64,000 bases of DNA, taken from positions 1-64,000 of the forward strand of contig NZ_KB849729.1 of assembly GCF_000368865.1 (NCBI RefSeq). Reading direction: 5' to 3'. Below the pieces are notes generated by a model. It was not told the origin of the DNA, searched no databases, and worked only from the letters and a program-made list of their open reading frames with translations. The DNA comes from Acinetobacter bouvetii DSM 14964 = CIP 107468. Its GTDB lineage: Bacteria; Pseudomonadota; Gammaproteobacteria; Pseudomonadales; Moraxellaceae. A program made the translations under genes and the position numbers. Below, in pieces: positions 1 to 64,000 of the stretch (the first letter of the stretch is position 1; each line of letters starts with the position of its first letter).

Positions 1-1081
<1,081 letters not shown>

Positions 1082-1140
1082 ACGAAAGATTGACGACCGG
1101 TAAGAATCCACAACAAGTTGTTCTTCATTGATGTATCTGA

Positions 1141-1217
<77 letters not shown>

Positions 1218-1267
1218 TTCTGACTAGCTGTACAGAAAGAAGATGCATTGAATCTAGATGATAAGCT

Positions 1268-1343
1268 GGGGACTTAGCTTAGTTGGTAGAGCGCCTGCTT
1301 TGCACGCAGGAGGTCAGGAGTTCGACTCTCCTAGTCTCCACCA
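1268..1343 (+). tRNA. alaT: tRNA-Ala (anticodon TGC)
   Basis: A 76-nt cloverleaf with acceptor GGGGACT pairing with AGTCTCC (one G-U), anticodon loop CTTTGCACG (TGC) and encoded CCA. An Ile-Ala pair in the spacer is the standard layout in gammaproteobacteria. Confidence 0.97.
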
Positions 1344-1749
1344 TATATCGCTTTGCGATATGGTTAAGTTAATAAATGAACAGTCAAAAGGCTGTTAGTT
1401 TAGTCCTTAAGCAAACGAAGTTTTAGATCCTAGAGATTAGCAAGTATAAGCGTTATGATACGCGGACTTGATAATCTCTGTGATTTATCACGGTTTCCTG
1501 ACCTGACGAAGGCTGGAAAAATCATTAACAGAATATATTTGAGTTGAAATAATTTGTTCATACTCGTTTTAGTTAACTTAACAAGCAATTGTTAATGTTG
1601 AATGAAATGAGTTACTAGCGAAATTAACTGAATCAAGCGTTTTGGTATATGAATCTAATTGAAGCTGTACAGTGATTAAGTTCACAGAACTCTGAACTAA
1701 AATGTTGAAGATGCTACTTGTAGGCATCGTCGGCTGTTTGGGGTTGTAT
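1344..1749 (+). other. tRNA-Ala to 23S spacer
   Basis: About 400 nt of transcribed spacer with no gene. It should contain the 23S processing stem and antitermination sequences. I see no tRNA and no inserted element in it. Confidence 0.8.
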
Positions 1750-4644
<2,895 letters not shown>

Positions 4645-4828
4645 ACAACGCCCAAGCAGCTGTATATCATGCTTCAATTGATTCACATATAATCAATCAA
4701 ACTTGATTTAGTTAAAAAGCTAGATACAATGAACAAATTAAATGAACTCAAGTACTTCTGTTAATAACTCATTTGACCAAGCAACGGCACTGAAAAGATA
4801 AGACCAAATGCAAAGTCATAACAGTTGT

Positions 4829-4943
4829 GCTGGCGACAATAGCAAGAGTGAACCACCTGATCCCTTCCCGAACTCAGAAGTGAAACCTCTTAGCGCTGAT
4901 GGTAGTGTGGGGTTACCCATGTGAGAGTAAGTCATCGCCAGCT
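4829..4943 (+). rRNA. rrf: 5S ribosomal RNA
   Basis: About 115 nt. The terminal stem GCTGGCGAC pairs with the 3' ATCGCCAGC, and the internal CCCGAACTCAGAAGTGAAAC block is diagnostic of 5S. Confidence 0.96.
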
Positions 4944-4954
4944 CATTATTCGAA

Positions 4955-4990
4955 AACACCCCTAACTCAAGCAGTTAGGGGTGTTTTTTT
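4955..4990 (+). terminator. rRNA operon terminator
   Basis: A 13-bp perfect stem (AACACCCCTAACT with AGTTAGGGGTGTT) followed by a run of T ends the rrn operon. Confidence 0.95.
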
Positions 4991-5056
4991 ATGCATTAAA
5001 TAAAAATAGGAAGGATAAAGCGGAAGGACGGGCAGAGTCAGAAAGCCAGCATAAGG

Positions 5057-6448
5057 TTAATCTGCTGTTTCAATAGAATTTAGCTGCCTGCGCGCATGCT
5101 TAAGTGCTGTTCGAAGGCCTTCTTCTAAAGTTGGATGATAAAAAGGCTTTGTTAGAGCAGCATCAACAGTGAGCTCTTCCGCAATGATCCAGGCCAATAA
5201 ATGTGCGAGATGTTCTGCAGATTCAACAAATAGCTCGGCACCTAAGATTTTTCTTGAAATTTTATCGACGTAAATCTCGGCTGCTCCTTTATTTTTTCCG
5301 AGAACCAGCGCCCGGCCTTGTTTTTCATAAGATACAAGACCTGTTACAAATTCAATATTATTGCCTTTAAGTTTTTTAAAGCTCTGTCCGACTGTTGCCA
5401 TTTCTGGTGAGCTGAAAACAATACCTAAGGGGGTAAGCATTTTTATTGATTGAATCTCAGGAAAATTTAAAGCATTGTGAATGGCGGCTTTTCCTTCATG
5501 AGCTGCTTCGTGCTGAATCGGTGTGGTCGTTTTCGCATCGCCAATAATAAAAATAGGATAATGAAGCAGCTGCTTCGTCTGATCATCAACAGGGAGATTT
5601 CGCAGATCAGTAAATGCATCATTAATGTTTTCCAGCTTGAGATGCTGTAAATTACTGTCCCGGCCAGTTGCTGAAAGTACGTAATCAGCAATTAACAGAC
5701 ATTCGGAGCCATTTTCCTCATATGTAATTTCAATGCCTGATTGAGAACTTTCAACTTTTTTTGGCAATACTTCAAACTTAATGTCTAATTCAGCCTGTAA
5801 TTCTTTTTGAGCCAGCATTTGAAGATTCGGGCTGGTTAATGTCCCGACTTTTCGGCTGCGTGCAAATATTGTAGTTTTGACACCAAGCCTGTGCATAGCT
5901 TGCGCCAGTTCTATCGCAATAACACCGCTGCCGATAACGGCCAATGATTCGGGCAATTCGGGCAGTTCAAAAATATCATCTGAAGTAATCAGCCGGTCTC
6001 TAAGCGCTGATTTCCATTGAGGATTAAATGAGGGGGTGGATCCTACAGCAATGATGAAAGACTTGGCTTGATAAGTGGAATTGTTGACTTGTACTGTATT
6101 GGCATTAATAAAAGAGGCATGTCCAGAAATTTTATGCGATGCTTCCCAGCTATTTACGTCTTTTAATGTGGCTGCTGTAAAACGGTTTCGCAACTCTCTT
6201 ACATGCGGCATGACATTTATTGTATTGATATTGGCTTCTATCTTCAAAGCGACTTCTGCCGCATGCTGAATGTCATGCATTCGGTTTGCAGATGAGATGA
6301 GTACTTTGCTGGGCATGCAGCCAACACGCGCACATGTGGTATCCCAAGGGCCATCATTGATGATGAGTATATTTTGTGTATGCTTTATTGCTTCTTTATA
6401 AGCCGCAATACCTGCTGTTCCAGCACCAATAATGATAATGTCGAACAT
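5057..6448 (-). CDS. Dihydrolipoyl dehydrogenase-like pyridine nucleotide-disulfide oxidoreductase
   Basis: A 463-residue flavoprotein of the lipoamide dehydrogenase/mercuric reductase family. An N-terminal FAD motif (GAGTAG, residues 8-13) is followed by the redox-active CARVGCMPSK (Cys39/Cys44). A central NAD-binding VIGSGVIA follows, and the C-terminal dimer domain has the YHPTLEEG His-Glu pair, so the catalytic set looks complete. The start at 6448 has AAGGAG just upstream; a longer frame exists but lacks such support. The gene stands alone, not beside pyruvate or oxoglutarate dehydrogenase subunits. It may therefore be an accessory E3-type or other disulfide reductase rather than the main Lpd; the substrate is not known. 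Confidence 0.9.
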   Translation of the reverse strand: MFDIIIIGAGTAGIAAYKEAIKHTQNILIINDGPWDTTCARVGCMPSKVLISSANRMHDIQHAAEVALKIEANINTINVMPHVRELRNRFTAATLKDVNSWEASHKISGHASFINANTVQVNNSTYQAKSFIIAVGSTPSFNPQWKSALRDRLITSDDIFELPELPESLAVIGSGVIAIELAQAMHRLGVKTTIFARSRKVGTLTSPNLQMLAQKELQAELDIKFEVLPKKVESSQSGIEITYEENGSECLLIADYVLSATGRDSNLQHLKLENINDAFTDLRNLPVDDQTKQLLHYPIFIIGDAKTTTPIQHEAAHEGKAAIHNALNFPEIQSIKMLTPLGIVFSSPEMATVGQSFKKLKGNNIEFVTGLVSYEKQGRALVLGKNKGAAEIYVDKISRKILGAELFVESAEHLAHLLAWIIAEELTVDAALTKPFYHPTLEEGLRTALKHARRQLNSIETAD

Positions 6449-6590
6449 ATGAACTCCTTGTGAATTGTTGGGCTTAGATCTCAAAACATTTGTCATGCTT
6501 TTGTTTACATAAAGCAGCAACTATGATTACATATCCAGCAATAAATATTTATAACGCGCTTAAAAATTGATGAGGGTTTTGGGGATTTCC

Positions 6591-8810
6591 ATGGAAAAGA
6601 AACAAATTGGTTTAAAATTATCAGCTGTTGCTTTGGCTGTATTGCTGGCAAGCTGCGGAGGCGGCGGCAGTGAAGGGTATTATAATCAGCAATCAAGCGG
6701 TAGCACAGGCTCTTCAAATAATCCTAATACGGGTGAAGCCGTTAAGTCTCTGAATGCTAGCGCAATTCAGCTGAAAAATTTGAATGGCAATTCGACTGCG
6801 GTTATTACAGCAGAGGGTGTAACAGCTACTGTAAAAGTGACAGATCAGTCTGGAAATGGTGTCAGCGGAGCAATCGTAACATTTACTTCAACTGGTGGCG
6901 TCACTTTTGGCAGTTCCAATGGTGCGGTAGTGACCAATGCAAATGGTGAAGCAACTATTTCAGTAACACCTGAAAATTTGAGCAGTACAGGCGCCTACAA
7001 AATTTCAGCAAGTGCTGAATTTGATGGCAATACTGCCACAGCGAAAGATGCAGTCTTTAGTTTACAGTCTTTAAATGTTGTCTTAGCGAATATATCTGCT
7101 GCCGCTGCTAGTCTTTCATCTGGCGCTTCTACAAATATTACTTTAAAAACTTTAAATCAAGATTCTGACGCTCAAAATAATGTAACGGTGAACTTTACTG
7201 CAAGCTGCGGTACATTTGATCCTGCATCTGTCATTTCATCAAATCAAGGCAATGTTATTACTTCATATAAAGCCATTGCTTCGAATGGTGATTTATGTGA
7301 AGGCCCAGTTGTTGTTACAGCATCTTCGCCTAGCAGCTCATCTTCTGTTACAACGACACTGAATATTGCAGCGGTGGCCGCCGATTCTCTAGTTTATACA
7401 ACGACTGCTGATGTTAATCTGGGTATTAAAAACAGTGGATCAGCAGCATCCAGCTCTATTGAGTTTACGCTGTATGCCAATGGTGTTCCAGCACGAGACA
7501 AAAACGTTGAGGTCTCTTTGGAAAAAGCGCCAAATGATCTTCATTTTGTGACATTGAATAACCGTTCTACTCAAACTTTAAAAAGTGATTCTAAAGGTAA
7601 AATTGTTGTTAATTTATATCCAGGCAATATCCCTGGCCCTGTAGAGATTAAAGCAACGCTGGTGGCATCTCCAACAGTGTCAGCAATTTCTAAAGGGGTG
7701 AAGGTTTCTTCTGGACGTGTTACACAAAATGGTGTAAGCCTATCTGTTTCTAAACAATCCTTACGTACAGATATTGATGGTGATGTTGCAACGATTGTTG
7801 CCCGGATGCGTGACCGTACAGGTAACCCTGTACCAAAAGATACAGTCATCAGTTTTGTCAGCGAAGGCGGTAAAGTTGATTCAAACTGTATGACGGATGA
7901 TAAAGGTGTTTGCTCTGTGACTTTAACTACCCAGAGCCCAAGACCTTTAGATAACCGTGTGACTGTTTTAGCCTATGTTGAAGGTGACAAGAGTTATATA
8001 GATAATAATGGCGACAATTTATATACAGCAGGCACGGATACCTTAACTGATAATATTGGCGATTTCTTTAAGGATGATAACGAAGATAATCTACATAGTG
8101 TAGGTGAATTCATTTATCAAAAAGCCGCAGGCGCATTACAATGCGCGATTTCTAGCTTTGCACAACCGAATATCCCAAATACTTGCGACAGTGGCCTAAG
8201 TGCAGTACTGCGCCAACAATTGGTATTCTCTTTTGCACACGACACACCAACATTTGTTTGGAATGCAGGATTTGATAGTAATGGGTTCATTACAAGTGGT
8301 TCAGGCAATTTCAGCTTCCAAGTGTTTGGCAACTCGCAAAAAACGGTACCAATGCCATCAGGTACAACTATTTCTGTAGCAGTGAAAGATAATAGTGATT
8401 TTCAACCTAAAGCCAAACTTCAATTAGATACTGCAGATTCAACTAAACAAATCTTGAAAGTTTCAGGGGCAGAACCAAATACTACTTTAATTGTAACGAT
8501 TAATGATATTGATTATGCTGTAATAATTGATTCAACTGGAACGGGAAGTAAGGGGGGGATTGCATCAACTGTTACGGGCACCCCTGAAATAACTTATAAA
8601 AATTTATCTTGTGAAGCTGAAATTAGAAGTGGAAATTTAACCGTTCCGAATACTATGGCTTTATTAACACCAAGTACATTCGCAAATAATGGAAATGACC
8701 TAGTGGATTATACAGTACGCTTGAAAGGCTGTACGGCAGGAGATGATGTAAAAATCATTTCAAGTGTTCCAGGCGGTAAGAGCCTAACATCTTGGCTGGA
8801 TATTAAATAA
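6591..8810 (+). CDS. Ig-like (Big_1-type) repeat lipoprotein
   Basis: A 739-residue surface lipoprotein. The signal peptide ends in LLASC (lipid Cys22), followed by a poly-Gly, Ser/Asn-rich linker. The body is built of beta-sandwich repeats of the invasin/intimin Big_1 type. Two clear units read as V-x-V-x-D-x(2)-G-N-x-V plus 'G-x-A-x-I-S-V', roughly at residues 40-135 and 375-460. Cysteines are scarce and mostly in the C-terminal half. The start was chosen at 6591 (GGGGA upstream) rather than an ATG 24 nt earlier, because it gives a proper lipoprotein signal. The role is probably adhesion or surface architecture; the function is inferred from the fold only. Confidence 0.85.
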   Translation: MEKKQIGLKLSAVALAVLLASCGGGGSEGYYNQQSSGSTGSSNNPNTGEAVKSLNASAIQLKNLNGNSTAVITAEGVTATVKVTDQSGNGVSGAIVTFTSTGGVTFGSSNGAVVTNANGEATISVTPENLSSTGAYKISASAEFDGNTATAKDAVFSLQSLNVVLANISAAAASLSSGASTNITLKTLNQDSDAQNNVTVNFTASCGTFDPASVISSNQGNVITSYKAIASNGDLCEGPVVVTASSPSSSSSVTTTLNIAAVAADSLVYTTTADVNLGIKNSGSAASSSIEFTLYANGVPARDKNVEVSLEKAPNDLHFVTLNNRSTQTLKSDSKGKIVVNLYPGNIPGPVEIKATLVASPTVSAISKGVKVSSGRVTQNGVSLSVSKQSLRTDIDGDVATIVARMRDRTGNPVPKDTVISFVSEGGKVDSNCMTDDKGVCSVTLTTQSPRPLDNRVTVLAYVEGDKSYIDNNGDNLYTAGTDTLTDNIGDFFKDDNEDNLHSVGEFIYQKAAGALQCAISSFAQPNIPNTCDSGLSAVLRQQLVFSFAHDTPTFVWNAGFDSNGFITSGSGNFSFQVFGNSQKTVPMPSGTTISVAVKDNSDFQPKAKLQLDTADSTKQILKVSGAEPNTTLIVTINDIDYAVIIDSTGTGSKGGIASTVTGTPEITYKNLSCEAEIRSGNLTVPNTMALLTPSTFANNGNDLVDYTVRLKGCTAGDDVKIISSVPGGKSLTSWLDIK

Positions 8811-8822
8811 TGTAAGCATAAA

Positions 8823-8850
8823 AAACAGCGCTTCGGCGCTGTTTTTTATT
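8823..8850 (+). terminator. Terminator of the Ig-repeat gene
   Basis: Stem AACAGCGC-TTCG-GCGCTGTT followed by a T-run. It also lies downstream of the opposing small lipoprotein gene and may serve both strands. Confidence 0.92.
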
Positions 8851-8869
8851 CAAGGATTCTATAAACGAT

Positions 8870-8974
8870 TTAAATTGAGGTTCCGACGCTTACTCCAACA
8901 GTAGGTCGAACATTAAGTGAGCTGCAGCCGCAAACAGCAAGTGTGCAGATGAACATCAAGAGTAATTTATTCAT
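8870..8974 (-). CDS. Small lipoprotein, 34 residues
   Basis: A short frame reading MNKLLLMFICTLAVCGCSSL and then 14 more residues ending in GTSI. It has an N-terminal Lys, a hydrophobic stretch and a lipobox-like AVCGCSS, so it looks like a tiny lipoprotein. Its ATG overlaps the stop of the preceding DUF442 gene by 8 nt, which suggests translational coupling. It is the last gene of a three-gene operon in which both junctions are 8-nt overlaps. I recognise no family. It resembles entericidin-size lipoproteins only in length and type. Confidence 0.72.
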   Translation of the reverse strand: MNKLLLMFICTLAVCGCSSLNVRPTVGVSVGTSI

Positions 8975-9389
8975 TCAATAGGCCTTGAGCTTTGGCTTGA
9001 TTAAACAGCGCAGCAGAGCGTGAACCGCTTTTGCAAACCATCAGGATGGGTTTAGGCAGTTCTTGATAATATTTGGCAAATTCAATAATGTCTGTTTGAG
9101 AAATTTTACCGCTGGTCACTGGCTGATAAATCACGCTGACTTGCGACTTTTCCGCAATATTGCGCAACTCATTCACGGTAACAGCATTGCCTTGCTCTTG
9201 GTCAGGGCGGTTCACAATCACAGATTTAAAATGATGCTGCTTTAACAAAGCGCTGAACTTATCAGCAGTCATTTGTCCTGCCACGCTGAGCTTGCTATTC
9301 AGCGCAATACTGTCATTCTCAGCCATAGCGGGAAATGAACACAGCAGCGATGCACTCAACAGCAAACTTCTCAGGAGCGGCTTAGTCAT
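8967..9389 (-). CDS. Exported DUF442 (BLH phosphatase-like) protein
   Basis: A 140-residue protein with a cleavable signal peptide (hydrophobic core, then FPAMA-EN). It carries the DUF442/TIGR01244 fold related to dual-specificity phosphatases. The nucleophile loop is VCKSGSRS near residue 118 (C-x4-R spacing). It pairs with the cytoplasmic paralogue encoded immediately upstream, whose stop overlaps its start by 8 nt. Known relatives are called phosphatases or sulfurtransferases; the substrate is unknown. The exported location is unusual for this fold. Confidence 0.82.
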   Translation of the reverse strand: MTKPLLRSLLLSASLLCSFPAMAENDSIALNSKLSVAGQMTADKFSALLKQHHFKSVIVNRPDQEQGNAVTVNELRNIAEKSQVSVIYQPVTSGKISQTDIIEFAKYYQELPKPILMVCKSGSRSAALFNQAKAQGLLNE

Positions 9390-9717
9390 CCAGCAAATCC
9401 ATCTGTTTTGCCAGCTGGTACAAATTATTAGAACGGTTTCCTGTACGGCAGAACATCAATACAGGTTTAGGCAATTCATTGAAGTGATTAGCAAAAGCAC
9501 GAACGTCGACCTCAGTAATTTGACCGGCAACTACGGGCTGATAAACATAGTCGAGGCCTGCTGCGCGGGCTGCTTCCTCAATTTGAGCGCTTGTTGGCTG
9601 CTCAGGGCCGCCTTCCATATCTGGGCGGTTATTGATAATGGATTTAAAGCCTTTTTCAATCACTTGTGTTACATGTTCAGGGCCGATTTGACCAGCAAAG
9701 CCAACATTTTCGCTCAT
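9382..9717 (-). CDS. DUF442 (TIGR01244) phosphatase/sulfurtransferase-like protein
   Basis: A 111-residue cytoplasmic protein that is nearly all one DUF442 domain. It has an N-terminal GFKSIINNRPDMEGG block and a nucleophile loop MFCRTGNRS near residue 93. It is the first gene of a minus-strand operon and overlaps the exported paralogue downstream by 8 nt. Family members are linked to sulfide handling when fused to beta-lactamase-fold dioxygenases; no such partner is seen here. Confidence 0.88.
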   Translation of the reverse strand: MSENVGFAGQIGPEHVTQVIEKGFKSIINNRPDMEGGPEQPTSAQIEEAARAAGLDYVYQPVVAGQITEVDVRAFANHFNELPKPVLMFCRTGNRSNNLYQLAKQMDLLDD

Positions 9718-9839
9718 CGTGTCACTCCATAATTTAAATAATAGAATTATGCTTTATGATAGCATTAAGCCTTAATATCAGCTTGATGTATTGAAATATT
9801 TATAAACGATTACAACCATAAAAAACATCTGGAGCAATT

Positions 9840-10736
9840 ATGCATGCTTATACTGTTGAGCCGCTGTATGTTAAAAGCGGGCAAGAGGTGATCGCTGCAG
9901 ATTTCTATCGGCCGAAGAGCGTGCAGAAGCCAGGTGTCATTATTATGGCGCATGGGCTTGCATGCTTGCGCCAATTTAAACTCGTACAATTTGCCCAGCG
10001 TTTTGCCCATGCTGGCCATGCGGTTGTCCTGTTTGATTACCGCTATTGGGGCGGCAGCACTGGCCGTCCAAGGGAGCTGGTCTCGCTGCAGGCGCAGCTG
10101 GAAGATTGGCGGACGATGCTGATGCATGTCGCGCAGCGCAAATCAATTGACAGCCGTAAAATTGTGCTTTGGGGGATTTCCTTAAGTGCAGGCTATGTGC
10201 TGGATATTGCCTCTGAAAATAAAAATATTCAGGCGGTGATTGCTTTAAATCCTTTTGTCGATGGCGCTGAAAGCGCGAAGCAATACCCGCTGCCGCTGCT
10301 GCCCAAAGCATTAAAAATCTCCAGTCAGGATTATATGGGCGCAAAAGTGGGCATGCAGCCGAAAAGCTTGCCGGTTGTTTCCGAACAGGAGCTGTGCTTT
10401 GTTCCTGTTGCCGGCGCATATGAAGGCTACCAGTCTATTCTGCATTCCGATTATTACTGGAGCGGTGAAATACCGGCAAGGGTCTTCTTTAATTTAATCC
10501 GTTACCGGCCCATGCAAAATTTGAGACGCATTGCTGTGCCGGTACTGTATATCGCGTCAAAGCAGGACAGTTTAATTCCTTTAGAAATCAGCCGAGAAGC
10601 AGCCACTAATATTGCGCCTTATGCAGATTATCATGAATGGGAAATGCGGCATTTTGACATTTATCATGGAAAATGGTTTGAAAAAGCGGTAGCAGTTCAA
10701 TTAGACTTTTTGAATCAACATATTGGAGACGGCTAA
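9840..10736 (+). CDS. Alpha/beta hydrolase
   Basis: A 298-residue serine hydrolase of the dienelactone/CocE-like type. The oxyanion strand is MAHGLA (residues 36-41). The nucleophile elbow is GISLSAG with Ser114. A late acidic residue (SKQDSLIP) and His (EMRHFDIYHG) complete the triad. There is no signal peptide, so it is cytoplasmic. Its stop codon abuts the ATG of trxC, so the two are co-transcribed. The substrate cannot be told from sequence. Confidence 0.88.
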   Translation: MHAYTVEPLYVKSGQEVIAADFYRPKSVQKPGVIIMAHGLACLRQFKLVQFAQRFAHAGHAVVLFDYRYWGGSTGRPRELVSLQAQLEDWRTMLMHVAQRKSIDSRKIVLWGISLSAGYVLDIASENKNIQAVIALNPFVDGAESAKQYPLPLLPKALKISSQDYMGAKVGMQPKSLPVVSEQELCFVPVAGAYEGYQSILHSDYYWSGEIPARVFFNLIRYRPMQNLRRIAVPVLYIASKQDSLIPLEISREAATNIAPYADYHEWEMRHFDIYHGKWFEKAVAVQLDFLNQHIGDG

Positions 10737-11168
10737 ATGATTATTGTATGCCCAAGCTGCAGCGCTAAAAATCGAGTGCCAGAAGATAAGCTTTCGGCCA
10801 GTCCAGCATGCGGGCAATGCCATAGCAACCTGATTCCGCTTGCGCCTATTGAGCTGAATGAGCAGAATTTCAGCAGTTTTATTACGCATAGTGATCTGCC
10901 TATTTTGATTGACTTATGGGCGGAATGGTGCGGGCCCTGTAAAATGATGGCGCCGCATTTTGCGCAAGCGGCGAAGCTGTACCCGAATGTGGTTTTCGCT
11001 AAAATTAATACGGAAGAGAATCCGCGGCTCAGCAGCGCCTTTAATGTTCGAAGCATTCCGACCCTAGTTTTAATGAATAAAACCAGCGAAATTGCTAGAA
11101 TAAGCGGTGCGTTACGATCCAGTGAACTGCAAAAGTGGCTGGATCAACAATTAACTGCCCAAAAGTAA
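10737..11168 (+). CDS. trxC: Thioredoxin 2 (TrxC)
   Basis: A 143-residue thioredoxin with the N-terminal zinc module that defines TrxC: Cys pairs CPSC (5/8) and CGQC (25/28), the first in a MIIVCPSC start. The active site is WCGPC (Cys65/Cys68). The cis-proline region reads RSIPT. It reduces disulfides in the cytoplasm, typically under oxidative stress, and zinc release modulates it. It is directly coupled to the upstream hydrolase gene. Confidence 0.95.
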   Translation: MIIVCPSCSAKNRVPEDKLSASPACGQCHSNLIPLAPIELNEQNFSSFITHSDLPILIDLWAEWCGPCKMMAPHFAQAAKLYPNVVFAKINTEENPRLSSAFNVRSIPTLVLMNKTSEIARISGALRSSELQKWLDQQLTAQK

Positions 11169-11187
11169 ATCAGGGCTTGGAGTTACA

Positions 11188-11607
11188 GTGTCAGATTCTC
11201 ATGTAAAACCGGAGGGAACCCTATCCCTTCAAACGATTGCAATGCCGGCAGATACCAACTGGAGCGGTGATGTTTTCGGCGGATGGATTGTGTCGCAAAT
11301 GGACTTGGCCGGAGCAATTCACGCTGAACGCTTCAGCAAAGGGCGCTGCGCCACTATTTCGATTAACCAAATGACATTTTTGGTTCCGGTAAAAGTGGGC
11401 GATGTGATCAGCTGCTATACCAAAATATTAAAAGTCGGCAATACTTCAATTCAAATGCAAATTGAAGTGTGGGACAGCCATGACAGTTCTCGTGATCCAG
11501 TCCGGGTAACTGAGGGCGTATTTACCTTTGTTGCCGTCGATGTCAAAGGGGCTAAGCGTCAAATTTCTGATGAAGTGAAAGCAAAATTTGCAGCGAAACA
11601 TGCATAA
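11188..11607 (+). CDS. Acyl-CoA thioesterase, YciA-like hotdog fold
   Basis: A 139-residue hotdog-fold thioesterase. The helix motif DVFGGWIVSQMDLAGA with its Asp is the hallmark of the YciA/acot7 group. It starts with GTG, 20 nt after trxC, and so probably ends the hydrolase-trxC operon. It would hydrolyse acyl-CoA esters in the cytoplasm. Confidence 0.9.
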   Translation: MSDSHVKPEGTLSLQTIAMPADTNWSGDVFGGWIVSQMDLAGAIHAERFSKGRCATISINQMTFLVPVKVGDVISCYTKILKVGNTSIQMQIEVWDSHDSSRDPVRVTEGVFTFVAVDVKGAKRQISDEVKAKFAAKHA

Positions 11608-11625
11608 AAAATTCAGCTGAAATAT

Positions 11626-11656
11626 CAAAAAGCCAGTTCATACACTGGCTTTTTTT
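11626..11656. terminator. Bidirectional terminator
   Basis: AAAAAGCCAGT pairs with ACTGGCTTTTT around a 6-nt loop. A-rich and T-rich flanks allow it to end both the thioesterase gene and the opposing lipoprotein gene. Confidence 0.9.
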
Positions 11657-11672
11657 GTGCAGATAAAACAGG

Positions 11673-12167
11673 TTAGAACATGGTGTTGCTATTGGCGCTG
11701 TCTGCAGGCACATCCTGCTGTACATCCCAATGCTCTACAATTTTGCCATTTTCTACACGGAAAATATCAACAATTGCTGTGCCTTTGTCTTGGCCGTTTT
11801 CGGTAGAAAGCACATGTAAAAAGACCAAATCGCCTTCAGCAGCAGCGCGCTTAATGACGCTTTGGGCTTGAGGGTTTTCCTTAAAGTGCTGCGTGAAATA
11901 ATTGACAAATGGCGCTTTGCCATCCGGCACATGCGGGTTGTGTTGAATATACTGATTGCCAATATAGCGGTCAGCATAGGCTGCCACCTGATGCTTTTGA
12001 AATACGCCTTCATAAAAGTCGATGACTGTTTTCTTATTTTCAGCGGCTTGATCAGCTGAGGACAAGGTGCTGACGGCAGTTCTGGCTGCAGATGGGTTTT
12101 GACTGCAGGCAGACAGCAGGGGAATGGCTGTCAATAATAATGCAGAGGTCAGGATCAATTTTTTCAT
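11673..12167 (-). CDS. SnoaL/NTF2-like lipoprotein
   Basis: A 164-residue protein with a lipoprotein signal (LLSAC, Cys21). It carries a SnoaL-type NTF2-like domain: FYEGVF, 'YIQHNPHVPDG' and a late 'VDIFRVENGKIVEHWDV' block, all typical of the polyketide cyclase SnoaL-like family. Probably anchored on the periplasmic side of a membrane. The enzyme activity, if any, is unknown. Confidence 0.87.
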   Translation of the reverse strand: MKKLILTSALLLTAIPLLSACSQNPSAARTAVSTLSSADQAAENKKTVIDFYEGVFQKHQVAAYADRYIGNQYIQHNPHVPDGKAPFVNYFTQHFKENPQAQSVIKRAAAEGDLVFLHVLSTENGQDKGTAIVDIFRVENGKIVEHWDVQQDVPADSANSNTMF

Positions 12168-12264
12168 TGTTTGGCTCTGGGACTTTTAGATATGTGTCTA
12201 TCCTGAGCTGAAGCAGATGTTTTAAATAGAAGAATTCTGTTTGTGCGAAGTACAGGATCAGTAA

Positions 12265-12298
12265 CAATAAAACTTACCTAAAGGTAAGTTTTATTTAC
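12265..12298. terminator. Terminator hairpin
   Basis: AATAAAACTTACC pairs with GGTAAGTTTTATT around a 3-4 nt loop. It lies just downstream of the minus-strand DUF4442 gene and upstream of the lipoprotein gene. Confidence 0.85.
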
Positions 12299-12325
12299 AT
12301 TTTAAGAAAATTCTGCTGGGCTTTT

Positions 12326-12832
12326 TCAGCTTTTCTTTTTGAGATGGGATTTGGCGACCCATGCCCAAAGCATTTCGCATTTGATCGGCTCTTCGCCAGA
12401 TTCATCCTGGAGAGTCACACTCACCAAAGTTTCGCCTTTCTCTGTACTCTGCATGAGTTTTTGCTGCTCTGCAGTTAAGGTTGCTGTTGCTGTCATTGCG
12501 CCTTTGCTTGGGCGTTTAAAATCAGCCTTCATGCTTTTAATCAGCACAATGGCGCTGTCCGGAACATTCATGGCCGTCACAAAACCTGTTGCGGTTTCCG
12601 CAAGGAGCGCCATCGCGCAGGCATGCAGCTGGCCAATATGGTTTTGCATGGCTTTATGATTGGCCAAGCTTACCGTTACCTGTGAAGCGCTGACTTCAAG
12701 GTAACGGATTTTGGCTGTGCCGACCATAGGAACGATACGGCCAAAGGCTTTTGACCACAGCGCAGTGCGGATGCCTTGAGGGAATCTGGCGGTGCTGTGC
12801 ACCAGTTTAGATAAACGGTTGCGCTGAGTCAT
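12326..12832 (-). CDS. DUF4442 hotdog-fold protein
   Basis: A 168-residue protein of the PaaI-like/DUF4442 hotdog family. The block NHIGQLHACAMALLAETATG corresponds to the central hotdog helix. No transmembrane segment. A thioesterase activity is likely from the fold but not shown. It sits between YajQ and the SnoaL lipoprotein without overlap. Confidence 0.82.
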   Translation of the reverse strand: MTQRNRLSKLVHSTARFPQGIRTALWSKAFGRIVPMVGTAKIRYLEVSASQVTVSLANHKAMQNHIGQLHACAMALLAETATGFVTAMNVPDSAIVLIKSMKADFKRPSKGAMTATATLTAEQQKLMQSTEKGETLVSVTLQDESGEEPIKCEMLWAWVAKSHLKKKS

Positions 12833-12861
12833 GTGATCCTCTGCTTGGCAGAGTATCTGCC

Positions 12862-13350
12862 TTAGTCTTTAAAGTTATTGAATTGCAATGGTACGCCAAA
12901 TTGCTGTTCTTTTAGGAACGCCATAATTTGCTGCAAAGTATCGCGCTTTTTATCGGTTACACGGATTTTGTCGCCTTGAATAGAAGACTGCACTTTAATG
13001 CCGCTTTCTTTAATGGCTTTATTAATTTTTTTTGCAGTATCAGAGTCAAGGCCATCCTTCAGCTTAATCACTTGAATGACATTTTTGCCTGAAGCGGTCA
13101 TTTTCTGCGGGTCAAGCGCTTGGATATCGACTTTACGCTTAAAGAAATGGCTCTCCAGCATGCTGTATACTTGTTCGCATTGGAAATCACTTTCAGTACT
13201 GATTTTGATTTCTTTGGCTTTTTCATTCAGTTCGATCGAAACGTCTTGGCCGCGGAAGTCAAAACGGGTCGCAATTTCTTTTTGAGTGTTCTGAACTGCA
13301 TGATTTACTTCAAAAACTTCTAATTCTGAAACAATATCAAAAGATGGCAT
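12862..13350 (-). CDS. yajQ: YajQ family nucleotide-binding protein
   Basis: 162 residues, full length for YajQ. The opening MPSFDIVSE and the 'VIQVIKLKDGLDSD' and 'VQSSIQGDKIRVTDKKRD' blocks are diagnostic. YajQ proteins bind nucleotides (cyclic di-GMP in some species) and can act with transcription regulators. Cytoplasmic. Confidence 0.95.
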   Translation of the reverse strand: MPSFDIVSELEVFEVNHAVQNTQKEIATRFDFRGQDVSIELNEKAKEIKISTESDFQCEQVYSMLESHFFKRKVDIQALDPQKMTASGKNVIQVIKLKDGLDSDTAKKINKAIKESGIKVQSSIQGDKIRVTDKKRDTLQQIMAFLKEQQFGVPLQFNNFKD

Positions 13351-13441
13351 GGATTAAACCTTTACAAATGGAAAGAATATCTGAGATGCTAGGGATGTTT
13401 TCTTCATTTGCCAAGTGTTGTTTACATCAAAGGAGTGCACA

Positions 13442-13756
13442 ATGATCCGTAAGCAAGAAATTACAACATTTGAGTTCCCAGAAAATGCGATTATCTGGGA
13501 TGTACGCGATTCAAGTGCTTATGCTGAAGCGCATGTTAAAGGCGCGGTTAACCAGCCGATTAACGGTCTTTCAGAAAGCAGCCTAACTCAGGTGTCGACG
13601 GATCAGCCCATTTACATTTTATGTGGTGGCGGAAGTAAAGCGCCGCGCGCAGCTGAACTATTAGAGGGTTTTGACAGCGGCCGCGAATATGTCATTTTAA
13701 TGGGCGGCACTCGCGCCGCTCGTGATGCAGGTTTGCCTTTAGAGCAAAGCAGCTGA
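13442..13756 (+). CDS. Rhodanese-like domain protein
   Basis: 104 residues forming a single rhodanese domain. It opens with a WDVRDSSAYAEAHVKGA block and has the active-site loop LCGGGSKAPR with Cys61. The start was set at 13442, where AAAGGAG lies at good spacing; a frame reaching 27 nt further has none. Single-domain rhodaneses move sulfane sulfur; the partner is unknown. Confidence 0.9.
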   Translation: MIRKQEITTFEFPENAIIWDVRDSSAYAEAHVKGAVNQPINGLSESSLTQVSTDQPIYILCGGGSKAPRAAELLEGFDSGREYVILMGGTRAARDAGLPLEQSS

Positions 13757-13759
13757 GGA

Positions 13760-13784
13760 AAAAGCGCCGCAAGGCGCTTTTTTT
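13760..13784 (+). terminator. Terminator of rhodanese gene
   Basis: AAAGCGCC-GCAA-GGCGCTTT followed by T residues. Confidence 0.93.
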
Positions 13785-13822
13785 ATATCATTCAATGCTG
13801 CATGTCTGGAAAATCCAAAAAA

Positions 13823-15718
13823 TTATCCAGATTGCTGCGGTTTAAAATAAGGCTTTTTCGGTTTGGCCTTTTTACGGAAACGCTGCGCACCCAGCTTTTT
13901 CAATAAGTTCGCAGGAATCGGGCTGGCTTCACCTAAAATTTGCGCCGCCAGCGCCTCGCTGCACAGCGGCGCATATAGAAAGCCTTTAGAGCCTAAGCCT
14001 GCAAAGGCATAAATTTCCTGATCTTCTTCAGCTTTGCCCAGCAGCGGAAAATAATCCTGCGTTTGCGCCCGCACCGATGCGCGGCCTTGCCATGTGTCTG
14101 GTGCGGCCAAGGATTGTGCATAACTTGGAAATACACTGCGGATAAGTTCATAGTTATGCACATGGTCTTCAGGCAGTACAGCATCATCATCACGGTTGGG
14201 ATAGAACGAAGCGCCTAAGATTAAATGCTCGGCATCCAGCTGCATGCAGTAGCCGCCATAACTGTATGCATGTTGATGCGCTAAAGGCTGTCCAGTGTTT
14301 TTCACCCAGCTGACTTGCCCGCGGATTGGCTTCAGCATAGGGCAGTGCTCAAACAGCTGCGCGCTTTGGTGCGCAGCGCAGACAATCACGTGATCGTAAT
14401 CGCCTAGAAAATCTTGGTTTTGATAGAGCTGAATTGGGAGTGTGCGCTGAATTTGAGTAATTTCAGCCTGCTGAAATTGAATTAGCGGATGCTGCAGGAT
14501 TTGATCACGCAATTGATGCGGAGAAACTGCGCCGGCCTGCAGCAGGTTCAGGCTTGGAAATGCGGTTTCTAATCCGCTTTCAGTGGCTGTTTCAGCGCGC
14601 AAAATCTCTGCTGGATATTGTTCGGCTAAATGCAGCAATTCTTTGGCTTTTTTCAGCGCCAGCTGATGAACTTGAATGGGCCGGAAAGCGGGAAATTTTG
14701 AATAGTGCCGCAGGGCATGTTGCCATGACAGCGTCATCAGATGTTCAGCGCTTTGTTCAATCTGACACAGCTTCGGGTTCAGCAGTGCAAGAGGATTGCC
14801 TGAACCGCCTGCTAAAGGTGCTGACTGGTCATACAGGGCAATGCGATGGCCGCGCTGAGCAAAAGCCCATGCGCAGCTTAGGCCGGCTATACCAGCGCCA
14901 ATGATCGCAATTTGGCGCTGTTTAAAAGCAGGCTTAGAGCTGAGCTGCGTTTTTTTTTCAGGATTAGAGCTTTGAGCAGAATCTTCAGCTGTAGGCCAGA
15001 TGGCTTTGAGCATTTCACGTTTATGGCGAAAACCGCGTGGACGGCTGATGCTGATGCCATGCTGCTTTAAGCCGCGCTTCAGGACGCCTGCAACACTGAA
15101 TGATGAAAACGTGGTGCCGATGTCCGACAGGCGAATAATATGATTTAAAACATTTTCTTCCCACATGTCCGGATTGCAGGACGGCGCAAAGCCATCCAAA
15201 AACCAGGCATTGACCTGCAGAGTCCGCGCCATGACAGGAAAAACGTCATGCGCTTCACCCAGCCACAAGTCAATAGAAAAGCGCTCATCTGGAAAGTTTA
15301 AACGGTGGCAGCCGGAGATCGGCTGCGGATACTGTTCAATCAGCTGCTGCGCCAAAGGCTGCAGTTCAGGCCATGCATTCAGTGCACGGATTAAATCATT
15401 TTTAGAGAGCGGAAATTTTTCGACTGAAATCGCATGCAGGCGGCTGTGATTGTCTGGACGCGCCTGCTGCCAAAGCTGCCACAGCGCTAAAATATTCAGC
15501 CCTGTGCCAAAGCCGGTTTCACCCACACAGAAATATTCGAAATCCTGCAGCCGGGTGAGGCGTTCGGGCAGATCATTGCCGTTTAAAAACACATGGCGTG
15601 TTTCCAGCAGCCCGTTGTCTTTAGAAAAATATACGTCGCCAAATTGCTTGGAAACAGGGATATCAATGCCGTCGACTGTTTGCCAGTCCAATTCGGCCGT
15701 TTGAATTACATCAGCCAC
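13823..15718 (-). CDS. mnmC: Bifunctional tRNA mnm5s2U34 biosynthesis protein MnmC
   Basis: A 631-residue fusion. The N-terminal half is the SAM-dependent MnmD methyltransferase (YFCVGETGFGTGLN near residue 65; NAWFLDGFAPSCNPDMW). The C-terminal half is the FAD-dependent MnmC1 oxidoreductase (IAIIGAGIAGLSCAW near residue 273; ends with YAFAGLGSKGFLYAPL). It converts cmnm5(s2)U34 to mnm5(s2)U34 in tRNA wobble positions. The length and both domains are intact. A Lys-rich C-terminal tail follows. Confidence 0.96.
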   Translation of the reverse strand: MADVIQTAELDWQTVDGIDIPVSKQFGDVYFSKDNGLLETRHVFLNGNDLPERLTRLQDFEYFCVGETGFGTGLNILALWQLWQQARPDNHSRLHAISVEKFPLSKNDLIRALNAWPELQPLAQQLIEQYPQPISGCHRLNFPDERFSIDLWLGEAHDVFPVMARTLQVNAWFLDGFAPSCNPDMWEENVLNHIIRLSDIGTTFSSFSVAGVLKRGLKQHGISISRPRGFRHKREMLKAIWPTAEDSAQSSNPEKKTQLSSKPAFKQRQIAIIGAGIAGLSCAWAFAQRGHRIALYDQSAPLAGGSGNPLALLNPKLCQIEQSAEHLMTLSWQHALRHYSKFPAFRPIQVHQLALKKAKELLHLAEQYPAEILRAETATESGLETAFPSLNLLQAGAVSPHQLRDQILQHPLIQFQQAEITQIQRTLPIQLYQNQDFLGDYDHVIVCAAHQSAQLFEHCPMLKPIRGQVSWVKNTGQPLAHQHAYSYGGYCMQLDAEHLILGASFYPNRDDDAVLPEDHVHNYELIRSVFPSYAQSLAAPDTWQGRASVRAQTQDYFPLLGKAEEDQEIYAFAGLGSKGFLYAPLCSEALAAQILGEASPIPANLLKKLGAQRFRKKAKPKKPYFKPQQSG

Positions 15719-15769
15719 AGCTCAGCCTTTTACATGATTACAGTTAGCGGTATTTGAGGCCGCTGGGGA

Positions 15770-16273
15770 TTACCATTGGCGGCGGCGTTTGGTGTACACA
15801 TAGCTGGCAATCAAAAAGCCAAGCAAAACACCGACAGCAATGGTTGCTGCGCCGTATAGGAACATTTGCGCACTGCGTTCACTTTGCAGCACTTGAACCT
15901 GTACGCCCAGATTATCGTTTTTCAGCTGCAGTTCCTGATTTTGAGCCAAGGCATCTAAGTTGGCTTTTTCCAGCTGCTGCAGGCGGGAGTGCTGATCTTT
16001 CACCAGCGCTTTTATCTTGGCATCCTGCAAGGCTTTGTTTTTTGTCAATTGTTCAGCGGTTAAAGGATTTTCTTCCGCCGTCAGCGCATTTGGGGCGCCC
16101 TTTGCAGATGACGGCAAAGTTTTAGGCTTATTGGCTGGCAGAGTTTGCGGCGGGGGTGTTGCAGTCGTTGCTTGCACAGCAGGGGCAGCAGCAGGAGCCG
16201 GAGCAGGTTCAACCGCCCATGCAGCGGTACAAAAAATAGAGAGGCCCAGTAAGCTGGAAACAACGGCACGCAT
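15770..16273 (-). CDS. Signal peptide - Pro/Ala-rich - coiled coil - membrane anchor protein
   Basis: A 167-residue protein of unknown function with a clear layout. It has a signal peptide (ending AAWAVEP), a low-complexity Ala/Pro/Thr segment to about residue 60 and a coiled coil rich in Leu/Gln/Lys (about 70-135). It ends with one transmembrane helix and a basic RRRQW tail. This resembles the C-terminal half of TIGR04211-type SH3 proteins without the SH3 domain. It lies 5 nt after yciI and so is probably in the yciB-yciI operon. Confidence 0.75.
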   Translation of the reverse strand: MRAVVSSLLGLSIFCTAAWAVEPAPAPAAAPAVQATTATPPPQTLPANKPKTLPSSAKGAPNALTAEENPLTAEQLTKNKALQDAKIKALVKDQHSRLQQLEKANLDALAQNQELQLKNDNLGVQVQVLQSERSAQMFLYGAATIAVGVLLGFLIASYVYTKRRRQW

Positions 16274-16278
16274 GTCAC

Positions 16279-16581
16279 TTATCCTTGAGGAAAGGCTTTG
16301 TTGAAAGGTTTTACGTCAATGTGGCCGTAAACGCCTGCTTTCAGGAATGGTTCTTCTTGAAGCCAGTCATCCAGCGCTTCGCGAGAATCAAAATCGACAA
16401 TAATGGTACTGCCGTAAAAACCTGCTTGAGGATTGCCAGGATCTTTTGGCATTGCGCCGGCAGCGACTAAACGGCCCTCATCATTCAGCTTTTGCAGGCG
16501 TTCTAAATGCTGCGGACGGACGGCAAGGCGCTTTTCAACGGTACCTTCATTATCTGTACATGTTACAACGAAAAATGGCAT
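16279..16581 (-). CDS. yciI: YciI family protein
   Basis: A 100-residue single-domain protein. MPFFVVTCTD, an R-x-H-L block and DWLQEEPFLKAGVYGHIDVKPF match YciI, a dimeric alpha/beta fold with a His-Asp pair. Downstream of yciB on the same strand, an arrangement also seen in enterobacteria. The reaction is unknown. Confidence 0.92.
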   Translation of the reverse strand: MPFFVVTCTDNEGTVEKRLAVRPQHLERLQKLNDEGRLVAAGAMPKDPGNPQAGFYGSTIIVDFDSREALDDWLQEEPFLKAGVYGHIDVKPFNKAFPQG

Positions 16582-16609
16582 GTGATTTCTCTAAATTTTA
16601 CCGAAAGTT

Positions 16610-17221
16610 CTATTCAGAAGTTTTAAAGTATTTACGCAATACAATAAACTGAATAATGATAAAGGAAAACATCACGAGCATGTCGCCAAATGCAGTGAAT
16701 TCTCCCCAATATTTTCCGCCGGCGTATAAATAAGCAAAGAAAATATGCAAACTGGACATGACGACAAACATGGCGGCCCATGCATAGTTCAGCTTGATCC
16801 AGCCGCGGCCGGTTAAATCCAGTACAGGGCCAAATAAGCGTTCGATCAGCGGTTTTTTGTCTTTGCCGAACCAAGGCGAAAGTAAGAAAGCGCCAGCAAA
16901 GACCAGATTCAGCAGAACCGCTTTGAGGCGGATATAGAAATCATCGCTAAGCATTAAGGTGATGCCGCCAAAAATAACCGTCATGAACAGCACAATCCAC
17001 TGCTGTTTGTCTAAGCGGAATTTCTGTATGAAAAACAATGCGCCGTAGACGATCAGCATGGAAATAATCAGACCCGTTGTCGCTGCCAGAATATTATTAT
17101 TGTCGACACCGCCAGCCGAGCCGACGAGCTGCAGCAAAGGATGATCAGTGTCTTTAGGATCAACAGTTTTATATAAATAAAAGAAAATAATGAGTGGCAC
17201 AAAGTCTAAAAGTGCTTTCAT
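16610..17221 (-). CDS. yciB: Septation protein A / inner membrane protein YciB
   Basis: A 203-residue integral membrane protein with about five hydrophobic helices. MKALLDFVPLIIFFYLYK is the typical opening, and 'RGWIKLNYAWAAMFV' near residue 140 is conserved in YciB/IspZ. It acts in cell envelope or septum maintenance in the inner membrane. First gene of the minus-strand yciB-yciI run and divergent from the PHP gene. Confidence 0.93.
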   Translation of the reverse strand: MKALLDFVPLIIFFYLYKTVDPKDTDHPLLQLVGSAGGVDNNNILAATTGLIISMLIVYGALFFIQKFRLDKQQWIVLFMTVIFGGITLMLSDDFYIRLKAVLLNLVFAGAFLLSPWFGKDKKPLIERLFGPVLDLTGRGWIKLNYAWAAMFVVMSSLHIFFAYLYAGGKYWGEFTAFGDMLVMFSFIIIQFIVLRKYFKTSE

Positions 17222-17264
17222 GTTAAAGTATCTGGTATCTGATCAAATAAATGACATAGTATAA

Positions 17265-18119
17265 GTGATGCAAGGCGTAGATTTACATACACACAGTAAT
17301 ATTTCTGATGGAACTTTGTCTCCAGAACAGCTGGTGCGTGCGGCCGGTGAAATTGGCATTCATACCCTTGCGCTGACCGATCACGATACGATGGACGGCT
17401 TAAGCCTAGCTGAAGGCGCTGCCAAAGATTTAGGCATTAAGCTGGTTTCAGGTGTGGAAATTTCCAGCCAATGGTCACGCCCTGCGACCAAAAAGAATTA
17501 TGGCGTGCATATTGTGGCGCTGAATATGCAGCATCCAGAGCCTTTGCTGGCCCTGCTCGAACAGCAGAAGCAGATTCGCGCTGTGCGCGCCAAGCAGATT
17601 TGCGATTTATTAATTCCCCTAATTGGTGAAGATATTTATGCCGATGTTGTCGCTAAAGTCGATAACGTGCCAGACCGTGTGACCCGCACCCATATTGCCA
17701 AAACTTTAGTGGAAAAAGGCTATGTCAGCCGCGCGCAGCAGGCTTTTGATAAGTATATTAAAGAAGGCAAAAAAGCCTATGTGAAATTTGATGGGCTGGG
17801 GCTTGAAGAAACCATTCAAGTCATTCATGCCAGCGGCGGTTTTGCGGTGCTGGCGCATCCGACCCGCTATGATTTGTCTGCCACCAATATCCGCTATCTC
17901 ATTGAAATTTTTGCCCAGTTCGGCGGCGATGCGGTGGAGCTGCCTCCAGCAGTTGAGCCGCTGGGCACACGCCAGATGGTGGACCGCATGATTGCGGAAC
18001 ATGGGCTGAAGGTATCGGTGGGCAGTGATTTTCATGGCGACAATATGCCGTGGATCAGACTCGGCAATATTCCGCGGGTTAAAGAAGGGCAGGCTGGGAT
18101 TTGGGAAAGTTTTGTTTAA
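17265..18119 (+). CDS. PHP-domain phosphoesterase (RNase AM / YciV type)
   Basis: A 284-residue PHP-family enzyme. The metal ligands are visible as DLHTHSNISDG near the start, LALTDHDTMDG, VSGVEIS, 'LAHPTRY' and 'GSDFHG'. Relatives hydrolyse 3',5'-nucleotide bisphosphates and trim 5' ends of RNA. The start is either GTG at 17265 or the next codon ATG. Divergent from yciB by 43 nt, so promoters must overlap. Confidence 0.92.
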   Translation: MMQGVDLHTHSNISDGTLSPEQLVRAAGEIGIHTLALTDHDTMDGLSLAEGAAKDLGIKLVSGVEISSQWSRPATKKNYGVHIVALNMQHPEPLLALLEQQKQIRAVRAKQICDLLIPLIGEDIYADVVAKVDNVPDRVTRTHIAKTLVEKGYVSRAQQAFDKYIKEGKKAYVKFDGLGLEETIQVIHASGGFAVLAHPTRYDLSATNIRYLIEIFAQFGGDAVELPPAVEPLGTRQMVDRMIAEHGLKVSVGSDFHGDNMPWIRLGNIPRVKEGQAGIWESFV

Positions 18120-18120
18120 T

Positions 18121-18225
18121 GATTTTCCTCATCCCCTTGCGGAATATCTTCCTCATCCCTGAGGGAGAATGGGTTCCCTCGCCTTGTAGGAGATGAGCAG
18201 CACTGCTGCGCAAGGGAGAGGTAAT
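18121..18225. repeat. Possible intergenic repeat (CCTCATCCC/GGGAGAGG type)
   Basis: A 105-bp gap with repeated CCTCATCCC words and complementary GAGGGAGAA and AAGGGAGAGG stretches that can fold. It looks like the dispersed palindromic repeats common in Acinetobacter. Copies elsewhere cannot be checked from one window. Confidence 0.45.
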
Positions 18226-18228
18226 AAA

Positions 18229-19140
18229 TCAAAGCAAATTATTGTCCAGCGCCTGAATCGGCGGCGGGGTCGGTTTGCCTAAAGTGCCCAGCAGTTCAAT
18301 CTCAATGGTGCGCACCATGGAATCCAGCGGCAAATCATTGCTTTGCGTGCCAAAAGGCTCTTCAATTTCTGAACTGAGCGCATCCAGTCCTAAAAAGGTA
18401 TAGGCTAAAATGCCGACCAGCAGCGGTGTCGCTAAACCCAGTGTCGAACCTAAGCTGAACGGCAGCATAAAACAGAAAAAATACACCGTGCGGTTCAGCA
18501 GCACTGAATAGGCGAAAGGCAGCGGCGTGGTGGCAATCCGGTCACAGCCGGTTTGCACCATGCTCAGCTCCATCACATGCTCATTCATCTGCGCATAAAT
18601 AATGTCCGAAATTTCACCGTCTTTCAGCGCCTGCATCAGTTCCCATTGAATCAGGCTCAAGGTGTACTGCGGCGCATTGGCCTGCTGATAGAGCTGGGTC
18701 AGCGCCTGCTGGCTCATGCCGCTGGTTTGCACCAGTTCTGTGGGGTTGGCTGTTTGATGGCGCAGGCGGTCGCGCAAGACATTGGCGAATACAATCACGT
18801 GCTGAATGATCCGTTCGCGGCGGCCTTGGCTGAGCATGCGGCAGTCACGGTCAAAATGGCGCGCATTGGCAATTAAGATGCCCCACAGGCGGCGCGCTTC
18901 CCACCAGCGGTCGTAGCAGGCCGAGTTTTTAAAGCCCAAGAAAATAGACAGCACCACACCGATTAAAGTGAAGCCGACTAAGGGCAGCTCAGGAAAGTGA
19001 AAGATATTGATGTAAGACAGTCCGCCAATGACGGTGGACAGCAGCATGACAACCCCTAATGGCGGCAAAACCTTCGGCAGAATCGTGCCCCGCCAGGAAA
19101 ACAGCAGTTTGAATATACTGGGTTGGTCACGCACAATCAT
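18229..19140 (-). CDS. Bestrophin family (UPF0187) membrane channel
   Basis: A 303-residue protein matching the bacterial bestrophin family. It has two N-terminal helices after a basic start, then 'GVVLSIFLGFKNSACYDRWWEARRLWG' (the F-x-N-x2-CYDRWWE signature) and later membrane helices with PFSLGSTLGLATP. Homologues form pentameric ion channels in the inner membrane. Single gene. Confidence 0.92.
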   Translation of the reverse strand: MIVRDQPSIFKLLFSWRGTILPKVLPPLGVVMLLSTVIGGLSYINIFHFPELPLVGFTLIGVVLSIFLGFKNSACYDRWWEARRLWGILIANARHFDRDCRMLSQGRRERIIQHVIVFANVLRDRLRHQTANPTELVQTSGMSQQALTQLYQQANAPQYTLSLIQWELMQALKDGEISDIIYAQMNEHVMELSMVQTGCDRIATTPLPFAYSVLLNRTVYFFCFMLPFSLGSTLGLATPLLVGILAYTFLGLDALSSEIEEPFGTQSNDLPLDSMVRTIEIELLGTLGKPTPPPIQALDNNLL

Positions 19141-19206
19141 GTGTTTGGAATCTTGATGAATTTGGACTGATCTTCATATGTGCTTAGGCCTTTGTCAATA
19201 GATGAA

Positions 19207-19908
19207 TTATGTAGAATTTTTCGGGCTGATCAGGCCATGCTCGGCAAAGGAAAAAGAGCCTTCTGCTGAAATAATGCAGTGGTCAATGAGGCGGATTTCC
19301 AGCAGGCTGCAGGCGTGCTGAATGTGCTGCGTCAGCTGAATATCCGCAGGTGAGGGCTGCGGTTTTCCGAAAGGATGATTATGCGCAATCACAACCGCGC
19401 TGGCATGCTGCTGTATGGCATAGCGCAGCAGCTGATTGATGGAAATTTCACAGCTGCTGATCGATCCAAAGAACAGTTTTTTAAAGTGTATCTTTCTTAA
19501 ATGCGCATCGAGGCACAGCACGGCAAAGATTTCTTGGGTTTCAGCTAAAAATTCAAAACGCAGAAAACTCAGCAGCTGGGCAGAGCTGTCCAGCTGCAGC
19601 GGGCTTTGGCTGAATTGCTGGCCAATGTAGCGTTTTCCAAGTTCTTTTACGGCCATGAGCTGCGCATATTTGGTTGGGCCCATGCCGTGAAACTGGCTGA
19701 TCTCTTCCAGTTGGGCATCAAGAATCGGGCTGAGGCTGCCAAAATGCTGAATCAGCAATCGGGCTAATTCAACCGCTGAGTGCTGCTGCGAACCGGATCT
19801 TAAAAATATCGCCAGCAGTTCGGCATCGGATAAGCTTTGTGGGCCTTGGCGCAGCAGGCGTTCACGCGGGCGCTCCTGTTCAGGCCAGTTTTTAATTGAG
19901 AAATTCAT
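19207..19908 (-). CDS. radC: RadC/JAB-domain protein
   Basis: A 233-residue RadC. It has an N-terminal helix-hairpin-helix region (about 1-80) and a C-terminal JAB/MPN domain with AHNHPFGKPQPSPAD, giving the H-x-H-x7-S-x2-D zinc set. The usual HNHPSG reads HNHPFG, but the metal ligands remain. The biochemical role of RadC is unsettled; involvement in DNA repair is historical. It is in the conserved position divergent to coaBC. Confidence 0.93.
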   Translation of the reverse strand: MNFSIKNWPEQERPRERLLRQGPQSLSDAELLAIFLRSGSQQHSAVELARLLIQHFGSLSPILDAQLEEISQFHGMGPTKYAQLMAVKELGKRYIGQQFSQSPLQLDSSAQLLSFLRFEFLAETQEIFAVLCLDAHLRKIHFKKLFFGSISSCEISINQLLRYAIQQHASAVVIAHNHPFGKPQPSPADIQLTQHIQHACSLLEIRLIDHCIISAEGSFSFAEHGLISPKNST

Positions 19909-20021
19909 TATTCTTAGACTTTTTTTATTATCAGTATGTTGGGTTTTTCCAAGTTGAATCTTGGGTCAGGCCATATTTAATGCTATTGTGAGCGCCACTG
20001 CAACAGATAGGTAGCCTGTTC

Positions 20022-21305
20022 GTGAGTTTTGATTTAAGTGTAATTCCAAACAAAAATATTATTGTGGCTGTTTCAGGCGGCATTGCTGCCTATAAAAGCG
20101 CGATTTTAGTCCGCCGTTTAAAAGACGCCGGCTTTGACGTGCGCGTGGTGATGACGGAAGGCGCGCAAGCCTTTATTACGCCGCTGACCTTTCAGGCGCT
20201 GTCGGGCAATCCTGTACATACGGCATTATTAGATCCAGAAGCCGAAGCCGGCATGGGGCATATCGAGCTGGCGCGCTGGGCAGACCTTGTGCTGGTTGCG
20301 CCAGCCACTTGCGATACTTTGGCCAAATTTGCCGCTGGCTTGGCGGATGATTTGCTGTCGACCTTATATTTGGCGACCAAAGCGCCGGTATGGGTTGCGC
20401 CAGCCATGAATCAGCAAATGTGGGCGGCCAAAGCCACGCAGCGCAATTTGAATACGCTGATTGAAGATGGCGTGCATGTGATTATGCCGGATGCGGGTGC
20501 GCAAGCCTGCGGCGATGTCGGCTTAGGCCGCATGCCGGAACCGGAAGATTTAGCGCGTCAAGTCACTGAATATTTCCACCGCGCGCAGCGCGCCATTGCC
20601 GAAAAGTTTGGCTTGCTGGCAGGCAAGCATGTGGTAATTACCGCAGGGCCGACGCGTGAGTCAATTGACCCTGTGCGCTATATCTCAAATCACAGCACCG
20701 GAAAAATGGGCTTTGCTTTAGCCGCAGCCTGCTATGCTGCCGGCGCAAAAGTGAGCCTGATTGCAGGGCCCGTCAGTTTGGATACGCCAAATGGCGTGCG
20801 CCGTATGAATGTGCAGTCTGCCATGCAGATGCTGGAACAGAGCATGGATCAGCTGGAAAAAGGCTGCGACATCTTTATTGCGACAGCCGCGGTTGCGGAT
20901 TACCGTGTGGCGCACGTGGCTGAACACAAAATTAAAAAGGCTGGCGATGAACTGAATGTCGCGCTGGTAAAAAATCCGGATATTGTGGCGACCATTGCGC
21001 AGCAGGAAAAGCGGCCATTTATGGTAGGCTTTGCGGCGGAAACCCGCAATGTTGAAGAGTATGCGGCGGGGAAATTAGTCGCGAAAAAGCTGGATATGAT
21101 TGCCTGCAATGACGTTTCACGTCCGGATATCGGTTTTGCTTCCGATGAAAATGCGATGATCGTATTCTTTGCCGAGCAGTACCGCTTGCCGCAGCGCGAT
21201 TTAGAAAAAGCCTCTAAGCAGGAAATCGCGCAACAGCTGGTTGAAGCGATTCACGATGCACTGCACCATAAGCCGGATGAAACTGATCCTGATGAATTAA
21301 AATGA
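20022..21305 (+). CDS. coaBC: CoaBC: phosphopantothenoylcysteine decarboxylase/synthetase
   Basis: A 427-residue fusion for two coenzyme A steps. The CoaC half has VAVSGGIAAYKS, GMGHIELARWADL (catalytic His), APAMNQQMW and the QACGDVGLGRMPEP flap. The CoaB half starts at about residue 205 with TAGPTRESIDPVRYISNHSTG and has KNPDIVA and GFAAET. It starts with GTG. It is a monocistronic unit ended by a good hairpin. Confidence 0.96.
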   Translation: MSFDLSVIPNKNIIVAVSGGIAAYKSAILVRRLKDAGFDVRVVMTEGAQAFITPLTFQALSGNPVHTALLDPEAEAGMGHIELARWADLVLVAPATCDTLAKFAAGLADDLLSTLYLATKAPVWVAPAMNQQMWAAKATQRNLNTLIEDGVHVIMPDAGAQACGDVGLGRMPEPEDLARQVTEYFHRAQRAIAEKFGLLAGKHVVITAGPTRESIDPVRYISNHSTGKMGFALAAACYAAGAKVSLIAGPVSLDTPNGVRRMNVQSAMQMLEQSMDQLEKGCDIFIATAAVADYRVAHVAEHKIKKAGDELNVALVKNPDIVATIAQQEKRPFMVGFAAETRNVEEYAAGKLVAKKLDMIACNDVSRPDIGFASDENAMIVFFAEQYRLPQRDLEKASKQEIAQQLVEAIHDALHHKPDETDPDELK

Positions 21306-21324
21306 TCAAAGCGGTTCAATATTC

Positions 21325-21356
21325 ATAAAAATGCAGCGATTTCGCTGCATTTTTAT
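21325..21356 (+). terminator. coaBC terminator
   Basis: AAAAATGCAGCG pairs with CGCTGCATTTTT around a short ATTT loop; T-rich 3' side. Confidence 0.9.
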
Positions 21357-21492
21357 GCTATGAACAATAGGCTGGCTGCTTAAAATTAAAATCTATCGAA
21401 TAATTTAACTGCGGAACAGATTCGCAGCAGCGCAGCAAGCGGCAGTTTAACCATAGCCATAGTTTTGACACGATCTTTATAAGGATACCGGG

Positions 21493-21870
21493 ATGATCAA
21501 AAAAACTTTAGCCACAGTCATGTTGTGCACAGCTTTATCTTTCAGCAGCTTCAGCTTTGCCGCCACGCTTCAGCAGAATATGAAGACTCTGGGCAAAAAC
21601 TTTAAAGCCTTTAATAAGGCTGACAATCAGCAGGATGCACTGCAGGCGCTGGATCAGATGAAAGCCGCGGCTTTAGATGCAAAGAAAGTAAAATTAAAAA
21701 CCAAAGATGCTAAAGCGCCAAGTTCGGATGTTTTGTTTGATCAATTGGCGGCAGAAATTGATAAAACGCGCGCCTTGGTGAAAGCGGGGCAGTTAGATAA
21801 AGCCAAAGCGGAAGGCAAAAATATAGCCGCTATTAAAGATCAGGGCCATTCTATCTACAATAAGCAGTAA
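21493..21870 (+). CDS. Cytochrome b562 family periplasmic protein
   Basis: A 125-residue protein with a signal peptide ending SFA-A. The mature helical bundle puts Met at mature position 7 (QQNM) and a His close to the C-terminus (DQGHSIYNK). This fits the Met/His b-type heme ligation of CybC. There is no CxxCH, so the heme would not be covalently bound. The electron partner is unknown. Confidence 0.85.
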   Translation: MIKKTLATVMLCTALSFSSFSFAATLQQNMKTLGKNFKAFNKADNQQDALQALDQMKAAALDAKKVKLKTKDAKAPSSDVLFDQLAAEIDKTRALVKAGQLDKAKAEGKNIAAIKDQGHSIYNKQ

Positions 21871-21913
21871 GTGGCCTTTGGGCTAAAACGTTAAAACTGG
21901 GCAGTGCAGCGCC

Positions 21914-21957
21914 AGAAATAAAAAAGCCAGCGGACTAAAGCTGGCTTTTTTATTTCT
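21914..21957. terminator. Bidirectional terminator
   Basis: GAAATAAAAAAGCCAG pairs with CTGGCTTTTTTATTTC, a 16-bp stem between the convergent cytochrome b562 and dusA genes. Confidence 0.93.
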
Positions 21958-21967
21958 GCTTAAGGAA

Positions 21968-22990
21968 TTATAGAGCAGCTTGATACTCTTTGGCTTCATC
22001 TTCTGCGCGGCGCATATTTTCCTTGATATTGCGGATGGCATTTTCCACATCTGCAAACGTTTTAGCATTGCCGCCGCTCAGGGCCTGACGCCATTTACGC
22101 GCGCCGGGCAGATTTTGGAATAAGCCTAAAATGTGGCGGGTAATAATGGACAGCGGTGCGCCTTCCGCCATGCGCTGCGCAATATACGGCAGCATTTGAT
22201 TGATAATGTCAAAGCGGTCAGGCGCTTCCAAATTCCACAATTGCCCTAATTCTGCCAGCAGGTAAGGATTATGATAGGCTTCACGGCCAATCATCACGCC
22301 ATCCACATGTTCCAAATGTGCTTGAGTTTCAGCGAAGGTTTTGATGCCGCCATTGATTTCGATCAGCAGGTTAGGACGCTCTTGTTTGAGGCGGTACACA
22401 TCTTCATAGCGCAAAGGGGGCACATCACGGTTTTCTTTCGGTGATAAACCCTGCAGCAGGGCAATACGGGCGTGGACAATAAAGTTGTCACAGCCTGTTT
22501 GGGCTACCGTATCGACAAAATGCAGCATTTCTTCATAAGACTGCATGTCATCAATGCCAATGCGGTGCTTTACGGTCACTGGAATATCGACTGCATTGTG
22601 CATTTCAGCAATACATTCAGCGACGAGATCAGGTTCGGCCATGAGGCAGGCGCCGATTTTATTATTCTGTACGCGGTCACTCGGGCAGCCGACATTTAAA
22701 TTGACTTCGTCATAGCCCCAGTCCCGAGCCATTTTTGTACATAGCGCTAGATCTTGAGGGTTAGAGCCGCCCAGCTGCAAAACAATTGGGTGTTCTTCTG
22801 TGTTGAAGTCCAAATGGCGTTTGGCATCACCATGAATAATTGCGCCAGTGGTCACCATCTCTGTGTATAGGATGACATTGGGGTTAAACAGGCGCGCAAA
22901 AAAACGGTAATCCTTGGTGGTCCAATCCATCATCGGTGCAACACTGATTCGCGGAGATTGAGTGTTTTCAATGTTTTTGTTAATAGTCAT
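21968..22990 (-). CDS. dusA: tRNA-dihydrouridine synthase A, island-derived 5' end
   Basis: A 340-residue FMN enzyme that reduces U20/U20a in tRNA. Motifs: SVAPMMDWT, ELNVGCPS-like 'NLNVGCPSDRVQ' with the catalytic Cys, HARIAL and 'EINGGIKT'. The first 12 residues and the upstream region come from the inserted element: the crossover repeat covers the codons for PMMDWT. The displaced native start survives at 48763-48849 in the same codon register. The enzyme therefore looks intact but is a chimera with a new promoter. Confidence 0.96.
   Translation of the reverse strand: MTINKNIENTQSPRISVAPMMDWTTKDYRFFARLFNPNVILYTEMVTTGAIIHGDAKRHLDFNTEEHPIVLQLGGSNPQDLALCTKMARDWGYDEVNLNVGCPSDRVQNNKIGACLMAEPDLVAECIAEMHNAVDIPVTVKHRIGIDDMQSYEEMLHFVDTVAQTGCDNFIVHARIALLQGLSPKENRDVPPLRYEDVYRLKQERPNLLIEINGGIKTFAETQAHLEHVDGVMIGREAYHNPYLLAELGQLWNLEAPDRFDIINQMLPYIAQRMAEGAPLSIITRHILGLFQNLPGARKWRQALSGGNAKTFADVENAIRNIKENMRRAEDEAKEYQAAL
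22920..22943. repeat. attL-type direct repeat in dusA
   Basis: GTCCAATCCATCATCGG (17 bp) followed after one mismatch by GCAACA. The same block occurs at 48779-48802. It encodes the invariant PMMDWT motif of DusA and marks the left end of the island. Confidence 0.92.
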
Positions 22991-23072
22991 TAAAAATCAT
23001 ACCTTTAATCTATACTTCTCAACCTGCGAGAATCTGTTTTAACCTGTGTTTAGGTGGGTTAATCGGTTTGCA

Positions 23073-23121
23073 TTTACACCAAGTTTTACACCATAATCAA
23101 AAAAACAGGTTGTGGTGTAAA
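23073..23121. promoter_or_regulatory. Candidate integrase arm-type sites, left
   Basis: TTTACACCA occurs at 23073-23081 and 23085-23093, and inverted (TGGTGTAAA) at 23113-23121 just before the integrase ATG. A matching pair lies at the right end (48703-48722). Repeats at both ends suggest integrase or excisionase arm sites, with the third able to couple binding to int expression. Confidence 0.55.
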
Positions 23122-23123
23122 TT

Positions 23124-24272
23124 ATGGGGTCAATTACAGCAAGGAAAGGTGCAGATGGTAAAGTTAACTATCGTGCTGCGATTCGAATCAATCGAAAGGG
23201 CTTTCCTACTTTTTCTGAAAGTAAAACATTTCACTCAAAGAAGTTGGCTGAAAACTGGGTTAAGAAACGAGAAGTCGAAATTCAAGAAAATCCTGATATT
23301 TTGCTTGGCAAAGAAAAACTGATTGATCTGACCTTATCAGATGCCATAGATAAATATTTGGATGAAGTCGGGAGCGAGTACGGAAGGACGAAACGCTATT
23401 CTCTGCTCTTAATTAAGAAGCTACCAATTGCGCGCAATATTATCACAAAATTAAAATCAGTACATTTGGCCGAGCATGTTGCTTTAAGGAAGGGAGGAGT
23501 CTCTCATCTCGAACTTGAGCCTATTGCGACTAGTACGCAGCAACATGAGCTTTTACATATCCGTGGTGTGCTTTCTCATGCTGCTGTTATGTGGGAAATG
23601 GATATTGATTTAAATGGTTTCGATAAGGCTACAGCGCAGTTAAGAAAAACACGTCAAATATCTTCCAGTCAAAAAAGAGACCGACTTCCTTCAACGGATG
23701 AACTGATTGCATTGACGAAGTATTTTACAGAGCGATGGAAGCTAAACCGTTATGGTTCAAAGTATCCAATGCATTTGATTATGTGGTTTGCAATTTTTTC
23801 ATGCAGACGTGAAGCCGAATTAACACGATTATATCTTCGAGATTATGATTCACATCACTCTACATGGAAAGTACATGATCTAAAGAATCCAAATGGCTCG
23901 AAAGGCAATCACAAGTCATTTGATGTCCTTGATCCTTGTAAGGAAATGATTAAAAGATTAAAGCAGTTAGAAGTTCGTGAACGAATGTTGAAGCTTGGGC
24001 ATGATGAAAATTTACTGCTGCCATTGAATCCTAAAAGCTTAGGCAAAGAGTTCAGAGAAGCTTGTAAAATGTTGGGTATTGATGATCTACGTTTTCATGA
24101 CTTGAGACATGAGGGGTGTACTAGACTAGCTGAACAGAGTTTTACTATTCCTGAAATTCAGAAAGTAAGTCTGCATGATTCTTGGAGCAGTTTGCAGCGC
24201 TACGTATCAGTGAAAGCAAGAAGGAATACTATGCAATTGGAGGAGGTGCTACGTCTCATCGATGAAACGTAG
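23124..24272 (+). CDS. int: Tyrosine recombinase, dusA-site integrase
   Basis: A 382-residue integrase. It has an N-terminal arm-binding-like domain (MGSITARKG...), a core-binding helix region (about 65-170) and a catalytic domain. The catalytic set is Arg in SCRREAEL, Lys/His in the beta-hairpin region, HDLRHEG (H-x2-R) and the nucleophile Tyr in LQRYVSV. It sits beside the attL in dusA, facing away from dusA. Its 3' end overlaps the convergent PrtN-like gene by 17 nt. Confidence 0.95.
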   Translation: MGSITARKGADGKVNYRAAIRINRKGFPTFSESKTFHSKKLAENWVKKREVEIQENPDILLGKEKLIDLTLSDAIDKYLDEVGSEYGRTKRYSLLLIKKLPIARNIITKLKSVHLAEHVALRKGGVSHLELEPIATSTQQHELLHIRGVLSHAAVMWEMDIDLNGFDKATAQLRKTRQISSSQKRDRLPSTDELIALTKYFTERWKLNRYGSKYPMHLIMWFAIFSCRREAELTRLYLRDYDSHHSTWKVHDLKNPNGSKGNHKSFDVLDPCKEMIKRLKQLEVRERMLKLGHDENLLLPLNPKSLGKEFREACKMLGIDDLRFHDLRHEGCTRLAEQSFTIPEIQKVSLHDSWSSLQRYVSVKARRNTMQLEEVLRLIDET

Positions 24273-24528
24273 CATAGTCTTTGGCTGCTTTTGTGTATTC
24301 AGTATCTAAAACATCAGCTAGGTCTTTCACGTGTACTAAAAAAGGTGCACGTTTACTTTGATCTAATTTAAATACAGAGAAAGGAAACTCCTGGCTATTT
24401 GCCTTTCTTAATGCCTCAGCTTTACTAAGATGAGGAAAATAGTCGGACACTATTGTCATTAGTTCTACAGTCATAGAGCGATATTTCATAAAAAGGTAAT
24501 CATTCGTATTCAATTGAAATGTTCCCAT
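24256..24528 (-). CDS. PrtN-like (pyocin activator) regulator
   Basis: A 90-residue protein resembling the pyocin activator PrtN family: NTNDYLFMKY start, a DYFPHLSKAEALRKA helix, and a C-terminal 'VHVKDLADVLD' block. In pseudomonads PrtN activates pyocin genes after DNA damage. In integrative elements such genes often sit next to the integrase and may control it or excision. It overlaps the int 3' end convergently, so each transcript is antisense to the other's end. Confidence 0.78.
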   Translation of the reverse strand: MGTFQLNTNDYLFMKYRSMTVELMTIVSDYFPHLSKAEALRKANSQEFPFSVFKLDQSKRAPFLVHVKDLADVLDTEYTKAAKDYATFHR

Positions 24529-24820
24529 TGGTTAACTCATTTACGATAGTAAAATTTAATTTAATTAGAAAAATTTTATCTTTCTAATTATCTCTTTTTA
24601 ATTCGAAGGATAGCCCGAGTTATCACGTGCAGTTTAGATATAGGTTAAATTTTGAAGTAGTCATAATTGTTTTCCACTGTGATTTAGAGATTCAAAGTAG
24701 GTCTTTTCCTACCGGCGATGAATATATGTTAGAGAAGAATGTACTGAGTAAAAATAATGCTAGAGGTGTATATAAACATAGTGCTAGAATGTTTTTTAAC
24801 TCATTGATAAGAAATGATTT

Positions 24821-25648
24821 GTGAAGAAAATTAAGCGTGCTGACTACGAAGAGCTTCTAACTGAATTGTTGAATTGTTTTACTTATTTGATTTCTTCGCA
24901 GCTTGGCATATCAGTGGATAACTTGAAAATTCCTGATGATGAGACTAGCTACTCGATGTTAAATGATTTTAAGGATAAGAAAATACATGGATTTCATATC
25001 CTTCCACTGTATGATCTAACGCAAAGTATTCAAACATATCTGACTATTTTTGATAATTTAGATCAGAAGTTTCATAATGATATTTATCGAGATGCCTTAT
25101 ATTCATATATCAAGGAAGGTTATCCAATATATGGTTTTGATAATAAAAAGCTTAGAAATAGAATTAATGGATTGTTAAATGTTAGAAAAAGATATGAAGA
25201 AAACCTTTATAAGAAAAGAGAGGTTTTATATCGGGTACTGAGAGAAGAAGCTTCTTTGAATGGTAAATGGGAAAGCATTAATCAAGCAGTAAGAGAAGCT
25301 TACCCAAAGATTACTTATGAGTTTGAATTGTTTAATAAAGAGTGGATTAGGAATGAAATGATAAAGTTATTAAGTCAGATTGAAGAAAATACGCTATCTT
25401 TGATTAAAAATAAAAATAAAATTTATAATGAGGAGTATACATCTTTTCAGAATAGATCTTTTGAAAATAAAATTAATGACTTAAGAAAAAGATATAAAAA
25501 GTTAGAAAGAGCATTAAATGAAGAAAATAGTAGCGATGTTTTGGGTAAAACTTTAGCTTTTCATTCAGACTATCAGGAGGAATCTATAATAAATCATTTG
25601 AGAAGTTGTCCTGAATTAATTTCAGAAATAATTGGTGATTGTCAATAG
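24821..25648 (+). CDS. Hypothetical AT-rich island protein
   Basis: 275 residues starting with GTG. It is Lys/Glu/Asn-rich and predicted mostly helical, with a heptad-like charged stretch at about 125-240. No signal peptide or membrane segment. I recognise no family. It precedes the Gp2-like gene by 86 bp on the same strand and could be co-transcribed or form its own unit. The codon use is strongly AT-biased compared with the core genes. Confidence 0.7.
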   Translation: MKKIKRADYEELLTELLNCFTYLISSQLGISVDNLKIPDDETSYSMLNDFKDKKIHGFHILPLYDLTQSIQTYLTIFDNLDQKFHNDIYRDALYSYIKEGYPIYGFDNKKLRNRINGLLNVRKRYEENLYKKREVLYRVLREEASLNGKWESINQAVREAYPKITYEFELFNKEWIRNEMIKLLSQIEENTLSLIKNKNKIYNEEYTSFQNRSFENKINDLRKRYKKLERALNEENSSDVLGKTLAFHSDYQEESIINHLRSCPELISEIIGDCQ

Positions 25649-25691
25649 TTTTTTTAAAAATAATGAGCTATTTTTTTTAAAAAAATCCAAA

Positions 25692-25722
25692 AACAACTAA
25701 CTTGAATGATAACAACTAACTT
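25692..25722. repeat. Direct repeats ahead of Gp2-like gene
   Basis: AACAACTAACTT occurs twice with a 19-bp period (25692-25703 and 25711-25722), followed each time by a purine and AATG. Two turns apart on one face, 12 bp before the gene start: operator- or iteron-like. Confidence 0.5.
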
Positions 25723-25734
25723 AATGTGTGAGAT

Positions 25735-26748
25735 ATGCTAATACCTTATTTTTCTAACCCAATGGCACACTATGCTTTAGGATTTCAAAGCTTTGAGACA
25801 GACTCTCTTTATGATCTGTGTGAGCAAATAGATTATAAAAGGCAGTGTCATATGCCTGAACAAAGCCATCTTGCAGAAACTATACTGAAATTAGAAAAGC
25901 ATATTTATGATTTAAGAAATATTCCTGAATTAAATGAAATTTATATTGATAATTTTGCAAGTTATATTTGTTCTGAGTGGAGGTGTTTGAAAAGAATTAT
26001 AAACCCAATTAATGATTTCTCTCCAGAATTAAATATTTTTAGAGTTGAGTTTAAACTTTTTTTAGAGGAGAAGGGACCTGAAAATAAAGTAATTCCTATT
26101 ACAAAAGATAGGTTGTATGTGTTTATAAATAGATTAGATAGAAAATTTAAAGAAGAAAAATTCTCTAAGGGGAAAAATAATTTAAGAACTAGAGTTGAAA
26201 AAAACAGAAAGTCACTTTCTAAATATACTGAATCATTACAGTATGATTACCCTAGTCTGGAAATAATTCGCTTTGAGATAGCACTGTGTCCTAGAAATGA
26301 AGATAAAATGGAAGATTTTATAAAGAGGTATATAAAAGATAAGAATGATTTTTTGTATTTTTTAACAAAACGAGAGTTTAAGAAAAATATTATAGGTTAT
26401 ATGTGGAAATTTCAACCTCAGCAGGATGATGGGCACGTAAGTTGTCACATAGTATTATTTCTAAAAAATGATGAAATGGAAAAAGGAAATAAAAAACAGG
26501 ATATAGATTATAAAATGAAAATATTAAAGTCTAGATGGAGGGAATTAACAGATGGTTATGGAAAGTTTTGGGATTGTTATTCATTTCTGAAATATAGGTG
26601 TAACTCTGTGATTTCGTCTGAGAAGAGTAATTGTGAAATTGAATATGAGCTAAAAAGAATTGTAAATTATTTTGTAAATACTGATTATTTTTTTCGCTTA
26701 AAATTAGAAAAAAAATATCGTTCTTATGGTCGTGGTGAAATTTCTTGA
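25735..26748 (+). CDS. Divergent Gp2 (YagK/YfjJ)-like protein
   Basis: 337 residues with no membrane segment. The C-terminal third parallels the clearer Gp2-like protein at 27899: IIGYMWKFQ / DDGHVSCHIVLFL / SRWRELTDGYGKFWDCYS / LKRIVNYFVNTDYFFRLK. In the partner the same places hold the GYHCHLLLVY motif, the LWLRITKDQGSYFNCH block and a YLVRP ending. The first His of the H-x-H pair reads Ser here (SCH), so a replication-initiator activity may be altered. Family call by eye only. Confidence 0.62.
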   Translation: MLIPYFSNPMAHYALGFQSFETDSLYDLCEQIDYKRQCHMPEQSHLAETILKLEKHIYDLRNIPELNEIYIDNFASYICSEWRCLKRIINPINDFSPELNIFRVEFKLFLEEKGPENKVIPITKDRLYVFINRLDRKFKEEKFSKGKNNLRTRVEKNRKSLSKYTESLQYDYPSLEIIRFEIALCPRNEDKMEDFIKRYIKDKNDFLYFLTKREFKKNIIGYMWKFQPQQDDGHVSCHIVLFLKNDEMEKGNKKQDIDYKMKILKSRWRELTDGYGKFWDCYSFLKYRCNSVISSEKSNCEIEYELKRIVNYFVNTDYFFRLKLEKKYRSYGRGEIS

Positions 26749-26938
26749 TCTGTATGTTGGATAATTATTGTCTCTTAATTTTTTGTTGATTTAATTAAAA
26801 TAAATACAGTATGATTTGTTCTGGTTGATATTGATGTTTTTTTGTTGGGTTATTAATAATTCATATTTATTAATTTCTAGCTGGTAATTAATTACATGAG
26901 AGTACTTTGTATAGTTTAAACTACCAAAAGGAAATCTC

Positions 26939-27037
26939 ATGAGTAATGCTTTAAATGAATCAAAGGTCTTGATAAATATAGAACATTTTATTGAAGATGT
27001 TAGTGCCAGAAAAGGCACCACCAAATCCCAATGTTAG
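26939..27037 (+). pseudogene. Truncated Gp2-like 5' remnant
   Basis: A 32-codon frame beginning MSNALNESKVLINIEHFIED, close to the start of the 27899 protein (MNNILNESKVLIEIENFVEE), then diverging at VSARKGTTKSQC and stopping. It has a good AAGGAAA ribosome site. In another frame, the sequence after the join reads PEKAPPNPNVRILEMLKR-stop, which looks like the tail of a different protein. A deletion probably joined two genes out of frame. Confidence 0.72.
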
Positions 27038-27080
27038 AATTTTAGAAATGCTAAAGCGTTAGCAAAGGAATATTTTAAAT

Positions 27081-27350
27081 ATGAGTAAACAATTTCAGCG
27101 AGATTTTGGAGTTTATTGCTGTCCACATATTTTTCATAAAGAAAAACCCGTTTTAGTCGTAGTTCGTGATGAAGATTGTGATTGGCAGTTTTTATGTGGT
27201 AATGATACTGATGATGAATGCCATTATGTTGGAGTGGGACACCTTTTAGATAGGGATACTTCTTTGGAAGCTTTGGTTAATCTTGAAAAGAATACAGGCG
27301 CAGAGCGTGATGATATTGAACAAGTTTGGAAATACTTTGATTTGGCGTAA
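27081..27350 (+). CDS. Small conserved acidic protein
   Basis: 89 residues. It has CCPHIF, a 'DWQFLCG' block and 'HYVGVGHLLDRD', with a Cys/His content that might bind metal. The pattern is familiar from a group of short uncharacterised bacterial proteins; I cannot name the family with confidence. AGGA lies upstream of the ATG. It sits between the broken and intact Gp2-like genes. Confidence 0.7.
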   Translation: MSKQFQRDFGVYCCPHIFHKEKPVLVVVRDEDCDWQFLCGNDTDDECHYVGVGHLLDRDTSLEALVNLEKNTGAERDDIEQVWKYFDLA

Positions 27351-27898
27351 GTGATATGTGTGATTTATAGAGCTCGTTGAGCTAGTACACAGCTAAAGAT
27401 TCAAAGGATCTCCAACACCCTTGTGGAGTTCGGTTCCTGCTACCTTCAAATGAATAAGTTGATTAATTTTTGAATCCTTATAATTTTTTAATTTTATATT
27501 GTTAATGTGTTAATTTTTAATTTTAGATTCAGCAACTAATTTTCTTCAAATTGTAATTGTAAATCAGCTAATCATGAATCTAAAACGACGGATAAAATAA
27601 GCTTTAATAAATAACGGTTTTTTCTGAAAAAAAAGTTTGAAGATTTAATGTGTGACAGCATATGCGCTATTTAATCTAGGTTTTTGTTTTTTAAAAAAAA
27701 GGAGGTTATTAATTTTATTAATACAGAACACGTCACTAGATATTTAATTAGTCTTTTAGATACTTCTATTATAAATAAGTATTTTTTTAAGTATGTTTCA
27801 GCAAAATCTGAAATTGTGTAATTGCTCTTTTTATCAGTATAAGTAAATAATTACACCAATACCATTCCTATGTATTAGAAATTAAGTAGGAATGGAAA
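27351..27898. other. 548-bp AT-rich non-coding region with hairpins
   Basis: No plausible gene. Two hairpins lie near its left end: AGCTC-GTT-GAGCT (27371-27383) and CTCCAACA...TGTGGAG with one bulge (27410-27428). Neither is followed by a T-run. The rest is very AT-rich up to a dyad at 27862-27895. Its place before a Gp2-type gene makes it a candidate replication origin or RNA; this is inference. Confidence 0.5.
27862..27895 (+). promoter_or_regulatory. Dyad sequestering the gp2-like ribosome site
   Basis: CCATTCCTA (27862-27870) is a perfect inverted repeat of TAGGAATGG (27887-27895), a 9-bp stem with a 16-nt loop. The right arm contains AGGA, the likely Shine-Dalgarno of the gene that begins at 27899. 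As RNA it would hide the ribosome site; as DNA it could be an operator. Confidence 0.6.
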
Positions 27899-28768
27899 AT
27901 GAATAATATCTTGAATGAGTCTAAAGTACTTATTGAAATTGAAAACTTTGTTGAAGAGATTGCTCTTGCAACAAAACAGCCGCGTAACTTTTACCACACC
28001 CTCACGGATCTTCTAATTCAATTTGATCAAATATATTCAGTTGATTTTGATTACTCTGCTTCGATTGGCGTTTTTATTGTGCTCGAACTAGATTTTGAAG
28101 CATACCTGAATGATTACGATGAGCTGTTTTATCAATTAAAGCAAAGCTCATTTAAACAATTGCAGCGCGATTTTAAAAGGTACTACCAAAGACAAAAGCG
28201 TCAGCTAAGAGATCATCGTTATAGTGAGTCTAAAAATACTGAGCAACTAGTGAAGCGAATGCAGCGTATCAGTGAAAGATATGCACGTATTTTGGTCGTT
28301 CGAGTTGATTTGGCTTACCCATTAAATTTTCAGGATCGAGTTAATATTCAAACATTCAATGATGATATGAGGGTGTTAAGAAGGCGCCTTCAGAATCAAG
28401 ATACAATTTTCAAAGGTTTGATTGAATATGCATGGGCATTAGAACAGGGAGAAGAGAAGGGCTATCACTGTCATTTGCTGTTGGTTTATAAGGGCAGTGA
28501 ACGTCGTAATGCTTATTGGCTGGCGAATCAGGTCGGCAAGTTGTGGTTAAGGATTACAAAAGATCAAGGCAGTTATTTTAATTGTCATGGCACTGCTTAT
28601 CTCAAACAGTTCTCTGATCGCAAGCGTCTAGGCATTGGGATGATTCACCGTAACAATCCAGATGAGGTGAAGAATATGCTGGATACAGTGGCTTATCTGG
28701 TACGCCCTGAGAAGAAAGCACAGCATCTGAGAGTGAAAACTAAAAAATGCATGCGGACTTTCGGCTAA
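27899..28768 (+). CDS. Inovirus-type Gp2 / YagK-YfjJ domain protein
   Basis: 289 residues. The C-terminal half shows the YagK_YfjJ_C pattern: RILVVRVDLAY, 'EKGYHCHLLLVYKGSERR' with an H-x-H pair, 'GKLWLRITKDQGSYFNCH' and an ending 'VAYLVRPEKKAQ'. Related Gp2 proteins of filamentous phages start rolling-circle replication; chromosomal copies are unstudied. An upstream dyad covers its ribosome site, and a terminator follows at 28823. It has a divergent full-length relative and a truncated copy upstream. Confidence 0.83.
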   Translation: MNNILNESKVLIEIENFVEEIALATKQPRNFYHTLTDLLIQFDQIYSVDFDYSASIGVFIVLELDFEAYLNDYDELFYQLKQSSFKQLQRDFKRYYQRQKRQLRDHRYSESKNTEQLVKRMQRISERYARILVVRVDLAYPLNFQDRVNIQTFNDDMRVLRRRLQNQDTIFKGLIEYAWALEQGEEKGYHCHLLLVYKGSERRNAYWLANQVGKLWLRITKDQGSYFNCHGTAYLKQFSDRKRLGIGMIHRNNPDEVKNMLDTVAYLVRPEKKAQHLRVKTKKCMRTFG

Positions 28769-28822
28769 TAGAAAATAATATAGGCATACATCATCCACAT
28801 GAAAATCACTGTCGAGTGGTCA

Positions 28823-28862
28823 GATTGAAGGGCTTATGCAAATAGGCCCTTTTTTTATTTTT
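28823..28862 (+). terminator. Terminator after gp2-like gene
   Basis: AGGGC-TTAT and ATAG-GCCCT can pair across a short loop with small mismatches, followed by TTTTTTTATTTTT. Confidence 0.8.
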
Positions 28863-28879
28863 CATTGGAGGTGTCAACT

Positions 28880-29182
28880 ATGTTAACGCATTGCCCATAT
28901 TGTCAGTCTACTCACATTCATCGTGTCTTTGTTTCACATTCTAAACCGTCTGAATCTAGCCCGCACAGAGTATCCTTATTGAGTTCTCATGCGGGATTCG
29001 GTGGAATGGTCATAAAGCAGCTGTTCAAGGGCTGGCCTTTATCACCTTGGATCACGGGGCTGGCTGAGGCGCTGCTTAAAAGTGTTTATCTGTATTGGAT
29101 TGAAACTCGGCAAAGCCATTTTGATTCAGGGATCGCGATAGCGTTTTACTGTGAACAGTGCCAGCAGTATTTTAAGCTTTAG
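28880..29182 (+). CDS. Small zinc-ribbon protein
   Basis: 100 residues with an N-terminal CPYC and a C-terminal CEQC, together forming a likely four-Cys zinc ribbon that brackets a hydrophobic middle (about residues 60-85). The start at 28880 has GGAGGTG upstream. The function is unknown; the protein is typical of mobile elements. G+C is higher than in the genes to its left, marking a composition break. Confidence 0.75.
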   Translation: MLTHCPYCQSTHIHRVFVSHSKPSESSPHRVSLLSSHAGFGGMVIKQLFKGWPLSPWITGLAEALLKSVYLYWIETRQSHFDSGIAIAFYCEQCQQYFKL

Positions 29183-29214
29183 CCATCTGGGTTGAATGCG
29201 CTGTTGAATAGGGA

Positions 29215-29246
29215 TAAAAACCGACCCGTGGTGACCGGTTTTTTAC
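29215..29246. terminator. Terminator between convergent genes
   Basis: AAAAACCG...CGGTTTTTT hairpin with A/T-rich flanks lies between the zinc-ribbon gene and the opposing secreted protein gene. Confidence 0.78.
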
Positions 29247-29279
29247 GGTATTTGAATGATGGCTTAATCTTTGTCCGCA

Positions 29280-29696
29280 TTAGAACACATACCGTTTATT
29301 TCCTTGGATAAGCACATATTTAAAAATGTGCTCAGGCTTGCATTCACTGATTATGACATTGAAGTGGCTTTTAGCAGAAACCGTCTCACCTTCCGGTCCC
29401 CAGCTGTCAAGTTCACAGGGCTGATTCAAAGCATCGAACAATTCTATTCGATCAATCTCAATATTATGCCTCGTTGGATTTTCGATTCTCAGCAAAGAGC
29501 CGTGATCACCATACTTTTCGACACTGTAGCCTAAGCTGAAGCTAGCAGCGGGATTTTTGCAATTGGTTGAAATGGTGCGGATGCTATCGCTATTACTTTT
29601 GCAGGAATACATTTTCTGTGTGATCGGTTTGGCTTGAATATTCAACGCACAGCAAGAAAGCGTCAATAAGGCAGTCAGCAGAACTGAAGGGTGCAT
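29280..29696 (-). CDS. Secreted hypothetical protein, Cys-containing
   Basis: 138 residues with a signal peptide (hydrophobic LLTALLTLSCCALNIQA-K). The mature part has four cysteines (YSCKS, STNCK, QPCEL, SECKP) that could form two disulfides, and looks beta-rich. Last of a minus-strand run of five envelope-type genes within the island. Family not recognised. Confidence 0.72.
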   Translation of the reverse strand: MHPSVLLTALLTLSCCALNIQAKPITQKMYSCKSNSDSIRTISTNCKNPAASFSLGYSVEKYGDHGSLLRIENPTRHNIEIDRIELFDALNQPCELDSWGPEGETVSAKSHFNVIISECKPEHIFKYVLIQGNKRYVF

Positions 29697-29828
29697 GGCA
29701 TAGATCTCGATATAGAGGTTTATTATAAGAGGAGTGTTTCATAGGGATTCAGCATTGCGCGCTTAAATAATTTAAGCGCGCAATGCTTATTGAAATGAGA
29801 AGGACACCCGATTTATTTTTTTGATGCT

Positions 29829-30359
29829 TTATTTGCAGCCTTGATTGGATGCTGCAGCATCTTGGGTAAATGAAAAGCCATTGATCGGCATGCTGGAAAT
29901 CGTTTTGACATCATATGCATCAGCAGTGGTTTCAAGAACGATATTCAGTTTATTTTTCACAGCGGTCTTCGGCGTCATGGTATAGGTTGAGCCTTGCCGG
30001 CCTTCATCAAAGTTAAAGCAGGCGTGCTTAAATTTTCCCGTTGCGGTTCTGATGGTGTCTTTGCCTAGAGTAATGGTTTTTCCTTCAATATTTATCACGT
30101 GCTTACTCGGCGCATTATTGAGCTGATTGACGCTGAACTGAGTTAAGCCCTTAGGGCTGTAATTGGCGTAGATGCTCAAGTTGCCCACGGTCCAATTGCT
30201 GAACTGAGCTGTTCCTGATTCAGGCTTGCCAAATTTCTGAATCAGCGTCGAGCGGCTGTCATTCATGGTGACGGTTTTTCCATTAATGATCATGTGATCA
30301 GCAGCAAAAACAGAAGTTGTAAAAGTTGCCAGTAGTATAGCGATGATATGTTTATTCAT
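29829..30359 (-). CDS. Secreted hypothetical protein
   Basis: 176 residues with a signal peptide ending SVFA-AD. The mature protein holds a repeated idea: MIINGKTVTMNDSRSTLIQKFGKP near the start and VINIEGKTITLGKDT around residue 88, each a beta-hairpin followed by a helix-like segment. That recalls SmpA/BamE-like small folds. Two cysteines are near the middle and end (HACFNF, GCK). Function unknown. Confidence 0.72.
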   Translation of the reverse strand: MNKHIIAILLATFTTSVFAADHMIINGKTVTMNDSRSTLIQKFGKPESGTAQFSNWTVGNLSIYANYSPKGLTQFSVNQLNNAPSKHVINIEGKTITLGKDTIRTATGKFKHACFNFDEGRQGSTYTMTPKTAVKNKLNIVLETTADAYDVKTISSMPINGFSFTQDAAASNQGCK

Positions 30360-30387
30360 GATGTTTCCTTATTTTAAAGTCATTTCA

Positions 30388-30612
30388 TTATTTGGAACGT
30401 AAGGCGAGACTGCCAATAATCACTAACAGCAATAGGCCGCCGATGAACTTGCCCACTGAAGGGAACATGACAGCAGGCCAGATCACGCCTTGTCCGAGAT
30501 GATAGGCAAATGATTTATAGCTGTATTGCCCCCAGAAGGATTGATACAGCGTGAAAAGCAGGCCAATGGTCAAATAGCCGCGAATGATCCAGGTTTTAAT
30601 CGATGGATTCAT
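30388..30612 (-). CDS. Small two-helix membrane protein
   Basis: 74 residues with two hydrophobic helices (about 9-24 and 42-69) and a basic C-terminus. Its ATG overlaps the TGA of the preceding 43-residue gene (ATGA), so translation is coupled. Unknown function. Confidence 0.75.
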   Translation of the reverse strand: MNPSIKTWIIRGYLTIGLLFTLYQSFWGQYSYKSFAYHLGQGVIWPAVMFPSVGKFIGGLLLLVIIGSLALRSK

Positions 30613-30740
30613 TTATTTCCCCCAAAAGCGTATTGAGCGAGCAAGAAGAAAAGCCCGAACAGGATCATCATTCCAATGAAAGGCAGACCTAAAAAGCAGA
30701 TCACTGCGATGATGCAGATAGTACCGGCAATAATCCTCAT
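30609..30740 (-). CDS. Small membrane protein, 43 residues
   Basis: A short frame opening MRIIAGTICIIAVICFLGLP and then FIGMMILFGLFFLLAQYAFG-GNK. It is almost wholly hydrophobic and should span the membrane once or twice. The start is 3 nt after the stop of the lipoprotein gene, and the TGA overlaps the next ATG. The tight packing is the main evidence that it is real. Confidence 0.75.
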   Translation of the reverse strand: MRIIAGTICIIAVICFLGLPFIGMMILFGLFFLLAQYAFGGNK

Positions 30741-30743
30741 GGC

Positions 30744-31001
30744 TTATTCCTTCAGACACTGATAGGTGCTGCTGATCATTTCCCTGTGAAATTCTTCGGT
30801 TTGCTGAATGGTATGGAGGCTGTGTTCCAGTGCATCCGCTCCGAATTTTTTCTCAAGCTTGCTGTAGATGCATGTGCATGCAGCAGTGTCACCGCCACCG
30901 GCCTTGCACCCGCTGACAAATTGACGTTCAGATTTTCCCGCGCAGCCTGTGAGCAGGAGTACAGTCAGCGTGATGAAAGCAATTGATAAAGAGGTTTTCA
31001 T
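30744..31001 (-). CDS. Small lipoprotein with Cys-rich mature domain
   Basis: 85 residues with a lipobox LLTGC (Cys20). The mature part has paired cysteines (SGCKAGGGDTAACTCIYSKL and a final YQCLKE), a helical pattern like small disulfide-stabilised bundles. First gene of a compact minus-strand unit with the 43- and 74-residue membrane proteins. Confidence 0.78.
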   Translation of the reverse strand: MKTSLSIAFITLTVLLLTGCAGKSERQFVSGCKAGGGDTAACTCIYSKLEKKFGADALEHSLHTIQQTEEFHREMISSTYQCLKE

Positions 31002-31139
31002 TAATTCCCCCGAATTTATTGTTTTGGCTATTTTGAAATAGATGGATTTATACGCGTGATTGAATGAACAGACGAACGCAGGCCCTCCAATGAAGGTGGA
31101 AGTCTTTCGGTCAATTTAAGCGGATATGTAATCTATGAA

Positions 31140-31211
31140 TTATGCCAAGGGCGAGGGAATGGCCCAGACAGGCTTTAGGGAAAATAATAAGGCGAGATAA
31201 TGCTTAGTCAT
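31140..31211 (-). CDS. Short leader-like ORF, 23 codons
   Basis: ATG at 31211 with a strong AAGGAG 8 nt upstream. It reads MTKHYLALLFSLKPVWAIPS and then PLA-stop. It lies between the structured segment at 31262-31412 and the lipoprotein gene. It could be a leader peptide or the front of a decayed gene: the ribosome site is good but the frame ends quickly. Confidence 0.45.
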   Translation of the reverse strand: MTKHYLALLFSLKPVWAIPSPLA

Positions 31212-31261
31212 GGTGATGACTCCTTAGGTTTAAGAAGTTCTACCAATTACTGCTAAATAAT

Positions 31262-31412
31262 GGTGGCAGAACGAAAAGGGGTTAGCAGACTGAACCTAAG
31301 AATCAGCACACCCGAAGGTGTCCCCCTCCCGTTCTACCGCAGAGGGAGCACGAGTACTCACGCCAAAAAAAGGGATTCTTTTAGCGCACTTAGGAAACGG
31401 TCTGCTAAAACC
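31262..31412. ncRNA. Candidate structured RNA element
   Basis: Nested complementarity: TTAGCAGAC (31282-31290) with GTCTGCTAA (31400-31408); CCTAAG (31295-31300) with CTTAGG (31389-31394); AAGAATC (31298-31304) with GATTCTT (31374-31380) as an alternative; ACACC-CGAA-GGTGT (31308-31321); CCCTC...GAGGG (31324-31346). No reading frame explains it. The words GTTCTACC and GCAGAACG recur around it. The strand is uncertain: it could lead the minus-strand cassette or the DUF932 gene. Not matched to a named Rfam family by me. Confidence 0.55.
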
Positions 31413-31591
31413 GACTGGCAATGTAGGCCAGCACCCAAATCATAATCGCAGAGATGGATCGGGTCAATTGCTGAGGATTGATTTGAATAAAAAATCAGGG
31501 GGATGAATTGAACAGGATTTAAATAAATTTCAGATATATAACATTTACATGAATCTTCATGCTGCTTTGCCGCTGCATGATTTACCCGTTT

Positions 31592-31619
31592 GGCCTGCGC
31601 CCCCTGCAGGCCTTTTTTA
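31592..31619 (+). terminator. Terminator/attenuator before DUF932 gene
   Basis: GGCCTGC pairs with GCAGGCC around GCCCCCT, followed by TTTTTT. It is 60 bp upstream of the gene it precedes, so it acts as a leader terminator or ends an upstream plus-strand RNA. Confidence 0.82.
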
Positions 31620-31677
31620 TGCCGGATATTTAGATTGGCGAATCTTAAACATATTCATTGTTAAATAGGAAAACATT

Positions 31678-32715
31678 ATGGCGCATCAACTTGAACAAAT
31701 GGCCTATGTCGGCGAAACCCCTTGGCATGGCTTAGGCAACCAGCTAACCCAAAACCAGCCGATTGAAGTCTGGGCACAGCAGGCCGGGATGGACTGGCGC
31801 ATTGAATCATCCAATGTCAGCTACATGGCGCAGAATCAGCGCGGGCAATGCATCATCATGCCGTATGAAGAACAGCGTGTACTGTACCGTTCTGATACCC
31901 ATACACCTTTATCGGTGGTCAGTCAGCGTTATCAAGAAGTGCAACCGAAAGAGATTTTGGAGTTCTACCGAGATTTAACGGAGCAGTCAGGTTTTGAGCT
32001 GGAAACAGCTGGGGTATTGAAAGGCGGCAAGAAGTTCTGGGCTTTAGCCAGAACAGGGCAAAGCGCAGCACTCAAAGGCAAAGATGTCAGCAATGGCTAT
32101 ATGCTGCTGGCAACCGCTTGTGACGGCACACTGGCGACCACGGCGCAATTTACCAGTATCCGTGTAGTCTGCAACAATACCTTAGCCATTGCCTTGAAAG
32201 GACAGAACAGCAGTGCAGGTGTGGTCAAAGTGCCGCACAGTACCAAATTCGATGCACAAAAGATTAAACAGCAACTCGGTATTTCAGTACGTGCATGGGA
32301 TGAACATATGTATGAAATGAAACAGCTCAGTCAACGTAAAGTCACACAGACTGAAGCAGCAGCGTATTTTGATGCAGTATTTAATAACACCAGCTTAAGT
32401 CCAATCGAGCAGGATGAAGGCATTATTCAGTTCTACCGTAATGTCGCTACACAAGCCACAAAAGCTGAAAACAAAACTGAACCGAATGGCCGCGCGATGT
32501 CGAAAGTCATGACCATGTTTAATGGGCATGGCCGTGGGGCAGAATTGAGTTCAGCTAAAGATACGGCTTATGGCTTGCTGTGCTCAATTACCGAGTTCTG
32601 CGACCATGAGCGCCGCGCCATGAGTCAGGATCACCGTCTGGATTCTGCATGGTTTGGGGCTGGTGCAGGGCTTAAGCAGCGAGGACTGGAGCAGGCCTTG
32701 CGTATGATTGCTTAA
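31678..32715 (+). CDS. DUF932 (phage/plasmid-like, TIGR03299) protein
   Basis: 345 residues. MAYVGETPWHGLGNQL is the family opening, followed by the 'YRSDTHTPLSVVSQRYQEVQP' and 'SIRVVCNNTLAIAL' blocks. DUF932 proteins are common on conjugative elements and large plasmids, with a suspected link to DNA processing; the biochemistry is unknown. First of three similarly arranged genes with YqaJ and an RDF-like protein. Confidence 0.92.
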   Translation: MAHQLEQMAYVGETPWHGLGNQLTQNQPIEVWAQQAGMDWRIESSNVSYMAQNQRGQCIIMPYEEQRVLYRSDTHTPLSVVSQRYQEVQPKEILEFYRDLTEQSGFELETAGVLKGGKKFWALARTGQSAALKGKDVSNGYMLLATACDGTLATTAQFTSIRVVCNNTLAIALKGQNSSAGVVKVPHSTKFDAQKIKQQLGISVRAWDEHMYEMKQLSQRKVTQTEAAAYFDAVFNNTSLSPIEQDEGIIQFYRNVATQATKAENKTEPNGRAMSKVMTMFNGHGRGAELSSAKDTAYGLLCSITEFCDHERRAMSQDHRLDSAWFGAGAGLKQRGLEQALRMIA

Positions 32716-32798
32716 GCTTATTTTCAGATTAGAGATTTAAGATGACGGCATGGGATCAAGATGATTCCATCCTTCCTCTTTGATTCAGACACCTCTTT

Positions 32799-32825
32799 GC
32801 CGCATCTCCAGATGCGGCTTTTTTA
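32799..32825 (+). terminator. Terminator/attenuator before yqaJ-type gene
   Basis: GCCGCATC-TCCA-GATGCGGC followed by TTTTTT, 84 bp after the DUF932 stop and 39 bp before the next ATG. Confidence 0.88.
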
Positions 32826-32863
32826 TGCCCGAAATTTAACAAAATCAGAGTAGGAAAATAAAC

Positions 32864-33904
32864 ATGAAATCAGCAATGACCATTTCTCAAACCAAAACGC
32901 AGCCGCAACAGCGTATACCGAAGCTATTTATGGCAAAACGCTTTGTTGATACCCGAAAACTCAGTCAGGCCGAATGGCTGGAAGTGCGCAGGCAAGGTAT
33001 TGGCAGCAGTGACTGTGCTGCTGCCTGTGGGCTCAATCCCTATATGTCGATGCTGGAACTGTGGATGATTAAAACAGGGCGGATTAAACAATCGATTGAG
33101 GATGAAAGTGAAGGTCATGCACCTTTGTATTGGGGCAAGCAGTTAGAGCCACTCGTTGCCGAATACTACAGCATGCATACCAACCGAAAAGTCCGTCGAG
33201 TGAATGCTGTGCTGCAGCATCCTGATCCAGACAAGTCCTTCATGCTGGCGAACCTAGATTATTCAGTTGTAGGCAGTGAAGACGTTCAGGTGCTTGAATG
33301 CAAAACTGCAGGGGAGCATGGCGCCAAGCTGTGGCGGGACGGTGTGCCGCTATATGTGCTCTGTCAGGTGCAGCATCAGTTGGCGGTGACAGGCAAGCAA
33401 GCAGCCCATATTTGTGTGCTGATCTGCGGGCATGAAACCCGCATTTTTAAAGTGACCCGCAGTGAGTCGGTGATTCAGCATATTGTGAATGCCGAACGCT
33501 ATTTCTGGGACTGTGTGGAAAAGGATACGCCACCTGAAGCGGATGCCAGTGAGTCGGCAGCCAAAGCTCTACAACTGCTTTATCCGGAACATGTACCACT
33601 CTCTACGACAGATCTATCTGAAAATGAACAAGCTAATCAACAGTTTGAACAACTAATCCGAGTACGCAATCAAGTTGAAAAGTATCAACAGCAATTTGAG
33701 CTAATCAAACACCAACTGCAAGGCCAGATGCAAGAGGCTGAGAGAGCGACCTTTAAAGCGGGTTCCGTGACATGGAAGAAATCGAAGAATTCGATCAGTT
33801 TAGACACGAAGGCTCTGCTTAAGTCACACCCTGAGTATCTGAATCAGTTTCCACAAAACAAGCAGGGTACACGGCGCTTCAATATTTATACCAATGATGA
33901 TTGA
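32864..33904 (+). CDS. YqaJ viral recombinase family exonuclease
   Basis: 346 residues with an N-terminal YqaJ/lambda-exonuclease domain. RRQGIGSSDCAAACGLNPYMS is the entry motif, LYWGKQLEPLVAEYY supplies the acidic residue, and the nuclease core is ANLDYSV plus LECKTAG (D...E-x-K). The last 100 residues are helical and Gln-rich. It would degrade 5' strands for single-strand annealing; no recombinase partner (Bet/RecT) is encoded nearby. Confidence 0.92.
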   Translation: MKSAMTISQTKTQPQQRIPKLFMAKRFVDTRKLSQAEWLEVRRQGIGSSDCAAACGLNPYMSMLELWMIKTGRIKQSIEDESEGHAPLYWGKQLEPLVAEYYSMHTNRKVRRVNAVLQHPDPDKSFMLANLDYSVVGSEDVQVLECKTAGEHGAKLWRDGVPLYVLCQVQHQLAVTGKQAAHICVLICGHETRIFKVTRSESVIQHIVNAERYFWDCVEKDTPPEADASESAAKALQLLYPEHVPLSTTDLSENEQANQQFEQLIRVRNQVEKYQQQFELIKHQLQGQMQEAERATFKAGSVTWKKSKNSISLDTKALLKSHPEYLNQFPQNKQGTRRFNIYTNDD

Positions 33905-33954
33905 AATAGATTTAGCCTAAGTGTAATTCACAAGTCGAACACCCAACCGGCAAT

Positions 33955-33989
33955 CAAAAATCCCATGCCTAAGAACATGGGATTTTTTA
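33955..33989 (+). terminator. Terminator/attenuator before RDF-like gene
   Basis: AAAAATCCCATG pairs with CATGGGATTTTTT around a 7-nt loop. It is 41 bp before the next ATG, the same arrangement as in front of the two genes upstream. Confidence 0.9.
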
Positions 33990-34029
33990 TGTCTATTTCA
34001 TTTTAATTCAAACATGAACAGAGGAAACT

Positions 34030-34962
34030 ATGATGATTAAAGGTTTAGCGATTACACCGCCAATACTCGGGCGGATCAGTATCGGTAAAGTCGTTGAAAA
34101 GAATGGCAAACGTATTCCTGAAAAAGATGATCAGTTCACCATTACCAGCCAAATCCAAAATAAAGAGGGCTGGGTCAAACACCCCTTAGATGAGCAACTA
34201 CGAGCCAAAGCTCAAAATCAAAAACTTAGAAGCATTCCAGTACGCATGATTTTTAATGATCCTGAACTGAATCTACGTGCAGAGTACAGCTTATTCGATC
34301 GACAGACAGGACGCCCAGTTTGTATCGGCAATGGCGAAACGTGTCAGCGCTTAACCAATCAAGGCGTAGAGCAACATCCATGTCCATCACCTGATTTATG
34401 CTCATTGGCACAAGGAGGGCTATGTAAGCCTTATGGGCGTTTGTATGTGAATTTAGATGAGTCGGATGAGTTTGGTGCTTTCGTTTTTAGAACCACTGGT
34501 TTTAATAGTATTCGCACCTTAGCCGCACGACTCAGTTACTACCATGCTGCATCGAATGGCTTACTTTCATGCCTGCCTCTGCAACTCACACTGAGAGGCA
34601 AGAGCACCACACAAAGCTATCGTACGCCAGTCTATTACGTAGATCTGACTTTACGTGAAGGCATGCATTTACAAGAGGCGATTCAAACCGCAAAGGAAAT
34701 TGATCAGAAAAGTAAGCTCTGTGGATTTAACCAAGTTGCTTTAGATCAGGCAGCTTTACAAGGCTATGTAAATTCGCAGTTTGAGGTGAATGTGGAGGAA
34801 GGCTTGGATTTGGTAGATGAGTTTTATACAGATGGGCTTGTTGAATCTGAACAAATGAAACCTGAGTCGAAACCCAAGGTTAAAGTAAAGTTCAATCAAG
34901 GGGATGGTTTTGTGCAGGATATTCAGCAAGGGTTGCAGGGGAGTGTGAGGGCAGTGAATTGA
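34030..34962 (+). CDS. Recombination directionality factor-like / 'metal-binding' ICE protein
   Basis: 310 residues. GLAITPPILGRISIGKV at the start and 'PVRMIFNDPELNLRAEYSLFD' are typical of a family seen on ICEs and plasmids, labelled either hydrolase/metal-binding or phage Gp3-like RDF. A Cys cluster (CIGNGETCQR...HPCPSPDLCSL...LCKP, residues about 97-137) may bind zinc. Follows DUF932 and YqaJ in the order common on conjugative elements. The RDF role is inference from family labels. Confidence 0.75.
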   Translation: MMIKGLAITPPILGRISIGKVVEKNGKRIPEKDDQFTITSQIQNKEGWVKHPLDEQLRAKAQNQKLRSIPVRMIFNDPELNLRAEYSLFDRQTGRPVCIGNGETCQRLTNQGVEQHPCPSPDLCSLAQGGLCKPYGRLYVNLDESDEFGAFVFRTTGFNSIRTLAARLSYYHAASNGLLSCLPLQLTLRGKSTTQSYRTPVYYVDLTLREGMHLQEAIQTAKEIDQKSKLCGFNQVALDQAALQGYVNSQFEVNVEEGLDLVDEFYTDGLVESEQMKPESKPKVKVKFNQGDGFVQDIQQGLQGSVRAVN

Positions 34963-34968
34963 AGCTAA

Positions 34969-34996
34969 TCGTAAAGAATCATTAGATTCTTTACGA
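34969..34996. repeat. Perfect 12-bp hairpin at module junction
   Basis: TCGTAAAGAATC-ATTA-GATTCTTTACGA. No T-run follows. It lies just after the RDF-like gene and before the cadR module. Confidence 0.8.
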
Positions 34997-35080
34997 GTTA
35001 TACACTCGATTTATTTTTTTATCATATTTAGTATCAATAGCTTATAGAACTATCGTATTAAGTCTAAACTTTGTATTTAT

Positions 35081-35473
35081 TCAAGCTAAATTTTTCAATA
35101 CACCACATCTATCAACTGTGCATGAACCATCGCATGTCTTTCTTATATCTAATAATTGTTCAATTAGTTTTTGCTGATTTTTGATACTTTCTTGTACATC
35201 TACAATATGTGCGTCAATTAATTCATTTACTTCTGAACAGTTTTGGGTAGGTAAATCTTTATAAGAAAGCAATATTTTAATTTCATTAAGATTCATATTT
35301 AGAGAGCGGCAATTAACTATAAATTTTAATCGGTCGATATAAGCTTCGGAGTACATTCTATAGTTCCCCTCAGTTCTTTCAGGCTGAGGAATAAGACCCT
35401 CCTTCTCATAGAACCTAATAGTTAGTACTGAACAAGAAGTTTTCTCAGATAACTCACCTATTTTTAAAAACAT
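35081..35473 (-). CDS. cadR: CadR-type MerR family metal regulator
   Basis: A 130-residue MerR family activator. The N-terminal helix-turn-helix (KIGELSEKTSCSVLTIRFYEKEGL) is followed by the dimerisation helix. Metal-site cysteines are NCSEVNELIDAHI and the C-terminal CDGSCTVDRCG, the pattern of Cd/Pb/Zn sensors (CadR/PbrR). The start at 35473 was preferred; a frame 9 nt longer exists. Divergent from the CDF gene, with a MerR-type operator between. Confidence 0.9.
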   Translation of the reverse strand: MFLKIGELSEKTSCSVLTIRFYEKEGLIPQPERTEGNYRMYSEAYIDRLKFIVNCRSLNMNLNEIKILLSYKDLPTQNCSEVNELIDAHIVDVQESIKNQQKLIEQLLDIRKTCDGSCTVDRCGVLKNLA

Positions 35474-35493
35474 TGAAATCAACCAAATCTAGC

Positions 35494-35526
35494 TTGACTC
35501 TATAGTAGCTATAGGGATTCTAATAT
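35494..35526 (+). promoter_or_regulatory. MerR/CadR operator-promoter
   Basis: TTGACT (-35, 35494-35499) and TAATAT (-10, 35521-35526) are separated by about 20-21 bp. The spacer holds the dyad CTATAG-TAG-CTATAG. Overlong spacing with a central dyad is the signature of MerR-activated metal promoters. Confidence 0.85.
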
Positions 35527-35559
35527 GCAATAAGTGAAAATATGACTATAGGTACATCC

Positions 35560-36855
35560 ATGAGTGGTTGCGGTTGTAATGAAAGTTCTTGTGACGATAC
35601 TAAACCCAAACAAAATATATCTGAAACTGATTCTTGTAGTGGTACAGATTTAAAAACTGAAACAAATAAAAAGTCTTGTTGTGATAAAGGTATTGCTAGC
35701 GTGTCTAAAGAGCAGATCACTGTAGATGCTTGTGGTGGTAGTCAGCCTTGTTCAACAAAGGCTAAATCATGCTGTGGAACAGATACAAGTAATCAGCAAC
35801 AAGACATACATAAAGAAATAGGCAAAGCAACTCTCATTAGCGATTACACCATTCCTAAAATGGATTGTTCCGCAGAGGAACAGATGGTCAGAATGTCTTT
35901 GTCCTCTTTAGAAAGCGTTAATAGTTTAATTTTTGACTTACCAAATCGAAATCTAAAAGTTTTGCATGAAGGCAATACAAATTTAATTACTTCAAAACTT
36001 GAAGCACTCGGTTTTGGAGCAAAGTTAAATTCAACTGAAACCTATATTGATAACAAAAGTTCGAAGCAGACCAGCACCTATATCATTCCTAAAATGGATT
36101 GTTCCGCAGAAGAACAAATGGTGCGAATGGCTTTAGCACCACTAAGTGAGGTCAAAGCCTTAGCTTTTGATCTTCCAAATAGAAAGTTACAGGTTTTCCA
36201 TACCGATGGAATCTCAGAAATCACAACGAAACTTGAGGGTCTTGGTTTTGGAGCGAAGCTCGAAAGTACTGTTGAATCAACAGGAGTTTTACCTGACAGT
36301 CCTGATCCAACTAGACAAGCTAAAGTTCTCAAAATACTACTCGCAATTAACGCAGTGCTTTTTGTCATTGAGTTTATTAGTGGCATTATTGCCGCTTCCA
36401 CAGGATTAATCGCCGACTCTCTGGATATGTTTGCTGATGCTGCCGTTTATGGCATTGCACTTTATGCAGTAGGTAAAGTAGCAAAATATCAAGTTAGAGC
36501 AGCTCACTTCGCTGGTTGGATTCAGCTCTTACTAGCTGTAATTGTTATTGTTGATGTCGTTAGACGTTTTATGTTTGGTAGTGAACCTGAATCTAATCTC
36601 ATGATTATCATCGGCTTGTTTGCACTTGCCGCGAATGTCACTTGTTTATATCTCATATCTGGGCACAAAGATGGTGGTGCTCACATGAAGGCAAGTTGGA
36701 TTTTCTCAGCGAATGATGTGATCGTTAATATGGGTGTAATTCTCGCAGGAGTACTCGTTGCTTGGACAGGCTCAGCTTACCCTGACCTGATTATTGGAAT
36801 TATTGTTTCTTTATTCGTGCTGAATGGTGCTCGAAAGATTTTGGCCTTGAAGTAG
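35560..36855 (+). CDS. CDF cation transporter with Cys-rich head and two HMA-like repeats
   Basis: 431 residues. A Cys-rich N-terminus of about 75 residues (many CC and CxC pairs) leads into two near-identical HMA-like units at 35845-36027 and 36079-36261, each starting Y-x-IPKMDCSAEEQMVRM and ending LEx-LGFGAKL. A six-helix cation diffusion facilitator follows, with GLIADSLDMFADA (TM2 metal-site Asp pair) and ANDVIVNMGVILAG. It should export Cd/Zn-type ions across the inner membrane. ATG at 35542 is an alternative start. First gene of a CadR-controlled run with feoA and feoB. Confidence 0.88.
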   Translation: MSGCGCNESSCDDTKPKQNISETDSCSGTDLKTETNKKSCCDKGIASVSKEQITVDACGGSQPCSTKAKSCCGTDTSNQQQDIHKEIGKATLISDYTIPKMDCSAEEQMVRMSLSSLESVNSLIFDLPNRNLKVLHEGNTNLITSKLEALGFGAKLNSTETYIDNKSSKQTSTYIIPKMDCSAEEQMVRMALAPLSEVKALAFDLPNRKLQVFHTDGISEITTKLEGLGFGAKLESTVESTGVLPDSPDPTRQAKVLKILLAINAVLFVIEFISGIIAASTGLIADSLDMFADAAVYGIALYAVGKVAKYQVRAAHFAGWIQLLLAVIVIVDVVRRFMFGSEPESNLMIIIGLFALAANVTCLYLISGHKDGGAHMKASWIFSANDVIVNMGVILAGVLVAWTGSAYPDLIIGIIVSLFVLNGARKILALK

Positions 36856-36865
36856 GACTTTTATA

Positions 36866-37120
36866 ATGAACTTATTTCAAGTGAAACCAAATCAGTTTGC
36901 AAAGATTGTTGATCTCAAAAAAAGGGATCAATACACCAACAAAGACCCTGTGCTTGAAAGACTTGAGTTACTGGGTTTTAGAGTTGGGGAATCTCTACAA
37001 GTTCTTGAAAAGGGGTTATTCGGTGGCGATCCAATCTTAGTTCAAATCGAAACATCACGCTTTGCCCTAAGAAAAAATGAAGCTGAACGAATTTTTGTAG
37101 AGATCATCAATGAACACTAA
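36866..37120 (+). CDS. feoA: FeoA-like protein
   Basis: 84 residues, an SH3-like FeoA domain: LERLELLGFRVGESLQVLEKG followed by 'GGDPILVQIETSRFALRKNEA'. It starts 10 nt after the CDF gene with TAGGA upstream and overlaps feoB by 11 nt. It normally assists FeoB in ferrous iron uptake. Confidence 0.9.
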   Translation: MNLFQVKPNQFAKIVDLKKRDQYTNKDPVLERLELLGFRVGESLQVLEKGLFGGDPILVQIETSRFALRKNEAERIFVEIINEH

Positions 37121-38939
37121 AAATATTGCACTCATTGGTAATCCCAATTGTGGTAAAACCTCACTTTTTAACACTCTTACTGGTACTCGACAAAAAGTTG
37201 CAAACTATGCGGGTGTGACTGTTGAACGTAAGGAAGGTTTCTTTAAGTTACCTTCAGGAGATTCCGTTCGAGTATTAGATTTGCCGGGGACTTATAGTTT
37301 AAAACCAAGTAGCTTGGATGAAGAAGTAACAAGAGCTGTTTGCTTCGGTGAGCTAAAAGGTGAAGTATTACCTGACATTTTTGTTTGTGTTGTTGATGCT
37401 ACAAATCTTCACCTTCATTTAAGCCTAGTACTAGAGCTCAGAGCGTTAAATAGACCGATGTTACTCGTCTTGAATATGATGGATGAAGTAAAAAAACGTG
37501 GAATTTCAATTGACACCTCAAAACTATCACAACTTTTAGGAGTGCCTGTTGTTGAATCCGTCGCTGTGAAAACAAAAGGGATTCAGGAGCTATTAACGCA
37601 GTTAGATCAAAAAAATCTATTTGTTGCACCTTATTATTCTGAGCTAAATCATTTTGATCAGATTAAATACATTACTAAGCAAGTTATTTTAAAAAATGAC
37701 AGTGGTGATAAACGAACTGCATTTTTAGACAAAATATTTTTACATCCTGTCTTTGGCCTACTAATTTTGACGCTGACCATGTTTGTCATGTTTCAGGCCG
37801 TTTTTATTTGGGCACAGCCTTTCATTGCTTTTATTGAAGACTCAATTACTTGGCTAAGTGGTGCAATTGGCCCCTTGATTTCGCATCCATTATTAAGAAG
37901 TTTGATTGTTGATGGTGTGATTGCGGGTGCAGGCAGTGTTCTAGCTTATATGCCCCAAATTCTTATCCTTTTCTTCTTTATTTTGATCTTAGAGGAATCG
38001 GGTTATTTGCCAAGAGCAGCCTTCTTATTAGACAAGCTTATGTCTAAAGCAGGGTTAAGCGGTCGTTCATTCATTCCATTACTTTCCAGTTTCGCTTGTG
38101 CTATTCCTGGAGTCATGGCAACAAGAAGTATTAGCTCTGAACGAGATCGTTTAGCAACGATTATGATTGCGCCATTAATGACATGTTCTGCTCGACTACC
38201 TGTATATGCTTTATTAATAGCCGCGTTCATTCCTAATAAGTTGGTTTATGGGTGGCTCAGCTTACAAGGTTTAGTCCTGTTCGGACTTTACATGTCAGGA
38301 ATCATATCTGCGCTATTGGTTTCGTTATTTTTAAAGTTAGTTCGAAAAGATAAAACTGAAAGTATTTTTATTTTTGAATTACCAACTTACCGTTTACCAG
38401 ATATTAGAAATGTTGCATTAGGCCTATATGACAGAGCAACAATTTTCTTAAAGCGAGTTGGTGGAATTATTGTCGCTTTATCAATTTTGTTATGGGTACT
38501 CGTAACATTTCCTCAGCCACCAGATAACGCCACAATGCCTGCAATTAATTACAGCCTAGCAGGGCAATTGGGGCATATCATTCACCCTATTTTTGCCCCA
38601 ATCGGCTTTACATGGGAAATTTGTATTGCGCTCATTCCTGCAATGGCAGCCCGTGAAGTAATTATTGCTGCATTAGGTGTGATTTACGCTATGTCTGGGG
38701 ATGAAGATACAGTCACACAAACTCTGCTCAGTCAAATTTCTGGGCCTGATGGATGGGGACTTGCAACAGGCTTATCACTCTTGGTTTGGTTTATTTTTGC
38801 ACCTCATTGTCTTGCAACATTAGCAACAATCAAGCGTGAAACAGGTAGTTGGAAACAACCAATTATTATGGCTGCCTATTTGTTCTCACTCGCTTATTTT
38901 TTCTCTTTTGTTACGTATCAGATTGCTAGCCGCATATAG
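37110..38939 (+). CDS. feoB: Ferrous iron transporter FeoB
   Basis: 609 residues, shorter than the 750-790 of enterobacterial FeoB. The N-terminal G domain has GNPNCGKTSLFN (G1), DLPGTYSL (G3) and LNMMDE (G4). A short linker follows, then membrane gates including 'CAIPGVMATRSISSERDRL' and 'AAREVIIAALGVIYAM'. It imports Fe(II) using GTP. Unusually it is transcribed behind a CadR-regulated CDF exporter, which suggests iron supply tied to metal stress. Confidence 0.93.
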   Translation: MNTKNIALIGNPNCGKTSLFNTLTGTRQKVANYAGVTVERKEGFFKLPSGDSVRVLDLPGTYSLKPSSLDEEVTRAVCFGELKGEVLPDIFVCVVDATNLHLHLSLVLELRALNRPMLLVLNMMDEVKKRGISIDTSKLSQLLGVPVVESVAVKTKGIQELLTQLDQKNLFVAPYYSELNHFDQIKYITKQVILKNDSGDKRTAFLDKIFLHPVFGLLILTLTMFVMFQAVFIWAQPFIAFIEDSITWLSGAIGPLISHPLLRSLIVDGVIAGAGSVLAYMPQILILFFFILILEESGYLPRAAFLLDKLMSKAGLSGRSFIPLLSSFACAIPGVMATRSISSERDRLATIMIAPLMTCSARLPVYALLIAAFIPNKLVYGWLSLQGLVLFGLYMSGIISALLVSLFLKLVRKDKTESIFIFELPTYRLPDIRNVALGLYDRATIFLKRVGGIIVALSILLWVLVTFPQPPDNATMPAINYSLAGQLGHIIHPIFAPIGFTWEICIALIPAMAAREVIIAALGVIYAMSGDEDTVTQTLLSQISGPDGWGLATGLSLLVWFIFAPHCLATLATIKRETGSWKQPIIMAAYLFSLAYFFSFVTYQIASRI

Positions 38940-38953
38940 TTAAGTTGAATATC

Positions 38954-38984
38954 GAACAGCGGTGAAATTATCGCTGTTTGTATC
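38954..38984 (+). terminator. Weak terminator after feoB
   Basis: AACAGCG pairs with CGCTGTT around a 10-nt loop, then TTGTATCTTCTT. Short stem. Confidence 0.5.
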
Positions 38985-39046
38985 TTCTTAATTAAAGTTA
39001 GAATTTTGAAGTAGAAGTTTTATTATGAAAACGGGTTTATTTGGAA

Positions 39047-39075
39047 TTGCATATATATGTTTATTCGTATATAAG
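39047..39075 (+). promoter_or_regulatory. Candidate arsC promoter
   Basis: TTGCAT, 17 bp, TATAAG, embedded in alternating AT sequence (ATATATATG...TATATATAACG) like ArsR-family operators. It is 32 bp before the arsC start. Confidence 0.5.
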
Positions 39076-39106
39076 TATATATAACGATTCAATTGAGTTT
39101 GAGCAA

Positions 39107-39541
39107 ATGTCTGCTACCCTAAACGTTAAAATTTATCACAATCCTGAATGTGGTACATCACGCAATACATTGGCGTTAATTCGTAATGCCAATATTGAAC
39201 CTGAAGTCATTAACTACCTTGAAACACCACCATCTAAAAATGCACTGATTCAAATAATTGCGGATGCGGGTTTAACTGTGAGAGAAGCAATTCGAAAGAA
39301 TGTTGATCCTTATTCTGATCTAGAGTTGGACCGTGAGGATTGGACGGATGAGCAGCTGCTTAACTTTATGCTTCAGTATCCAATTTTAATTAATCGTCCA
39401 TTCGTGGTGACTGAACTAGGAACTCGTTTAAGTCGCCCGTCAGAACTGGTTTTAGAAATTCTGCCACTCCCACAAAAGGGTGCTTTTACTAAAGAAGACG
39501 GCGAACAAGTGCTAGATGCAAATGGGCAGCGATTGAAATAA
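39107..39541 (+). CDS. arsC: Arsenate reductase, glutaredoxin-coupled ArsC
   Basis: 144 residues. HNPECGTSRN with catalytic Cys15 and a downstream 'LINRPFVVTELGTRLSRPSE' are hallmarks of the ArsC/Spx-fold arsenate reductase that uses glutathione/glutaredoxin. The start was set at 39107 because upstream codons are AT-rich promoter sequence. First gene of the arsenic cluster. A second, unrelated reductase lies three genes on. Confidence 0.94.
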   Translation: MSATLNVKIYHNPECGTSRNTLALIRNANIEPEVINYLETPPSKNALIQIIADAGLTVREAIRKNVDPYSDLELDREDWTDEQLLNFMLQYPILINRPFVVTELGTRLSRPSELVLEILPLPQKGAFTKEDGEQVLDANGQRLK

Positions 39542-39548
39542 AAATTTC

Positions 39549-39578
39549 ATGGATATATGTGAATATTGATATATCCAT
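39549..39578. promoter_or_regulatory. Candidate ArsR operator ahead of arsR
   Basis: ATGGATATAT (39549-39558) is a perfect inverted repeat of ATATATCCAT (39569-39578) with a 10-bp spacer. It lies between arsC and arsR, just upstream of the arsR ribosome site, and suggests an internal self-regulated promoter. Confidence 0.68.
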
Positions 39579-39598
39579 ATGTTTGAGTGAGTAAAAAT

Positions 39599-39919
39599 AT
39601 GGATCAAATCAATTTCTTTAAATGTTTGGCTGATGAGACGCGATTCAATATCGTCATGTTGGTTCTTGGAAATAATGAACAGTGTGTTTGTGATTTGACT
39701 GAAAAACTAGAGTTGAGCCAACCCAAGATTTCACGGCATTTAGCCTTACTGCGTTCTTCTGGTCTTTTACAAGATCGACGTCAAGGACAATGGGTCTATT
39801 ACAGTCTCAATCCCAATTTACCCACTTGGTGTATAGACGTACTTAACACCCTTAAAAATGCTGATTTACAGCCAAAAGTTGCTCCATCATTTCAACAAAT
39901 CAATAGTTATTGCGAGTAG
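39599..39919 (+). CDS. arsR: ArsR family arsenic repressor
   Basis: 106 residues. A winged helix with 'QCVCDLTEKLELSQPKISRHLALL': the CVC (Cys29/Cys31) in the recognition region is the As(III)-binding site of classical ArsR. ATG at 39599 is preferred; GTG at 39587 is in frame. It represses the cluster until arsenite or antimonite binds. The next gene starts 6 nt later. Confidence 0.93.
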   Translation: MDQINFFKCLADETRFNIVMLVLGNNEQCVCDLTEKLELSQPKISRHLALLRSSGLLQDRRQGQWVYYSLNPNLPTWCIDVLNTLKNADLQPKVAPSFQQINSYCE

Positions 39920-39925
39920 AACAAG

Positions 39926-40399
39926 ATGAAATTCCTTTTTTTATGTACTGGAAATAGTTGCCGTAGCATCCTGTCAGAAGTGCTGTTTAATAGTCGTGCC
40001 CCAGAGGGTTGGAAAGCATATAGTGCAGGTAGTAAGCCATCAGGGCAAGTACATCCATTGACCATTGAAACTCTAGAAAATTTAGGTCTTTCAACTGAAG
40101 GGTTATGGAGTAAAACCATTGATGATTGTGAACAATATCAACCTGACGTAGTGATTACGGTTTGTGATTCGGCTGCGCAAGAAGCGTGTCCACTGTATTT
40201 AGGTGGAGCAATCAAGGCACATTGGGGCTTGGCTGATCCTTCGCATTTAGACTTGCCGAAAGAAGAGAAGCTCAAAGCATTCCAAGTGACTGTAGACCAT
40301 ATCAATCGTCGTTTAGATGCGTTATTTGCACTGGATACAGCGCACATGTCTCGTGCTGAATTGATTGCTGCAATCAATCACATCTCAGATATTGAATGA
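39926..40399 (+). CDS. Arsenate reductase, LMW phosphatase type
   Basis: 157 residues. The P-loop CTGNSCRS (Cys7...Arg13) at the N-terminus and the central '[16 protein letters not shown]' redox cysteines identify the low-molecular-weight-phosphatase-fold ArsC coupled to thioredoxin or mycoredoxin-like reductants. It is different in fold from the first reductase. The trxB gene in the same operon could feed its thioredoxin. Confidence 0.92.
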
Positions 40400-40406
40400 G
40401 AACATC

Positions 40407-41450
40407 ATGGCTCAACAAAGACTGTCATTTTTAGATCGTAACCTCACGCTATGGATTTTCATTGCGATGGGGGTGGGAATAGCGATAGGTGTGTTCTTTC
40501 CACAAGCCTCAGTGGCATTGGATAAAATGAGTGTGGATTCTGTCAATATTCCAATTGCGATTGGTTTGATTCTGATGATGTATCCACCATTAGCTAAAGT
40601 GGATTATGCCGCGCTACCACAAGTGTTTAAAGACAAAAAAACCTTAACTCTGTCTTTGGTACAGAACTGGGTGATAGCACCAGTATTGATGTTTGCATTA
40701 GCCATTATTTTTCTACATAGCTATCCAGAGTATATGACAGGCTTAATCCTGATAGGACTGGCTCGTTGTATTGCGATGGTCTTGGTGTGGAACGGTTTGG
40801 CCTGTGGGGATAACCAATATGTTGCTGCATTGGTGGCTTTTAACAGTATCTTCCAAATTTTATTTTTCAGTACCTATGCTTGGTTGTTCTTGACCTTCTT
40901 ACCACCTTATTTTGGTGTTGCAGGGCAAGTGATCAATGTCGATTTCTGGACCATTACCCATGCGGTACTAGTGTATTTGGGAATTCCATTTTTCCTTGGC
41001 TTTATGACGCGATTCACTCTAGTGAAAGCTAAAGGTCTGGATTGGTATCAAAATGTCTTCTTACCTAAGATCAGTCCACTGAGTCTACTGGCTTTATTAT
41101 TCACGATTGTGGCGATGTTTAGTCTCAAAGGGAACGACGTAGTGAGCTTACCGATGGATGTCTTGCGTATTGCGATTCCATTGACGATTTACTTTATCGT
41201 GATGTTCTTCATCAGCTTCTTCATGAGCAAATGGATGGGGAACGATTATCCTAAAACCACAGCTATTTCTTTTACTGCCGCGGGAAATAACTTTGAATTA
41301 GCACTTGCTGTAGCGATTGCAACTTTTGGTTTAGCTTCACCTGTGGCGTTTACCACGGTAATCGGCCCATTGGTTGAAGTACCAGTGTTGATTGCTTTAG
41401 TCAGTGTGTCTTTGTGGCTCAGAAAAAAGTTTTTTAAAGCAGAGGTGTAA
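40407..41450 (+). CDS. acr3: Arsenite efflux transporter Acr3
   Basis: 347 residues and ten hydrophobic helices. '[21 protein letters not shown]' carries the conserved Cys of Acr3 and '[20 protein letters not shown]' is the other signature. It extrudes As(OH)3/arsenite through the inner membrane. The start is at 40407 (ATGGCTCAA), 7 nt after the upstream stop; a longer frame overlaps that gene and is less likely. Confidence 0.95.
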
Positions 41451-41455
41451 TTTCT

Positions 41456-42160
41456 ATGACTCTCCCAAATGTAGATATGAATCTTTTGGATCAACCGACT
41501 TTAGAAAAGGTACAAGCTAAAGAATTGGATCATCCACCCCGTATTTTGCTGCTGTATGGTTCAAACCGTGAGCGTTCATACAGCCGTTTGGCCGTAATGG
41601 AAGCAGGACGTATCTTGGAGCAGTTTGGTGCCGAAGTAAAAATCTTTCATCCTAAAGGGCTACCTTTACCTGAAGATGCGGACACTGAACATCCAAAGGT
41701 TAAAGAGTTGCATGATTTACTCGCTTGGGCAGAAGGCATGGTGTGGTGTTCGCCTGAGCGTCATGGCTCAATGAGTTCAATTTTCAAATCGCAAATTGAC
41801 TGGATTCCACTGGCAGGTGGTGCAATTCGTGCAACCCAAGGCAAGACTTTGGCGCTCATGCAAGTCAGTGGTGGATCGCAGTCTTTTAACAGCTTAAACC
41901 AGATGCGTATTTTAGGCCGTTGGATGCGGATGATCACCATTCCGAACCAATCGTCTATTCCTAAAGCTTTTTTAGAGTTTGAGGAAAATGGAAGGATGAA
42001 ACCTTCATCCTTCTATGATCGAATTGTCGATGTCATGGAGGAGCTGTATAAATTCACGCTACTGACGCGTGGGCAGAGTCAGTACCTCACGGACCGTTAT
42101 TCAGAGCGAAAAGAGTCGGCAGAAGAATTATCTAAGCGTGTCAATCAACGTAGCTTATAA
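41456..42160 (+). CDS. arsH: ArsH NADPH-dependent FMN reductase
   Basis: 234 residues. '[17 protein letters not shown]' is the FMN loop and '[25 protein letters not shown]' is diagnostic of ArsH. It oxidises trivalent organoarsenicals and protects against oxidative stress. 5 nt after acr3. Confidence 0.95.
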
Positions 42161-42171
42161 ACTTTAGGTGA

Positions 42172-43131
<960 letters not shown>

Positions 43132-43166
43132 AAGGCTCATTTAAACGCTTGAAAATTGCATGAAAT

Positions 43167-43200
43167 ACGCCCAGTCTGTTGAGCGGACTGGGCGTTATTT
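43167..43200 (+). terminator. Terminator between trxB and arsO
   Basis: ACGCCCAGTC pairs with GACTGGGCGT (10 bp) around a 9-nt loop, then TATTTTG. Confidence 0.88.
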
Positions 43201-43232
43201 TGATTATGACAATAAATAATAGGAGAGAAGCT

Positions 43233-44300
43233 TTGACTCAATTACAAGCTGAAGTCGATGTAGTCATTATTGGTGGCGGTCAGGCAGCCCTTGCCACAGC
43301 TTATTTCCTCAAACGTAAGAAAATTCCATTTATTATTTTAGATGACCAATCTCAGGCGGGCGGTGCATGGTCACATGCTTGGGAATCTCTTCGTCTTTTT
43401 TCTCCAAATACTTGGAGTTCGTTGTCAGGTTGGATTATGCCAACAACTGAACAAACCTACCCAACGCGAAATGAAGTGATTGACTACTTGTCTGCATACG
43501 AGCAACGCTATCAATTTCCAATTATTCGACCAGTTCATGTCGATCATATCGAACAAAAAGATGGCTATTTAGATGTGTATGCTGGCGATCAATATTGGCG
43601 AGCTAAAGCGGTGGTCAGTGCGACAGGGACATGGAGTCAGCCTTATATTCCGCATTATGAAGGACATGAACGATTTGAAGGATTACAAACGCATTCAGCA
43701 CATTATGTAAATCCAGAGCCTTTTATCAATAAGAAAGTGATTGTAGTTGGTGGTGGTAACTCAGGGGCACAAATTCTTGCCGAAGTCTCAAAAGTTGCAG
43801 ATACCACTTGGGTCACAGTAACACCACCTCAATTTTTATCGGATGATGTTGATGGGCGTGTTTTATTTCTTCGGGCTACTGAACGTTTAAAAGCCCAACA
43901 GGAAGGTCGTGTGATTGATCAACCCGTTGGTGGTCTGGGTGATATTGTCATGATAGACAGTGTCAAAGAGGCCCGCGAACGTGGCGTACTACATAGTCGA
44001 GAGCCTTTTACCTCATTTGAGGAGCATTCCGTTGTTTGGGCTGATGGTACAAGACAAGCAGTAGATGCTGTGATTTGGTGTACAGGGTTCAAAGCTTCAT
44101 TGAATCACTTAAGAAGTCTTGATGTGGTAGAGCCTGATCAGACAGTTGCTGTGAATGATGGGCGCTCAGTAAAAGTAAATAACCTTTGGTTGGTTGGCTA
44201 TGGGGAATGGACAGGCATGGCATCCGCAACACTCATTGGGGTTTCTAGAACAGCAAGAGCAACGGTAGATCAAATAGCTGCTTATTTGGCTAATGTTTAA
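43233..44300 (+). CDS. arsO: ArsO-like flavin-containing monooxygenase
   Basis: 355 residues. FAD motif [13 protein letters not shown], then '[25 protein letters not shown]', NADPH motif [14 protein letters not shown] and a late 'WCTGFKASL'. This is the ArsO group tied to arsenic operons; the exact substrate is debated. TTG at 43233 is chosen because AGGAG precedes it at 7 nt; ATG at 43206 is in frame but lacks a ribosome site. It begins right after a terminator. Confidence 0.9.
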
Positions 44301-44375
44301 GAGCTATGCATTTAAGGCAGTGTATAGAAAGGTTTGCATTGCCCCTCAAGACTTTATGGATACTTCTTTATTGTG

Positions 44376-45563
44376 ATGTTACTTCATTCAAGAAAATACA
44401 AACTCATTGCTGTTATGGGCTTCACGCAGATTCTTGCGTGGAGTTCTACATTTTATCTACCCGCAGTACTGGCTAATCTTATTGCCAAAGACACAGGATG
44501 GTCTCTAACTTTAGTGATTGCAGGATTGTCTTGGGGATTTATTGTTACAGGTATTTGCTCTCCAAAAGTTGGACGGGTTATCGAGCAATTTGGTGGAAGA
44601 AAAGCACTCTCTATTAGTTCAATATTCTTCGCTATCGGACTGTTATGTTTAGGGCTTTCCTCTCATCTATTGGTTTATTATTTTGCATGGACAATGCTCG
44701 GTATTGGTATGGCTTTTGGCTTATATGATGCTGCATTTTCAACCTTGGGGCGATTACTTGGTCAAGATGCAAAAACAGCTATAGTAGGAGTAACACTATT
44801 AGGTGGCTTAGCCAGTACTATCGGATGGGCACTCATCGTATTTTTAGAAGGCTTATACGGTTGGAGAATTACTTGCTTCATTCTTGCATTATTTCATCTG
44901 CTACTCGGTTTGCCGTTGCATTACTTTTTACTTCCTAGAGAAGAGCAAAGCACGGAAGCTCACGCTAAAGAACTCAATAGCCAAACCAATCTACATAAAG
45001 GAGGTAATAGACTCTTTATGTTGGTAGCCGTTATTTTGACGGTACAATCTTTTGTTGTGGCGACAATTTCAGTTCATTTATTATCGATGCTAAAAACCAT
45101 TGGTTTTAGTGTATCAACAGCCCTTGCGATTGGGATGATGATTGGTCCCGCGCAAATTATAGCGAGGCTGCTTGAGTTCTCTTTGTTTAAAAACTTGCAC
45201 CCAAGTTGGTCAAGTCGTGTTGGGGTCTTGATTAGTTTCTTTGGCATCATTTTTTTGTTCACGGATGGATATGTCTTAGCCTTGCTTGGTGCGGCGTTAT
45301 ATGGCGCAGGGAATGGTATTCTTACTATTATTCGAGGCACGTTACCTCTCGCCTTATTTGGGCAAGAAGGTTATGCAACCAGAATGGGCTTATTAGGTCG
45401 GCCTATCATGATTGCACTGGCTTTTGGGCCTCTCATCTCTGCGTTTATTCTTGAAAAGTGGGGAATTAATATTTTACTAATAATTTTAACTGCTTTGGTT
45501 TTTATCGCATTGCTTGGCACGCTGAAATTACCCGTTCAACAAGCGGAGAAAGTGGCAGAGTAA
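44376..45563 (+). CDS. MFS transporter in arsenic cluster
   Basis: 395 residues with twelve hydrophobic helices. Openings 'GFTQILAWSSTFYLPAVLANLIA' and the loop 'SPKVGRVIEQFGGRKALS' match the major facilitator loop 2-3 motif. Its place after arsO suggests export of an arsenical or of an ArsO product, but the sequence does not prove it. The start is uncertain: a TTG 42 nt upstream is in frame. Confidence 0.85.
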   Translation: MLLHSRKYKLIAVMGFTQILAWSSTFYLPAVLANLIAKDTGWSLTLVIAGLSWGFIVTGICSPKVGRVIEQFGGRKALSISSIFFAIGLLCLGLSSHLLVYYFAWTMLGIGMAFGLYDAAFSTLGRLLGQDAKTAIVGVTLLGGLASTIGWALIVFLEGLYGWRITCFILALFHLLLGLPLHYFLLPREEQSTEAHAKELNSQTNLHKGGNRLFMLVAVILTVQSFVVATISVHLLSMLKTIGFSVSTALAIGMMIGPAQIIARLLEFSLFKNLHPSWSSRVGVLISFFGIIFLFTDGYVLALLGAALYGAGNGILTIIRGTLPLALFGQEGYATRMGLLGRPIMIALAFGPLISAFILEKWGINILLIILTALVFIALLGTLKLPVQQAEKVAE

Positions 45564-45596
45564 ACTCTATTGAATGGAAGCAATAGAGTTTTCTTT
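45562..45596. terminator. Terminator between convergent genes
   Basis: AACTCTATTG pairs with CAATAGAGTT around AATGGAAG, followed by TTCTTTC; shared by the MFS gene and the opposing arsO-like gene. Confidence 0.82.
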
Positions 45597-45622
45597 CAAC
45601 AAACTCAAGATTGACTTAAAAC

Positions 45623-46663
45623 TTAACTTTTCAAGTCTTTCAATAGCAATGGCATGATATAGGCAGCATCAGCACCGACACCACGTAAGGTCGCTGATGC
45701 AAAATTTCTTTGTTTAGGAAAGCCTAAAAAATATAAGCCTGAATGTGCATCCGATACTCCATTACGCTGAATTAGGTTTTGATTTGAATCAATCACTTTT
45801 AACCCATCTAAATACGAAACATTAGGTCTAAATCCTGTGGCAAATAAGAGTGTGTCAATTTCTTCTTTTACACCATTTGACCAAATGACACCAGATTCAT
45901 CTACTTCAGTAAACATTTCGCGTTGCTGAAATAGTCCGCTTTTCAGGGCCGCACGGTATCTTCCATCATCTAAGACAGGTGTGCTTTGATCGTTTAGCCA
46001 TCGTGTTTTTTCTAAGCCTGTCCATTTTAACCACCAGTGAAAATCCATACCTAGGATTTTCTGCGGGAAGAACTTTATCTTCTCTCGGCTTGCAATTGTA
46101 ACGTTTGAGGAAGCTCCTAATTCAGCTGCGATTTGTACAGCAGAGTTTGCGGCTCCCACCACGACTATTTTTTGATTGATATAGTTTTGTGGATTCAGAT
46201 ATGAAGCACTATGGATAATTTTTCCTTTAAATTTATCTAGTCCTTTTATTTTAGGGATATACGGCTTAGCAAATGCACCAGAGGCAGCAATAATTGTTTT
46301 GGTCTGATAACGATTGTTTTGTCTTGTTAAGACTTCAAAACCTTGATCATTAGGAGTAACGCTTATGACGCTTTCATTCAGCTGAATAGGAAAGTTAAAT
46401 TTTTCAGCATACGATTTTAAATAGTTGATTACTTCGTCTCGTAGAGGATATGCATGTGCAGTTTTAGGAAAGCTGAAATCAGGTAGTGATGAATATGCGG
46501 CAGGAGAGAATAATTTTAAGCTGTCGTAATAATGATGCCATGAACCTCCAATCTGATTAGTTGCTTCTAGAATAAGAAAATTAACCTGATTTTTTTTAAG
46601 ATGCCATGCAGCCGCTAGACCTGCTTGCCCTGCACCAATGACCAATGTTTCTATTGTTTTCAT
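45623..46663 (-). CDS. Second ArsO-like flavin monooxygenase
   Basis: 346 residues, a paralogue of the 43233 product: VIGAGQAGLAAAWHL, 'IGGSWHHYYDSLKLFSPAAYSSLP', 'VVVGAANSAVQIAAEL' and 'LLFATGFRPN'. The NADPH motif reads GAANSA instead of GGGNSG. It follows a second arsR on the minus strand, with an operator-like dyad between them. Confidence 0.88.
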   Translation of the reverse strand: MKTIETLVIGAGQAGLAAAWHLKKNQVNFLILEATNQIGGSWHHYYDSLKLFSPAAYSSLPDFSFPKTAHAYPLRDEVINYLKSYAEKFNFPIQLNESVISVTPNDQGFEVLTRQNNRYQTKTIIAASGAFAKPYIPKIKGLDKFKGKIIHSASYLNPQNYINQKIVVVGAANSAVQIAAELGASSNVTIASREKIKFFPQKILGMDFHWWLKWTGLEKTRWLNDQSTPVLDDGRYRAALKSGLFQQREMFTEVDESGVIWSNGVKEEIDTLLFATGFRPNVSYLDGLKVIDSNQNLIQRNGVSDAHSGLYFLGFPKQRNFASATLRGVGADAAYIMPLLLKDLKS

Positions 46664-46682
46664 AAAATCGAACCTGTATTAA

Positions 46683-46710
46683 ATGTGTTTATATGCACAT
46701 ATATACATAT
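46683..46710. promoter_or_regulatory. Operator-like dyad before second arsO-like gene
   Basis: ATGTG-TTTATATG-CACAT (46683-46700) followed by ATATACATAT. It lies between arsR2 and the flavin monooxygenase and shares the ATGTG/CACAT words with the dyad upstream of arsR2. Confidence 0.55.
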
Positions 46711-46727
46711 ATTGGATAAAAAAAGAG

Positions 46728-47051
46728 TTAGTTACAGCAATACGGCATGATGAGTTTCAGTTCCTTCAAGATGGCTTCAAACTTATGAATAATCTCTAAA
46801 CCATTGATTTCGTAAATACGATGCCTTCCTGCGCGTTCAACACGTAAAATTCCTGCATCGAGTAGAACTTGTAAATGACGCGATATTACAGATCTTTCTT
46901 GAGGAAGGTCTTCAGCAATTTGGCTGATATCTGCTTTACCAAGTATTAAAAGTTGACGAATCACAGCAAGTCTTGCAGGTTCTTGTAATGCCTTAAAAAG
47001 AGGGTCATTGAGAACGCTAAGTGCGGAATCAATGGCGAGTTCTTTATTCAT
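46728..47051 (-). CDS. Second ArsR family repressor
   Basis: 107 residues, a winged helix with 'DISQIAEDLPQERSVISRHLQVLLDAGIL'. It lacks the CVC of the first ArsR; cysteines are instead a C-terminal pair (YCCN). Metal or oxidised-thiol sensing by a different site is likely. Probably controls itself and the adjacent monooxygenase. Confidence 0.9.
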   Translation of the reverse strand: MNKELAIDSALSVLNDPLFKALQEPARLAVIRQLLILGKADISQIAEDLPQERSVISRHLQVLLDAGILRVERAGRHRIYEINGLEIIHKFEAILKELKLIMPYCCN

Positions 47052-47101
47052 TTGGATAAAGTCTGATTGTATCGTGGCCTAAAGATAACACGATAAAATA
47101 C

Positions 47102-47125
47102 ATATGTGTATATTTGCGCACATAT
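47102..47125. promoter_or_regulatory. Operator-like dyad upstream of arsR2
   Basis: ATATGTG (47102-47108) and CACATAT (47119-47125) with a 10-bp spacer, the same geometry as the arsR1 dyad at 39549-39578. Confidence 0.62.
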
Positions 47126-47245
47126 TGAAATGGGAAATGTAGATACTTAAACCAAAATTAAAGTTTATTTCATTCATATATGTTCTGGTTTATATTAATA
47201 AGAATTTGATTTAAAAGCTAAATAATAAAATTTGGGGGATTGAAT

Positions 47246-48475
47246 TTGGAATTTAATATTACTTTTTATGATAGTTTCGGAAATCCATTTGATTTTGAAA
47301 CATTACAGCAATTAAAGAATTTTCTTAATTTAGAAAAAAAATTTTGGTCTGAGCAGAAACAAGATATTGGTGAAAACCTTACAGGAAATTTTTCCAAATT
47401 CCCTGAACAAGTTGACCGTCTTTTTACTCATTTAGAACCTTATGAAAATGCTTTGAGTATGGATCCTCCCCCAGTCAATATTGATCAGCTAATGCATAAT
47501 TATGAAGGTTATAAATCTCAATTTATACAGTGGTGTGGATCATATTGGATTTACAGAGGAAATCCAAATACTGAAGCTTTAATTAATGCTTATAGGTATT
47601 CTACAGCTTCGGGGATAGCTTTTTGGAATGCCATTAAGAATAAGCGTGTGGAATTGGGGAACCAACAATTTCATACATTTATCGGAATGATCATGGCTTA
47701 TGAGTTTGTCTTTCAAGATCATGCGCAAATGTTTAAGCGTAGAAATTCTGAGAAAAAAACTTTCAGTACTTTAAGAAATGAACTTGAGTCCGAAAGAAAT
47801 GAACAGATTAAAGAATTTCAGAACTTTTGTGATCAATATTCTGAATGGTCTATTGAATCAAAAAAAGATTTTGAAAATAGAATTGCTGATTATCAAGAAC
47901 GTTCAAATTCAACTATTCAAGACCATTCTAATTTTTTTAACGAAATGGCTGATCATGCAATCAACAGAAATAAAGAACTTGAGGACCTGTACGTCGAAAA
48001 ATTAAGATTAGAAAAGCCTGCAAAATATTGGGAGAATCGTGCAAAAGATCTTAAGAACCAAGGTATCATTTGGTCAATTTTCTTGGTGGTAGTTTTGGGA
48101 ATAGGTATTGCTTATTTTAGCTATTTATTTACTCACTGGTTAAAAGGGCAGGAAATAGCACTTTCGCTCCACAGTTTGCAGGGGGCAATATTACTAGCTG
48201 TGATTATTTCAATGTTTGTTTTTTCAATCAGAGTACTTTCTCGTTTAGTATTCAGCTCATTCCATTTGCAACGCGATGCTGAAGAACGTCAGCAATTGGC
48301 TTATGTTTATTTAGCATTAAGTAATGAAACAAATGTAGATGAAGAATCAAGAAAAATTGTCCTACAGGCCTTATTTAGTAGAGCTGAAACAGGATTACTT
48401 GCCTCAGAGTCTGGTCCAACTATGCCGGGTGTAGAGGGTATTGCAGGATTGATATCTAAGGCTAATAAAGCTTAG
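47246..48475 (+). CDS. DUF6161-like membrane protein with coiled coil
   Basis: 409 residues. The N-terminal half is soluble and aromatic-rich. A charged coiled coil runs from about 165 to 270, then two transmembrane helices (about 280-300 and 318-338). The tail is soluble with a 'LAYVYLALSNETNVDEESRKIVLQALFSRAETGL' helix. This fits the uncharacterised DUF6161 group. TTG at 47246 is taken as start because GGGGGA lies 6 nt before it; another TTG lies 6 nt upstream. AT-rich. Last intact gene before the right end of the island. Confidence 0.75.
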   Translation: MEFNITFYDSFGNPFDFETLQQLKNFLNLEKKFWSEQKQDIGENLTGNFSKFPEQVDRLFTHLEPYENALSMDPPPVNIDQLMHNYEGYKSQFIQWCGSYWIYRGNPNTEALINAYRYSTASGIAFWNAIKNKRVELGNQQFHTFIGMIMAYEFVFQDHAQMFKRRNSEKKTFSTLRNELESERNEQIKEFQNFCDQYSEWSIESKKDFENRIADYQERSNSTIQDHSNFFNEMADHAINRNKELEDLYVEKLRLEKPAKYWENRAKDLKNQGIIWSIFLVVVLGIGIAYFSYLFTHWLKGQEIALSLHSLQGAILLAVIISMFVFSIRVLSRLVFSSFHLQRDAEERQQLAYVYLALSNETNVDEESRKIVLQALFSRAETGLLASESGPTMPGVEGIAGLISKANKA

Positions 48476-48590
48476 ATCAATAATTTCAATAAATCTGCTA
48501 CAAATATGCCAATTTTAAGTTATCACTTAACTGGTTTGATACACATTTATAATTGTGTATAAAACTGTGTACATATTGAAGATTCCCCTT

Positions 48591-48665
48591 ATGTTTAAAG
48601 ATCAATTAGCTAGAGAAGTCGCGGCTCGCAGAACTTTTGCTATTATTTCCCACCCAAATAGTTAA
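48591..48665 (+). pseudogene. prfC: prfC 5' fragment (release factor 3)
   Basis: A 24-codon frame: MFKDQLAREVAARRTFAIIS and then HPNS-stop. The EVA-x-RRTFAIISHP run is the invariant start of peptide chain release factor 3, normally followed by DAGKTT, which is absent. The 5' end of prfC is the target of SXT/R391-family integrases, so this looks like an attachment-site scar carried in the island. Confidence 0.85.
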
Positions 48666-48702
48666 ATTTAGACATTCCTAGTTTTTTATCTAATAATTGA
48701 TT

Positions 48703-48722
48703 CTTACACCAAATTTACACCA
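48703..48722. promoter_or_regulatory. Candidate integrase arm-type sites, right
   Basis: CTTACACCA (48703-48711) and TTTACACCA (48714-48722), matching the TTTACACCA pair at the left end with similar spacing (11 vs 12 bp). Confidence 0.55.
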
Positions 48723-48762
48723 TTAATTTAATTTTAAAATTTAAATTGTTGAATTAATTGAG

Positions 48763-48849
48763 TTATTTTTTAAGTATTGTCCAATCCATCATCGGGGCAA
48801 CAGAAATGCGGGGATGAAGTTTATTTTCAATGGTATGAAGATTCGTCAT
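48763..48849 (-). pseudogene. dusA: Displaced native 5' end of dusA
   Basis: ATG at 48849 reads MTNLHTIENKLHPRISVAPM and then MDWTILKK-stop. Residues 13-24 (PRISVAPMMDWT) are identical and in the same numbering as the intact DusA; only the first 12 differ. The frame runs into island sequence after the repeat and stops. It is the original dusA start separated by the insertion. Confidence 0.93.
48779..48802. repeat. attR-type direct repeat
   Basis: GTCCAATCCATCATCGG then one mismatch then GCAACA; the partner of 22920-22943 and the right boundary of the island. Confidence 0.92.
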
Positions 48850-49184
48850 TAAAAATGATGCCTCGAAAACAATGCAATGGACAATGGGGATCAAACTGAA
48901 TTGGGGAGTATATTGAAATGGCTGGAGATGCCCTTTCAAAATAGGCCGTCATACTATCATAAAATAGGCGGATTTCGCGAAGCATTGTTCGCAGTCAGGG
49001 TTAACGCTACGCTATTTTAAATAGCAGAGGATGCTTTCATCGAATTGAAAAAAGTCATATGATCAATGAAAAATAATGAAATTTTCATCTTGAAGCAAAT
49101 GCATAATTTGAGATGTGCGGGTATGCTTGCTAAGCTGAAAATAAAAAATATATTGAATAATTTAGTTAAGAATAAAGGAATTGT
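48850..49184. other. Former dusA upstream region
   Basis: 335 bp with no gene. It should hold the native dusA promoter (pointing left) and the promoter of the lipoprotein at 49185. No repeat or further att site noticed. Confidence 0.6.
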
Positions 49185-49613
49185 ATGTACAAAATTATTG
49201 GGGCCATTGGATTGGTATTGAGTTTAAGTTTCACATCAGGCTGTGCTGTGGTAATGGCAAGCAAGCAGCCGACAAAGAAGAATACGGCAATGATTCAGCA
49301 GGGCGTATCCAGAAGCCTTGTCATTGCAGAGTTTGGCGCACCTGTGACTTCTGAATTTAAAAATGGCAAGCGCTATGAAATATATACCTTTATGCAAGGC
49401 TATTCGACCGCCAGTAAAATCGGCCGCGCATTTTGGCATGGGGCTGCAGATGTGGCTACAGCGGGCTTGTGGGAGCTGATTGGCACGCCTGCAGAAACTG
49501 TATTTAATGGACAAAAGATGTCCTATGAATTTATTTTTGATGAGAATGATTTGCTCGAAAGCCATAAACTATTAACTTTAAAAACTGATAAGAAACTGGC
49601 AGCAACAGAGTAA
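49185..49613 (+). CDS. Lipoprotein, BamE/SmpA-like layout
   Basis: 142 residues with lipobox FTSGC (Cys20). The mature part begins with an 'IQQGVSRSLVIAEFGAPVTSE' helix-turn typical of SmpA/OmlA-like folds, then beta strands, a Gly/Ala-rich stretch (GRAFWHGAADVATAGLWELIGTP) that may touch the membrane, and a final strand pair. Function unknown. Confidence 0.8.
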   Translation: MYKIIGAIGLVLSLSFTSGCAVVMASKQPTKKNTAMIQQGVSRSLVIAEFGAPVTSEFKNGKRYEIYTFMQGYSTASKIGRAFWHGAADVATAGLWELIGTPAETVFNGQKMSYEFIFDENDLLESHKLLTLKTDKKLAATE

Positions 49614-49840
49614 AGGAGTATGCATTGCTCTTGGTCTTAATGGTGAACATCATCAGCATCGAGAGCGCTGTTGAACAGAGAAATTGCTGTGCTGTTTATA
49701 CCTTGCCAATAATGCAGCCAGAAAAGCTTATAATTAAAGGCAATTGTGCAGTATTTTGTTTGAGCAGTGAATACTGCGTTTAGCAAGCGTTAGGCCTGGC
49801 CCATAAAAATCCAGAAAAAGAAAAAATAGGATGAATAAAT

Positions 49841-50479
49841 ATGTTGATGCTTGAAGAAATTTTTAAGATAAAAAAGGCTGAAAATTCAGAGGCATTTAAC
49901 CTACGTATTCTGCGCGGACTCAGCTGGCTCAAGAAAGCGTATGATTTGAATGAAGAGCCTGATTTGCAGTACATGAGTTTGTGGATTTCATTCAATGCCA
50001 TATACGCGCAGGGTACAGAACCGAATGAAAAATGCCTGCCGCAGTTTTTAAAGATGCTGTGCCAAAAAGATGCAGAAGGGAAGCTGGGCCAAATGTTATG
50101 GGAAAAACTCAGCCAGCCTGTACAGGCGCTGCTTCATCAGCATGCGCTTTATCAAGGATTTTGGGATTATCAGAATGCTCAAATTTCTATGGAGCAGTTT
50201 AAAGAGGGGCTGGCTCAAGATATGGGACAGCAGCGTTTGGCCATGCAGCAGCAGGATACGTTCGCCCTGTTAATACTGCTGTTTAAGCGTTTGAATACCC
50301 TGCATATTCAGCTGATGCAAGGCGGGATGAGTTGCGGCAGCGCCGTGAACCGTAAATATATGCAGGACTGCTGCCATGTTTTGGGCGCTTTAATGCCAGT
50401 CATGATTTTACTGTTGTTGGAAAATGCGCAGGCGATGGATTTAGGCAAGCCTTATTATCCTGCTGCGCATGTGTGTTAG
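49841..50479 (+). CDS. HEPN-like protein with degenerate motif
   Basis: 212 residues, all helical. 'LQYMSLWISFNAIYAQG' and the late 'LFKRLNTLHIQLMQGGMSCGSAVNRKYMQDCCHVLGALMPVMI' match a HEPN family in which the usual core is RNQ-x2-HGG. Here R, N and H are replaced (HIQLMQGG), so RNase activity is unlikely. No antitoxin-like neighbour is present. Confidence 0.72.
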   Translation: MLMLEEIFKIKKAENSEAFNLRILRGLSWLKKAYDLNEEPDLQYMSLWISFNAIYAQGTEPNEKCLPQFLKMLCQKDAEGKLGQMLWEKLSQPVQALLHQHALYQGFWDYQNAQISMEQFKEGLAQDMGQQRLAMQQQDTFALLILLFKRLNTLHIQLMQGGMSCGSAVNRKYMQDCCHVLGALMPVMILLLLENAQAMDLGKPYYPAAHVC

Positions 50480-50488
50480 CTGCAGGGT

Positions 50489-51688
50489 TTAACTTTGCTT
50501 TTGCTGAATATGCTGCAGATTATAGCGCTGATCGAGCAGGGCAAAAAACGCTGCGGCCGCGGCCAGGACTAATCCTGTGAGGCAAACCATCGTCCAGCCG
50601 CCATGATGCCATGCATAGACCCCCAAAGCGGAACCGCAAGCGCCTCCGATAAAGTAAGAGGTCATATAAATAGAGTTAATGCGCGAACGCGCAGCGGGAT
50701 TAAGCTGAAAAATAATATTTTGATTGCAGCTGTGCACTATGGCCAAGCCCAGGCTGATGATGCCATAGCCTAAGGCATAACTGAGCAGGGAATGCCCGCC
50801 GATATACAGCAGCAGCCAGCTGAAGGCCATAATGCTGCAGCCCGCCCAAGTCAGTTTTGCATTATAGCCGCGGTCAGCCCATTTGCCGACCGATTGTGTG
50901 GACAAGGCGCCAAAGACACCCACTAAAGTCAGGACACCTACCCAAACATCCGCCAATGAAAAAGGCGGCGCCGTCAGCAGCATGGCAATCGTTGAAAACA
51001 GCATACTCATGGCTGCAAATACGCAGCCGCCAAGCAGGGAGCGGTAAACCAAACGGCGCTCCTGTTTCAGCAGCTGGCCCATGGATTTAAAGATGCTGCT
51101 GTAGCTCATCTGCATGGTGCTGACATTCGGCAGCTGGCGCATCAAAATGGCCGCAATCACCAGCATGAGGATGGCGCTGAGGATATAAATCATTTTCCAA
51201 TGGATTAAATTGGACAATAAGCCTGACAGGCTGGTCGACAGCAGAATGCCAACCAGCAGGCCACTCATGAGAAAGCCGACCGTCTCGCCAATTTTTTCTG
51301 GACGTACAGCAAGGGTCACCAGCGGAATCAATACCTGCGCCGCTACAGAAAACAGGCCGGCTGTAATGGTACCAATCCAAAGCATTGGCAAATTCACAGC
51401 AAGCGCGCAAATGCCAAGGCCAATTGCAGCGCCAAGCATCAGGATCGGAATAAATTTGGTTTTATTGACAATATCGCCCAGAGGCACAATGAACAGCAGC
51501 CCTAAGGCATAAGAGATTTGCGCAAAAGTGACGGTTAAGGCGACTTGAGATTGAGGCACATTAAAACTGTGCTGAATTGAACTGATCAGCGGCTGGCAAT
51601 AATAGTTGGCGCCTGCACAGAGGCCGCAGGCAACTGCCATGAGCATAAGTAAAGGTTTATTCTGGCTGATGTCAGCAGAGGTATGCAT
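50489..51688 (-). CDS. MFS transporter
   Basis: 399 residues, twelve helices. Opens MHTSADISQNKPLLMLMAVA; 'GANYYCQPLISSIQ' and the loop 'PLGDIVNKTKFI' are typical of the YnfM/sugar-efflux-like MFS group. The start is at 51688 with AGGA upstream. Substrate unknown. Confidence 0.9.
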   Translation of the reverse strand: MHTSADISQNKPLLMLMAVACGLCAGANYYCQPLISSIQHSFNVPQSQVALTVTFAQISYALGLLFIVPLGDIVNKTKFIPILMLGAAIGLGICALAVNLPMLWIGTITAGLFSVAAQVLIPLVTLAVRPEKIGETVGFLMSGLLVGILLSTSLSGLLSNLIHWKMIYILSAILMLVIAAILMRQLPNVSTMQMSYSSIFKSMGQLLKQERRLVYRSLLGGCVFAAMSMLFSTIAMLLTAPPFSLADVWVGVLTLVGVFGALSTQSVGKWADRGYNAKLTWAGCSIMAFSWLLLYIGGHSLLSYALGYGIISLGLAIVHSCNQNIIFQLNPAARSRINSIYMTSYFIGGACGSALGVYAWHHGGWTMVCLTGLVLAAAAAFFALLDQRYNLQHIQQKQS

Positions 51689-51853
51689 ATTAATCCTAAA
51701 GAACATGTCACTTAGCCGCAAGATGGCGGCTAAAGAGGTGCTGAATCGTCTGCGATTCAACCGCTGTTACTATAAGCAAAATCAAGGCCTGCATATAGTC
51801 TCAGACTGTAAAATGCGGTGATGAGCGTCTATAGGATATTGTTTGACGGTGGC

Positions 51854-52783
51854 TTAATGGGTGCTCAGTTTTTTCTTAGACAATGTAATCATCAGCACGC
51901 CTAAAATATTTAAAATGCAGCCCATCCACTGAATCATGTTCAGATGTTCATCTAAAAATGCCACAGCCAGCAAAATGGTCAAGATTGGGCCGATTGAGGC
52001 AATCATCGCCGATTGCGCAGCGCCAAGCCGAACAATGCTTTGCATCATGAGGATGGTGGGCAGCACGGTGACAAAGAAGCCCAGCGCCGCGCCATAGCCC
52101 CAGACACTCAGCGGCAGTTGCCGCAAAAGCTGCAGCGGCTCTGGAACGGCCAATGCAAAATGCACCAAGGTTCCGATGCAGGCAATGCTGAGCGCCAAGC
52201 CGTTATAATGCCAAGAACCGAATTTCACAATGAGTTTAGGCGTCATCAATAAATAAGATGCAAAGGCTATGGCACTGGCAAAAACCAAGCTGGCGCCCAG
52301 CCAAAAATTGCTTTCATGCGGCGCATTGCTTTGTTCCTGCAGCATGACAATGACCGTGCCGCCGTAACTGAGCGCAATGGCAAATATGCTTTGCAGCGTG
52401 AGCCGCTGCCGGTAGATAAAGCTGGTAGCAATCACGGTCAGCGTGGGATAGAGAAATAAAATAATCCGTTCCAGTGATGCACTGATGTACATCAGGCCCT
52501 TAAAATCCAGCCAGCTGGCAAAATAATAGCCCAGCAACCCAGCTAAAATCAGCAGGACCCAGTCTTTTAAATGGAGGTCTGCATAGCTTTTACGGCTGAA
52601 CCAAGTGATCAGCAGGAAAAACGGCAGTGCGCAGCTCATGCGGAGCGCCATCAGAACAGTGGCATCCACCTGAGGCGACAGCGCGTAGGCCTGTTTAATA
52701 AAAATGGCTTTGGTGCTGAACAAAAAGGCTGCGCAAATCGCGCAAAGTGAGCCGATTTGAGTCCGCGTCAAAAATAGCTGCAT
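51854..52783 (-). CDS. EamA/DMT family transporter
   Basis: 309 residues, ten helices in two EamA repeats; 'CAICAAFLFSTKAIFIKQAY' and 'ASLERIILFLYPTLTVIAT' in the first half, 'GAAQSAMIASIGPILTILLAVAFLDE' in the second. An inner-membrane drug/metabolite transporter with unknown substrate. Confidence 0.92.
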   Translation of the reverse strand: MQLFLTRTQIGSLCAICAAFLFSTKAIFIKQAYALSPQVDATVLMALRMSCALPFFLLITWFSRKSYADLHLKDWVLLILAGLLGYYFASWLDFKGLMYISASLERIILFLYPTLTVIATSFIYRQRLTLQSIFAIALSYGGTVIVMLQEQSNAPHESNFWLGASLVFASAIAFASYLLMTPKLIVKFGSWHYNGLALSIACIGTLVHFALAVPEPLQLLRQLPLSVWGYGAALGFFVTVLPTILMMQSIVRLGAAQSAMIASIGPILTILLAVAFLDEHLNMIQWMGCILNILGVLMITLSKKKLSTH

Positions 52784-53692
52784 GGACTGATCATTCTGGC
52801 AGAGGCTTTAATGCTGAATAGTATAAATGGCGCAGTTTAAAAGTTGAAATGTAAAATAATCATAAAGGCTATTCCAAAAAGGCATAGAAAATTGACGCTA
52901 TAACAGCATTTAAATGAATGATTCTTGAAATTGAAGTGTACATTCGCTTAAAAAGCCGACTTTTAGATTTTTATTCCTTGCTGAAAGAGAAGATTCTTGG
53001 AGGGAAAATAATTTCCGCACCAACATAGGGCAAAACTACCATAAATAGCCCAAACTGATTTAGGGTCATCATGGTGTAAAATATTCAAAAAATTATTTTT
53101 TTATTAATTTTTTATCTAATTAGACTTAAGGTGCATAAGGGAAATGAATATAAAACATCCAAAATGCAGAATTTTCTAAAAATCTGCGCTGCTGAATGCC
53201 GCGGGCTACATTGACAGAATATTCCAAAATTTCAGTCATGCCGCGTTTGCAGAAAAGGCTTGTTTATTGTCACTAAAGCCAATACTGCAATTGGGGACAT
53301 TTGAATAGGCTGAATAGGGCAGGCATTCCATGCATTTCCGCGGATAGGGCCGGCGTGTCCCAGCCATGCAAAACTTGTCAGAATCATCAATCAGTCAGGC
53401 AGCGGCAAACAAACCGTTCCAAAATTGGTAAAAAAATCCCCAATGCAGCGTCCGAAACTTTAAAACCAGTATAAAAAAGATTCATACGATTAAAAATAAA
53501 AATGAATAAGTGTTATATCGCATCATAATTTTTATGAATCATCAGTTCAAAATATGGGTATTTATTAAATAAATATTGGGTGGTAATTTAAAAAAGTTCA
53601 ATTAGAATCCAAAAATTCAACAAGAACACACCTGAGGGGAAGCGCCGGTTTTTTCGGTGCTTGCTTAAGAAAAATTAGCTTGAGGAACGCTC
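52784..53692. other. 909-bp intergenic region upstream of pntAA
   Basis: No plausible gene on either strand. AT-rich with poly-A/T tracts around 53090-53130 and 53480-53600. A hairpin AAGCGCCG-GTTTTTT-CGGTGCTT (53640-53663) sits 30 bp before pntAA in its leader. The rest may hold a decayed gene or a small RNA; nothing firm. Confidence 0.5.
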
Positions 53693-54820
53693 ATGCAGAT
53701 CGGAATTCCAGCCGAAACTGTTGTCGGTGAAAATCGCGTCGCTGCGACGCCAGAAACAGTAAAGAAGTTGATCAGCGCTGGTCATAATGTGGTTATTGAA
53801 CGTGGCGCCGGTGTAAAAGCGGCCTACATCGATAGCGCTTATGAACAGGTTGGCGCCAAAATTACAGATGATGCTTATACTGACAGTCAAATTATTTTGA
53901 AAGTCCGTGCACCGCAAGGTGAGGAAATTCAAAAGCTTGCGCCAAAAAGCTCAGTCATCGGAATGTTTGACCCATACCGCAATCCCGAGTTGGACAAATT
54001 TGCTGATCAGCAAGTGTCTGCATTTGCGTTGGAGCTTTTGCCGCGGACGTTATCCCGCGCGCAGAACATGGACGTACTGTCGTCTCAGGCTAACTTGTCT
54101 GGCTATAAGTCTGTGCTTTTGGCAGGGGCTGAGTATCAGCGCATGTTCCCAATGCTGATGACAGCTGCCGGTACTGTAAAGCCTGCACGTGTCGTGATCA
54201 TGGGGGTCGGCGTTGCCGGCTTGCAGGCGATTGCAACGGCTAAGCGGTTAGGCGCAGTTGTTGAAGCAACCGATTTGCGTCCTACAGCGCGTGATCAGGT
54301 TGAATCTCTGGGCGGCAAATGGCTGGATGTGCCAATGTCGCCAGAAGAGCAGCAAAAAGCTGCCGATGCCGCTAAAAATGGCTATGGCTGGATGCCGGGT
54401 GAAGACTATATCCGTGATCAAGCCATCATCGTGGATAAAGCGGTATCCAATGCCGATATTGTGATTACCACAGCATTGCTGCCGGGCCGCGATGCGCCGC
54501 GCCTGATTAAGGCGGAAACCGTTGCCAAAATGAAACCGGGCTCCGTCATTTTAGATATGGCGGTCGAAACAGGCGGCAACGTTGAAGGCTCAAAATGCGG
54601 CGAGACCGTGTTGACTGAAAATGGCGTGAAAATTTTGGGTATTCCGAATTTGCCGTCTACCGTGGCGACAGAAGCGTCGGCACTGTATGCGCGCAACGTT
54701 TTTAATTTCTTAGACACGCTGTTTGATGCGGATAAAAACTTCGCGATTAATCCGGAAGAAGAAATTCAAAAAGCCCTTCTAGTAACTCATAGCGGCCAAG
54801 TTCTGCTGAAGCGCGGTTAA
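53693..54820 (+). CDS. pntAA: NAD(P) transhydrogenase subunit alpha part 1
   Basis: 375 residues, the soluble NAD(H)-binding domain [21 protein letters not shown] at the start, '[20 protein letters not shown]' and the Rossmann [21 protein letters not shown]. In this split form the membrane part is a separate gene 11 nt downstream. The complex in the inner membrane uses proton flow to reduce NADP+ with NADH. Confidence 0.96.
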
Positions 54821-54831
54821 GGAGAGTCATC

Positions 54832-55152
54832 ATGGTTGAAACTATTACTATTTTCGTCTTAGCCATCTTCGTTGGTTACTACGTTGTTTGGGGCGTTACG
54901 CCTGCATTGCATACACCGCTTATGGCAGTAACCAATGCGCTGTCTTCGATCATTGTGGTAGGTGCAATGCTCCAGACTGTGGGCATTCCAGGCTTGGTTG
55001 AAGCGAATGTGCAATTTCAAAGCATTAATGTTGTGAGTGTATTGGGTGCAGTCGCTGTATTTTTGGCAAGCATCAATATTTTCGGCGGTTTCGCAGTGAC
55101 TGCGCGCATGCTTGAAATGTTCAAGCCGAAGCAAAAGAAAAAAGAGGGCTAA
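54832..55152 (+). CDS. pntAB: NAD(P) transhydrogenase subunit alpha part 2
   Basis: 106 residues with about four membrane helices; '[26 protein letters not shown]' is the conserved domain II block with the His-containing proton-path helix. Between pntAA and pntB, 3-11 nt gaps. Confidence 0.95.
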
Positions 55153-55155
55153 GAC

Positions 55156-56610
55156 ATGGAATTTATTCGAGACTATGCGGATTGGTTCTACCTGATTGGC
55201 GCCGTGCTTTTCATTCTGACTTTACGCGGTTTATCTGGCCCTAAAACCGCCATTCAAGGGAACCGCTACGGCATGATCGCTATGGCGATTGCTGTGATCA
55301 CGACATTCTTTGTGGCGGATCATCCAGTTGTTTGGATGATTGGCGGCGCGATGGTCTTGGGCGCTGTGGTGGGCATTGCCCGCGCGCGTACCGTTCCGAT
55401 GACGCAAATGCCGGAAACTGTCGCGCTTATGCACTCTTTGGTAGGTTTGGCTGCTGTACTGATTGCCATTGCTGCGATTCTGCACAACAACCAATTGACT
55501 GCTTTATTTGCTCAAAATGAAGTTGCGTTAACAGCTGCAGGCGTTGAGCATGCACACATGAGCAAAGTTCATTTATTTGAATTGTTTGTGGGCTGTTTCG
55601 TTGGTGCAATTACCTTTACTGCTTCTGTATTTGCTTACGGCAAACTGGCTGCGAAGAAATGGGCAAAAACGATTTCCGGTGGCTGGGTAAAACCTGTTCA
55701 AGCTTTGATATTCCTTGCAATGCTGGTGTGCGGTGTTTACTTCTTCACGACAGGCAACATGAATGCGTTCTGGGCAATGACTGTTCTTGCGCTGGCATTT
55801 GGCTGGGTGTGGATTGCGCCAGTGGGCGGCGGTGATATGCCGGTTGTGGTGTCGCTCTTGAACTCGTTCTCGGGCTGGGCTGCAGCAGGGATCGGTTTCA
55901 CGCTTGAAAACAATATGCTGATTGTTGCGGGTTCACTGGTGGGTTCATCAGGCGCGATTCTGTCTTACATCATGTGTAAAGCCATGAACCGTTCAATCAT
56001 TAACGTGCTGTTTGGCGGCGCGATGGGCGGTACAGCGGTTGCTTCAGCAGATAAAGGCGAACAAGCGCAGCGCAACCACCGTTCAGGTTCTGCAGATGAC
56101 GCAGGCTTCCTGATGTCAAATGCGGACAGCGTTGTGATTGTTCCGGGTTATGGTATGGCGCAAGGCCGTGCGCAAAATGCGGTCAAAGAGCTGTGTGAAA
56201 TTCTGAAAGAACAAGGCGTAAAAGTGCGTTTTGCGATTCACCCGGTTGCCGGCCGTATGCCGGGCCATATGAACGTACTTTTGGCTGAAGCAGACGTAGC
56301 TTATGAAGACATCTTAGAGATGGATGAGATCAACTCAGACTTCCCTGCAACAGATGTGGTGCTGGTGATTGGCGCGAATGACGTGGTAAACCCTGCAGCC
56401 AAAGATGATCCGACATCGCCGATTTACGGCATGCCGATTTTGGAAGCGCATAAAGCGCGGACCATTATGGTGATCAAGCGCTCTATGGCGACAGGTTATG
56501 CGGGCCTTGACAATGACTTGTTCTATAATGAAAAAACCATGATGATTTTCGGTGATGCGAAAAAAGTTGTGGAAGACATGACCAAAGCTATTAATGGCGG
56601 CGGGCACTAA
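55156..56610 (+). CDS. pntB: NAD(P) transhydrogenase subunit beta
   Basis: 484 residues. The N-terminal two-thirds are membrane helices of domain II, and the C-terminal domain III binds NADP(H) with 'VIVPGYGMAQGRAQNAVKEL', 'HPVAGRMPGHMNVLLAEA' and 'IGANDVVNPAAKDDP'. Complete and in operon with pntAA/pntAB. Confidence 0.96.
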   Translation: MEFIRDYADWFYLIGAVLFILTLRGLSGPKTAIQGNRYGMIAMAIAVITTFFVADHPVVWMIGGAMVLGAVVGIARARTVPMTQMPETVALMHSLVGLAAVLIAIAAILHNNQLTALFAQNEVALTAAGVEHAHMSKVHLFELFVGCFVGAITFTASVFAYGKLAAKKWAKTISGGWVKPVQALIFLAMLVCGVYFFTTGNMNAFWAMTVLALAFGWVWIAPVGGGDMPVVVSLLNSFSGWAAAGIGFTLENNMLIVAGSLVGSSGAILSYIMCKAMNRSIINVLFGGAMGGTAVASADKGEQAQRNHRSGSADDAGFLMSNADSVVIVPGYGMAQGRAQNAVKELCEILKEQGVKVRFAIHPVAGRMPGHMNVLLAEADVAYEDILEMDEINSDFPATDVVLVIGANDVVNPAAKDDPTSPIYGMPILEAHKARTIMVIKRSMATGYAGLDNDLFYNEKTMMIFGDAKKVVEDMTKAINGGGH

Positions 56611-56622
56611 TGCAGGGCCTTC

Positions 56623-56686
56623 AAATCCCGCTTTTATCAAGCGGGATTTAGGGAGAGTTAAACCGCCTTCGGGCGGTTTTTTATTT
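56623..56686 (+). terminator. Tandem terminators after pntB
   Basis: AAATCCCGCTT...AAGCGGGATTT (56625-56650) is followed by AAACCGCC-TTC-GGGCGGTTT with a T-run (56660-56685). Confidence 0.92.
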
Positions 56687-56957
56687 CGGGTGTCTTTAAC
56701 TTTGTTTTCAAGACGGGGTGTTATGCATTTTCAGAGGCTGTATTTGGTGCACTGCATGCCGGCTGAGCAGAGTTCATCCTGAAAAAATAAAAGAATAGAG
56801 GAAAAATAAAATTTATAAATTTGGATACGGCATTAATTTATAGCTGAAACATCAAGAGCGGCAAGGCCTTGTATCGGCTTCACAGGATCATGCAACTGTT
56901 CCAATGATGATATGGCATCGTTTTTGCTAAAAATAAATTATTCCGGGGGGATTATTT

Positions 56958-58286
56958 ATGAAAGTAAAAGCAATTTTAATGGGGCTATGCATCATATTTG
57001 CAGCGCCAGCGATGGCTGCAGAGAATACAGCTGCAAATATTCAAGAAATCCGCATTTCGCTGGATAGTGTCTGGGTCATTTTAGGCGGTATTTTAGTCTT
57101 TTTCATGCAGGCTGGATTTGCCTTAATTGAAAGCGGTTCGGTCCGCAGTAAAAATACTGTCAATGTTCTGATGAAAAACTATATGGATACGTGTCTAGGC
57201 GGATTAGTGTTTTGGCTGGTCGGCTTTGGCATTATGTTCGGTGTCAATCACAGCGGTTTTTTTGGGCAAAGTCATTTTGCGCCGAATAATTTAGATGACT
57301 GGAATTGGAATTTGCTGTTTTTCCAAATGATGTTTGCGGCTACCGCAACCACGATTGCCAGCGGCGCAATGGCAGAGCGCATTCACTTTGTGGCTTATGT
57401 GGTGAGCGCGACGATTGTGAGTGGCTTAATTTACCCAGTCTTCGGCAGCTGGGCGTGGGGTAGTTTATTTGGCGGTGAGGGGTGGCTGAAAGCGCTGGGC
57501 TTTATCGATTTTGCCGGCTCAACGGTGGTTCATTCGATTGGCGGCTGGGTGGCGCTGGCTGGCCTGATTGTTCTGGGCCCCCGTTTAGGCCGTTTTGGCC
57601 GGGATGGCAAAAGCCACTATTTGCCAGGGCATAATTTAACATTAGTTGCCTTGGGCGGTTTTGTCTTGTGGCTGGCCTGGTTCGGCTTTAACGCAGGCTC
57701 AACCATTCAAGCCAATGTCAGCATTGGGCGTATTGCGCTGAATACCCATCTGGCGGCCTGCGCGGGGGCCACAGCCTATATGGCGCTTTGCCTGATCCGC
57801 AAAAAAGCGATTTTAATCCGCAGCACCATTAATGCTTCTTTAGGCGGCCTTGTGGCAATTACGGCTGGCTGCGCCAGCATGACGCCTGTTTTCGCCATTT
57901 GCACAGGCTTAATTGCCGGATTGCTGGTGACTGTTGTGCCGGTACTGATGGAACAATTTAAAATTGATGATGTGGTGGATGCGGTTGCTGTGCATGGCTT
58001 TTGCGGTGCTTGGGGCACCATTGCAGCCGGTATTTTTCTTGAAAACAAGATGTTTAATGGTGCCGTGATTTCAATTCAATGCCTGGGCGTCATGGCTGCT
58101 TTCCTTTGGGGCTTTGGTGTTGCCTTTATTGTTTTTAAAGTGCTGGACAAAGTGCTGGGCGGGCTGCGGGTCAGCAAACAGTATGAACAGCGCGGGCTGG
58201 ATTACACCGAACATGCAGAGCTGTCTTATCCTGAATTTCAGAAAGATGTCACTTTTGAAACTGATGGCATGACCCAGCGTCATTAA
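56958..58286 (+). CDS. amtB: Ammonium transporter
   Basis: 442 residues with a signal peptide (MAAENTA) and eleven helices. The twin-His pore is visible as VVHSIGGW and AVHGFCGAWG. 'GFALIESGSVRSKN' and the 'FFQMMFAATATTIASGAMAER' block are signature. No glnK precedes it; instead an unknown helical protein gene follows 28 nt later. Confidence 0.95.
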   Translation: MKVKAILMGLCIIFAAPAMAAENTAANIQEIRISLDSVWVILGGILVFFMQAGFALIESGSVRSKNTVNVLMKNYMDTCLGGLVFWLVGFGIMFGVNHSGFFGQSHFAPNNLDDWNWNLLFFQMMFAATATTIASGAMAERIHFVAYVVSATIVSGLIYPVFGSWAWGSLFGGEGWLKALGFIDFAGSTVVHSIGGWVALAGLIVLGPRLGRFGRDGKSHYLPGHNLTLVALGGFVLWLAWFGFNAGSTIQANVSIGRIALNTHLAACAGATAYMALCLIRKKAILIRSTINASLGGLVAITAGCASMTPVFAICTGLIAGLLVTVVPVLMEQFKIDDVVDAVAVHGFCGAWGTIAAGIFLENKMFNGAVISIQCLGVMAAFLWGFGVAFIVFKVLDKVLGGLRVSKQYEQRGLDYTEHAELSYPEFQKDVTFETDGMTQRH

Positions 58287-58314
58287 ACCAAGCACTCTTT
58301 TGAGGGGGGACAGT

Positions 58315-58932
58315 ATGAGCAGTGAAATTTTAAATCTGATGCAGCGCCGCCAAGCCATTGAGCGCGGCTTGCAGCAATATTTCAATGGCACAATGCTGGA
58401 ACGGGTTTTAGCGCATTGGGAGCAGCAATACAGCGCAAAGCCGGCATTTGTTTTAAACCGTTTTCTCAGTGAAATCTGTACGACTGAAGAGTTGCGCCAT
58501 TCCCGCAAGGACATGCTGCGCCAAGTGCTTCAGGCGTTATCTGAAATGGAAAAACAAGAACTGCTGCAGGGCGTGCAGCAAGCCAAGCCTGCTGTTGAAG
58601 ATGAATTGATTTCTGTTGAACTTATTGATGCTTTCAGCCGGTTTATTGCTTTTGTGCTGGATGCTGTTGCCGTGAAAGATTTGACCGATTTTGAGCAGGA
58701 AATTCAGCAGCAGCTGCAGCAGAAAGGATTTGCGCAGCATTCCAATGAGGCGCTTGGCAGTCCAGAATTTGCAGCTTCACTGCCGATATCCAGCTATGCA
58801 TTTATTATTACTGCATTTTATGAAATTTTTTGCGAATTCTATGGGCCCATGCGCGCAGACCAGGTCTATGCGCAAAGCAAGCTGAAAATTAAGTCGCTTT
58901 ATCCTGATGTAGATTTGCATCAGCTGCTGTAA
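58315..58932 (+). CDS. Hypothetical helical protein linked to amtB
   Basis: 205 residues, all helical by composition, with no membrane segment. A strong GAGGGGGGA ribosome site is 4 nt before the ATG at 58315. Co-transcribed with amtB and followed by a terminator. Family not recognised; the linkage hints at a role in ammonium control. Confidence 0.78.
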   Translation: MSSEILNLMQRRQAIERGLQQYFNGTMLERVLAHWEQQYSAKPAFVLNRFLSEICTTEELRHSRKDMLRQVLQALSEMEKQELLQGVQQAKPAVEDELISVELIDAFSRFIAFVLDAVAVKDLTDFEQEIQQQLQQKGFAQHSNEALGSPEFAASLPISSYAFIITAFYEIFCEFYGPMRADQVYAQSKLKIKSLYPDVDLHQLL

Positions 58933-58942
58933 ATAGCCGGCA

Positions 58943-58977
58943 ATAAAAAAGCGGTCATGATTGACCGCTTTTTTTAG
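58943..58977. terminator. Bidirectional terminator
   Basis: AAAAAAGCGGTCA-TGA-TTGACCGCTTTTTT type hairpin between the convergent amtB operon and rsfS. Confidence 0.92.
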
Positions 58978-58986
58978 ATTTGCTGC

Positions 58987-59388
58987 TTAAGCGACAGACT
59001 CAGGAGATGTGCGCCAAAGGCTTTCCAAATCATAGAATTTTCGCGCTGCCGGCAGCATCACGTGCACAACAACAAAACCGAGGTCAATCAGAATCCACTC
59101 AGCATCACGTTCGCCTTCAACACCAATAGGACGGAAGCCAGCTTTGCGGGCTTCTTCAGCAACATTGTCTGCAAGAGATTTGATATGGCGGGTAGATGTA
59201 CCGCTGGCAATCACGATTGCGTCTGATACATTACTGATTGAGCTGACATCAAGCTCAACAATTTCTTTTGCTTTTACATCTGCAAGTGCTTCACGTACAA
59301 CTTCAAGGCAAGCCTGTACGTCTTTCTTTTGGGTATTAAGAGTTAGATCGTGAGAATTAGAAGCGCTGGGCGATGGTTCTAAATTCAT
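58987..59388 (-). CDS. rsfS: Ribosome silencing factor RsfS
   Basis: 133 residues. 'ALADVKAKEIVELDVSSISNVSDAIVIASGTSTRHIKSLAD' and 'EWILIDLGFVVVHVMLPAARKFYDLESLW' identify RsfS/YbeB, which binds uL14 and blocks subunit joining in starvation. About 20 extra residues precede the domain; ATG at 59418 would add ten more. Confidence 0.94.
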   Translation of the reverse strand: MNLEPSPSASNSHDLTLNTQKKDVQACLEVVREALADVKAKEIVELDVSSISNVSDAIVIASGTSTRHIKSLADNVAEEARKAGFRPIGVEGERDAEWILIDLGFVVVHVMLPAARKFYDLESLWRTSPESVA

Positions 59389-59479
59389 GGAGGGTCTGAT
59401 TTCCTGACAATTATTCATGCTCTAATATAGCGGTTTTAGCGCTGAATTTCAAATCAGCGCCATATTTTGACCAAAGAAT

Positions 59480-60259
59480 TTATGCAAAGTATTTGTCTTT
59501 CCACGCAAAAGTTTTTTCGGAGGCTTGGCTCGGGCGGTATTCTGCAGCGGTATAGCCTGCATAGCGGCTTTGCTTCAGCCAGCTGAATATCGCCGCATAA
59601 TCTATTTTCCCTGTACCTGGCTCGTGGCGCGCAGGGCAGTCTGCAAACTGGATATGTCCAATAGAATCAATGTTTTCTTGCAATCCTTCCAAGACATCCT
59701 CACCCATCATGGCCATATGGTAACAGTCATACTGCATCTTCAGGGCCGGGTGTCTGACGGCTTCAAGAATCTCTTGCGCCTGCGCGATATTTTGTATCAA
59801 AAAACGCGGCATATCGGTGCCGTTAATCATTTCAAATACCGGCCGAATACCATGCGAGTTGAACATCTGGCAGGCCATTTTCAGGTTGGATGCAAGGGTG
59901 TTGAGGCAGGGGAGCAAATCCGCATCGTGCGGCTGCTTGCCAGCCAGTATATTGACACTTGGAACCTGCAGCGCTTTGGCATAGGCGATAGCTTGCTCTG
60001 CGGCCTGATGGAATGCTATTTCTTTGCCGGGAATGCCAGCCAATCCATTGCCGCCCTGCATGAGATCTCCGGCAGGCACATTGATTAGGCAAAGGCCTAA
60101 ATTATGCACTGTCAGCTGAGTTTGAATCTGTTCAATGCTCAACTCATAAGGAAACTGAATTTCGACATGGTCAAATCCCTGAGCGCGCGCTAAGGCAAAA
60201 CGCTCGATCAGCGGCACTTCGGTAAAAATCATTGAGAGATTAACGGCGAGTTTGATCAT
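59480..60259 (-). CDS. hyi: Hydroxypyruvate isomerase family protein
   Basis: 259 residues, a TIM-barrel of the xylose isomerase-like family. MIKLAVNLSMIFTEVPLIERF at the start, 'FEMINGTDMPRF', 'KMQYDCYHMAMM' and 'HIQFADCPARHEPGTGKIDY' supply the Glu/Asp/His metal site of Hyi. AAGGAG precedes the start at 60259. Followed upstream by glxR on the same strand; together they fit glyoxylate/tartronate semialdehyde metabolism. Confidence 0.92.
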   Translation of the reverse strand: MIKLAVNLSMIFTEVPLIERFALARAQGFDHVEIQFPYELSIEQIQTQLTVHNLGLCLINVPAGDLMQGGNGLAGIPGKEIAFHQAAEQAIAYAKALQVPSVNILAGKQPHDADLLPCLNTLASNLKMACQMFNSHGIRPVFEMINGTDMPRFLIQNIAQAQEILEAVRHPALKMQYDCYHMAMMGEDVLEGLQENIDSIGHIQFADCPARHEPGTGKIDYAAIFSWLKQSRYAGYTAAEYRPSQASEKTFAWKDKYFA

Positions 60260-60298
60260 GCAGGACTCCTTGCGCAACGGCGGTATAAATTCAGCTTA

Positions 60299-61174
60299 TC
60301 AGGATTCGCGCTGTTCTACATGCTGAATGACCGTAGATAGATCTTTTTCCGCAAAACCATTCGCCTGATGATTTTGCAGCTGCCGCAGCGCCAGCTCGGC
60401 AACAGGAATTTTCAGCTGATGCGAAGCCGCCAGCTGAACCGCATTATTCAAGTCTTTAGCGAGTGTTTGCACTTTCCACTGCACAGGCTCAAATGTATGG
60501 GACGCCATGCGGGGGGCTAAAATTTGAAAAGGCTTTGAATCGGCAAATCCGCCAGCCAGCGCTGGGGCTAGTAAGGCGGTGTCTACGCCGGCTTGTCCTG
60601 CCAAGGCAACGGCTTCAGCAATTAAGGCGCTGTTGGCGGCGACAATCAGCTGGTTGCAGATTTTAGTCGCTTGTCCTGTGCCTGTGCCGCCCATGCGGGT
60701 CACGCGCTGCGACAGCACATTATATATTAGAGTTAAATCTTGAATGGTTTGCGCATGGCCGCCGGCAAAAATGACTAAGGTGCCTTGCTCTGCGCCTGCT
60801 GTGCCGCCAGAGACGGGCGCGTCAATCCAGATGACTTTCTTCTGTTTTGCCTGTTCCGCCAACTGCAAGGTTAGTGAGACAGACAGACTGGAAAAATCGA
60901 CAATAACCTGTTCTGCTTTCAAGAAGGGCTCAATGAGCGCATACACGGAAGCGGCTGCCGCATCATCCGCCAGGCAGGTCAGAATGAGCGGATACGCTCC
61001 AATATCCTTCAGCGCAAGCTGAGCCGCGCCCATATCGATCAGTTCATCGCACGCGCTGGCTGTGCGGTTCCATACTGCAACGTCAAAACCCGCCTGAATT
61101 AAACGGGCGGCCATGCGGCTGCCCATCAGGCCCATGCCTAAGAATGCAATTTTGCTGCTGCGGTCAAAACTCAT
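60299..61174 (-). CDS. glxR: Tartronate semialdehyde reductase-like oxidoreductase
   Basis: 291 residues, 3-hydroxyisobutyrate dehydrogenase superfamily. IAFLGMGLMGSRMAARL is the NAD(P) motif, 'DAPVSGGTAGAEQGTLVIFAGG' the substrate loop, and 'TGQATKICNQL' carries the catalytic Lys. With hyi next to it, a 2-hydroxy-3-oxopropionate reductase is the best guess; no glyoxylate carboligase (gcl) is present here. Confidence 0.85.
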   Translation of the reverse strand: MSFDRSSKIAFLGMGLMGSRMAARLIQAGFDVAVWNRTASACDELIDMGAAQLALKDIGAYPLILTCLADDAAAASVYALIEPFLKAEQVIVDFSSLSVSLTLQLAEQAKQKKVIWIDAPVSGGTAGAEQGTLVIFAGGHAQTIQDLTLIYNVLSQRVTRMGGTGTGQATKICNQLIVAANSALIAEAVALAGQAGVDTALLAPALAGGFADSKPFQILAPRMASHTFEPVQWKVQTLAKDLNNAVQLAASHQLKIPVAELALRQLQNHQANGFAEKDLSTVIQHVEQRES

Positions 61175-61262
61175 GCTGTCCCTCTGCCTATCCGTCAATT
61201 TAGAATCAGCAGAGGATTTGATTCCGCTGATTTATGCTGTTTGTTCTGTGCGCTGTTTGGGC

Positions 61263-62051
61263 TTATCGATATTGGCGCGGTAAAAATTGAACGTCTGGGT
61301 TCTTGTCCTTTTTGCGCGCAAGCTTGCTGTTTTTGCCCAGCAGCAGTTTCAGCTGCCAGATTTTTTCCAAGCGCAGGGATTTATTGGGAGAATGCTCCAT
61401 TGCGTCCAATACGCGCTTGACCGCAGCCAGCGCATCAGGAGAACGGTTCAGCATTTCTGCGGCTAAAGCCTGCGCCTGCGTCAGCGGCGATTTATTCAGG
61501 TGGGTCACTAAGCCAATGTCTTTGGCATAGCGGGCATCAAAAATACGCGCAGTCAGTGTCAGCTCTTTGGCTAAATCCAATCCAATGATGCCTTTAATGG
61601 AGCGGGTAAGTCCCATATCCGGCACGAGTCCCCAGCGGCTTTCCATAATGGACATTTGCGTGCTGGGATGCGCAATGCGGATATCTGCAGCCAGCGCCAG
61701 CTGCATGCCTGCGCCAAAACAGAAACCTTCAATGGCGGCAATCACAGGAACGGGCAATTCCTGCCAAACTAAAAATGCTTTTTGAAAGAGGCTTTGGCCT
61801 GGTTTAATCAGTTCCCAAGCGGCATAAGCGGTATTTTTAGGGTCGTTTAAATCGGTGAGGTCAATGCCTGCGCTGAAGACTTGCGCTTCACCGGTCAAAA
61901 TGACACAGCGGATGGAGCGGTCTTTTTTGATTAAATTGGCAATACGCACCAGTTCTTTCAATAATGCAAAACTCATTGCATTGCGCTTATCGGGGCGGTT
62001 TAAAGTGACCGTTGCAATGCCGTTGCTTTTTTCCAGTTTAACCAGTGCCAT
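61263..62051 (-). CDS. Enoyl-CoA hydratase/crotonase family protein
   Basis: 262 residues. 'VTLNRPDKRNAMSFALLKEL', 'FSAGIDLTDL' and 'IEGFCFGAGMQLALAADIRIA' are the crotonase oxyanion blocks, and 'MESRWGLVPDMGLTRSI' follows. The full domain is present. Substrate unknown; not an obvious part of the hyi-glxR unit though on the same strand. Confidence 0.92.
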   Translation of the reverse strand: MALVKLEKSNGIATVTLNRPDKRNAMSFALLKELVRIANLIKKDRSIRCVILTGEAQVFSAGIDLTDLNDPKNTAYAAWELIKPGQSLFQKAFLVWQELPVPVIAAIEGFCFGAGMQLALAADIRIAHPSTQMSIMESRWGLVPDMGLTRSIKGIIGLDLAKELTLTARIFDARYAKDIGLVTHLNKSPLTQAQALAAEMLNRSPDALAAVKRVLDAMEHSPNKSLRLEKIWQLKLLLGKNSKLARKKDKNPDVQFLPRQYR

Positions 62052-62179
62052 GCTTAAAAACTCTTATTTTTGACTTGCTTTGAGCATAGCATGAGGCTTC
62101 ATTCTATTCATGACAGCACAGTCACAAATTGCAGGCTGCATCGTCACTGCGCAGATAAAGCCAGGCGTCAGCGTATGCT

Positions 62180-64000
62180 TTAGGGTTCAGGTTTATTTAA
62201 AATCTGCAGGGACGCATGCTGGACTTGAGCAATCACATTTTTCAGCTCGTCTAAACGGTTGAGGACTTCCTGCACAAAAGCATCATCCGCTTTGCGGCGT
62301 TCTTTGCGCAAGGTTGATACGAACTGCTCAAAACCGCCCGTCGCGTCCTGCAGCGCCGGAGCCCCAACGTAGCGGGTTGCGCCGTACAGGCGGTGCAGCA
62401 CGTGCTCGAGCTGCGGATAGTCTTCCAGTTCAATCAGCTGCTCGATTTCATGCAGCTCCTGATCGAAGCTGTCATTCAGCATTTTCAGCAAATCAGTCGC
62501 TAAATCTTCTTTATTGGCGGCCAAATGAAGGCTTTGCTGCCAGTCTAAAATATTGGGGTCAAGCGCATCAATCACCGCAGTGCGCTCTAAAATCGGCACT
62601 TTTTTGAAGTTTTCGGTCGTCCAGTGAGTGAGTATCTGGATGATCTGCTCCATTTGAATTGGCTTGGTGACATAGTCATCCATGCCCACCTGCAGCAGTT
62701 TTTTCTTTTCATCTGACAGTGCATGCGCGGTTAGGGCAATAATTGGCAGGCGCTTATGATTTTCAAAGGTTGACTCCAGTGAGCGGATGGCGCGGGTGGT
62801 GTCAACGCCAGACATGACGGGCATTTGAATATCCATAAAGACTAAGTCAAAGGCTTTAAGTCCTTGTTCATAGCGCGATTGGATGATTTCGATGGCTTCC
62901 TGTCCGCTCAGCGCTTTGGTTGTGGTGACATTCAGCTCAGACAGCAGCGCCTCTAAAACAATCAGGTTGGGCAGATGATCATCGACGGCTAAAATATGCA
63001 GGCCTTGGCCATTAAAGTCTTCGTGCTCATTTTCGTCAAATACAGCTTCATTGCCAAGCAACTGAATCAACGCGCTGCGGCTCAGCGGCTGGTGCAGCGG
63101 GCGGGCGCGGTATTCGGTCAGCATGCCTGGATCAAGCAGCATCTGATAGCCGTATACGGCTAAATGGCCTGTATAGCGGCTGCGGATTTCCTTCAGCATG
63201 GCTTCTGTGTCACCGCTGTGATCGACGATCAGCCACGTATTTTCAGCATGGCGCAGCTGGTTCAGCCGGCTGAACAAATCTAAAATGGACTGCGCTTCAA
63301 TATGCTGCACAGCATAATTTTCTAAATAATGGCGCAGTACATTGGCAGTGGCCGGGTGGGCTAAATAAGACACCACTTGGGTATTGCTAAATTGAGGCAG
63401 CGGAGTTTCTTCTTCATCATTCACGGTAAACATTGCCGTGAACCAGAAGGTTGAGCCTTTTTCAGTCGGCGCGCGCTCTTGGTTGTCTTCAAAGCCAATC
63501 TGGCCATGCATCAGGCTGACCAGCTGTTTGGAAATGGCCAAGCCTAAGCCCGTGCCGCCAAATTGGCGGGTCACGGATGCATCGCCCTGCGAGAAGGATT
63601 CAAACAGCTTTTTGCGGTCTGTGCCGCTGAGGCCGATGCCGCTGTCCTGTACGCTGAAATGCAGCAGGCATTGTTCGATATCATCATGTTCGATGCGCAC
63701 GCGGACAATAATTTCACCGTCAGGTGTAAATTTGATGGCATTGGAAATTAAGTTGGTCAAAATCTGCTTAAAACGCAAAGCGTCGCCAATGACATGTTTC
63801 GGCACATTGTCAGCATAATAGAAGGTCATGTTGATGTGTTTTTGCGCCGCCAGTGGCGACAGCATATCCATGACATCAAATACCGCTTCTTCTAAGTCAA
63901 ACGGAGCGGTTTCCAGCTCCAGTTTGCCGGCATCAATTTTGGAAAAATCCAAAACATCATTGATCAGCGCCAATAAATGCGCAGAAGACTTGCGGATGGT
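62180..64000 (-). CDS. gacS: Hybrid sensor kinase, GacS/BarA type (N-terminus beyond window)
   Basis: The last 607 codons are visible and the frame stays open to 64000. Order: end of the HisKA helix (LINDVLDFSKIDAGKLE), HATPase (N-box LISNAIKFTPDGEI, GIGLSGTDRKKLF, GGTGLGLAIS), a degenerate receiver, an intact receiver (VDDHLPNLIVLEAL, phospho-Asp in FMDIQMPVMSG, ALTAHALSDEKKK), and an HPt domain with 'HVLHRLYGATRYVGA'. A tripartite BarA/GacS-like kinase. Sensor and phospho-His lie outside. Confidence 0.9.
   Translation of the reverse strand, partial: TIRKSSAHLLALINDVLDFSKIDAGKLELETAPFDLEEAVFDVMDMLSPLAAQKHINMTFYYADNVPKHVIGDALRFKQILTNLISNAIKFTPDGEIIVRVRIEHDDIEQCLLHFSVQDSGIGLSGTDRKKLFESFSQGDASVTRQFGGTGLGLAISKQLVSLMHGQIGFEDNQERAPTEKGSTFWFTAMFTVNDEEETPLPQFSNTQVVSYLAHPATANVLRHYLENYAVQHIEAQSILDLFSRLNQLRHAENTWLIVDHSGDTEAMLKEIRSRYTGHLAVYGYQMLLDPGMLTEYRARPLHQPLSRSALIQLLGNEAVFDENEHEDFNGQGLHILAVDDHLPNLIVLEALLSELNVTTTKALSGQEAIEIIQSRYEQGLKAFDLVFMDIQMPVMSGVDTTRAIRSLESTFENHKRLPIIALTAHALSDEKKKLLQVGMDDYVTKPIQMEQIIQILTHWTTENFKKVPILERTAVIDALDPNILDWQQSLHLAANKEDLATDLLKMLNDSFDQELHEIEQLIELEDYPQLEHVLHRLYGATRYVGAPALQDATGGFEQFVSTLRKERRKADDAFVQEVLNRLDELKNVIAQVQHASLQILNKPEP

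What the first reader, a model, noticed from the sequence alone, without database searches (positions are those of the whole stretch)
48591..48665. prfC 5' fragment carried inside the dusA island
The first codons of release factor 3 end abruptly after ISHP, 114 bp inside the right att site. prfC is the classic SXT/R391 target, so the element (or part of it) probably sat in prfC once and was then captured by a dusA island, or switched integration site. That would record a composite origin for the resistance cargo.
Basis: partly seen in the sequence, partly recalled or inferred. Interest (0 to 1): 0.75.

Follow-up and report, generated by a model that had tools for sequence, protein, structure and literature searches.

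The report
Fossil prfC attachment site in dusA island
A metal-resistance island in an Acinetobacter chromosome sits in one gene (dusA) but still carries, at its right end, the attachment sequence of relatives that insert into another gene (prfC), a trace of mobile DNA that changed its landing site.

Summary
Window 48490-48655 is the promoter and first 65 coding bases of prfC. It stops exactly at ISHP, 123 bp inside the dusA core of the island's right end. It is not from the host's prfC (75% in the coding part); other Acinetobacter prfC starts match it at up to 92% over 166 bp. In 15 of 175 genus genomes an island sits in prfC at this very point (core ATTTCCCACCC): the host's prfC start is followed by |AAATA, and the island supplies a new prfC promoter and N-terminus. 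The window thus holds a joined, attP-like prfC site inside a dusA island. Fourteen of the 15 prfC islands share its backbone; none has its integrase. The same fossil is at 6 of 51 dusA-type right ends, decaying in four. In one (G042, A. kyonggiensis) 69% of the dusA island is at least 90% identical to prfC islands, whereas its integrase end and last 117 bp have no match there. Best reading: a prfC-island chassis received a dusA att-integrase cassette. Not supported: SXT/R391, and a prfC origin of this island's arsenic cargo, found in fossil-free dusA islands but in none of the 15 prfC islands. Module exchange is known; the retained fossil site is the new part.

The parts
21968..22990 (-). dusA, target of the present insertion; its 5' end lies at the island side
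22920..22936 (.). dusA core GTCCAATCCATCATCGG at the dusA side (attL)
   Evidence: 85-nt direct repeat with 48779, sequence
23074..23092 (+). probable arm-type repeat TTACACCAAGTTTTACACC at the integrase side
   Evidence: read directly; role inferred
23124..24272 (+). dusA-associated tyrosine integrase, 382 aa
   Evidence: Pfam Phage_integrase 1.1e-13; full-length copies of at least 84% identity in 30 of 175 genus genomes; absent from the pieces of 15 prfC islands
27899..28768 (+). backbone: YagK/YfjJ C-terminal (replication-like) protein
   Evidence: Pfam; 25-40% identical relatives in 14 of 15 prfC islands
31678..32715 (+). backbone: DUF932 protein
   Evidence: Pfam; 85-92% identical in 14 of 15 prfC islands; in 118 of 175 genomes
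32864..33904 (+). backbone: YqaJ-type exonuclease (name recalled, not scanned)
   Evidence: 63-84% identical in 14 of 15 prfC islands
34030..34962 (+). backbone: Gp3-like protein (Pfam: recombination directionality factor-like)
   Evidence: 74-86% in 14 of 15 prfC islands
35081..47051 (.). cargo: MerR-type regulator, cation efflux, feoAB, arsenic block, flavin oxidoreductases, MFS
   Evidence: ORFs (most names recalled; three proteins scanned); 39041-44292 at 89-95% in five fossil-free dusA islands
47240..48475 (+). DUF6161 protein, last gene before the fossil
   Evidence: Pfam 4.8e-45; found in 1 of 175 genus genomes, this one, at E 1e-20
48490..48590 (+). fossil: prfC promoter region of prfC-island type
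48591..48655 (+). fossil: first 65 bases of prfC, ending in the prfC core ATTTCCCACCC (48645-48655)
48656..48703 (.). spacer starting AAATA, like the 15 prfC-island left ends for five bases, then unlike them
48704..48721 (.). probable arm-type repeat TTACACCAAATTTACACC at the right end
   Evidence: role inferred
48779..48795 (.). dusA core at the far end (attR)

Best explanation
The fragment is a fossil attachment site (attP) of Acinetobacter islands that insert into prfC. Such islands insert at ATTTCCCACCC, 65 bases into prfC, and bring a replacement promoter and N-terminus at their right end, so their circular form should read [island prfC start]-ATTTCCCACCC|AAATA-[left end, prfC integrase]. 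An ancestor of this dusA island was such a circle in which the left end and prfC integrase were replaced by a cassette of about 1.7-1.8 kb: dusA arm, dusA core, dusA arm, dusA integrase. One boundary lies at or within a few bases of the prfC core; in G042 the other lies just before the gene that follows the integrase. The element then inserted into dusA and carried the idle prfC start along. Shown: the join, its recurrence, the shared backbone, the different integrases, the largely prfC-type body in G042. Inferred: the exchange happened in the circular form; the direction prfC to dusA; one old origin followed by decay, loss, and in G042 refreshing by recombination with prfC islands. That the fragment is a prfC-island attachment fossil I hold at 0.95; the confidence below is for the chassis-conversion reading as a whole.
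For: The fossil stops exactly at the prfC core, as at prfC-island junctions. 15 prfC left junctions in 175 genomes, all |AAATA. Rep-like, DUF932, YqaJ and Gp3-like genes in 14 of 15 prfC islands; the exception is the 6.5-kb G170. Six fossils at 51 dusA-type right ends, core-to-core 122-131 bp. All six hosts have a prfC with a native-class start (..AAQVAQRR), the fossils are of island type. In G042, 28,289 of 40,888 bases of the dusA island are at least 90% identical to prfC islands, up to the prfC core itself; the first 1.6 kb (integrase end) and the last 117 bp (before the dusA core) have no match there. The integrase of the G154 prfC island has Arm-DNA-bind_3 + Phage_int_M + Phage_integrase, the dusA integrase only Phage_integrase. 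No dusA 5' end or right arm in the pieces of 15 prfC islands at E 0.01; one isolated core-like match with three mismatches in G010 is taken as chance.
Against: Fossils are scattered over the dusA-integrase tree: 6 changes for 6 carriers, 500 of 500 shuffles as low; one clade rejected, p-AU 2e-12. So the fossil is not simply inherited with the integrase; many losses, end-swapping or several origins are needed. In the window island only the fossil is at least 90% identical to prfC islands of eight genomes; 21,692 of 25,843 bases have no match there. G042 itself has 6,921 bases without match and 5,678 below 90%. The spacer after AAATA resembles neither prfC left-end type, and G086, G138, G094 and G155 do not show AAATA right after the core, so the shared 4-5 bases in the window and G042 could be chance.
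Confidence: 0.65

Rival explanations
1. Only the right end moved: a dusA island acquired the right end of a prfC island (with its prfC start) by recombination between the shared backbones, and the dusA arm was joined at the prfC core by site-specific or illegitimate recombination. The island was always a dusA island.
For: Shared backbone gives homology. The window's arsenic cargo matches other dusA islands. The fossil is not co-inherited with the integrase.
Against: Does not by itself explain the precise end at the prfC core, nor the similar 122-131 bp spacing in six islands. In G042 most of the body, not just the right end, is prfC-type.
Confidence: 0.28
2. SXT/R391 ICE remnant: an SXT-type element sat in prfC and was captured.
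For: [quoted passage not shown]
Against: The junction is accounted for by Acinetobacter prfC islands of 6.5-44 kb, 14 of 15 with the window's backbone; SXT is about 100 kb (abstract of PMC2654960 in the listing). No conjugation gene was recognised among the ORFs read.
Confidence: 0.03
3. The host's prfC start was copied in by chance (illegitimate recombination), with no prfC element involved.
For: The same gene exists in the host.
Against: Host prfC is only 75% identical in the 65-base part and its promoter differs; the six fossils are of island type; same position and same end point in six genomes.
Confidence: 0.02

Closest known systems
dusA-associated genomic islands of Acinetobacter (Farrugia 2015, PMC4482086; G08, PMC6070778; passages seen)
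   Same: Integrase next to the dusA 5' end, imperfect repeats at both ends; metal-resistance cargo in G08
   Different: Carries a prfC attachment-site fossil; 'prfC' has 0 occurrences in the main text of PMC4482086
Island between a hypothetical gene and release factor 3 in A. baumannii NCIMB8209 (GI2, table passage in PMC7392541)
   Same: An island beside prfC in Acinetobacter, about 13 kb from a dusA arsenic island (GI3) in the same genome
   Different: Sequence not compared here; no link between the two sites in the passages seen
Integration-module exchange in SGI1-like islands (trmE, dusA, yicC; PMC8409611) and ICESt1 family (Burrus 2002, seen only as a citation)
   Same: Related bodies with unrelated integrases at different sites; exchange proposed to occur in the circular form
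   Different: Here the old attachment site is physically left behind beside the new one
SXT/R391 ICEs
   Different: Size and present target; see membership test

Membership tests
dusA-associated integrase island | tyrosine integrase gene adjacent to the 5' end of dusA | tested here: met
   int 23124-24272 beside dusA 21968-22990
dusA-associated integrase island | imperfect direct repeats with a conserved core at both ends, inside dusA | tested here: met
   85-nt repeat, 17 identical core bases, 25.9 kb apart
dusA-associated integrase island | excision as a circle | not testable with these tools
   needs PCR
SXT/R391 ICE | integrated at prfC with a near-identical SXT Int (definition in passages of PMC2791158) | tested here: not met
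   the window island sits in dusA with a dusA-type integrase; host prfC has a native-class start
SXT/R391 ICE | SXT Int similar to the Acinetobacter prfC-island integrase | not tested
   SXT Int sequence was not fetched; all hits of the prfC-island Int in the plasmid and phage collections are under 60% identity, best listed 46%
SXT/R391 ICE | conserved conjugation genes | tested here: inconclusive
   none recognised by eye among the 55 ORFs of 130 aa or more; only 12 window proteins were scanned with Pfam
Acinetobacter prfC island (defined in this work) | inserted at ATTTCCCACCC in prfC | tested here: not met
   present site is dusA; only the fossil site remains
Acinetobacter prfC island (defined in this work) | backbone rep-like, DUF932, YqaJ, Gp3-like | tested here: met

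The most novel reading that the evidence does not exclude
The fossil is not dead weight: its prfC start (and perhaps its intact prfC core in the window and in G042) is a handle by which prfC islands and dusA islands exchange whole cargo, so two insertion sites share one pool of cargo. G042 would be a recent product: its prfC-type part is 98-99% identical to living prfC islands, while its flank has diverged to 73% from the nearest fossil compared.
Probability: 0.3. Interest if true: 0.65.

Novelty: new variant of a known kind. Interest (0 to 1): 0.5.

Why it matters
Changes of integration site are usually deduced from related elements with unrelated integrases. Here the former attachment site is still present beside the new one in six genomes at different stages of decay, with one island (G042) that is still mostly prfC-type. 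That helps to orient the switch, suggests the size of the exchanged cassette, and shows a way in which dusA islands of Acinetobacter can draw cargo from islands at another locus.

Tried and rejected
Plasmid collection: no match for 47240-48800 (near) or for 48477-48800 (distant). Pattern for the composite join in viral contigs: none. In named genomes: three hits, A. kyonggiensis and two MAGs (Rhodanobacter, Clostridium) taken as chance without inspection. DUF6161 gene as a marker of the prfC right end: found only in the window genome. Idea that closeness of prfC and dusA on the chromosome drove the exchange: they are about 11-14 kb apart in several genomes, but on different contigs in the window's. 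Idea that the spacer is a prfC left end: no clear similarity to either left-end type. Idea that the fossil serves as dusA promoter: rejected from orientation, it lies at the far end and points away. Fossil carriers as one clade of the integrase tree: rejected.

Rows dropped and limits: of 53 right ends, G141 and G093x were set aside as not island ends, leaving 51. They are pattern hits in 49 genomes plus G090, G068 and G085 from an earlier fetch; one match per genome was kept (two in G093), and an integrase was not checked for each. Of 22 places, five are not prfC and two are dusA fossils, leaving 15. In one search the right ends of G168, G136 and G063 lie on other contigs than their integrase, so their pairing is assumed. 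One search scored only one or two candidates per genome and its list was cut, so absence of the arsenic block from prfC islands rests, not; there 12 islands are whole and G051, G052 and G072 are split over contigs, so a missing middle contig is possible. One search used 8 of the 15 prfC islands, another the same 8 (G096 without its middle 15 kb), all 15. G033, fetched too, has a different element at prfC and is in none of these counts. The flank identities leave out G155.

Papers: PMC8409611, Discussion section and passages; PMC4482086, PMC6070778, PMC2791158, PMC4344509, PMC4701971, PMC7392541, passages only; PMC2654960, only as an abstract in a listing. No paper describing this fossil came up in the eight listings; this is no proof of absence.

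Changed after checking: the first version gave the best reading 0.82 beside a rival of 0.3 that excludes it; they are now 0.65 and 0.28.

Full report
What is there. A 25.9-kb island lies between two dusA cores (22920 and 48779) with a dusA-type integrase at the left (23124-24272). At the right end, 48490-48655 is the promoter region and first 65 coding bases of prfC, cut exactly after ISHP. The best match is 92.2% over 166 bp (G052). The host's own prfC, on contig C1, is 75% identical in the coding part and differs upstream, so the fragment did not come from it.

Where it comes from. A search of 175 genus genomes showed several with two prfC starts 7-45 kb apart. Reading these junctions gives a clear scheme: the host's prfC start runs to ATTTCCCACCC and is followed by AAATA and an island; at the other end the island brings its own prfC promoter and start, running through ATTTCCCACCC into the rest of prfC. 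The left junction was found at prfC in 15 of 175 genomes. In the 12 that lie on one contig the islands span 6.5 to 44 kb (coordinates). In the window an island-type prfC start is joined to |AAATAG, the form expected of the circular prfC island, attP. The integrase of the G154 prfC island (399 aa) has a different domain make-up from the dusA integrase, and no relative of the window's integrase was found in the pieces of the 15 prfC islands.

Shared body. In 14 of 15 prfC islands the replication-like gene, DUF932 (85-92% aa identity), YqaJ and Gp3-like genes of the window island were found; the exception is the 6.5-kb island of G170. The first eight compared show those found in the window's order. 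The backbone is common: DUF932 is in 118 of 175 genomes.

Recurrence. A pattern for the composite join matched 4 of 175 genomes. Scanning 51 dusA-type right ends (53 less two that are not islands) found six fossils: G000 (window), G042, G086, G138, G094, G155. The last two score 42 and 51, with 0 of 200 shuffles reaching them. Some fossil-free ends score 26-30; one of these (G073, 30) also has 0 of 200 shuffles, but it aligns over about 42 bases only, short of the prfC core, and was not counted. Core-to-core distances are 123, 124, 122, 126, 125 and 131 bp for G000, G042, G086, G094, G138 and G155. Start codon and frame are intact in G000 and G042 and damaged in the others. All six hosts have a prfC with a native-class start, read as unoccupied.

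A largely prfC-type dusA island. G042 (contig matching A. kyonggiensis ANC 5109 in length and hit) has a 40.9-kb dusA island. Compared in three pieces with prfC-island pieces of eight genomes, 28,289 of 40,888 bases are at least 90% identical, 5,678 are lower, and 6,921 have no match. Its right-hand cargo is 96-98% identical to the prfC island of G036 and its last 525 bp 99%, ending at the prfC core. The first 1.6 kb (integrase end) and the last 117 bp (before the dusA core) are among the parts without match. Downstream of the integrase the similarity to prfC islands begins just before the next gene. No dusA 5' end or right arm was found in the pieces of 15 prfC islands, apart from one core-like 17-mer with three mismatches in G010. 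This favours the direction prfC to dusA.

What is not supported. In the window island only the 166-bp fossil is at least 90% identical to the prfC-island pieces of eight genomes; 3,985 bases are lower and 21,692 have no match. The arsenic block is found at 89-95% in dusA islands whose right ends were not counted as fossil carriers (G063, G030, G106, G164, G073). Neither its DNA nor any of its proteins was found in the pieces of the 15 prfC islands, three of which are split over contigs. So the composite origin concerns the chassis and right end, not this resistance cargo. SXT/R391 is not needed; the SXT integrase itself was not compared.

Open points. Fossil carriers are scattered over the dusA-integrase tree (6 changes; shuffled mean 5.7; one clade rejected), so the right end has moved or been lost independently of the integrase. 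In five of the six fossils compared, the flank between prfC core and dusA core pairs G000 with G086 (74%) and G042 with G138 (73%), other pairs 53-62%, while the prfC part of G042 is 98-99% identical to living prfC islands. This is as expected if an old fossil was refreshed by recombination, but a recent separate event is not excluded.

Relation to the literature. Module exchange that changes integration sites is established (PMC8409611, Discussion and passages). An island beside release factor 3 and an arsenic island at dusA are listed together in A. baumannii NCIMB8209 (PMC7392541, passages). I found no description of a retained former attachment site in these islands in the listings named in Tried and rejected.

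Noticed in passing
G019:C8:548422 / 561974; G086:C1:632195 / 643373: prfC and the dusA insertion site lie only about 11-14 kb apart in several Acinetobacter genomes; in the window genome they are on different contigs (C1 and C5).
   Followed up: partly
L005, L012, L015: RF3 N-termini fall into a native class (..AAQVAQRR) and an island class (..REVAARR and similar); some genomes in which only one prfC start was found have the island class, perhaps scars of lost islands.
   Followed up: no
window 47240-48475: DUF6161 protein gene next to the fossil, found in no other of 175 genus genomes at E 1e-20.
   Followed up: partly
window 39041-44292: Arsenic block shared at 89-95% with dusA islands of G063, G030, G106, G164, G073, ending about 0.6 kb from the dusA core in several.
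   Followed up: partly
G166: Ten DUF932 matches in one genome, suggesting many islands of this backbone at several sites.
   Followed up: no
L051 (G033:C44): A different element at the same prfC site, with junction CCCGCCC|CAGTAATT and no AAATA.
   Followed up: no
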